This document shows, piece by piece, positions 1 through 24,996 of a stretch of DNA of 24,996 bases (position 1 is the stretch's first letter; each line of letters opens with the position of its first letter). Under the pieces are notes generated by a model. The model did no database searches. It saw nothing but the letters and a program-made list of their open reading frames with translations, and was not told where the DNA came from. Both the position numbers and the translations under genes were made by a program. The stretch is from a virus, in the IMG/VR virus record IMGVR_UViG_3300025301_000104, positions 1 through 24,996 of that record; one strand, given 5' to 3'.

Positions 1-1121
1 GCTATAGGTCTATGGGTAATGGAGCAACTCACACAGGTAGTTATAATACAGGAGTTGGTGCTTATACTTTAGACGCTAACTCTTCAGGAGCAAGTAATGT
101 TGCTGTTGGTTATGCGGCTTTATCTGCTAATACGACAGCATCAAACAACACCGCAGTTGGTACAAGTGCTTTAGCAGCAAACACTACAGGTGCACAAAAC
201 ACGGCTGTTGGTCAACACGCAATGGGTGTTAATACAACAGGAACTAGAAATGCTGCTTTTGGTTCTGCGGCTTTAGATGCTAGTAATGGTAGTGATAATA
301 CTGCTATCGGAGACTATGCTCTGAGTGCAAACACCACAGGTAATGAAAACACAGCACTAGGTAGTTTATCTTTAGATGCATGTACCACAGGTATAACAAA
401 TACAGCACTCGGTTATTCTGCTTTGGGTGCAACTATTGATGGTGGTAATAATGTAGCCGTAGGTGCCCACACTGCTGCAGGAGATTGTGGTGATAGGAAT
501 ACTGCGATTGGTACTTCTGCACTATATGCATTAACAGGGGATGATTGCGTAGCTATAGGTAATGCAGCAGGTTACGCTAATACTTCAGGTGATAATAATA
601 TTTTTGTAGGAAAAGATTCAGGACGCACAGGCAGTCCGGGTGGTAATCAAACTACTGGAAACGGCTCTATTTGTTTAGGAGATGAAAATATAGGTGATGC
701 TTATATCCAAGTAGATTGGACAGTTTCCTCTGATGAACGAGATAAAACAGACTTTACAGCTTTAGACTTAGGTCTTAACTTTGTCAATGCTTTAGAACCT
801 CTTACTTATAAATGGGATAAGCGTTCTAAGTATGGTGATAAAGAAGCTGATGATTACGATTTAGCTACTCAAACACCAGACGGCACTCACAAAGAAGATT
901 GGTTAGACATAGGTTTTAAAGCACAAGCAGTTTTAGCTTTAGAAGAAGCTGCAGGATATAAAATAGCAGATAAAAAGAATCTAACTGTTTCTTTAACAGG
1001 AGATGAAAAATCATATGGGTTACAGTACAGCAAGTTTGTACCAATTCTAGTTAAGGCTTTGCAAGAAGCTGATGATAAAATAGATGCTTTGACTACTAGA
1101 ATCGAAGCATTAGAATCTTAA
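1..1121 (+). CDS. Tail fibre / receptor-binding protein, 3' part, with S74 self-cleaving chaperone domain
   Basis: The reading frame is open to the left edge (codons before the first ATG at 12 read Y-R-S and continue the repeat), so the gene starts outside the window. The first ~200 residues are repeats of roughly 20 residues of the type NTAVGxxALxANTTG, like the left-handed coil of YadA-type heads in trimeric adhesins and phage fibres. The C-terminal ~135 residues match the peptidase S74 intramolecular chaperone found on endosialidases and tail fibres. The motif SDERDK carries the Ser and Lys (+5) used in that family for autocleavage, at residues 240 and 245 counted from the ATG at 12. The protein ends in a coiled coil (KALQEADDKIDALTTRIEAL). 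By family knowledge the chaperone trimerises the fibre and is then released. The repeat part should be surface-exposed and host-recognising (inference). Confidence 0.88.
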   Translation, partial: YRSMGNGATHTGSYNTGVGAYTLDANSSGASNVAVGYAALSANTTASNNTAVGTSALAANTTGAQNTAVGQHAMGVNTTGTRNAAFGSAALDASNGSDNTAIGDYALSANTTGNENTALGSLSLDACTTGITNTALGYSALGATIDGGNNVAVGAHTAAGDCGDRNTAIGTSALYALTGDDCVAIGNAAGYANTSGDNNIFVGKDSGRTGSPGGNQTTGNGSICLGDENIGDAYIQVDWTVSSDERDKTDFTALDLGLNFVNALEPLTYKWDKRSKYGDKEADDYDLATQTPDGTHKEDWLDIGFKAQAVLALEEAAGYKIADKKNLTVSLTGDEKSYGLQYSKFVPILVKALQEADDKIDALTTRIEALES

Positions 1122-1139
1122 AATAATAAGGAGTAAAAA

Positions 1140-1472
1140 ATGGCAGTAACTAAAACGCTAATAAAAACTATTCCCTATGTCAAATCCAGTAAAGTGGAGA
1201 AGTGGCATTTGGAAATGCAATACGAAAACGACAGCGAAGGTGATGCAACTTACTATACCAGTACGTTTGGTGTGAATGTAGAGGCAACTGATCCAGTATC
1301 AGGAGCAACAAACTTTACCAAAGCAGCGAAGGGTACGTTTAGTAAGTCAGACTTAACAGCACTTTGTCCTACGTCACAGTGGGATACAGTATTTGCTAGT
1401 CAAGTGGATTCGGTTATTACGAACCCACCTAGCAATCCAGTGCCTGACGAGTCATTCGCAGTCCCTAGTTAA
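1140..1472 (+). CDS. Hypothetical protein, 110 aa, next to tail fibre
   Basis: I do not recognise this family. It starts at an ATG preceded by AAGGAG (1128-1133) and lies 18 nt after the tail fibre stop. The protein is soluble-looking, with no signal peptide or membrane segment. It has an N-terminal stretch of alternating charged and beta-prone residues (KWHLEMQYEND) and a proline-rich tail (NPPSNPVPDESFAVPS). Position between a tail fibre and an oxygenase-like gene suggests a virion or fibre-associated role, but nothing in the sequence proves it. Confidence 0.7.
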   Translation: MAVTKTLIKTIPYVKSSKVEKWHLEMQYENDSEGDATYYTSTFGVNVEATDPVSGATNFTKAAKGTFSKSDLTALCPTSQWDTVFASQVDSVITNPPSNPVPDESFAVPS

Positions 1473-1474
1473 GC

Positions 1475-2191
1475 ATGGCTTACGCCAGAGCAGATGGTCA
1501 AGGCGAGGTTGACATCTATACGATGCCAGCCGTTTTTATGCTGAAGGCTAAAATACCCGATAAGTTGGTAGACGGCTTAAACGATTATCTGGATGAATTA
1601 CGAGAAGATGAGGAGAGGGAATCCCTAGCTAAAACCTTAGTGGGACAAATCCATCAAGGCGAACAGCTTAATATTCCCCCGACTGACGATGAGCGTGTGC
1701 AACCCTATGTAGCGTATTTGTGCGATTTAGGAGCAACCTACATCAATCATTTTGTTGAGTCTACAGGAGTTCGGTTTAAAACTAATAAACAGATAGCCTT
1801 AGACGAACTCTGGTCCGTGCATAGTTTTGAGGGGGATTATAACCCCATTCACGATCACGGCACTAAGACGCTTATGGGTATTTCCACTACGACTTGGACT
1901 AAAGTACCCCAACAGATTTTAGACCAGCCGACATCAGGTACACCTGAATACAGTTTATATAACGATTCAGGACACAGTGATGGCTGTTTGGCATTTAGTT
2001 ACGGAAAAAATAGTCTAACAGATACGGATAGATTATTTCCGCCACAAAGTTGTGTGATCAAGCCAGAGATAGGGGTACAGTATATGTTCCCATCAGGCTT
2101 ACAGCACATGGTATATCCTTTCTTCGGAGAGGGTGAGAGAAGAACAGTCGCAGCGAATTTGAATTGCTGGGACATACAGGAAAAACAATGA
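1475..2191 (+). CDS. Putative 2OG-Fe(II) oxygenase-like protein
   Basis: The 238-residue protein has the C-terminal layout of phage prolyl-4-hydroxylase-like 2-oxoglutarate/Fe(II) oxygenases. It has NPIHDHG (H126, D127, H128), then a strand-rich stretch, then GLQHMVYPFFGEGERRTVAANLN with H211 and R222/R223. In this fold the first His-x-Asp/His motif and the distal His bind iron, and the downstream Arg binds 2-oxoglutarate. Which of D127 or H128 serves as the second ligand is unclear, because HDH departs from the usual HxD. Such genes are common in marine phages near fibre genes, and targets are usually unknown. The start is 2 nt after the previous stop and the stop overlaps the next ATG (ATGA at 2188). 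Confidence 0.7.
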   Translation: MAYARADGQGEVDIYTMPAVFMLKAKIPDKLVDGLNDYLDELREDEERESLAKTLVGQIHQGEQLNIPPTDDERVQPYVAYLCDLGATYINHFVESTGVRFKTNKQIALDELWSVHSFEGDYNPIHDHGTKTLMGISTTTWTKVPQQILDQPTSGTPEYSLYNDSGHSDGCLAFSYGKNSLTDTDRLFPPQSCVIKPEIGVQYMFPSGLQHMVYPFFGEGERRTVAANLNCWDIQEKQ

Positions 2192-2466
2192 CAGAACAAG
2201 TAAAAGAAGAATATCAACATTGGGAAAAGGAAGAAGTAATAATAGACCCCGTAGAAACTACGGAAGTAGATGTAGATCCTATAGTTAATGTAAAAGTAGC
2301 TTATATAGAGAATCTACAACAAGAGGTACAAAATTTACAGGAACAAAGGGCTTCCTTGCAATATCAACTGGATATACGAATAACGGCGTTAGCGGCGTAT
2401 CAAAGTACGCTGGAACCTGAAGCGGAAGAAGAACCGCAGGCAAATGGTGAGGATAAAGACTCATGA
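2188..2466 (+). CDS. Small acidic coiled-coil protein, 92 aa
   Basis: I choose the ATG at 2188, which overlaps the preceding stop as ATGA and follows an AGGAAA-type ribosome site, over the upstream in-frame TTG at 2164. The protein is strongly acidic, with one predicted coiled coil in the middle (YIENLQQEVQNLQEQ and following residues) and an acidic disordered tail (EPEAEEEPQANGEDKD). No membrane segment is visible. Function is unknown. The stop overlaps the next small gene at 2463 (ATGA), suggesting translational coupling. Confidence 0.65.
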   Translation: MTEQVKEEYQHWEKEEVIIDPVETTEVDVDPIVNVKVAYIENLQQEVQNLQEQRASLQYQLDIRITALAAYQSTLEPEAEEEPQANGEDKDS

Positions 2467-2642
2467 TGGAAATGGTATTTAATCTAATTACGTGGCTTAC
2501 GATTATTGTAACGGCATCTTCAATCATTGCGGCTAGTACCCCTACTCCCAAAGACGATGTGTGGATAGGTAAGTTGTACAAAATTATAGATTTATTAGCG
2601 TTTAATATAGGAAAGGCGAAACAAAAAGCAACTAAAAAATAA
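2463..2642 (+). CDS. Small membrane protein, 59 aa (holin-like size)
   Basis: A 59-residue frame, ATG at 2463 overlapping the previous stop (ATGA), ending with TAA at 2640-2642 directly before the next ATG at 2643. It reads MMEMVFNLITWLTIIVTASS and continues IIAASTPTPKDDVWIGKLYKI, with a short lysine-rich tail. One hydrophobic segment covers about residues 5-24, followed by a TPTPKDD linker and an amphipathic helix. The tight packing on both sides supports a real gene. It could be a small holin or a membrane-associated virion accessory; the sequence does not decide. Confidence 0.7.
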   Translation: MMEMVFNLITWLTIIVTASSIIAASTPTPKDDVWIGKLYKIIDLLAFNIGKAKQKATKK

Positions 2643-2825
2643 ATGGCAACTGCAAAAGAAGCATTAATTAAAGTACACGCTCACGAGAAAGAGTGTGTGA
2701 TTCGCTATGAGCATATAGAAAAAAGACTAGAAGAAGGTTCCGAAAAATTTAAACGGTTAGAATTAATTTTATGGGGTTTGTACGGATTAGTGGCTGCTTC
2801 TTTAGGAATTGATAAATTATTTTAG
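2643..2825 (+). CDS. Small coiled-coil protein with C-terminal membrane anchor, 60 aa
   Basis: The ATG lies directly after the previous TAA. Residues about 10-40 form an amphipathic, charged helix (HEKECVIRYEHIEKRLEEGS) and residues about 42-58 are hydrophobic (LILWGLYGLVAASLGI). This layout of helix then C-terminal anchor resembles XhlA-type haemolysin/holin-accessory proteins, but homology is not established. The next gene follows after 9 nt. Confidence 0.65.
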   Translation: MATAKEALIKVHAHEKECVIRYEHIEKRLEEGSEKFKRLELILWGLYGLVAASLGIDKLF

Positions 2826-2834
2826 GGAGATGAA

Positions 2835-4724
2835 ATGCCATTACAAAAGTTTTTATTTCGACCTGGAATAGATAGAGAAGGAACTGATTACTCAAATGAG
2901 GGGGGCTGGTTTGATTCTAATTTAGTTCGTTTCCGTAAGGGGCTTCCTGAAAAAATTGGCGGTTGGGCTAAAAACACGTCCAATACTTTTTTATCCACTT
3001 GTCGTGCCTTACACGCTTGGGTTAATTTAGAGTTAACTAAATACCTGGGAATGGGAACCACGTGGAAATACTACGTTTTACAAGGGGATGAATTTAACGA
3101 TATAACTCCTCTCCGAACCACTACTTCCGCAGGAGACGTTACTTTTTCTGCAACGAATGGTGATGCCACTATTACCGTTACTGATACTTCTCACGGAGCG
3201 GTGGTTAATGACTTTGTAACCTTTAGCGGTGCAGCTACTTTAGGCGGTCTTATTACCGCCGAGGTACTTAATCAAGAATATCAAATTGCGACTGTAACGA
3301 GTGCCAATGTTTACACTATTGAAGCCAAGGACACTGACGGGGACACCGTTACGGCGAACAGCAGTGATAGCGGCAACGGGGGTAGTTCCGTGGTTGGTGC
3401 TTATCAAATCAATGTCGGTTTAGATGTTTATGTAGAAGGCTCTGGTTGGGGTGCAGGTACATGGGGTGCAGGTACTTGGGGTAGTGTGAGTGCGATTAGT
3501 GCCTCTAGCCAATTGCGTAATTGGAGTCATGATAATTTTGGTGAGGACTTAGTAATGAATCCTAGAGGAGGAGGCGTTTTTTATTGGGATCAAAGTGGAG
3601 GAGCCACCACTAGAGCAGTCGCTGTTTCTGATTTAGCAGGAGCCAATTTAGCTCCGACAATTGCCCTACAAGTATTAGTTAGTGATATTGATAGACACGT
3701 CATTTGTTTTGGAGCTGACCCACTTAATAGCAGTAACCAAAGAACATCAGCGTCAGACCCCATGTTTATTTGTTGGAGCGATCAGGAAAACGTGACCGAA
3801 TGGGAACCTTTAGCCACTAACACAGCAGGGTCTTTTAGATTATCCGCAGGCTCTGCTATCGTAGGAGCGATACGAGCACGACAAGAAACTTTAGTTTGGA
3901 CTGATACTTCAATGTATTCTATGACATTTGTAGGGCAACCCTTTACTTTTTCCACTAACTTAGTAAACGAAGGGGTGGGATTAATTGGTCCCAAAGGGGT
4001 AGTAAATTCTCCCAAAGGAGTGTTTTGGATGGATAAAAAAGGCTTTTATAATTACACAGGACAAATTAATGACGTTCCCTGTAGTGTACAGGATTATGTA
4101 TTTAGTGATTTTGAAGAGGGACAGGCTTATCAAGTATTTGGATTTTTAAATAAAGAATTTGATGAAGTAGGTTGGTTTTATTGTTCGTCAGGAGAAACAA
4201 CAATTGATCGCTACGTCGTATACAACTACGATGAACAGGTATGGTCCATTGGTCAATTGAGTCGTAGTGCTTGGATTGATGAAGGTATCTTTAATAACCC
4301 TATAGCAACTTATACCACAGCCAATGTAGGTTATTTATATGATCATGAAACAGGAAATGATGCCGATGGTTCTCCGATGGACAGTGTTTATATAGAATCC
4401 AGTGATTTTGATATTGACCCTGCGGGGGAGGAGTTTCAACAAATACGACGTATTATTCCCGATATTAAATTTACAGGGAACGGTGGTTCGGATCAAACAA
4501 TTAATATTGTTTTAAAAAAGAGAAATTTTCCAGGGGAAAGCCTTTCCACGTCTTCTACAACCACCTGTACCGCCACTACAACACAAATTAATACTCGCTT
4601 ACGGGCACGGCAAGCGGCGTTGCGAATCGAATCCGATGACGACGGTTCTTCAGGAACTAGGTTAGGAGTAGGATTCCGAGTAGGAGCGATGCGAATGGAT
4701 TTACGTCCCAACGGTAAACGCTAA
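2835..4724 (+). CDS. Head-completion / packaged-DNA stabilization-like virion protein
   Basis: This 629-residue protein starts with a pattern (RPGIDREGTDYSNEGGW, VRFRKGLPEKIGGW) that I associate with marine-phage homologues of P22 gp10-type DNA stabilization or tail-tube proteins. Residues about 200-215 hold a short tandem repeat (GAGTWGAGTW), followed by NWSHDNFGEDLVMNPRGGG. The sequence is rich in beta strands throughout and has no signal or membrane segment, as expected for a virion component at the head-tail junction. Its stop shares one base with the ATG of the next gene. The exact position in the virion is inferred. Confidence 0.65.
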   Translation: MPLQKFLFRPGIDREGTDYSNEGGWFDSNLVRFRKGLPEKIGGWAKNTSNTFLSTCRALHAWVNLELTKYLGMGTTWKYYVLQGDEFNDITPLRTTTSAGDVTFSATNGDATITVTDTSHGAVVNDFVTFSGAATLGGLITAEVLNQEYQIATVTSANVYTIEAKDTDGDTVTANSSDSGNGGSSVVGAYQINVGLDVYVEGSGWGAGTWGAGTWGSVSAISASSQLRNWSHDNFGEDLVMNPRGGGVFYWDQSGGATTRAVAVSDLAGANLAPTIALQVLVSDIDRHVICFGADPLNSSNQRTSASDPMFICWSDQENVTEWEPLATNTAGSFRLSAGSAIVGAIRARQETLVWTDTSMYSMTFVGQPFTFSTNLVNEGVGLIGPKGVVNSPKGVFWMDKKGFYNYTGQINDVPCSVQDYVFSDFEEGQAYQVFGFLNKEFDEVGWFYCSSGETTIDRYVVYNYDEQVWSIGQLSRSAWIDEGIFNNPIATYTTANVGYLYDHETGNDADGSPMDSVYIESSDFDIDPAGEEFQQIRRIIPDIKFTGNGGSDQTINIVLKKRNFPGESLSTSSTTTCTATTTQINTRLRARQAALRIESDDDGSSGTRLGVGFRVGAMRMDLRPNGKR

Positions 4725-5050
4725 TGGCTAAATTATTAGAAACTAAATTACCCGTTGCGATAGGAGAAATTTCCCCTGAAACGTTTAACCGTTTAGTTAG
4801 GGTATTGGAGCTTAGCTTAAATAAAGTTGATATTGATTCTACTCTTTCCGTTAATGCTACAGAACGTAATAAAAATCAATTTCAAGCAGGCGATATTATT
4901 TGGAATTTATCCACCAGTCAATTACAACTATGGACAGGATCATTATGGGTAGATATTTATGCGGGAACAGAGCGAGGAGTCGAAGGTGTCAGTGGTTTGG
5001 GCAAATTAAGTATTTCTACCAACGGAGCAATCGAGGTACCCGTACTATGA
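4724..5050 (+). CDS. Hypothetical small virion-associated protein, 108 aa
   Basis: TAATG coupling to the stabilization-like gene and ATGA coupling to lysozyme place it in the same translational chain. It begins with a helical half (ETFNRLVRVLELSLNKVDID) followed by a beta-type segment, AGDIIWNLSTSQLQLWTGSL, of the kind seen in structural or tail-associated phage proteins. No catalytic motif was seen. Confidence 0.65.
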   Translation: MAKLLETKLPVAIGEISPETFNRLVRVLELSLNKVDIDSTLSVNATERNKNQFQAGDIIWNLSTSQLQLWTGSLWVDIYAGTERGVEGVSGLGKLSISTNGAIEVPVL

Positions 5051-5493
5051 ACATGGATAAATTAATGCAAGAGCTTATGGATGATGAAGGGTGTGTCTAT
5101 GAAATTTATGAGGATCATTTAGGCTATGCTACATTTGGAATTGGACATTTAATAACAGAAAAAGATGAAGAATATGGAAAGCCAGTGGGAACTCCTGTGT
5201 CAGAAGAACGGGTGGAAGAATGTTTTAATCAAGATATAAAAATAGTTTGTGAGGAACTAGATATGAAGGAACCTTGGTGGCGTAATTTAGACGACACTAG
5301 ACAACGAGTTATGGCTAATATGTGTTTTAATCTGGGGCATCCGCGTCTAAGTAATTTTAAAAGATTTTTAGCAGCTATGCACACTGCGCAGTGGGAAACA
5401 GCAGCTGTTGAAATGATGGATTCTAAATGGTCCAGTCAAGTAGGGGATAGAGCATTACGGTTAAGGGATAAGGTATTAAGAGGAGATGATTAA
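5047..5493 (+). CDS. T4-type lysozyme (glycoside hydrolase family 24 endolysin)
   Basis: The start at 5047 overlaps the previous stop (ATGA). An upstream frame extension to 4900 reads through the coding region of the previous gene and is rejected. The 148-residue protein has E14, D23 and T29 in DDEG...YEDHLGYATFGIGH, with the same spacing as the T4 lysozyme triad E11-D20-T26. It also carries the family signature GIGHLIT, and later MANMCFNLG and DSKWSSQVGDRALRLRD. It should cleave the MurNAc-GlcNAc bond of peptidoglycan at lysis. It has no signal peptide, so release would depend on a holin. Confidence 0.92.
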   Translation: MNMDKLMQELMDDEGCVYEIYEDHLGYATFGIGHLITEKDEEYGKPVGTPVSEERVEECFNQDIKIVCEELDMKEPWWRNLDDTRQRVMANMCFNLGHPRLSNFKRFLAAMHTAQWETAAVEMMDSKWSSQVGDRALRLRDKVLRGDD

Positions 5494-5934
5494 ATGTACG
5501 AATATAAATGTAAAGTTAAAAGAGTGGTGGATGGTGACACTATGGATGTTATTCTTGACCTTGGCTTCGATGTTCATCATGCTGTTCGCGTTAGGTTGGC
5601 TGGCATTGATACCCCTGAAAGTCGTACGCGAGACAAAGATGAAAAAGCACGTGGAAAACTCAGTAAAGCCTTTCTTAAAGAAAGTATTAAAGGGAAAAAG
5701 ATTGTCTTAAAAACTAAAATAAAAGACTCTAAAGGAAAGTTTGGGCGCGTAATAGCAGAAGTTTGGGCGGAGTTTGAAAAGGGCAGTTTACGCAATGTCA
5801 ATGAACTCATGATCAAAGAGTGTTACGCGGTTAAATATAACGCTGAAAATAAAGCCTTAGTAGAAGATGCACACCTAGCAAATAGAGCTATTCTTATTGA
5901 AAAAGGAATCTTTGTTCCTGTGAAGAAAAAGTGA
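5494..5934 (+). CDS. Staphylococcal-nuclease-like (SNase) thermonuclease homologue
   Basis: The 146-residue protein matches the SNase fold. VDGDT (D15) and RVRLAGIDTPE (R34, D39, E42) are followed by GKFGR (R85). These correspond to the calcium ligands and catalytic residues D21, R35, D40, E43 and R87 of staphylococcal nuclease, so activity looks intact. The ATG immediately follows the lysozyme stop, with GGAG at 5482-5485. There is no signal peptide, so it probably acts in the cytoplasm or after lysis, on host DNA or on released nucleic acid (inference). Confidence 0.9.
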   Translation: MYEYKCKVKRVVDGDTMDVILDLGFDVHHAVRVRLAGIDTPESRTRDKDEKARGKLSKAFLKESIKGKKIVLKTKIKDSKGKFGRVIAEVWAEFEKGSLRNVNELMIKECYAVKYNAENKALVEDAHLANRAILIEKGIFVPVKKK

Positions 5935-6332
5935 AATTAGCTCTCATTATGGGTGGACTGCTATTAGCAACAATAGCAGGTTCAGCGTATTGGATAGATA
6001 GACTACAGGATGATATAAGTACGTTAAAGGGTAATCAAATTGTTTTAGAAACCAAGATACAAGAACAAAACGAGGCGATAGAAAACCACCTTAATAGACA
6101 AAAACAAACCCAGACTCAATTAGTTTCCTTAGAGAGGGAAAAGCAAGAAGCGATGCGTGATGTAAATAAATTACGAAAAACATTTGCTTCTCATGATCTA
6201 GATGAACTGACCTTAGCAAAACCAGAATTAATGGAAGGTAAAATAAACAGGGCTTCTAAACGAGTTTTAGAAAATTTAGAAAAATTAACTGATCCAACTC
6301 AATTTGATGAAGAAGATAGCACTAATAGTTAG
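5931..6332 (+). CDS. Rz-like i-spanin candidate
   Basis: GTG start at 5931 overlaps the nuclease stop (GTGA). Residues 3-20 form one N-terminal membrane segment (ALIMGGLLLATIAGSAYWI). This is followed by a long charged coiled coil (residues about 22-80) and the motif DLDELTLAKPELMEGKINRA, which I recall from Rz-like proteins of marine phages. The topology (N-in, periplasmic coiled coil) is that of i-spanins, which join the inner to the outer membrane at lysis. The next gene, a lipoprotein, begins inside its 3' end, as in Rz/Rz1 pairs. Confidence 0.75.
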   Translation: MKLALIMGGLLLATIAGSAYWIDRLQDDISTLKGNQIVLETKIQEQNEAIENHLNRQKQTQTQLVSLEREKQEAMRDVNKLRKTFASHDLDELTLAKPELMEGKINRASKRVLENLEKLTDPTQFDEEDSTNS

Positions 6333-6669
6333 TTTGGCTTTAATAGCTTCAGGTTGTTCTATGATCCAGCCCAAAGCCAAACCTGTTTCTGTAACCACCA
6401 TAGCGGAACGTCCACCTATGTATCACCCACCATTGCCTATGGAAGTGCAGATGGATCCCGTGGATTGGGAGATCATGACTCCTGAAAGAATGGAAATTTA
6501 TTTAGATAATTTAGAAAAAGGAGAAGCTCCACGACGAGCATTTTATACGTTATCGAGTAAAGAGTACGAGCATTTAAGTATGGACATGGCGGACATCACT
6601 AGGTATATAAAAGATATATTAGGTATCATAAAGTTCTATAGGGACTACGATAAAGAAGAGGAGGACTAA
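6307..6669 (+). CDS. Lipoprotein, o-spanin (Rz1-like) candidate
   Basis: The ATG at 6307 is preferred to the in-frame TTG at 6304. The 120-residue product has a short signal sequence ending in the lipobox LIASGC (Cys at residue 17), so it should be an outer-membrane lipoprotein. A proline-rich stretch follows (PPMYHPPLP), typical of Rz1 proteins, then PERMEIYLDNLEKGE and an amphipathic C-terminal helix. It overlaps the i-spanin candidate by 26 nt. It is longer than lambda Rz1, so the assignment rests on topology, proline content and gene order. Confidence 0.72.
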   Translation: MKKIALIVSLALIASGCSMIQPKAKPVSVTTIAERPPMYHPPLPMEVQMDPVDWEIMTPERMEIYLDNLEKGEAPRRAFYTLSSKEYEHLSMDMADITRYIKDILGIIKFYRDYDKEEED

Positions 6670-6670
6670 A

Positions 6671-7057
6671 ATGAGTAATGACCCATCAGGAAGATTCGGC
6701 GGAGACATGGATAGAAATGAGGTAGAAATAGACCTTAATAAATTCATGGCATTATTACAAGAAAAAGCAGACCTTAAAGATAGAATTAGGGAATTGGAAG
6801 ATGAAGGCACTAAAAACCCTCATCAACGATGGATATTCTTAGCGCAAGCCGTGGATAGTTGGCGCATATTTCCAAGAGCTTTCTTAACTGTTTATATAGT
6901 TTTGCTTTATTACACAGTGATGTGGTTCATGGAACTAGAAGCACCTTCATTTGAGCAGTCAGGTTTAATCTCAGTTATTGTAGGTGCAGGAGCCGCCTGG
7001 TTTGGACTCTATGCAGGAACCTCAGGTGCATCTAAGAAATTTAAAGGCGAAGATTAA
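6671..7057 (+). CDS. Two-transmembrane protein, holin candidate
   Basis: A strong GGAGG lies at 6659-6663. The 128-residue protein has a soluble, charged N-terminus with a short coiled coil (residues about 22-45). A WRIFPRAF motif is followed by two hydrophobic segments, about 71-87 and 97-115, the second containing VGAGAAWFGLYAG. The short basic tail is KKFK. Similar proteins occur in lysis regions of marine phages and are usually unannotated or called holin-like. Its position right after the spanin pair supports a membrane role at lysis, but a holin function is inference. Confidence 0.6.
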   Translation: MSNDPSGRFGGDMDRNEVEIDLNKFMALLQEKADLKDRIRELEDEGTKNPHQRWIFLAQAVDSWRIFPRAFLTVYIVLLYYTVMWFMELEAPSFEQSGLISVIVGAGAAWFGLYAGTSGASKKFKGED

Positions 7058-7059
7058 AA

Positions 7060-7341
7060 ATGAAAGAAGTCTTTGGGTTAATTGGAGACGTAGGGTTTCC
7101 TATCGCCATAACTTTAGTCTGTGGTTTCTTTATTTTCTTAACTATCAAATACATACTAGAAAGTGTGGTTAGCCAAGTAAACGGTATCTTTGTTATAGTT
7201 CAAGGATTAGATAATAGAACTAAAACCATGAGTCATGATCTCATCAGAGTAGACGCTACTATGTGTAGTGTATTAGGTATTCGCCCAGATTTAGAAAGAA
7301 TTGCAAGAGCAGATGGAAAGGAAGATGCAAGGAAAGACTGA
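7060..7341 (+). CDS. YvrJ/UviB-like one-TM protein, copy 1
   Basis: The 93-residue protein begins IGDVGFPIAITLVCGFFIFL, the GFP-then-hydrophobic pattern of the YvrJ and BhlA/UviB small membrane protein families. It continues as a charged helix (LDNRTKTMSHDLIRVD). A single membrane segment spans about residues 11-32. Members of these families are often annotated as holin-like or bacteriocin-associated. It is followed at once by a second protein of the same plan, sharing one base (TGATG). Confidence 0.6.
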   Translation: MKEVFGLIGDVGFPIAITLVCGFFIFLTIKYILESVVSQVNGIFVIVQGLDNRTKTMSHDLIRVDATMCSVLGIRPDLERIARADGKEDARKD

Positions 7342-7616
7342 TGGATATAGCACAAGCCATCAGCGATTACGGCTTCCCTATTGTTGCTACAGTGGGTCTG
7401 CTTTACATGATTTATTTTATTTGGAACTTTATAACCACCAAAATAAAGACTCGATTGGGAGAAACTCAAAAGATAGTGGTAGATTTAATAGACCGTATCA
7501 GACTCCTGGACAACGATATTATCAGACTACAACAGAAATTAGATACTGTGATAGAGTTAAAGGAAAGGATGAAATTAGATGAACAAGCGCAACAAGAAGC
7601 AAATAAAAAAACCTAA
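7341..7616 (+). CDS. YvrJ/UviB-like one-TM protein, copy 2
   Basis: This 91-residue product repeats the plan of its upstream neighbour. It has YGFPIVATVGLLYMIYFIWN as the membrane segment (residues about 10-30), then a coiled-coil helix (LLDNDIIRLQQKLDTVIELK) and a charged tail. The two look like diverged tandem duplicates. Its 3' end overlaps the CsgF-like gene by 38 nt, so it links the lysis/membrane block to the curli-like module. Confidence 0.6.
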   Translation: MDIAQAISDYGFPIVATVGLLYMIYFIWNFITTKIKTRLGETQKIVVDLIDRIRLLDNDIIRLQQKLDTVIELKERMKLDEQAQQEANKKT

Positions 7617-8121
7617 TTACAAATTATTAGGCACCTGTGTAATTATAATTTTTGCCATATTAATGGTTGGTTTATTACAAGCAGATCAATTAGTACATAA
7701 GTTTGGTAGCCCTGCATTTAACGGACAAAATCAATCCGCACATTATTTAACGATTGATGAGCAAGAAAGAACTAGACAGGAAAAGATAGCTGAAGAGATA
7801 CAAGATGTTTTAGAAGAAGCGGAACGTGAAGCAGACAATACAGTATTAGCTAAGTTTATTCGTAACCTGGAATCAAGGATCTATTCAACACTGGCGAAGG
7901 ATATTTCTGAATCATTATTTAATTACAGTGGTATACCCACAAAAGATAATCCGATAGCAGGTGAGATAAATTTAGAGGGTAACATATTAAAATGGATAAA
8001 TGACGGAACCACAATTACCTTAATCATTGAAGAATGGTTTGACGGGGTGCTTATTTCTACAACTGAAATAGTTATTCCAGTAGGAAGTTTTGGTGGCTGT
8101 TGGATTGATTGTGACGGATGA
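7579..8121 (+). CDS. csgF: CsgF-like curli assembly factor
   Basis: Start ATG at 7579 with AAGGA about 10 nt upstream. A long basic n-region (residues 1-15) precedes a hydrophobic segment (16-33) with a plausible cleavage after A35. The mature N-terminus would then be DQLVHKFGSPAFNGQNQSAH. This aligns with the start of E. coli CsgF (as I remember it, xMTFQFRNPNFGGNPNNG), the part that inserts into CsgG. The C-terminal half also follows CsgF: FIRNLESRIYSTLAK, then INLEGNILKWINDGTTITLI and EIVIPVGSF. In curli systems CsgF caps CsgG at the cell surface and couples secretion to nucleation. It is longer than the E. coli protein (180 versus ~138), with an insert before the C-terminal domain and a Cys-x3-Cys tail (CWIDC). 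It overlaps csgG by 4 nt. Confidence 0.85.
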   Translation: MNKRNKKQIKKPNYKLLGTCVIIIFAILMVGLLQADQLVHKFGSPAFNGQNQSAHYLTIDEQERTRQEKIAEEIQDVLEEAEREADNTVLAKFIRNLESRIYSTLAKDISESLFNYSGIPTKDNPIAGEINLEGNILKWINDGTTITLIIEEWFDGVLISTTEIVIPVGSFGGCWIDCDG

Positions 8122-8918
8122 AGTGGTATTTAGTTCTAGTCGTTATATTATTAAATAGTTGCGCTCCTATAGCGTTAAATCCCAAGTACGATAAATGTAA
8201 GTTCCCCTTTACTTGTGAACAGGGTCCCCAGATTGTTCCGACTTCAGCTAATCAATTATTAAACCTTCCTCCCCCTAATACTAAAGCCGTAGTTGCAGTT
8301 TATAGTTTCCCTGACTTAACAGGACAGAGAAAATCTAGTGATAACCTAGCCAGTTTTAGTACCGCCGTTACACAGGGTGCAGAACACATGCTTATACAGG
8401 CATTACGCGATGCAGGGAGGGGAAGCTGGTTTGTTGTTGTGGAAAGAACAGGCTTAGATGGTCTGACCAGAGAAAGACAACTCATTAAAAACACTAGGCA
8501 AACTTACGCAGGAGAAGGGGAAAACATACTTAAACCCTTACTTTATGCAGGAATACTATTAGAGGGGGGAATTGTCTCTTACGATACCAATCTAAGAACA
8601 GGAGGTAATGGAGCGAGGTATTTAGGTATAGGTATAAGGAATCAATACAGAGAAGATAAAGTAACGGTTATTCTTAGGGCAGTTTTGGTGCAAACAGGCG
8701 AAGTAATAATCAATATAACAGCTACAAAAACCATACTATCTACAGGTAGAGGAACTGATTTATTCAGATTCTATGAACTAGGAACGCAATTAGGAGAAGG
8801 TGAAACAGGGAGTACATTTAACGAACCTGTAGGACTGGCTACAAGAAAAGCAATAGAAGCTGCCGTCTATGGATTAGTCATAGATGGAATAGAAAAAGAG
8901 CTTTGGGATTTTAATTAG
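8118..8918 (+). CDS. csgG: CsgG-like curli secretion channel lipoprotein
   Basis: ATGA overlap with csgF. A very short signal sequence ends in LLNSC, with Cys15 as lipidation site. The body follows E. coli CsgG closely: VYSFPDLTGQRK, FSTAVTQGAEHMLIQAL, VVVERTGLDGL, then SYDTNLRTGGNGARYLGIG, KTILSTGRGTDLFRF, EGETGSTFNEP and a C-terminal DGIEKELWDF. CsgG forms a nonameric outer-membrane pore that exports unfolded curlin subunits. The constriction phenylalanine appears kept (F80 of FSTAV); the preceding Asn is Ser, and the eyelet Tyr seems replaced in a one-residue-longer loop (alignment by eye). The ~25-residue C-terminal extension of the E. coli protein is absent. Confidence 0.93.
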   Translation: MKWYLVLVVILLNSCAPIALNPKYDKCKFPFTCEQGPQIVPTSANQLLNLPPPNTKAVVAVYSFPDLTGQRKSSDNLASFSTAVTQGAEHMLIQALRDAGRGSWFVVVERTGLDGLTRERQLIKNTRQTYAGEGENILKPLLYAGILLEGGIVSYDTNLRTGGNGARYLGIGIRNQYREDKVTVILRAVLVQTGEVIINITATKTILSTGRGTDLFRFYELGTQLGEGETGSTFNEPVGLATRKAIEAAVYGLVIDGIEKELWDFN

Positions 8919-8932
8919 AGTGTACTTATATT
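8903..8932 (+). promoter_or_regulatory. Possible promoter before curlin-like gene 1
   Basis: TTGGGA (8903-8908) and TATATT (8927-8932) are separated by 18 bp, and the following 36-nt gap is the first clear break between genes since 2835. Subunit genes often need more transcript than the transporter genes. Matches are partial (4/6 and 5/6) in AT-rich DNA, so this is weak. Confidence 0.25.
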
Positions 8933-8954
8933 ATACTTGCATTGGAGGAATAAG

Positions 8955-9644
8955 ATGAAGAAATTTATTACTTTAATTATTCTGTTAGTTACGTCATCTA
9001 TATACGCGGGTAACAACGACATATATATTACCCAGACGGGGACAGGATTAACGCTTACGATTGACCAGATTGGTGCAACCAATAAAGTTGGTACTACTTC
9101 AGCTAGAGCTATTGTAAGTGGTACTTCTATGACTTTAGACATAGACCAAATAGGTAGCAGCAATACTCTGGCAGCGAGCATTCTACAAGGCAATAGTTCC
9201 AGTTGGACTTACAGCAATACAGGAGATAGCGGTTCAGCTACTTTTGCAGTGGGTGCAACGGGAGACGTAGCAGGATCAGATTTTGATTGGGCTTCTTCTG
9301 GTGGAGATGGAAATGTCTTAATCTTTACGCAAGGGGCAGACGCAACTGCTACATCAGGAGATCAAGACTTTGCTATTACGGGTGCTTCCAATAACCTTAA
9401 TGTTAAATGTGAGGTGATAGGTTGTACTAATGCTTGGACTATCTCAGGAAGTTCTAATGATATAGACACTGTGCAGTCAGGAGCCAATGACCATGACATT
9501 ACAGTCAATTTAACAGGTAGTTCAATGGATGTAGACATACACCAAACTGATACCACAAGCACAAATGTAGCTAATTTATTATTACAAAGTAGTGGTGGAT
9601 CAGGAAGTTCTGTTGATATTGACCAATGCGCCAGTGGCTGTTAA
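8955..9644 (+). CDS. Curlin-like (CsgA/CsgB-type) secreted repeat protein 1
   Basis: The ATG at 8955 is preferred to an upstream in-frame codon near 8937 because GGAGG lies at 8944-8948 and the resulting protein opens with a clean signal peptide (KKFITLIILLVTSSIYA, cut before GNND). The mature protein has curlin-type repeats of the form ITQTGTG..LTIDQIGATN and LDIDQIGSSN, then more degenerate Ser/Thr/Gly/Asn/Asp-rich repeats with alternating hydrophobic residues. The Gln-x-Gly-x2-Asn signature is the hallmark of the CsgA/CsgB amyloid fold. It has no obvious CsgA-like N22 secretion segment. Two cysteine pairs are present (CEVIGC and the terminal CASGC). It would be exported through CsgG (inference). 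Its 3' end overlaps the FecR gene by 19 nt. Confidence 0.78.
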   Translation: MKKFITLIILLVTSSIYAGNNDIYITQTGTGLTLTIDQIGATNKVGTTSARAIVSGTSMTLDIDQIGSSNTLAASILQGNSSSWTYSNTGDSGSATFAVGATGDVAGSDFDWASSGGDGNVLIFTQGADATATSGDQDFAITGASNNLNVKCEVIGCTNAWTISGSSNDIDTVQSGANDHDITVNLTGSSMDVDIHQTDTTSTNVANLLLQSSGGSGSSVDIDQCASGC

Positions 9645-10708
9645 TACTTTTATTTGCTACTAATGCCTACTCCGAGATAGGAGAAATATCAGAACTTAGG
9701 GGTAATGGAGAAATCCTAAGACAAACAGGGGGAGACAAACTTCTTGCAGAACTCGCTTTGGACATTCTTTCTTATGATAGCGTGTTTACTGGTAATGGGC
9801 GCATCGCTATACAATTTGTTGATGCGTCTATTATAAAGCTGACAGAGCATTCTAAGATCGTTATAGACGAATACATATACGACCCCGACCCAACTAAAAG
9901 TAAGTTAGCTTTAAACATGGCGAGCGGGACGGCTCGTTTTATAACAGGTGCACTAGGAAAGATAGATAAAAGAAACATTTCTATTCGCACTCCATCCGCC
10001 AACATCGCTATTCGTGGAACTGATTTCACTACCACTGTAGATGAATTGGGAAGATCTTTAGTTATTTTATTGCCCGATGCAGACGGGACCACCTCTGGAG
10101 AAATAGCAGTAGAAACATGGTCAGGAACAGAGATACTTAATAGACCTTTTCAAGCTACGATGGTTTCTACCTTTGAATCACAGCCTACTAGAGCAGTTGT
10201 TTTAGGTAATCTTACATTAGGTTTAATAGATAATATGCTAATTGTTAGTCAACCCCCAGAGGTAGTAGAAGCAGTAGAAGAACAACAAGCAGATTCTAAA
10301 ACAGAACTTGACAAAGACTTCTTTGAAGAAGGAAACGATTTAGAGAAAGACTACTTAGAGGAAGAGGAAGAAATCTCTAGACTAGATATAGACTTATTAA
10401 GCTTTGATTTTCTAGTGGATTTATTAGCCATAGTGGAAACAGGTTCTAGAAAGAAAACTGAATCAGGGGGAGAACTAGACGGGATTGAATTAATGGGGCT
10501 TGTTCCAGGATTTGATCCAGTGTATCAAACATACTCTTTTGTAGAGGGGGAATACTTATACTTAGTTCATCACGGCAGCAATACATTTGATATTGCGTTA
10601 GATAAATACGCAGCAACTTATTTAAATATAAATACGGCTGGTGTTATAATGGAGATAGAGGTAAATGGTGCGGGCGACAATACTATTATTATTTTTCAGT
10701 CTCCTTAG
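9626..10708 (+). CDS. FecR-domain exported protein
   Basis: A 16-residue signal peptide (MRQWLLILLFATNAYS) is followed by a FecR domain (about 48-150) with its usual core GTARFITGALGKID and ISIRTPSANIAIRGTDF. FecR domains are periplasmic or extracytoplasmic sensor/scaffold modules; outside iron signalling they often occur in exported proteins of unknown role. No sigma/anti-sigma partner or N-terminal cytoplasmic part is visible, so this is not a classical FecR regulator. Residues about 212-250 are very acidic (EEEEE). The C-terminal ~50 residues (FDIALDKYAATYLNINTAG, then VNGAGDNTIIIF) have strand-like N/G/D spacing reminiscent of a curlin repeat. It overlaps curlin-like gene 1 by 19 nt and curlin-like gene 2 by 44 nt, so the three are probably made together. 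Confidence 0.82.
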   Translation: MRQWLLILLFATNAYSEIGEISELRGNGEILRQTGGDKLLAELALDILSYDSVFTGNGRIAIQFVDASIIKLTEHSKIVIDEYIYDPDPTKSKLALNMASGTARFITGALGKIDKRNISIRTPSANIAIRGTDFTTTVDELGRSLVILLPDADGTTSGEIAVETWSGTEILNRPFQATMVSTFESQPTRAVVLGNLTLGLIDNMLIVSQPPEVVEAVEEQQADSKTELDKDFFEEGNDLEKDYLEEEEEISRLDIDLLSFDFLVDLLAIVETGSRKKTESGGELDGIELMGLVPGFDPVYQTYSFVEGEYLYLVHHGSNTFDIALDKYAATYLNINTAGVIMEIEVNGAGDNTIIIFQSP

Positions 10709-11468
10709 TGGTAGTCTGTTAGCGGGGGATAATGTGATAACCCTGCAAACGAAAGGCAGTGGTTCAACCATAACGATTAAACAGGCGGGCAACAGCAACA
10801 CTACAGGAGTCTATTGTGGCTTGGGTAGTTTTGATAATTCTTTATTAAACACGCATACTTGCGACAACGCCACTATTACCGCCAATGTGACAGGCAACTC
10901 CAACATTGTTTATTCACAGTCTGTTTGGTCTAACCATACGGGGCAAAGTTGGATAACCACTGTTGACGGCAACGATAACTACGCCGTTATAGATATGGAC
11001 GAAGACGACAACACCTCTAGAATTACACAAACAGGCGATGATAATCAAGCGTGGATATTGGGTTCGGGCGATGACAACGTATATAAAATAGAACAGCTAG
11101 GCGATGATTACTACGCCAAAATCTATGCGTTTGGAGATGATGCCGATACTTGGATAACCCAAGAGGGTACGGGGGACCATAACGCTTACGTGCTTAATTA
11201 TCCAGGGGGTGATAATAATTCAACCAGACTAATCCAGAAAGGTTCAGGCAATAAAGACGCAGACATATTCTTTTACAGTGGAGCTGATGACAATGACGTT
11301 ACTTTAACGCAACAAGGGAACGGAGCGCACGGTTCAAATATGAAGTTCTATACAGATGATTACGATGTAACGGTGGTTCAAAAGGGTGCCACTAATAAAT
11401 CCTATATTGCTACGTTTAATTGCAGTAGTAATTGCGATAAAACCATAACCATAATGCAACAAGATTGA
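10665..11468 (+). CDS. Curlin-like secreted repeat protein 2, acidic
   Basis: A signal peptide of about 20 residues (ending SLLSGSLLA) precedes 247 residues of curlin-type repeats of about 20-24 residues. They carry Gln-x-Gly and Gly-x-x-Asn positions (IKQAGNSN, ITQTGDDNQAWI, IEQLGDDYY, ITQEGTGDHNAYV, LIQKGSGNKDADI, LTQQGNGAHGS, VVQKGATNKSYI). Many repeats have Asp-Asp at the turn (GDDN, GDDA, GADDND), making the protein much more acidic than typical CsgA. There is an early cysteine pair near residues 51-66 and a late pair (FNCSSNC). It is a plausible second fibre subunit or nucleator. It overlaps the cyclase start by 4 nt. Confidence 0.8.
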   Translation: MVRATILLLFFSLLSGSLLAGDNVITLQTKGSGSTITIKQAGNSNTTGVYCGLGSFDNSLLNTHTCDNATITANVTGNSNIVYSQSVWSNHTGQSWITTVDGNDNYAVIDMDEDDNTSRITQTGDDNQAWILGSGDDNVYKIEQLGDDYYAKIYAFGDDADTWITQEGTGDHNAYVLNYPGGDNNSTRLIQKGSGNKDADIFFYSGADDNDVTLTQQGNGAHGSNMKFYTDDYDVTVVQKGATNKSYIATFNCSSNCDKTITIMQQD

Positions 11469-13252
11469 TAAAGAAAAGTCTTCCTTTACTGTTACTGTTG
11501 GGTGTTCTAGGAACACCTTTACTATTTCAAGTAGTTCCTTTAGAAATTATAAAGCTCAAAGTTTTTGACGCTTATGTGCCTGAGAAGGAACCCTCAGGTT
11601 ATTTCTCTATCCTTAATATAACTGAAGAGGACATTGCACGTGAAGGCGGCTACCCTCTACCTAGACAACGGTTAGCGGAAATACAGGTTGACTTATTAAA
11701 CAATGGAGCGATTGGAGTTGGCTGGGTTATGGCTTTCCCACAGCCCGATAGGCTTGGTGGAGATCCCGTATTTGCAGAGACACTAGCCTATGCCCCCAGC
11801 GTCTTGGCGATGTTTGAAAACGATAGCGGAGACTACCCACCGACCACAGGCACGGTCATTATGGGAGAAGACCGTGGAGGAATAGACGCAGAAGGAGTTG
11901 TTCAAAACATTGATATGCTTAAACAGAACGCCAATCAAGGGATTGCTGTCGCTAGAACAGAGGTGGATTCTTTAGTAAGGCGTTTACCTTTATTACTAAG
12001 AACCCCTGATGGGTGGGTTCCTGCTTACGGCACGGAAGTATTAAAAATACTAGCGGGGGCTGACACTTATTTAATTAAAACCAATGAAAACGGTGTAGAA
12101 GAAATACGGGTGAGGGGCTTAAACCCCGTGCCTGTTGATTCATTAGGGCGTAAGTGGATCAGTTGGGTCGATACACCGCAAACAGACCTACAGGAAATGC
12201 AGGTCAAAGATAAGTTTGTCTTTGTAGGCTTTACGGCTAAAGGCATAATGCCTCAATTAGCCACCCCTGCTGCTTTAATGGAACCTCACAAAATACAAGC
12301 GGCACTGGCAGAAAGTATCTTAATCGAAGGGAGTCCTTACGTCCCTGACTATGCCCTAGCCTTAGAGTTGGGTATTTTTACCCTCTCAGTGCTGTTTATT
12401 TGGCTCCTACTGCACGTTTTTGGGATTACGTGGGGGGTAGTCTTATTTATGGCTACTATGGCGTCTACGGCGTTTTACGGCTATTGGACAATTCAACAGG
12501 GGTTATTAATCGACGTAACGTGGGCTTTAATCTCTCAATTTATAACGGGTGCTACGGCTTTTTACTTACGCTTTAGAGAACAATACAAGTTACGACAGCA
12601 AATTAAGAAGCAGTTTGAACACTATTTAGACCCTCGTCAAGTAAAAAGATTACAAGATAACCCTGACCTTTTAGCTTTAACAGGGGAGCGTAAGTACGCA
12701 ACCTTCTTATTCACTGACGTGAGAGGGTTTACTTCCATGTCAGAAAAGCTAGACCCTACGGAAGTAACTGAAATTATTAACGTCGTACTAACCCAGCAAG
12801 TAGAGGCAGTACAAAAGTACGGGGGCATGGTAGATAAGTTTATTGGGGATGCGATGATGGCGGTGTTTAATGCGCCCTTGGACCAGGAGCATCATGAAGA
12901 AGAGGCAATTAACGCGGGTATACAAATCATCCATAATATGCAAAAAGCGAATGAAGAATTAGAACGGAGGGGAATTGAAGAACGAATTAAAATTGGGATT
13001 GGAATTAACTCTGGTTACGCGGTAATTGGGAACATGGGTAGTGATACACGGTTTGATTATTCTTGCATCGGGGACAGTGTAAATCTCGCCGCCCGCCTTG
13101 AATCTAGTACCAAGACCGTGGGGAAAGATTTACTAATTGGGGAATCTACAAAAGAACGCTCAAAACGTAGCTTAATTAAGTTAGAACCCATAGAAGTAAA
13201 AGGGAAAGAAAAGTTAATTAATCTATACACAATTAATGATTCTGCAGTATAA
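11465..13252 (+). CDS. CHASE2-domain class III adenylate cyclase (membrane receptor type)
   Basis: Start is a TTG at 11465 in a TTGA overlap; the next in-frame Met is at residue 90, inside the sensor domain. Order: signal-anchor helix (about 5-25), CHASE2 extracytoplasmic sensor (about 28-290), three membrane helices (about 297-318, 320-343, 346-367), a linker helix (FEHYLDPRQVKRL) and the cyclase domain (about 405-590). Catalytic residues look complete: metal ligands D418 (FTDVRGFT) and D462 (FIGDAMMAVF), substrate Lys K458, S533 where Thr/Asp is usual, and N540 and R544 (VNLAARLE). The Lys favours ATP over GTP, so cAMP is the likely product. In bacteria CHASE2 cyclases sense periplasmic signals and are often beside FecR-domain genes, as I recall. 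Finding one with curlin genes in a phage genome is unusual. Confidence 0.92.
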   Translation: MIKKSLPLLLLLGVLGTPLLFQVVPLEIIKLKVFDAYVPEKEPSGYFSILNITEEDIAREGGYPLPRQRLAEIQVDLLNNGAIGVGWVMAFPQPDRLGGDPVFAETLAYAPSVLAMFENDSGDYPPTTGTVIMGEDRGGIDAEGVVQNIDMLKQNANQGIAVARTEVDSLVRRLPLLLRTPDGWVPAYGTEVLKILAGADTYLIKTNENGVEEIRVRGLNPVPVDSLGRKWISWVDTPQTDLQEMQVKDKFVFVGFTAKGIMPQLATPAALMEPHKIQAALAESILIEGSPYVPDYALALELGIFTLSVLFIWLLLHVFGITWGVVLFMATMASTAFYGYWTIQQGLLIDVTWALISQFITGATAFYLRFREQYKLRQQIKKQFEHYLDPRQVKRLQDNPDLLALTGERKYATFLFTDVRGFTSMSEKLDPTEVTEIINVVLTQQVEAVQKYGGMVDKFIGDAMMAVFNAPLDQEHHEEEAINAGIQIIHNMQKANEELERRGIEERIKIGIGINSGYAVIGNMGSDTRFDYSCIGDSVNLAARLESSTKTVGKDLLIGESTKERSKRSLIKLEPIEVKGKEKLINLYTINDSAV

Positions 13253-13253
13253 T
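13226..13253 (+). promoter_or_regulatory. Possible promoter for the downstream virion genes
   Basis: A perfect TATAAT (13248-13253) lies at the cyclase stop codon, with TACACA (13226-13231, 4/6 match to TTGACA) 16 bp upstream. It precedes one of the few intergenic gaps in the late region, so a separate transcript for the virion block is plausible. The TATAAT is also one arm of the inverted repeat described separately. Confidence 0.35.
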
Positions 13254-13317
13254 CGATCAATCAGCTTTTCGCTGCAGCCTTCGGGAAAGGCTCTAACCCG
13301 CAATTTCGTTGATTATA
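13248..13317. other. Multibranched inverted-repeat element (structured RNA or leader candidate)
   Basis: The 7-bp arms TATAATC (13248-13254) and GATTATA (13311-13317) pair perfectly, and pairing extends to 10 bp with two G-U pairs (to 13257/13308). Inside are two adjacent hairpins: CAGC-TTTTC-GCTG (13262-13274) and AGCCTT-CGGGA-AAGGCT (13276-13292). No U-run follows, so it is not a standard intrinsic terminator. It sits in the leader of the basic protein gene, 16 nt before its ATG. Function is unknown. Read on the minus strand it is faintly tRNA-like but lacks a T-arm. Confidence 0.45.
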
Positions 13318-13332
13318 ACGCTGGAGAAATAA

Positions 13333-13548
13333 ATGGCACGTAAGAAAAAGGGTGGAAAGTGGATTAAAAAAGCCATCAAACGCCCAGGAGCTTTTAAGAA
13401 GAAGGCTAAGAAAGCTGGTATGTCAACCAGTGCTTATTCTACTAAGGTCTTAAAGAAAGGTTCTAAAGCCTCAACCCGTACCAAGCGACAAGCTGCTCTG
13501 GCTAAAACATTAGGAAAAATGCGTAAGAAAAAGAGGAAGAAAAAGTAA
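13333..13548 (+). CDS. Small lysine-rich protein, 71 aa
   Basis: GGAG at 13323-13326 precedes the ATG. About 40% of residues are Lys or Arg, with a centre reading PGAFKKKAKKAGMSTSAYST and a tail of almost pure Lys/Arg (MRKKKRKKK). Small proteins of this kind recur at the head of virion gene blocks in marine phages. A role in binding packaged DNA or in the virion interior is plausible from charge alone but not shown. The stop overlaps the next ATG (TAATG). Confidence 0.75.
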   Translation: MARKKKGGKWIKKAIKRPGAFKKKAKKAGMSTSAYSTKVLKKGSKASTRTKRQAALAKTLGKMRKKKRKKK

Positions 13549-14528
13549 TGGCATTACCATGGAAACAAATCTTTAAGATAGGATCACAAGTGCTAGGCTC
13601 TATAGCTGGAGCTAAATCAGCATTTGGGGATCAAGGTGGAGGAGTAGGTGGAGCTACTTCTGCACAAACACAAGGGGGACAAACAGGACTGCAGTATCAA
13701 GACGTGGGTGGCACAGAGGTTACTCCGTTTGAGTATGAAGAATTATTAAATCGGTTACAAGAAGAAGACGAACAAAGAGAAATAGCAGAAGCCATGGCAC
13801 TAGCCCAACAACAAGGTTTATGGAGTGGTGGAATTATAGGTTTAATGCAGGGCGGTCCCTTGTACGCGAACGAAGGATCTCCTCTTTCCCCAGCAGAGTT
13901 AGAAAAATGGATAGGTGAAAAACCCTCTCGTATGAAACCCATGAGTTTACCCCCAGATCCAGAAATTACAACGTTTGTAACGAGAGGTGCACACACGGAA
14001 TCTGACGAGGATGTTCCAGAAATTGTAGTAGAAGAAGCACAAGTTACTCCTGGGACAACTATAGAAGATTTAAAAGCAGATTTAGCACAAATAGCAAAAC
14101 AACAAGATATGAGGGATACATTTGAAACGGTAGATGATTTAATCGAAATCATAGGTAAAATGAGAAATCCCCAAAAATCTACTATATCACCCCGTAAATC
14201 AGTAACTCCTTTACCTGGAGGGGGTCTCGGTAAGCGACAAGCCCCGTACCCACAACCTAAAGGCTCAGGCATCACGCCCTTTATGTTTCAACCCGCAGCA
14301 GGCGGTGGAGCTTTAGGCAGGTCCATGTTTGCACAAAACTACATGCCGCATGGGGGAGCGATGCGCGGTCCTGGGGGTCCAAAAGATGATTTAATACCCG
14401 TGATGGCGAGCGATGGAGAGTATATGCTCTCAAAAGCCGCCGTCGATCAGGCGGGCGGAGGCAATCACCGTAAAGGGATTGCCCGTTTAGAACAATTTAA
14501 TCAATTAGGAAATAGAAGATATGGCTGA
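13548..14528 (+). CDS. Probable virion protein with conserved C-terminal GPG..DDLIPVMASDGEY motif
   Basis: The 326-residue protein has a hydrophobic, Gly/Ala-rich N-terminus (FKIGSQVLGSIAGAKSAFG) and a helical acidic stretch at about 62-95. The middle is proline/serine-rich and low complexity. The conserved C-terminal module contains GPGGPKDDLIPVMASDGEYM, then LSKAAVDQAGG and GIARLEQFN. I recognise that C-terminal module from structural proteins of marine podovirus-like phages, where its role is unknown. It overlaps the next gene by 8 nt. Confidence 0.65.
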   Translation: MALPWKQIFKIGSQVLGSIAGAKSAFGDQGGGVGGATSAQTQGGQTGLQYQDVGGTEVTPFEYEELLNRLQEEDEQREIAEAMALAQQQGLWSGGIIGLMQGGPLYANEGSPLSPAELEKWIGEKPSRMKPMSLPPDPEITTFVTRGAHTESDEDVPEIVVEEAQVTPGTTIEDLKADLAQIAKQQDMRDTFETVDDLIEIIGKMRNPQKSTISPRKSVTPLPGGGLGKRQAPYPQPKGSGITPFMFQPAAGGGALGRSMFAQNYMPHGGAMRGPGGPKDDLIPVMASDGEYMLSKAAVDQAGGGNHRKGIARLEQFNQLGNRRYG

Positions 14529-15552
14529 TAGATCAGTACGCGAATTTAGCACACAAGCCCCCGCAGGGTATGTGGGTGACTTTTTACGGGGCGGGATTTT
14601 CCCTTACGCTCAGCGTTTTTTACACGGGCAGTTTGCCAATATGGGAGCCCCCGATAGTAGTCCCTATACCTACACGGGACGACGGGTAGCGGAGTTTGAT
14701 CCCAGAGAAAAGTACGGCATGGAAATGTCGGATGCGGCAATTGGTAGTTACCAACCTTACTTAGGGGCACAAGCGGGAATGATAGACCGAGCGGCTAGTT
14801 ATCTAGATCCCACAGGGTACAAAGACTATATGTCACCCTACACTGACGAAGTAATCGACAGGACTATGGGTGATATGCGTGAGCAAATTGATTTACAAAA
14901 AGGTGCTGCCCGAGACCGTGCGGTCAGCTCAGGAGCTTTTGGCGGTAGCCGTGGCAGAATAGCAGAAGGCGAAATTGAACGGGGAGGGTTACGGTCCATG
15001 GGAGACATAGCCGCAGGTTTACGCGAAAGAGGCTTTGGACAAGCGCAAAAGCAAGCCTTTCAAGCGGCAGGTGGTTTTGGTAACTTAGGTAATATGTACG
15101 GTGGCATGGCGAGTATGCTACCGCAGTTACAAACAGGAGATATTAATCGTACCATGGGAATGGGCGGTTTAGGTAGAGGAAGAGGTCAATCGCTCGACGA
15201 TCTGGCTTATCAAAACTTTGTCGGACAATACAACCTACCGATGCAAACACTCGGTAACGTAGGCGCATTAACCGCGTCCCTTGGACCAATGGCGGGTGGT
15301 TATGGCTACGCGGGGCAAGGCATGCCGACTGAGTTTCCAGGTGGCAGTTCTTATCAACCTAGCACAGGTGGTATTGGTACCCCTGGCGCAGGCAGTTATC
15401 AACCTTATCCAGGAAGTGGGTTAGGTGGGGGTGCGCCTACAGGTTATGGAGTTTCTACAGGCGGCTATAATTACAACACTTACGGGTCTAATATGCCGAT
15501 TGCTCATGCTCGTAACGGCGGCGGCATCGGGAGCCTAAAGTACCGTGGCTAA
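14521..15552 (+). CDS. Probable virion protein, Gly/Tyr/Met-rich
   Basis: The 343-residue product has a helical core with YMSPYTDEVIDRTMGDMREQ and a basic, Ala/Ser-rich helix (RDRAVSSGAFGGSRGRIAEG). A C-terminal third follows, very rich in Gly, Tyr and Ser (GSSYQPSTGGIG and similar), likely disordered. This composition is typical of internal or ejected virion proteins in marine phages. The assignment to the virion rests on composition and position. Confidence 0.62.
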   Translation: MADRSVREFSTQAPAGYVGDFLRGGIFPYAQRFLHGQFANMGAPDSSPYTYTGRRVAEFDPREKYGMEMSDAAIGSYQPYLGAQAGMIDRAASYLDPTGYKDYMSPYTDEVIDRTMGDMREQIDLQKGAARDRAVSSGAFGGSRGRIAEGEIERGGLRSMGDIAAGLRERGFGQAQKQAFQAAGGFGNLGNMYGGMASMLPQLQTGDINRTMGMGGLGRGRGQSLDDLAYQNFVGQYNLPMQTLGNVGALTASLGPMAGGYGYAGQGMPTEFPGGSSYQPSTGGIGTPGAGSYQPYPGSGLGGGAPTGYGVSTGGYNYNTYGSNMPIAHARNGGGIGSLKYRG

Positions 15553-17290
15553 CGGACTAATGGGCTTTCCCCAATTTGCCCCTGGTGACAAAGGCGGCTT
15601 AATCCCCCAATTGCAAATGCCCCAAACTCGCATGAGTTTTCCCACCCCTAGAGGTGGCGGTGGAGGTAGAGCAAAAGTACCTGCTGCTGCTTATTTAGCT
15701 CCCTATTTAGTCTCAGGAGGACTTGGAGCTTTATTAGATCGACAACAACCTACGGTGGATGAACAAATAGAGGAGGGTTATTATACAGATCGATATCCTG
15801 ATGAAGAAACCAGAGACATTGCTATATTGGCAGATCGATTACACGGAGTAGACCCGAAACAAGAAAAAGGATTCAAGGGATTTTTAAAAGAAGCTGCCCC
15901 TGTCTTGGCGGATGTGTTGGCAGGAGCCGCTTTTGGAGAAGAAGGGGGAGCCCAATACGGAGCAACTGCCTCGAGCATACGTCAAGCTAAGAAGTTAGAC
16001 GAAACACAGACAGCTGCTCGTAAACAAGCCTTTATAGCTGATAAATTAGCGGGAGAGGCTGTTGATCACTTTAATGTGATGGAAACAGGAGCCGCCCGAG
16101 TGGGGGTAAACGATAAAAGAATTGCTCGAACTTATGCGAACGATCCAACGCTATGGATCCCTGCCTCTCCAGCAGAAATTGAGGCAGGCTTAGCTAATGA
16201 AGACGGCTATCGAAAACCAAAACCTGATGAAAATTGGATCCGAATAGCGATGCCTGGAGAAGGTGGAACAGATCCTGGGGCAGCTTATTTTGACGCAAAC
16301 TTAAAATCTTTAGATGAAAAAGGCGATGCCAGAGGGTTGATCGACTCTTCTGTGGTAAAAGTTATTACGGTGGCTTCCCCTGTATTGGATCAAGCGGCAG
16401 AAGAAGCTACTACAAGTAAAATTTCCTCACAGTCTTTAGCTAGTGGTGTTGTAAAATTGGCTAATGATGTAAGGGTTAATATAGACGGTGCAGCAAGAGC
16501 ATTGGGTTTTGACGATGGAGACAGTGCTTGGGCAATGGATAAACAGGGAGGTTCAGACGGAAGGATAGGGAGCGGTGCGTCTTCTCGAAATTTATTTAGT
16601 AAACTCCATGAATTATCTGGACAACAACAAATAGACGCTCTAAATAACTGGGTAGAAACGGCTGATTTGACCGATGATGAAAGAAAGATGTTCAAAACAA
16701 AGTTTTTACAGGACGTTTCTTTAAGAAATGTTAGACAAAAAGCCGCCCTATTACAACTTGCCTATCTAGCCGCCGCCGCCAACGGTCAAACAGGAAGAAC
16801 GTTATCGGATAAAGATTTAGCGTTTCATTTACAAATGGTGGGGTATGGGTCAACACAAGACCCTGCCGTATTACACGATAATTTAATAAGGTTTATAGAT
16901 GTGATGGTAGATGCTACGGATAATGAAACACAAGTACAAATTAATCCAAACAGTTTTCGTAAATATCCTTTAGATAGCCCTGAATTAGGTAATATGTATA
17001 AAAGTACGTTGGGTCAATGGTGGACACCAGAGGATGAAGAGAATTGGACAACGGATCCAATGAAATACACCTATAGAAACTTTTATAATAGGTATGGAAA
17101 TATTAAAAGAATAGATCAGTATTCTCAAAGAAAATATTTGCTAAATCCCGAAGAAGCTCGAGTGGGATTTGATATTTATTTTCCTGGTCGGTATAAAACT
17201 GGCACTGGCACTGGCACTGGCACTGGCACTGGCACTGGCGGTATTTTTGAGGGATTAGAAGAGATTGAACTAGACCCAGGATCCATCTAA
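15545..17290 (+). CDS. Probable virion / internal protein, 581 aa
   Basis: GTG at 15545 overlaps the previous stop by 8 nt (GTGGCTAA), with GGGAG near 15530; an ATG 15 nt later is a possible alternative. Gly/Pro-rich N-terminus, then a mostly helical body with a hydrophobic Ala/Gly stretch (PVLADVLAGAAFGEEGG) and long soluble helices. Near the C-terminus seven exact ACTGGC units encode seven Thr-Gly dipeptides. No enzyme motif was recognised. It lies between other putative virion proteins. Confidence 0.6.
   Translation: MANGLMGFPQFAPGDKGGLIPQLQMPQTRMSFPTPRGGGGGRAKVPAAAYLAPYLVSGGLGALLDRQQPTVDEQIEEGYYTDRYPDEETRDIAILADRLHGVDPKQEKGFKGFLKEAAPVLADVLAGAAFGEEGGAQYGATASSIRQAKKLDETQTAARKQAFIADKLAGEAVDHFNVMETGAARVGVNDKRIARTYANDPTLWIPASPAEIEAGLANEDGYRKPKPDENWIRIAMPGEGGTDPGAAYFDANLKSLDEKGDARGLIDSSVVKVITVASPVLDQAAEEATTSKISSQSLASGVVKLANDVRVNIDGAARALGFDDGDSAWAMDKQGGSDGRIGSGASSRNLFSKLHELSGQQQIDALNNWVETADLTDDERKMFKTKFLQDVSLRNVRQKAALLQLAYLAAAANGQTGRTLSDKDLAFHLQMVGYGSTQDPAVLHDNLIRFIDVMVDATDNETQVQINPNSFRKYPLDSPELGNMYKSTLGQWWTPEDEENWTTDPMKYTYRNFYNRYGNIKRIDQYSQRKYLLNPEEARVGFDIYFPGRYKTGTGTGTGTGTGTGGIFEGLEEIELDPGSI
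17198..17239 (+). repeat. Hexanucleotide tandem repeat (ACTGGC)x7 within a gene
   Basis: Seven uninterrupted ACTGGC units keep the reading frame and encode (Thr-Gly)7 as a linker near the C-terminus of the 581-residue protein. Perfect short repeats are prone to slippage, here in whole-codon-pair steps. Confidence 0.95.
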
Positions 17291-17291
17291 A

Positions 17292-20200
17292 ATGCCAACC
17301 TTAGACGAAGCTATTGCACTAAAAGTTGAAGAACTTAAAGGAAAGCCTGTGCGGGTGGGACAAGATATTCCCAACCCAAACATAACGTATGGTAGTTTAT
17401 ACGGGGATGAAGAACTTAAAATAGCTGTCTTAAAAGCCTCACCCATACTTCAACAACAAGTTAGGGGGATCAAAGGAGATGAAGCCGTAGACGCAGAGAT
17501 ACGTCGTTTTGATGAAGAAATAAAACCTAGAAGAACAAGTCGATATCTTAGACCTTCTCTGAATTTAACTGAGGAAGAATTAGCTCCTTCTTATGCGCAA
17601 GCAATGAAAAACTTTAGAGAAACTGAACGGGCTCAAGCCCGAGCTAGAGAAAGTGGGTACATTAGAGGAAACTTACCTGAAAGTTATCTGGTGCCAAGAA
17701 CCCCATTTAGACCGTTTGGATTAGACACAGCTATGCGACAACAAGAAAGAGGGTTTGATCCTAGAAAAGAAATAGATTTTGAAGGCGTTTTACAATTCAA
17801 ATCTGCGTTAGCGGGCTTAGGACCTCGTTGGTATACACCTGAAGATTTGAACTACACTAAACAATATTTAGGAACCAGTAGTGAAGCACGAAAAGAAAAT
17901 CCCGATATTAGAGGAAAATTTGCGGAGCGTCTTCCAGGAACTTTTGCTTGGGTAAACCCAAGAAATACAGACGACGGGATAGCTTATTTTGAAGAGGGAA
18001 AAGAACCTGTTCTATTTGACTCTGCTTTTATAAATGGTACTGATTTCTTAGAAGTTGCTCTACAAGAAACACCCCTCGTAGCTAGTGAAATTTTAATAGG
18101 GGTTAAAGGATTAAATAAGTTTGATGAATTTTTAAAAGCCATTCCTGGTGACAAAGGCTGGGTTGGGAGAGCTTTAGAAAATGTGGCAGGGAACGCTGTT
18201 TTGTCTGCGGGTCCTGCAGGTGTAGAATTTACAAGATTAGTTTTAGGAACAGCTACGGGTGTTCACGATAGAGATGTAGTAGAAATGTTAAAAGATTCAG
18301 GACTAATATTCTTTTTTTCTTATCTAGGAAATCAAGGTATTGACATAGCTTTAAATGGAATTCCTAAACTTTATCGAGGCATAACAGGTAGAGACGTAAG
18401 TGCAAGTCAAATAAATGAAATAAAGGAAGCTATCAAAAGACAACAAGCCAGCAAAGAAGGTAAAAAAGTTAAAACATTAGCGGGAACTGATGAACCCGTT
18501 TCTTTATTGGAGATAGATGAAGCAATAGAAGAATTAAGTACAGAAATAGGTCAACAAATTCCTAAATATAACCCCACTTTAGCTCAGGGCTCAAAAGATG
18601 GCAGAATGGCGGATATAGAACGCCTTTTATTGCAAAACACAAGCGACCCCCGTTACGCTAAATTTTATGAGGAGTTAATGAAGGGTAATGAAGAAACGAT
18701 ACAACAATTTTTTAGGGCTTTATTTAACAACTTAGACGAAGACGTTACAGGACAAACCGTTGCAAGGGAATTAACTCAGTTATGGGGTCGTCAAGAGGCG
18801 GGTTTTATAAAGGACGGAGAAATGGTAATCGCGGATTTAATTCAAAGTTTAGATAATGTTAAAGCACTCGGTTCAGGCAAACCCGTTTTAGATGACGTAT
18901 TAGATAAGCAAGCCTCCTCGAAACTATTTAATAGATTCACCACTCGTATAAACGAAACTGCCCGAACTTATAAAGAGACTTTAGCTACAACGGTAGACGA
19001 TGAAATAACTAATTTAGGACTTCGTGATTTAACTTTCTCTGGTAGGAAGTTTAGAAATCAAATAGCGGACTTCTTTGAAGCAGGACAACCTTCAGGAAAG
19101 ATGAACATCGGTCAGAAACAAATACAAAAAACATTTAATGAATTATTTCCTGAAGAAATGTTAGAACGGCTTACCCGATACAGTAAGGGAGATATAACGT
19201 TACCTGAACTGAATCAAATTAGAATGGAATTAAATTCTTTTGCCAGTTCACTAGACCCTAGTCAATTAGCGGAACGAAAAATCTTTAACTTAGTTAGAGA
19301 GTTACAGGACGGAATGGAAAACCAAATGTATAGTGTAATTAGAAACTCTAATATATCTAAAAGAGAGGCAGATCATTTAATAGACGTATTTAATGCCCAA
19401 AAATTTGGAACTGAATTAGCTAATAGTGAAATTATTATAGGGCTAGGAAGACAACAACCTGAATCCGTTATCAATTATTTATTTTCTACGGGGACTAAAG
19501 GAGCGCGTAAGAACACACGGGTTCGTGATTTTATGGACTTTTTAGAAAACACAAACAGCCAAGGTCAAATAGATTATATCCGTAACAGTACGATAGATTA
19601 TATAAAGCGAAACTTTTTAGATATCGCAGAAGAAACTCCCTTTAACGCAGCTAAAGCCTATCAAACATTTCTAAGAGCGAACCGAGGAACTTTAAAAGAG
19701 ATATTTCCAGAAGAACAATTTAAACAGGTGTATCAAACACCAAAGGCATTTCAGAAGAATATTATTGAACCTTTAGAAAAAATAAACCGAAAAATAGCAG
19801 TATTAGAAGCTCGTTATGGTGAGAGTAATCTCTTTAATATTGTCTCCCGAATATTAGCTACGGGAGAAAAAGCGAAAGCCTCTGGAGAACTTATTGATGA
19901 TTTAGCTCTTATTGATGATCTTTTAGACTCAGCAACTCCTGCGGAAAGAATAATTTTAGAAAAACAGATAAGCGATGTTACGAAAAAATACATCATTACT
20001 AAAACTTCAGACGATGGACTATTTGACGTTAGAAAATTAAATCAACTTATGAACGAAGGGTTTGCACCTGGAGAGCTAGTGGGTCGAGATTTAAGTTTTG
20101 AAGGCGTTTACGGTAAATTACTTGGTAAAGACGCGGATAAATTTCTTGAAAGACTTGCCGTATTACGAGACATAGGGCTTAGACAGACTGAGGATTTAAC

Positions 20201-20600
20201 CACCACGGCAGGAGCCCGCCGACAGATACAAGAGGAACTTACTGACCCTAAAATAAATTATTTAAAACGATTCCTTATTCCACCTTTAACACAATTTGGA
20301 AGAAGGGTTACAGCTGGTGAAAAATTAGTAGCAGAACGAAACTTACGATTTGTTAGCGATATTATGCGAGATGAAAAATTATTTAAGGCTTATGTAGATA
20401 CTATTACAGGTAGAAAGAAAATGGTTAACTTTATAAAGTTATTACATACTTATAATAAAAATTACATGAACGATATTGCCAGTACCCTAGATTCCTATGA
20501 CGAAGTAGAAAAGGAACAACGACCCACTAAAAAAGAATCAGAGAGGTGGCGACGTGCAGTGCCTCAATCTTTTGAAGAAATTTATGGAGCACAACGCTAA
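17292..20600 (+). CDS. Large putative internal / ejection virion protein, 1102 aa
   Basis: The longest gene in the window, starting 1 nt after the previous stop. The product is almost wholly helical and highly charged, with a modestly hydrophobic region at about 295-355 (GNAVLSAGPAGVEFTRLVLG, SGLIFFFSYLGNQGIDIAL). I recognise no transglycosylase or other enzyme motif. Size, helical content and position resemble large internal core or DNA-ejection proteins of podoviruses, but homology is not visible. The stop shares one base with the next ATG (TAATG). Confidence 0.6.
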   Translation: MPTLDEAIALKVEELKGKPVRVGQDIPNPNITYGSLYGDEELKIAVLKASPILQQQVRGIKGDEAVDAEIRRFDEEIKPRRTSRYLRPSLNLTEEELAPSYAQAMKNFRETERAQARARESGYIRGNLPESYLVPRTPFRPFGLDTAMRQQERGFDPRKEIDFEGVLQFKSALAGLGPRWYTPEDLNYTKQYLGTSSEARKENPDIRGKFAERLPGTFAWVNPRNTDDGIAYFEEGKEPVLFDSAFINGTDFLEVALQETPLVASEILIGVKGLNKFDEFLKAIPGDKGWVGRALENVAGNAVLSAGPAGVEFTRLVLGTATGVHDRDVVEMLKDSGLIFFFSYLGNQGIDIALNGIPKLYRGITGRDVSASQINEIKEAIKRQQASKEGKKVKTLAGTDEPVSLLEIDEAIEELSTEIGQQIPKYNPTLAQGSKDGRMADIERLLLQNTSDPRYAKFYEELMKGNEETIQQFFRALFNNLDEDVTGQTVARELTQLWGRQEAGFIKDGEMVIADLIQSLDNVKALGSGKPVLDDVLDKQASSKLFNRFTTRINETARTYKETLATTVDDEITNLGLRDLTFSGRKFRNQIADFFEAGQPSGKMNIGQKQIQKTFNELFPEEMLERLTRYSKGDITLPELNQIRMELNSFASSLDPSQLAERKIFNLVRELQDGMENQMYSVIRNSNISKREADHLIDVFNAQKFGTELANSEIIIGLGRQQPESVINYLFSTGTKGARKNTRVRDFMDFLENTNSQGQIDYIRNSTIDYIKRNFLDIAEETPFNAAKAYQTFLRANRGTLKEIFPEEQFKQVYQTPKAFQKNIIEPLEKINRKIAVLEARYGESNLFNIVSRILATGEKAKASGELIDDLALIDDLLDSATPAERIILEKQISDVTKKYIITKTSDDGLFDVRKLNQLMNEGFAPGELVGRDLSFEGVYGKLLGKDADKFLERLAVLRDIGLRQTEDLTTTAGARRQIQEELTDPKINYLKRFLIPPLTQFGRRVTAGEKLVAERNLRFVSDIMRDEKLFKAYVDTITGRKKMVNFIKLLHTYNKNYMNDIASTLDSYDEVEKEQRPTKKESERWRRAVPQSFEEIYGAQR

Positions 20601-22639
20601 TGCCCGCTAACATCAACTACGGAAATTTATACACTCTTTTAGCAAATGCTAATCGTAGTGCAGGGCGCATGAGTTATCATTCAGGAACTACTCCTGCCCA
20701 AATAAAAGATATGATAACTTTTATAGAACAGGGGATGAGTCCAGGTCAAGCTGCCACAATGGCCAGTCGAAATGTAAAACCTCAAGTCCAGCCTGTACAA
20801 GAACAACCCGTAGAACAGACTACTTCTACACCCTTTATAGATGTTAATGCCGACCCCTATTTTGGTGAAAAACAACCTACTGTATCTAAAGACGCTACAG
20901 AATCAACTTTACCAGACATTCAACCTGTAACAACAACTGAAGAAAAAACCACCTATGACCCAATGAACACGGGCGCAACGGCAGCAGAAATTCAAAAATA
21001 TGATTTTAATGATCCTGACCGTATTGCGCGTATAGAGGCTATGTTTCCTTCTGACGAGACTCCTGCTTATATAGAAGAAACTCCTGCTTATGAAACTTTA
21101 ATAGAGAACCAACCCTTTATTGAAGACACCCCTGCGTATGTTGAAGACACCCCTGCGTATGTTGAAGACACCCCTGCTTATATTGATATCGCTGGAGATC
21201 CTTATGCGGGCGAGAAACAACCTACTGTATCTTCAGAAGCAACAGAATCAACTTTACCAGACATTCAACCTGTAACAACTGTTGAAGAAACTCCTGCTTA
21301 TGTTGAAGAGGCTCCTGCTTATGTTGAAGAGGCTCCTGCTTATATAGAAGAAACTCCTGCTTATATAGAAGAAACTCCTGCTTATGTTGAAGCAGCTCCT
21401 GCTTATGAAACTTTAGTACAGAACCAACCCTTTATAGATATTAATAATCCAAATCCCTACGCAGGAGGAGAAGCTCAACCCACAGTTGCGGACCGAGCAG
21501 GTGGAATCAGTGAAGTGGTAGATGATACGGGGATTATGAGCGATGATGCAGGGATTATGAGCTTAGCTAACGACGCCATTACTAAACGTAAAGAAGCTAA
21601 TGACGCCGTGGCTAGTGCCACCAATTCCTATGAAGCAGATGTTGCCGAGTTTAAAGATATAGAAGCTAAAGACGCGGAAGCTAAGGTAACCGCCGCATTT
21701 GATGCAGGAATAGGTAGTTTTGGAGCTGCTACAGCTGCCAAAGGTGACGCCCCTGTTATGCCAAGTGCCTCTGGAGATATTTCAGGAGGAGGCGCAGGGA
21801 TAGACTATTTACCTAGTTCTCCCCAACCAATAACTAAGGTTGGTACGGCTTCTACAACTGGAAGATCACGCTACGACCCCGTTAATAATTGGGGAGAACC
21901 AGAATTTGAAGCCTATATACCTGAAAGTGAAATTATTAAGCCTGAAGATTTTACTACGGCGGAAAAGTCTCCTTTTATGGATGACAATCCATATAACAAT
22001 GTTTTTGAAGCTCCTGGGGCAAACGTAACAGCTAATGTAGGTGCAGGCGCAGGTAGTGATGCTCGTGTTGATTACGCACCTGTTAATAACCCATTTGAAC
22101 CCGTGGAAGTAGCCTATGATTCTACTCGCGACCAAATCATTGACCCGAACGCCCCTGATCCAAGAATAGGTTGGTGGGATGACCCTAACGCACCTGGACC
22201 TGATCCCAAGTTCTGGGATCCTAACACGGGAACTTATGGACCTCCTCCTGACGACGAAGTAGTGGGGATACCCGCTCTTCCTGACCCTGTCCCAACACCT
22301 AGACCTCCACCGCCAGAGGATCTTTCCCCTATGAACCGTTTAATTTATTACCAAACAGGTATGTTTGGGGGACAACCTCAGGGAGGCTATCAACCCTATG
22401 AGCAATACTCTACGGCACCGTATACACGCCCTATGTCCGTTTCTCAATTTGGGGCGGCACCAGGAATGCCTAAACCTGTTGAAGCAAACCAAGGAAGATA
22501 TATAAACCAACAACCGACTCGGAATTTAAAGAAATTATTTAACAACCCTCTTGATCAAGGGTTAGCAAAGTTGCCTGTAACAGGACAAAACGATACACTA
22601 ACTCAAATATTTCAAGCGGGATTTAGACCAAGGAGATAA
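20600..22639 (+). CDS. Repeat-rich virion-associated protein with (E/D)(T/A)PAY(V/I)E heptads
   Basis: The 679-residue protein has a short helical N-terminus (ITFIEQGMSPGQAATMASRN). Then come two clusters with 11 PAY motifs of the form ETPAYVE or EAPAYIE, embedded in a larger duplicated unit (DPYxGEKQPTVS...ATESTLPDIQPVTT) spaced by 345 nt. The middle is acidic and Ala-rich; the C-terminus is Pro/Gly-rich. It is probably mostly disordered and extended. Its place among virion genes suggests a structural or ejected role. No family was recognised for the repeat. Confidence 0.65.
   Translation: MPANINYGNLYTLLANANRSAGRMSYHSGTTPAQIKDMITFIEQGMSPGQAATMASRNVKPQVQPVQEQPVEQTTSTPFIDVNADPYFGEKQPTVSKDATESTLPDIQPVTTTEEKTTYDPMNTGATAAEIQKYDFNDPDRIARIEAMFPSDETPAYIEETPAYETLIENQPFIEDTPAYVEDTPAYVEDTPAYIDIAGDPYAGEKQPTVSSEATESTLPDIQPVTTVEETPAYVEEAPAYVEEAPAYIEETPAYIEETPAYVEAAPAYETLVQNQPFIDINNPNPYAGGEAQPTVADRAGGISEVVDDTGIMSDDAGIMSLANDAITKRKEANDAVASATNSYEADVAEFKDIEAKDAEAKVTAAFDAGIGSFGAATAAKGDAPVMPSASGDISGGGAGIDYLPSSPQPITKVGTASTTGRSRYDPVNNWGEPEFEAYIPESEIIKPEDFTTAEKSPFMDDNPYNNVFEAPGANVTANVGAGAGSDARVDYAPVNNPFEPVEVAYDSTRDQIIDPNAPDPRIGWWDDPNAPGPDPKFWDPNTGTYGPPPDDEVVGIPALPDPVPTPRPPPPEDLSPMNRLIYYQTGMFGGQPQGGYQPYEQYSTAPYTRPMSVSQFGAAPGMPKPVEANQGRYINQQPTRNLKKLFNNPLDQGLAKLPVTGQNDTLTQIFQAGFRPRR
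20897..21279 (+). repeat. Duplicated segment, 38-nt identical core 345 nt apart
   Basis: The 38-nt stretch at 20897-20934 recurs identically at 21242-21279, in the same frame (345 nt = 115 codons). Both code for TESTLPDIQPVTT. Diverged similarity extends upstream (GEKQPTVS in both), indicating a segmental duplication within the gene. Confidence 0.9.
21122..21406 (+). repeat. 21-nt heptad-coding tandem repeats, two clusters
   Basis: 21122-21142 and 21143-21163 are identical 21-nt units coding EDTPAYV, with a third, slightly changed unit following. A second cluster of six 21-nt units runs 21281-21406, with adjacent identical pairs (21302-21322 = 21323-21343; 21344-21364 = 21365-21385). Identical neighbours at nucleotide level point to recent tandem amplification. 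Confidence 0.92.
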
Positions 22640-22641
22640 AA

Positions 22642-23139
22642 ATGCCAGGAATAGAAGATTTAACAAACATAATGGTAGAAGGGGGTCGAAACGATATCCC
22701 TGGAGGTCCACCACCCCCTATGGGTGGTCCTCCTATGGGTGGTCCCCCTATGGGTGGTCCAGCACCATTACCAACAGGCGATCCCGCCGCAATGGAATCC
22801 CTCATGGCGAACGCAGATATGTTAGGTGCGGGTACAGAACGCCCACCGATGGAAGGAGGAGGCGGCATAGAGCAAGACGCCATGGCATTAGCTGATGCGG
22901 TAGTCGGTAGAGCCCAAGGTGATATTGGGGCGGCTGTAGCTATCCTAGACGGGGCTAAAGAACTGTTGTTAGGCAGTGAACAACCCATGATGGCGGCAGA
23001 AGGAATGCCTTTAACTCAAGCGGGGCAAAGCGAACTAGATACCCGTATGCACAAGATTAGGGATTACGAAGATTACGATCAAGATAATTCTGTAACGGCT
23101 GAAGAAGCCATGCGAAGACTACAAGAGTTTAGATCTTAA
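22642..23139 (+). CDS. Small virion-associated protein with Pro/Gly/Met repeats and an EF-hand-like loop
   Basis: AAGGAG lies just upstream of the ATG. Three 15-nt units (22717-22761) encode PMGGP repeats at residues about 26-40. The middle (about 76-112) is an Ala-rich helix. The C-terminus contains DYDQDNSVTAEE (residues 144-155), matching the 12-residue EF-hand calcium loop with D144, D146, D148, S150, T152 and E155 at ligand positions, followed by a helix (AMRRLQEF). Only one such loop is visible. The gene is last in the rightward block and its stop overlaps the helicase stop. Confidence 0.65.
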   Translation: MPGIEDLTNIMVEGGRNDIPGGPPPPMGGPPMGGPPMGGPAPLPTGDPAAMESLMANADMLGAGTERPPMEGGGGIEQDAMALADAVVGRAQGDIGAAVAILDGAKELLLGSEQPMMAAEGMPLTQAGQSELDTRMHKIRDYEDYDQDNSVTAEEAMRRLQEFRS

Positions 23140-24578
23140 CTAATCCAGTCTTTCCACTTGTCATCGCCCAAGACTTCTTGAGCTAAGTCCAACTTATTAC
23201 GCAGAGCTTTCACGATCTTTTCGTCCACGGTTTTAGGCGAGACTAAATCAATATAAGTAACTTTGTTTACCTGTCCAATACGGTGTGCCCTGTCCTCTGA
23301 CTGTAAACGCTTTTCTAAGTCGTAGTTGTTGCTGTAGTAGATCACATTACTGGCGGCGTGTAACGTAATGCCGTACCCACCTGTCTGTACATTACTGACG
23401 AGGTACTGTAACTTAGAGTTCGGATCCTGGAAGCGATCAATAATAGGCTGACGCTCATCTTCAGGTGTACCCCCGTAATAAGTTGCCACACTGTCTGCCC
23501 CAGTGGTGTCCTGCAAGGTACGAGTGATACGTTTGATATCGTACTGATAGTTTGCCCAGATAATAGTCTTGCCCTGTAGTTCTTCTAAGACGTTCAAGAG
23601 TTCGTTGGTGCGGTTGTTCTTAATCTCCACTTCCATGCCCTTGTCGTGCTTTACGAACCCACAGACCACTTGGTGTAGTCTAAGGATTTGAGTTAACACG
23701 GAAGTTACACTAACAATCTCGTGGGACGCCAATTCTGCGATAGCATAGTCCTTAATTTCTTTATAAACTTTTCTCTGTTCAGGGGTGAGTTCCACTTCCC
23801 TACGTTTATAGACCTTATCGGGTAAATCTAAACAGGCTTTTTTCAACACCCTGTAGGAGAATTCCCCGACCTTAGCGGTCAGTTCTTCTATATTCTGGTA
23901 CCCCACTACCTGTCGGAACGTTCTGTGTCCCAGATTGCGATTAATTAACTGCGCGTACCTATTTTGAAACGTATAGTAAGAGGCATGCCCCAATAGCTGT
24001 GGAGAAAGGAACTCCGCTTGACTATATAAGTCGAGTGGCGACTGGGTTACGGGGAATCCTGTTAGGATTCTACGGAACTTAGTATTAATAGCGAGTTTAA
24101 CAAGATTCTTGGTACGTTGTGCCTTGGGGTTTTTAATCGTAGTAGACTCATCCACCGCGAGTAACGCATTATGTGCTAGAAGAAACTTCTCGACAAACGC
24201 AACCCCCTTCTTAGTGCTAAACGCTTCCACGTTTATTACCAGGATTTTCAGTTCGTCTAATACTTCAAAGAGTTTTAATAGCTGTTGCTTCTGCTTCTTA
24301 GTTGGTGCGGGATTCCATACCCCCACGTGCCGTAGCACATGGTCAGGCATATGAATAGGGATCTCTCGTTCCGACCAGTTCTTATACACCCCTTTGGGTG
24401 CCACAATAACTGCCGCATTAATAGCCCCGCGATCATATAGAACGGCTATATTATCTATAAGGACTTTAGATTTGCCTGTCCCCATTTCCATGAAGTAAGC
24501 ATACTCCTGCTTATTCCATGATCTTTTTAGAGCCTCTAACTGATGTTCATAAGGCTCCGTTTTGAATTTATATTTCAT
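23136..24578 (-). CDS. SNF2-family (superfamily 2) helicase / translocase
   Basis: The 480-residue protein has both RecA-like lobes. Motifs in order: Q-like YEHQLEAL (10-17), Walker A EMGTGKS (31-37), Walker B DEST (143-146) followed by IKNP, motif III TGFPVT (173-178), motif V NVQTGGYGITLHAA (396-409) and motif VI QSEDRAHRIGQ (426-436) with arginine fingers R430 and R433. The RAHRIGQ signature is typical of SNF2-type ATP-dependent DNA translocases. Phage versions are compact and are found with replication and recombination genes. No nuclease or zinc-finger domain is attached. It is the only leftward gene here, convergent with the virion block and divergent from the gene at 24891. The leader holds only a weak AGAAAG ribosome site. 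Confidence 0.92.
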   Translation of the reverse strand: MKYKFKTEPYEHQLEALKRSWNKQEYAYFMEMGTGKSKVLIDNIAVLYDRGAINAAVIVAPKGVYKNWSEREIPIHMPDHVLRHVGVWNPAPTKKQKQQLLKLFEVLDELKILVINVEAFSTKKGVAFVEKFLLAHNALLAVDESTTIKNPKAQRTKNLVKLAINTKFRRILTGFPVTQSPLDLYSQAEFLSPQLLGHASYYTFQNRYAQLINRNLGHRTFRQVVGYQNIEELTAKVGEFSYRVLKKACLDLPDKVYKRREVELTPEQRKVYKEIKDYAIAELASHEIVSVTSVLTQILRLHQVVCGFVKHDKGMEVEIKNNRTNELLNVLEELQGKTIIWANYQYDIKRITRTLQDTTGADSVATYYGGTPEDERQPIIDRFQDPNSKLQYLVSNVQTGGYGITLHAASNVIYYSNNYDLEKRLQSEDRAHRIGQVNKVTYIDLVSPKTVDEKIVKALRNKLDLAQEVLGDDKWKDWIS

Positions 24579-24604
24579 AACGAACTTTCTAATTTCTAAT
24601 CCGA

Positions 24605-24625
24605 ATTATATATTACAAAATTATA
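24605..24625 (-). promoter_or_regulatory. Possible -10 elements for the leftward helicase
   Basis: On the minus strand two perfect TATAAT hexamers lie at 24610-24605 and 24625-24620, 27-42 nt before the helicase ATG. No good -35 box is visible at the usual distance, and the DNA is very AT-rich. Confidence 0.3.
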
Positions 24626-24838
24626 TAAAATATAGCCCAAACTAAAAGATTTCTCGTGCCCTCTAATAGAATTAGCTGTTTCTAATAGGTTTTCTTTGAA
24701 AACTAATAGACTGTAACCCTCTTAAACACTAGGTTTTTTCTAAAATCTATTAGATTATTAGAGTTATTAGTAATTCTTGAAAAATATTTTTATTTTTTAA
24801 ATTAATTTTCTAAAAGATATAACTAATATCCCTTTACT

Positions 24839-24866
24839 TTGACGTTATAATTTAGTATCTTATATT
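24839..24866 (+). promoter_or_regulatory. Sigma-70-type promoter for the rightward gene
   Basis: TTGACG (24839-24844, 5/6 match) and TATATT (24861-24866, 5/6 match) are 16 bp apart, upstream of AAGGAG (24881-24886) and the ATG at 24891. Transcription would start near 24873, leaving a short leader. This is the best promoter in the window and fits a host-polymerase early promoter. Confidence 0.6.
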
Positions 24867-24890
24867 ACCTAGAAATTAGAAAGGAGAAAA

Positions 24891-24996
24891 ATGACAGTAT
24901 ATGTTGTACAGGAAGTACCAGGACGTAACATAGCTTCCGCCCGTCAGTATGGAGACTTTGAGGTTTTACTACCTTCTAATACTAATATAATGCTTA
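24891..24996 (+). CDS. Rightward, probably early gene, 5' part only
   Basis: Open frame from the ATG at 24891, preceded by AAGGAG, to the window edge. The visible 35 residues start MTVYVVQEVPGRNIASARQY and continue GDFEVLLPSNTNIML. The family is known to me only as small proteins of unknown role in marine phages, and this recognition is weak. Promoter position and divergence from the helicase suggest early expression. Confidence 0.65.
   Translation, partial: MTVYVVQEVPGRNIASARQYGDFEVLLPSNTNIML

Follow-up and report, generated by a model that had tools for sequence, protein, structure and literature searches.

A curli secretion module of a podovirus-like marine phage, with a FecR-domain protein and a CHASE2 adenylate cyclase

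The stretch of DNA analysed here, hereafter the window, comprises 24,996 nucleotides of the IMG/VR virus record IMGVR_UViG_3300025301_000104 and encodes a curli-type secretion module of eight consecutive genes. Six of the seven junctions within this unit are overlaps of 1–44 nt and one is a gap of 36 nt, the genes being arranged as follows:

7060..7341, + strand, u2: 93 aa, small single-TM, holin-like protein; paralogue of u3
7341..7616, + strand, u3: 91 aa, small single-TM protein; paralogue of u2
7579..8121, + strand, CsgF homologue: 180 aa, predicted to be exported; Pfam CsgF and phrog_35372
8118..8918, + strand, CsgG outer-membrane secretion channel: 266 aa, lipoprotein-type start; Pfam and solved E. 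coli CsgG
8955..9644, + strand, curlin 1: 229 aa, divergent exported curlin-repeat subunit; profile and all-beta model
9626..10708, + strand, FecR-domain exported protein: 360 aa; Pfam FecR, model and fold matches
10665..11468, + strand, curlin 2: 267 aa, probable main fibre subunit; Pfam Curlin_rpt
11465..13252, + strand, CHASE2-TM-class III adenylate cyclase: 595 aa; Pfam CHASE2 and Guanylate_cyc

A sequence-only reading had described positions 7579–13252 as a nearly self-contained curli module of six genes. Pfam and profile searches bear out that this interval holds CsgF and CsgG, a first curlin that matches weakly, a protein with a FecR domain, a second curlin that matches clearly, and a CHASE2 cyclase; gene coordinates are as first given, except that curlin 1 starts with the ATG at 8955. 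It also stands that the secretion genes, the two curlins, FecR and the cyclase form a single unit, but one of eight genes instead of six. The absence of CsgE, CsgC and CsgD was likewise found, in that none had a Pfam match in the 19 proteins scanned of the 28 listed for the window, which is a partial record. Promoter and terminator scans returned no more matches than in shuffles. The carrier is a podovirus-like marine phage, distantly related to HTVC023P-type phages: its virion protein is 33–36 % identical to theirs (33–40 % across phages of Pelagibacter, Roseobacter and a gammaproteobacterial host), and its terminal helicase shares their place and strand at 51–56 % identity. The GC content of the window is 41 %.

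A chimera joining bacterial and viral DNA was considered and ruled out, as other contigs span the upstream join and the downstream genes lie on the same backbone in a phage without the module. Contig L004 of IMG/VR covers the upstream join from the virion gene to curlin 1 at 99–100 % protein identity, L005 extends from the virion gene through the cyclase, and L022 spans this join as well. The exact downstream join is spanned by no other contig among those compared. In L370, a related phage lacking the module, virion, lysozyme and spanin-like genes are followed directly by the downstream genes of the window, while in L119 and L351 the cyclase is followed by a homologue of the downstream gene 13548–14528. 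From these three gene orders we conclude that both flanks are phage, as initially proposed, but the virion genes expected downstream are only partly supported: the open reading frames 13548–14528 and 14521–15552 have no Pfam match, and 17292–20600 has no PHROGs match below E 0.1.

The secretion components are readily recognised. CsgF matches Pfam PF10614 (E 2.1e-07, 31.6 bits against a gathering cut-off of 25.8) and phrog_35372 (E 2e-30), with no solved relative found by phmmer. CsgG matches PF03783 (E 1.2e-55) and, over residues 37–265, the solved E. coli CsgG (E 1.8e-46); its lipoprotein-type Cys15 is nearly invariant among relatives. In the alignment to the solved channel, two positions that we take to form the constriction are unlike those of E. 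coli. Together with the lack of a CsgE gate among the scanned proteins, this difference is compatible with a channel for the uptake of nutrients or large molecules by the infected cell, as proposed in the accessible parts of PMC7029224 and PMC9599517; such a role would leave two curlins and CsgF unexplained, and we regard it as highly improbable.

Both subunits had been called curlin-like, which is upheld for curlin 2 by Pfam and for the pair by profile comparison to solved curlins, whereas curlin 1 alone stays under the Pfam cut-off (17 versus 20.7 bits, E 0.0057). Curlin 2 matches PF07012 (Curlin_rpt) with E 2.5e-12 and scores 54.8 bits for CsgA and 37.7 bits for CsgB in NCBIfam, both under the respective cut-offs of 160 and 165; its family profile matches the solved curlins 8c50 (E 7.6e-21) and 8enq (E 1.8e-5). 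The family profile of curlin 1 aligns to that of curlin 2 with an hhalign probability of 99.4 and to 8c50 with E 2.2e-5. As anticipated for a stacked beta-solenoid, its predicted structure is all-beta with high confidence (pLDDT 87.9), and alignments to proteins with a beta-solenoid reach Z 16.4; Foldseek gave no match at E 0.001. Curlin 1 is present in 84 loci, in every one of them recognised by curlin profiles, and a second curlin could be placed in only 53 of the 68 loci with complete FecR and cyclase matches.

Curli modules have already been reported as widespread in marine phages, and the earlier impression that subunits, sensor and cyclase had not been described as one viral unit proved wrong. 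According to the accessible part of PMC9599517 (2022), pelagiphages carry the order ‘HK’, CsgF, CsgG, CsgA/B, FecR, often a second CsgA/B, and adenylate cyclase, which from CsgF onwards is the order of the window, and CsgE, CsgC and CsgD were not found there either. The same text reports this type VIII secretion (T8SS) module from nine podovirus genomes and, on re-examination, from myoviruses; aggregation (‘sibling capture’) and defence against superinfection are functions it had already suggested. The cultured Pelagibacter phage HTVC008M and Methylophilales phage Melnitz contain the eight genes in the order of the window; both are myoviruses with 26–54 % protein identity to the window and carry the module elsewhere in the genome. 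With bacterial curli operons (csgBA, csgDEFG) the phage module shares the channel, the cap and the curlin subunits, but no CsgE, CsgC or CsgD was found and FecR, the cyclase and u2/u3 are added.

The small genes u2 and u3 belong to the module and extend the unit upstream over 7060–7616. At least one u2/u3-like reading frame lies upstream of phage csgG in 77 of the 78 loci with room for it, and two do so in 63; among 50,697 phage records, u2 is confined to the six holding CsgG, FecR and cyclase as well. Identity to the homologues in HTVC008M and Melnitz is 54 % and 48 % for u2, and 48 % and 44 % for u3. At this place the accessible part of PMC9599517 names one or two histidine kinases (its ‘HK’), whereas we find holin-like single-TM proteins: u2 has one hydrophobic segment (residues 11–29), none of 14 family members matches a kinase family in Pfam, all 14 match phrog_18771 and 8 match the holin family phrog_4898 (best E 5.1e-05). 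The two genes, which we equate with u2/u3 by position alone, thus appear to be misnamed and would encode inner-membrane parts of the module.

Their likeness to holins keeps alive the earlier idea that the module is part of a release structure. Read in this way, a pore of CsgG and CsgF would time release together with u2/u3, the fibres being secondary, and indeed the module lies among lysis genes in the window phage and many relatives, while the accessible part of PMC9004378 proposes a pore resembling a gated secretin or pinholin. We nevertheless find a lysis or permeability device quite unlikely, given that curlins, needless for a pore, are kept with it (curlin 1 in the 84 loci given above), that the window encodes a lysozyme and spanin-like genes of its own, and that in HTVC008M the module sits between a 2OG oxygenase gene and tail genes.

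The second half of the module consists of FecR (PF04773, E 3.4e-11) and a cyclase with CHASE2 (PF05226, E 1.4e-22) and Guanylate_cyc (PF00211, E 2.9e-21) domains. Among 49 aligned relatives of the cyclase, residues D418, K458, D462 and R544 are kept in all, D537 in 44 and N540 in 47; we take these to be the metal, substrate and transition-state residues, and judged from this alignment the catalytic residues of a class III cyclase are intact. Where the contigs leave room, FecR accompanies phage csgG in 71/71 loci and the cyclase in 42/44; conversely, loci with FecR hold CsgG in 44/44 and the cyclase in 38/39 cases.

Bacterial genomes present a different picture. From 336 CsgG relatives in genome contigs, 80 csgG loci were kept, and FecR or cyclase occurs near csgG only in L027 and L039, with u2/u3 in L044. 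All three loci lie on short MAG contigs of apparent phage origin; L027 holds all eight genes in the same order, and small genes outside the module are common to HTVC008M, Melnitz and another contig of the L027 MAG, G003:C173. Beside csgG in the remaining 77 bacterial loci (62 with at least 5 kb of flank on both sides, 73 on at least one), FecR, cyclase and u2/u3 were not found by phage-protein profiles at E 1e-5, which may miss divergent members, and no bacterial source operon with all parts was found among them. A Pfam survey of 28 genomes, 26 with CHASE2 and two without, in which 32 of 39 CsgG places were compared and 7 weak ones left out, placed FecR or CHASE2 within 15 kb of CsgG only at two places in G003. 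This phage-containing genome was left out when counting CHASE2 places in alphaproteobacteria, where, away from csgG, 11 of 38 have FecR upstream on the same strand within 5 kb. The accessible part of PMC9239204 describes a gene cluster of Campylobacterota in which a CHASE2 cyclase and a FecR protein occur together. FecR and cyclase therefore look like a separate bacterial signalling pair, a FecR-domain protein beside a CHASE2 cyclase with no curli genes nearby; the two bacterial FecR proteins recognised by the phage FecR profile (L212, L214) are short and without the curlin-like end.

This end is what makes the phage FecR a candidate link between fibre and cyclase. A curlin-like terminal motif is present in 81/81 FecR proteins and 50/53 second curlins, compared with 0/58 cyclases and 18/510 other reading frames, and its last strand is a lead for a fibre anchor or sensor. 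The FecR model comprises a FecR-type domain, an all-beta part (281–360) and, between these two confident parts, a low-confidence acidic stretch (206–264). FecR could accordingly be a retention anchor, with its FecR domain held in the periplasm under CsgG, the 60-residue stretch threading the channel and the beta C-terminus ending in the fibre; this would tether fibres to the cell in a LapA-like manner and let CHASE2 read tension or occupancy. Adhesin retention modules of the LapA/MpAFP type likewise combine an N-terminal folded periplasmic domain, a linker and an exported part (periplasmic also according to the accessible part of PMC13090378), and the N-terminal part of FecR resembles the Marinomonas adhesin anchoring domain 5ix9 (Z 7.5, rmsd 2.0 over 73 residues). 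The profile match to 5ix9 is weak and marginal (E 0.01), though, and the FecR/PupR signalling domain 6ovk is the better fold match with Z 16.1, in a comparison that barely covered the C-terminal part. LapA/MpAFP-type modules moreover use a TolC-like channel where the phage has CsgG, and the likeness is a weak one of sequence and fold.

Conserved residues in the stretch 206–264 further argue that it is not plain disorder, and the C-terminus could not be established as a curlin homologue, profile comparisons being not significant or not specific. With a repeat profile, 8 of the 22 non-redundant C-termini exceeded the 95th percentile of shuffles and one exceeded every shuffle; hhalign gave a probability of 4.7 with curlin 2 and of 1.4, elsewhere in FecR, with curlin 1. 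Although the C-terminal profile beats column shuffles in 200/200 cases against curlin 2 and 199/200 against curlin 1, three overlapping middle segments of FecR score nearly the same or higher, so that this likeness is not specific. The end of FecR also overlaps the start of curlin 2 in most loci, which may shape the motif; it is nonetheless kept in L168 without overlap and in L177 with 1 nt, starts having been chosen automatically. Taken together, we consider the retention anchor an unlikely alternative.

With moderate confidence we instead favour a module for phage-made fibres on the infected cell, coupled to FecR-CHASE2 cAMP signalling and serving a change of the cell surface. The infecting phage would install the CsgG-CsgF channel in the host outer membrane, through which two exported curlins may stack into amyloid fibres. 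FecR and the CHASE2 cyclase, a bacterial signalling pair presumably joined to curli by phages, would act alongside: FecR would reside in the periplasm and, as suggested by the terminal motif and the moderate model, contact curlin subunits or the base of the fibre with its beta C-terminus; its FecR domain would inform the CHASE2 sensor of the state of secretion or of the fibre, and this sensor would in turn set host cAMP. The phage would benefit from cell aggregation or the blocking of competitors. Against this explanation counts that no clumping was seen in cytograms or TEM of Melnitz-infected cultures, according to the accessible part of PMC9004378. The lack of CsgE among the scanned proteins, the score of curlin 1 under the Pfam cut-off and the placing of a second curlin in only 53 of 68 loci count against it as well.

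Some support for a surface role comes from the genomic site itself. In sister phages the same site is empty or holds an alternative cassette of exported proteins, and curli hence looks like one of several surface cargoes, placed near the lysis genes in a position to alter the infected-cell surface. No Pfam or PHROG family matched the large protein of the alternative cassette at the limits applied; a nidogen-like domain suggested by eye was not seen by Pfam.

A more far-reaching version would combine these elements into a self-reporting amyloid, in which FecR is both fibre anchor and periplasmic gauge, threading CsgG into the fibre base and setting cAMP through an exchangeable CHASE2 cyclase, while the holin-like pair couples the system to the inner membrane or to release, the whole being one among several interchangeable cassettes for coating the cell surface that phages keep at a dedicated site. 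We put this forward as speculative and, taken whole, rather unlikely; if true, curli would have an anchor of the retention type, and viruses a feedback circuit assembled by no bacterium examined. Compared with the published module, the holin-like pair, FecR and cyclase as a separate pair, the proposed role of FecR as fibre-cyclase link and the alternative cassette are additions, and they turn an auxiliary gene list into a circuit and cargo site testable gene by gene in a laboratory host. The accessible literature, mostly outside subscription papers, contained no FecR-fibre anchor, holin-like pair, cyclase half exchange or alternative cassette for phage curli modules. Should fibres form, amyloid made by phages could influence how often abundant ocean bacteria meet.

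The catalytic half of the cyclase seems to have been exchanged. The third-position GC content of 0.27–0.29 in u2, csgF, csgG, curlin 1 and fecR is similar to the 0.24–0.31 of six phage genes, which also counts against a chimera; it is higher, at 0.37–0.42, in u3, curlin 2 and the cyclase, which may reflect a separate history for part of the module.

The window, taken from an IMG/VR virus record, is 24,996 bases long. Pfam matches place CsgF, CsgG, FecR, one curlin and the CHASE2 cyclase where the sequence-only reading had put them in a six-gene curli operon (7579-13252), while curlin 1 itself scores under the Pfam cut-off. Curlin 1 could be regained as a curlin because its family profile matches both the curlin 2 family profile in a profile-profile comparison and the solved curlin 8c50 (E 2.2e-5), and because its confidently predicted, all-beta model aligns to beta-solenoid proteins. 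For the curlin 2 family profile the matches are 8c50 (E 7.6e-21) and 8enq, a major curlin subunit (E 1.8e-5). Both subunits are thus tied to solved curlins, and related contigs compared across the module joins argue against a chimera of bacterial and viral DNA. The six-gene extent had to be revised, as the unit consists of eight genes, with two small paralogues, u2 and u3, located directly upstream and overlapping csgF.

Features of the curli module in the window
7060-13252, + strand: whole module (u2, u3, csgF, csgG, curlin 1, fecR, curlin 2, CHASE2 cyclase)
7060-7341, + strand: u2, small holin-like gene
7341-7616, + strand: u3, small holin-like gene
8118-8918, + strand: csgG

Based on alignment to E. 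coli CsgG, we take residues 74, 79 and 80 of the window CsgG to be the channel constriction; Ser occupies two of these three positions and Phe is retained at the other. CsgG of the cultured myoviruses HTVC008M and Melnitz carries Leu in place of this Phe.

Of the 78 phage csgG loci that include 2.5 kb or more of upstream sequence, 77 have one or more u2/u3-like genes there and 63 have two; in the sole exception, L163, both small genes lie downstream on the opposite strand. A reverse search from u2 recovered CsgG in 40 of 56 new loci extending 4 kb or more downstream. Among the 16 loci lacking it, 12 have an opposite-strand cyclase, FecR or curlin match, and the remaining four showed no such match within the sequence stretch examined. 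The window u2 and u3 each contain a single hydrophobic segment, and 8 of 14 family members match a holin family, while Pfam returned no kinase family for any of the 14. By position, we take u2/u3 to be the published 'HK' genes of pelagiphages.

All 71 phage csgG loci that include 3 kb or more of downstream sequence contain FecR, and 42 of the 44 that extend 6.5 kb contain the cyclase; they come from 103 loci, one of which is the phage-like MAG contig L027. L138 and L146 have ample downstream room and FecR, but no cyclase. Starting from FecR (72 new loci among 80), CsgG was present in 44/44 and the cyclase in 38/39 loci with room. The phage loci counted are the nearest relatives among the matches listed, and some of them represent the same population or contig more than once. 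Neither FecR nor the cyclase was found near bacterial csgG in 77 loci, three phage-like MAG contigs being excluded. In alphaproteobacterial genomes with csgG, FecR lies within 5 kb of CHASE2 in 15 of 38 places, and in 11 of these it is the upstream neighbour and shares the strand; a CHASE2 cyclase-FecR gene cluster is described for Campylobacterota in PMC9239204. We infer that phages brought together a curli core and a signalling pair of FecR and CHASE2. The Rhodobacteraceae MAG Water_Bin34 has at least three contigs (L027, L044, L215) carrying the phage curli module or u2/u3 and appears to include phage contigs, as does a Pelagibacter MAG with contig L039.

The residues D418, K458, D462, R544, D537 and N540 presumably form the class III catalytic set of the cyclase. 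The first four are kept in 49/49 aligned relatives, D537 in 44/49 and N540 in 47/49, so that cyclase activity is expected. Sensors at least 65 % identical are joined to catalytic halves less than 50 % identical in 84 of 1,225 cyclase pairs, and the reverse pattern occurs in 32; the two halves thus seem to have different histories. Between the related contig L007 and the window, FecR is 96 %, the sensor 85 % and the catalytic half 49 % identical, suggesting that exchange affects the output half and leaves the sensor with the module.

In the FecR model, residues 206-264 are of low confidence and separate an N-terminal domain from an all-beta region (281-360), both modelled confidently. The N-terminal part aligns in fold comparison with the periplasmic signalling domains of PupR and FecR-like proteins (Z 13.9-16.1) and, more weakly, the anchoring domain of a Marinomonas adhesin (Z 7.5; profile E 0.01). 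The pattern hydrophobic-x-hydrophobic-x-Gln, followed by at most four residues, closes every one of the 81 complete FecR proteins, an ending shared by 50/53 ORFs at the curlin 2 position versus 7/84 at the curlin 1 position, 0/58 cyclases and 18/510 other ORFs; in many curlin 1 proteins a comparable strand is followed by a longer tail. As broader tests of FecR curlin likeness were weak or unspecific, we regard the FecR-fibre link as a lead rather than a result.

In the most likely mechanism, CsgG and CsgF would export both curlins, fibres would form on the infected cell surface, and FecR with the CHASE2 cyclase would report secretion or fibre state as cAMP. The fibres might serve the phage by aggregating fresh hosts or by shielding it against rivals, roles previously proposed in PMC9599517 and PMC7029224. 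The absence of clumping during Melnitz infection, reported in PMC9004378, counts against this proposal.

Myovirus versions of these curli genes are discussed in PMC7029224 and PMC9004378, and the full gene set is present in HTVC008M and Melnitz. Of 50,697 phage records, seven contain CsgG: HTVC008M accounts for two, strains of Melnitz for four, and the last is a 1.5-kb Salmonella phage record. FecR is confined to the same six HTVC008M/Melnitz records, and u2 is found in exactly these six; besides them, the cyclase gave two partial matches, both to Acinetobacter phage records. In the Salmonella phage record (OR851715.1), the csgG-like stretch spans 684 of 1,499 bases and is possibly host DNA. 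PMC9004378 describes the Melnitz module as incomplete, without curlin genes. The GenBank record MZ577097.1 annotates two curlin repeat proteins (4516-5235 and 6294-7310 of locus L003), both aligning with the window curlins, and therefore the missing-subunit argument does not hold.

Seven loci of relatives of the window gene 13548-14528 reveal other cargo on the same backbone. L370 is an empty site, in which virion, lysozyme, nuclease and spanin-like genes run straight into the window's downstream genes with no module in between. Between the 6671-7057 gene and the 13548 gene, L371, with backbone genes up to 94 % identical to the window's, and L374 carry three different genes.

Alternative cassette occupying the curli site in sister phages
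L371 1762-5803 and L374 1135-5068: whole cassette; relatives in loci L377-L454
Protein 1: 396-398 residues, long Asn-Thr repeats, phrog_20531 (function unknown)
Protein 2: 797-839 residues, large, matching no Pfam or PHROG family
Protein 3: small, one N-terminal hydrophobic stretch and coiled-coil-like matches

Judged by eye, the Asn-Thr-repeat protein and the large protein have putative exported-type starts. The large protein has 116 relatives in IMG/VR; 78 loci from the best 80 of these, some repeating contigs of the 13548-14528 search, contained no CsgG, FecR or cyclase. In one of them, L409, 26 residues encoded at 2875-2952, just after a 6671-type gene, match the csgF start; this may be left over from a lost curli module or may simply reflect signal-peptide similarity. 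Conversely, L158 is the sole locus among 173 curli loci that also has the alternative cassette. Where neighbours are in view, 16 loci have curli and 13 the alternative cassette bounded by the same pair of genes, the 6671 gene to the left and the inner spanin-like gene to the right; in four loci the alternative cassette lies between the 6671 and 13548 genes, the window's own curli site. With either found between the same flanks, curli is apparently one option among two or more exported-protein cargoes at this site. No description of an alternative cassette at the phage curli site was found in the literature searched.

The terminal helicase of the window is 51-56 % identical to those of HTVC027P and 023Pt_psg01 at the same place and strand, and the large virion protein about 33-36 %, so the window probably represents the right arm of a phage distantly related to the HTVC023P type. 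Two short genes at 5931-6669, preceded by lysozyme (PF00959) and nuclease (PF00565) genes, resemble, by sequence alone, a spanin pair of inner-membrane coiled-coil protein and lipoprotein. A repetitive fibre-like protein (12-1121) ends in an endosialidase-type chaperone domain (PF13884) and gives several overlapping matches in the related contigs L005 and L024, as expected of longer arrays. Proteins of unknown function at 20600-22639 and 22642-23139 carry low-complexity repeats of ETPAYVE and GGPPMGG units, respectively.

Follow-up and report, generated by a model that had tools for sequence, protein, structure and literature searches.

Introduction

What would a membrane receptor cyclase do in a phage genome? 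The question is raised by a 595-residue protein encoded in the 24,996-base IMG/VR virus record of a marine phage (IMGVR_UViG_3300025301_000104), which was analysed over its whole length (hereafter the window) and is possibly a genome fragment. A first-pass annotation of the DNA had described a phage-encoded CHASE2 adenylate cyclase of the receptor type. That part holds; what it overlooked is that the gene belongs to a curli (surface amyloid; type VIII secretion system, T8SS) operon, and this operon frames the function of the cyclase. The best reading of the locus is a working envelope-sensing adenylate cyclase.

The cyclase and its active site

The reading frame has no internal stop. It begins with a TTG codon, which overlaps the stop of the gene before it and lines up with the start codons in relatives. 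Two Pfam domains score over their cut-offs, CHASE2 at residues 22-313 (E 1.4e-22) and Guanylate_cyc at residues 412-585 (E 2.9e-21). With this domain, both metal aspartates, the substrate lysine and the Asn/Arg pair all present, the protein is a class III nucleotide cyclase (PF00211). Profiles, hydropathy and a structural model agree on the plan of an envelope-facing CHASE2 receptor cyclase, as had been annotated: an N-terminal transmembrane helix, CHASE2, three transmembrane segments and the cyclase domain. There is a single N-terminal membrane helix, two hydrophobic peaks lie at 298-336, and the third helical segment (352-384), which falls under the hydropathy threshold used, is taken from the AlphaFold2 model. 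From the predicted topology, CHASE2 would be periplasmic and the cyclase domain cytosolic.

The AlphaFold2 model has a mean pLDDT of 88.9, and its top match among solved structures is 6fht (E 5e-18). The modelled catalytic domain reaches TM-scores (by target) of 0.86-0.89 with the solved class III adenylate cyclases 1wc1 and 3r5g, and the full-length architecture is matched by one predicted viral protein annotated COG4252. The protein is complete relative to its podophage relatives and is without a further C-terminal tail of about 90 residues found in the cellular and Melnitz forms. This tail ends in W[DN]GV[FY]..-TK in Melnitz (L083, 7917-9968) and in two cellular loci (L089, 9881-11956; L093, 9953-12019), and it is absent from podophage and HTVC008M forms.

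The roles of the metal aspartates, the purine lysine and the transition-state Asn and Arg are established for class III cyclases. In an alignment with Pseudomonas aeruginosa CyaB (3r5g), Spirulina CyaC (1wc0) and Cya2 (2w01), D418 and D462 fall on the metal aspartates, K458 on the purine lysine, and N540 and R544 on the transition-state pair; no metal or transition-state residue has been lost, and the intact active site of the first-pass annotation is borne out. The guanylyl cyclase Cya2 has Glu where the window cyclase has its lysine. Among 175 viral relatives of at least 500 aa, D418, K458 and D462 are kept in every sequence (175/175), and N540 and R544 are absent only at contig ends, apart from N540 in Melnitz. 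In the Melnitz cyclase this transition-state Asn is replaced by Ser, and the enzyme may, judging from the substitution, be impaired.

Lys458 and Ser533 occupy the positions of the purine pair (Lys plus Thr/Asp/Ser). The serine had been singled out as a departure that could affect substrate choice. It is the commonest residue at this position in the same viral set (101 Ser, 72 Thr, 1 Asp, 1 gap; n = 175) and is common in cellular CHASE2 cyclases too, which rules it out as a special feature. Purifying selection on the viral catalytic domain is strong: over 447 pairs, which are not phylogenetically independent, the median Nei-Gojobori dN/dS is 0.056 for the catalytic domain and 0.13 for the sensor. 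The cyclase gene is real and intact, and it is probably functional.

The curli operon and its phage setting

Table 1. Positions and supporting evidence for the features of the operon in the window
Feature	Position	Strand	Evidence and remarks
Small membrane protein (phrog_10198)	6671..7057	+	Left edge of shared block; PHROGs
Small one-TM and coiled-coil protein (phrog_18771), 93 or 91 aa	7060..7341	+	Paralogue of 7341..7616
Small one-TM and coiled-coil protein (phrog_18771), 93 or 91 aa	7341..7616	+	Paralogue of neighbour 7060..7341
CsgF curli chaperone/channel partner	7579..8121	+	Pfam CsgF E 2.1e-7
CsgG outer-membrane curli secretion channel (lipoprotein)	8118..8918	+	Pfam CsgG E 1.2e-55
Curlin-repeat protein, first	8937..9644	+	Weak: Pfam Curlin_rpt E 0.0066, NCBIfam CsgB E 0.0028
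Periplasmic FecR-domain protein, 360 aa	9626..10708	+	Pfam FecR E 3.4e-11; alignment; model
Curlin-repeat protein, second, CsgA/B-like	10665..11468	+	Pfam Curlin_rpt E 2.5e-12; signal-peptide-like N-terminus
CHASE2 receptor adenylate cyclase	11465..13252	+	Sensor ~25-290, transmembrane 291-375, linker 376-406, catalytic 407-590
Recurrent recombination boundary in cyclase gene	12606..12666	+	Linker/catalytic junction, residues ~380-400

Two small membrane proteins precede csgF, csgG, a curlin-repeat gene, a FecR-domain gene, a second curlin-repeat gene and, in last place, the cyclase (Table 1). The genes upstream of the cyclase overlap or nearly adjoin each other, and csgF, csgG, curlin repeats, FecR and cyclase are contiguous in a phage genome, as in the phage T8SS/curli module. 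For the first curlin-repeat gene, both profile matches lie below cut-off and the assignment comes from its position and from homology in relatives; the second also matches NCBIfam CsgA (E 9.7e-15), below the cut-off of that model. The two paralogous phrog_18771 genes probably correspond to the 'histidine kinase' that published descriptions place ahead of csgF, a doubtful name, as Pfam, PHROGs and NCBIfam searches found no kinase domain in either. The pair, which shows weak holin-like similarity, has an equivalent in HTVC008M (L082, 2845-3407).

Flanking the curli module are genes for a virion stabilization protein, a lysozyme, an ejection-protein homologue and an SNF2 helicase. Virion genes thus lie to the left and right of the cyclase in a whole virus record, which makes it phage-encoded, as first claimed. 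The stabilization protein is 33-36% and the helicase 45% identical to that of HTVC023P; the window shows distant similarity to HTVC023P and DSL-LC04 only, and a megablast search against GenBank phages gave no match. No tRNA and no Rfam match were found in the window, and a promoter/terminator scan stayed near shuffled expectation. DNA similarity to six related loci (L281, L286, L287, L288, L290 and L291) begins at 6687-6692, at the start of the first gene in Table 1, and suggests a transferable block spanning 6690 to about 12630.

Viral relatives and the putative donor

Receptor cyclases of this type had been thought to be rarely reported in viruses, a view that does not survive a wider search. 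At least 593 IMG/VR stretches carry relatives of the cyclase, and a further scan, queried with the protein of HTVC008M, gave at least 585, a set that may overlap with the first. Two GenBank phages, HTVC008M and Melnitz, already have such a cyclase in their annotation. In 2022, Wittmers et al. described adenylate cyclase as belonging to the curli modules of pelagiphages, both HTVC023P-type podophages and pelagimyophages including HTVC008M (PMC9599517). csgF and csgG have also been reported in pelagimyophages (PMC7029224) and in Melnitz (PMC9004378). The window cyclase is of a kind already described. Much of its layout is common to the 80 viral contigs compared with the window, and the protein is 64-72% identical to the viral copies compared versus 35-36% to cellular copies with a curli operon. 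One relative, L085, carries between FecR and cyclase a gene (1694-2857) that resembles, by eye, a cytosine-C5 DNA methyltransferase. The 1.5-kb GenBank entry OR851715.1, named Salmonella phage S.Kent 1-2-1, encodes CsgG and is possibly a host DNA fragment.

A GTDB scan for cyclase relatives gave ten loci. Several, e.g., L084, L086, L088 and L091, which carry phage-type small genes, look like phage contigs binned in metagenome-assembled genomes (MAGs). The phage order csgF-csgG-curlin-FecR-CHASE2/AC (adenylate cyclase) also occurs in Hyphomonas sp. TMED17 (L089, whose 705-kb contig also holds ordinary metabolic genes and one resembling a TonB receptor) and in two Caulobacteraceae MAG contigs (L087, L093), and these three look cellular. 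Phylogeny had been proposed as the way to the donor lineage: in a sensor tree made by a quick method, the three cellular and all phage CHASE2 domains form one clade with a support of 99, separate from other CHASE2 proteins of the order. The operon of Hyphomonas and Caulobacteraceae is a putative donor type, and the source was probably alphaproteobacterial.

A cyclase is absent from 34 other alphaproteobacterial csgG loci within the DNA examined per locus. This rules out the enzyme as a general component of alphaproteobacterial curli operons (0/34), and the cyclase-bearing operon thus represents a rare sublineage. According to the abstract of the pelagiphage study, FecR, histidine kinase and adenylate cyclase are not within bacterial T8SS operons (PMC9599517). 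FecR and adenylate cyclase do occur in the curli operons of Hyphomonas and Caulobacteraceae, which refines that statement as the abstract words it.

Exchange of the catalytic domain

The loci closest to the window by CsgG (L282, L284 and L285; 94-96%) match its DNA at 82-84% identity up to the boundary listed in Table 1, where the alignment ends. Their sensors are 77-92% identical to that of the window, their catalytic domains only 42-49%. One catalytic type is common to L282, L285, L291 and L054, and that of L284 is of the myophage (HTVC008M) type. In a careful sensor tree, the window, L054, L282, L284 and L291 form one clade (100/99); the catalytic domain rejects this grouping, which was picked after the identities were seen (AU p 1.6e-41). 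L284 goes with the myophages by its catalytic domain (100/97), a placement rejected for its sensor (p 4e-5). Across 54 loci, pairwise identities correlate at 0.97 between CsgG and FecR and at 0.21 between sensor and catalytic domain. Breakpoints, conflicting trees and the weak sensor-catalytic correlation make the cyclase gene a recombination hot spot, whose catalytic half is repeatedly swapped between phages behind a conserved sensor. A PDB search with an arbitrary stretch of L284 gave no match and was not used.

The exchange may have no functional meaning and simply mark the right edge of the exchanged T8SS block, through homologous recombination at a conserved linker. The linker QQIKKQFEHYLDP is strongly conserved across relatives and the genes downstream of the cyclase differ among relatives as well, but at least three catalytic types, one of them myophage-type, stand behind similar sensors, which implies more than one event. 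We regard the matter as evenly balanced, so that neutral mosaicism stays in contention; it concerns the exchange only and is compatible with the best explanation of what the cyclase does.

FecR and a proposed mechanism

The FecR-domain protein has a signal-peptide-like N-terminus, and no anti-sigma N-terminal domain was found in it. With such a start and a periplasmic FecR domain only, a role as an iron-citrate anti-sigma regulator is unsupported. Its model is confident in the FecR domain only, with low confidence elsewhere. At its C-terminus (residues ~345-360) lies a curlin-repeat-like strand, N-x-x-I-I-x-Q (e.g., NTIIIFQSP), below profile thresholds. The strand is conserved in phage and Caulobacteraceae (L093) copies and suggests a contact with curlin.

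In 7 of about 49 loci (four of them Pfam-confirmed), FecR also stands beside CHASE2 in the absence of curli; such unrelated loci have a cyclase or a kinase as output. In a Burkholderia biofilm operon, a FecR-domain gene adjoins a CHASE2 receptor (PMC5192318). A FecR-domain gene likewise adjoins cyaD1 of Sinorhizobium meliloti, whose product gives constitutive cAMP when CHASE2 is removed; there the FecR-domain gene is dispensable for signal perception (PMC5498481), which counts against FecR as the input. Sensor and FecR identities correlate only weakly (r 0.51 vs 0.97 for CsgG and FecR), and coevolution of the two is not claimed.

The explanation we favour, and consider reasonably probable as a whole, is that of a phage curli module with an envelope-sensing CHASE2 cyclase making cAMP. 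A type VIII secretion module would have been acquired by the phage from an alphaproteobacterium, with the cyclase as its output component. CsgF, CsgG, both curlin-repeat proteins and the FecR-domain protein would be exported, and the cyclase would span the inner membrane and expose CHASE2 to the periplasm. A periplasmic change tied to the curli/FecR components or the envelope would lift the restraint imposed by CHASE2, and the homodimeric class III domain would then convert ATP to cAMP. By homology with characterized relatives, cAMP is the presumed product, sensing is presumably periplasmic and control by CHASE2 presumably negative. FecR would be the leading ligand candidate; the likeliest input is FecR or the state of the curli channel, and the likeliest output cAMP.

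Cyclic-nucleotide receptors in SAR11-family genomes

Receptors with a cNMP_binding domain were sought in 147 genomes of one family, to which the MAG titled Candidatus Pelagibacter sp. MED605 belongs; the listed genomes measure 0.8-1.6 Mb and the loci have 28-32% GC, which fits SAR11. The domain was found in 9 of the 147, mostly as weak matches, with more than 50 bits in 3 only. Class III cyclases occur in three genomes, one below cut-off and two on phage contigs, so that native cyclases of this family are rejected for both over-cut-off cases: one cyclase neighbours genes for a polynucleotide kinase and a terminase small subunit, and the contig of the second carries phage-type module genes. Genome completeness is unreported, and the near-absence is therefore a statistical one. 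No cNMP-binding domain was found in the window, HTVC008M, Melnitz or the other viral records searched, and the Hyphomonas and Caulobacteraceae carriers encode 4 to 7. If the host is a SAR11 bacterium, the canonical cAMP route is thus missing; the scarcity bears on the phage group and not on this genome. A 14.6-kb contig in a SAR11-family genome (L302) combines a terminase small subunit with a deeply branching T8SS cyclase module; as a phage contig, it weakly hints at a SAR11-family host.

Alternative readings

The scarcity of cAMP receptors raises the possibility that the product is not cAMP, but cGMP or cUMP/cCMP, which could serve, e.g., to set off, jam or imitate a Pycsar-type pathway in competing phage-host interactions. 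The catalytic domain does match the PADLOC models of Pycsar cyclases (PycC; best E 7e-28), and Ser533 stands where CyaB has Thr. Yet the Pycsar layout, in which a cyclic-nucleotide-binding effector (PycTM or PycTIR) adjoins the cyclase, is absent from the window. A profile search of solved structures gave purine adenylate cyclases as best matches, and none of the 50 structures listed at E 1e-10 is labelled a pyrimidine cyclase. The purine lysine, invariant in the viral relatives and replaced by Glu in the guanylyl cyclase Cya2, also counts against this reading, and the base-pocket residues of PycC enzymes differ (Y50/D94/R97; F100/R142/Q144; F60/K104/F109; PMC11224242). We therefore judge another product unlikely.

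Slightly less likely still is that the cyclase is a functionless passenger, carried in with the curli operon from its alphaproteobacterial donor. In its favour are the matching gene order of the cellular operon, the lower frequency of adenylate cyclase and of a second curlin gene in Podoviridae than in Myoviridae modules according to published surveys (PMC9599517), and the near-lack of receptor domains in SAR11-family genomes. Against this stand the low catalytic-domain dN/dS (~0.06), the metal and purine residues lost in none of the 175 viral sequences, and a catalytic half that is swapped for other intact ones, not lost. That the gene is bacterial chromosome mis-sorted as viral can be set aside for practical purposes and is highly improbable. 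Alphaproteobacteria do have homologues and bacterial MAGs contain some mis-binned phage contigs, but the same record holds the HTVC023P-related stabilization protein and the other phage genes named above, hundreds of viral contigs carry relatives, and the identities and shared layout point to the viral copies. The preferred reading remains a cAMP-producing sensor of the envelope.

Significance

The same-order cellular operon, the exchange of catalytic domains and the near-missing receptor domains in the SAR11 family appear to be additional to published work. In hundreds of marine viral contigs, a curli operon closes with a membrane cyclase that strong selection maintains, and a known receptor or native cyclase is almost never encoded in the sampled genomes of the proposed hosts, the SAR11 family. 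A catalogued auxiliary gene thereby becomes a testable question, namely the role of a cyclic nucleotide in such a cell. The Hyphomonas and Caulobacteraceae operons offer a tractable setting for identifying the CHASE2 signal in curli secretion, and the domain swaps are natural chimeras for testing. A modular second-messenger circuit can be imagined, with a conserved curli/CHASE2 front end, interchangeable cyclases and an undescribed type of receptor in hosts without CRP-type receptors; we put this forward tentatively and think it rather doubtful.

Comparison with known systems

The closest known system is the pelagiphage T8SS module (PMC9599517), which shares with the window its histidine kinase-like small gene(s), csgF, csgG, csgA/B, FecR, csgA/B and adenylate cyclase in this order; the window differs in being only a distant relative of HTVC023P. 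A CHASE2 and class III cyclase closes the curli cluster, as in the window, in HTVC008M ('adenylate/guanylyl cyclase', AGE60353; 34% identity) and in the Methylophilales phage Melnitz (gp104; 30%), the latter with the longer tail and the Ser for catalytic Asn. The operons of Hyphomonas sp. TMED17 and the Caulobacteraceae MAGs have the same csgF-csgG-curlin-FecR-CHASE2/AC order, but they are cellular, their cyclases are 688-691 aa long with the extra tail, and their genomes encode cNMP-binding domains.

Pycsar PycC has the class III fold and a detectable profile similarity in common with the window cyclase, which is unlike it in having no effector partner, a purine-type lysine and a membrane receptor architecture. 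S. meliloti CyaD1 (PMC5498481), compared by its description, is likewise an adenylate cyclase of the CHASE2 receptor type that has a FecR-domain gene nearby; it lies outside a curli operon as described and acts via Clr, a CRP-family regulator missing from the phage. The Burkholderia BiofilmReg operon (PMC5192318) shares the periplasmic FecR-domain protein next to a CHASE2 receptor, whose output there is a histidine kinase instead of a cyclase.
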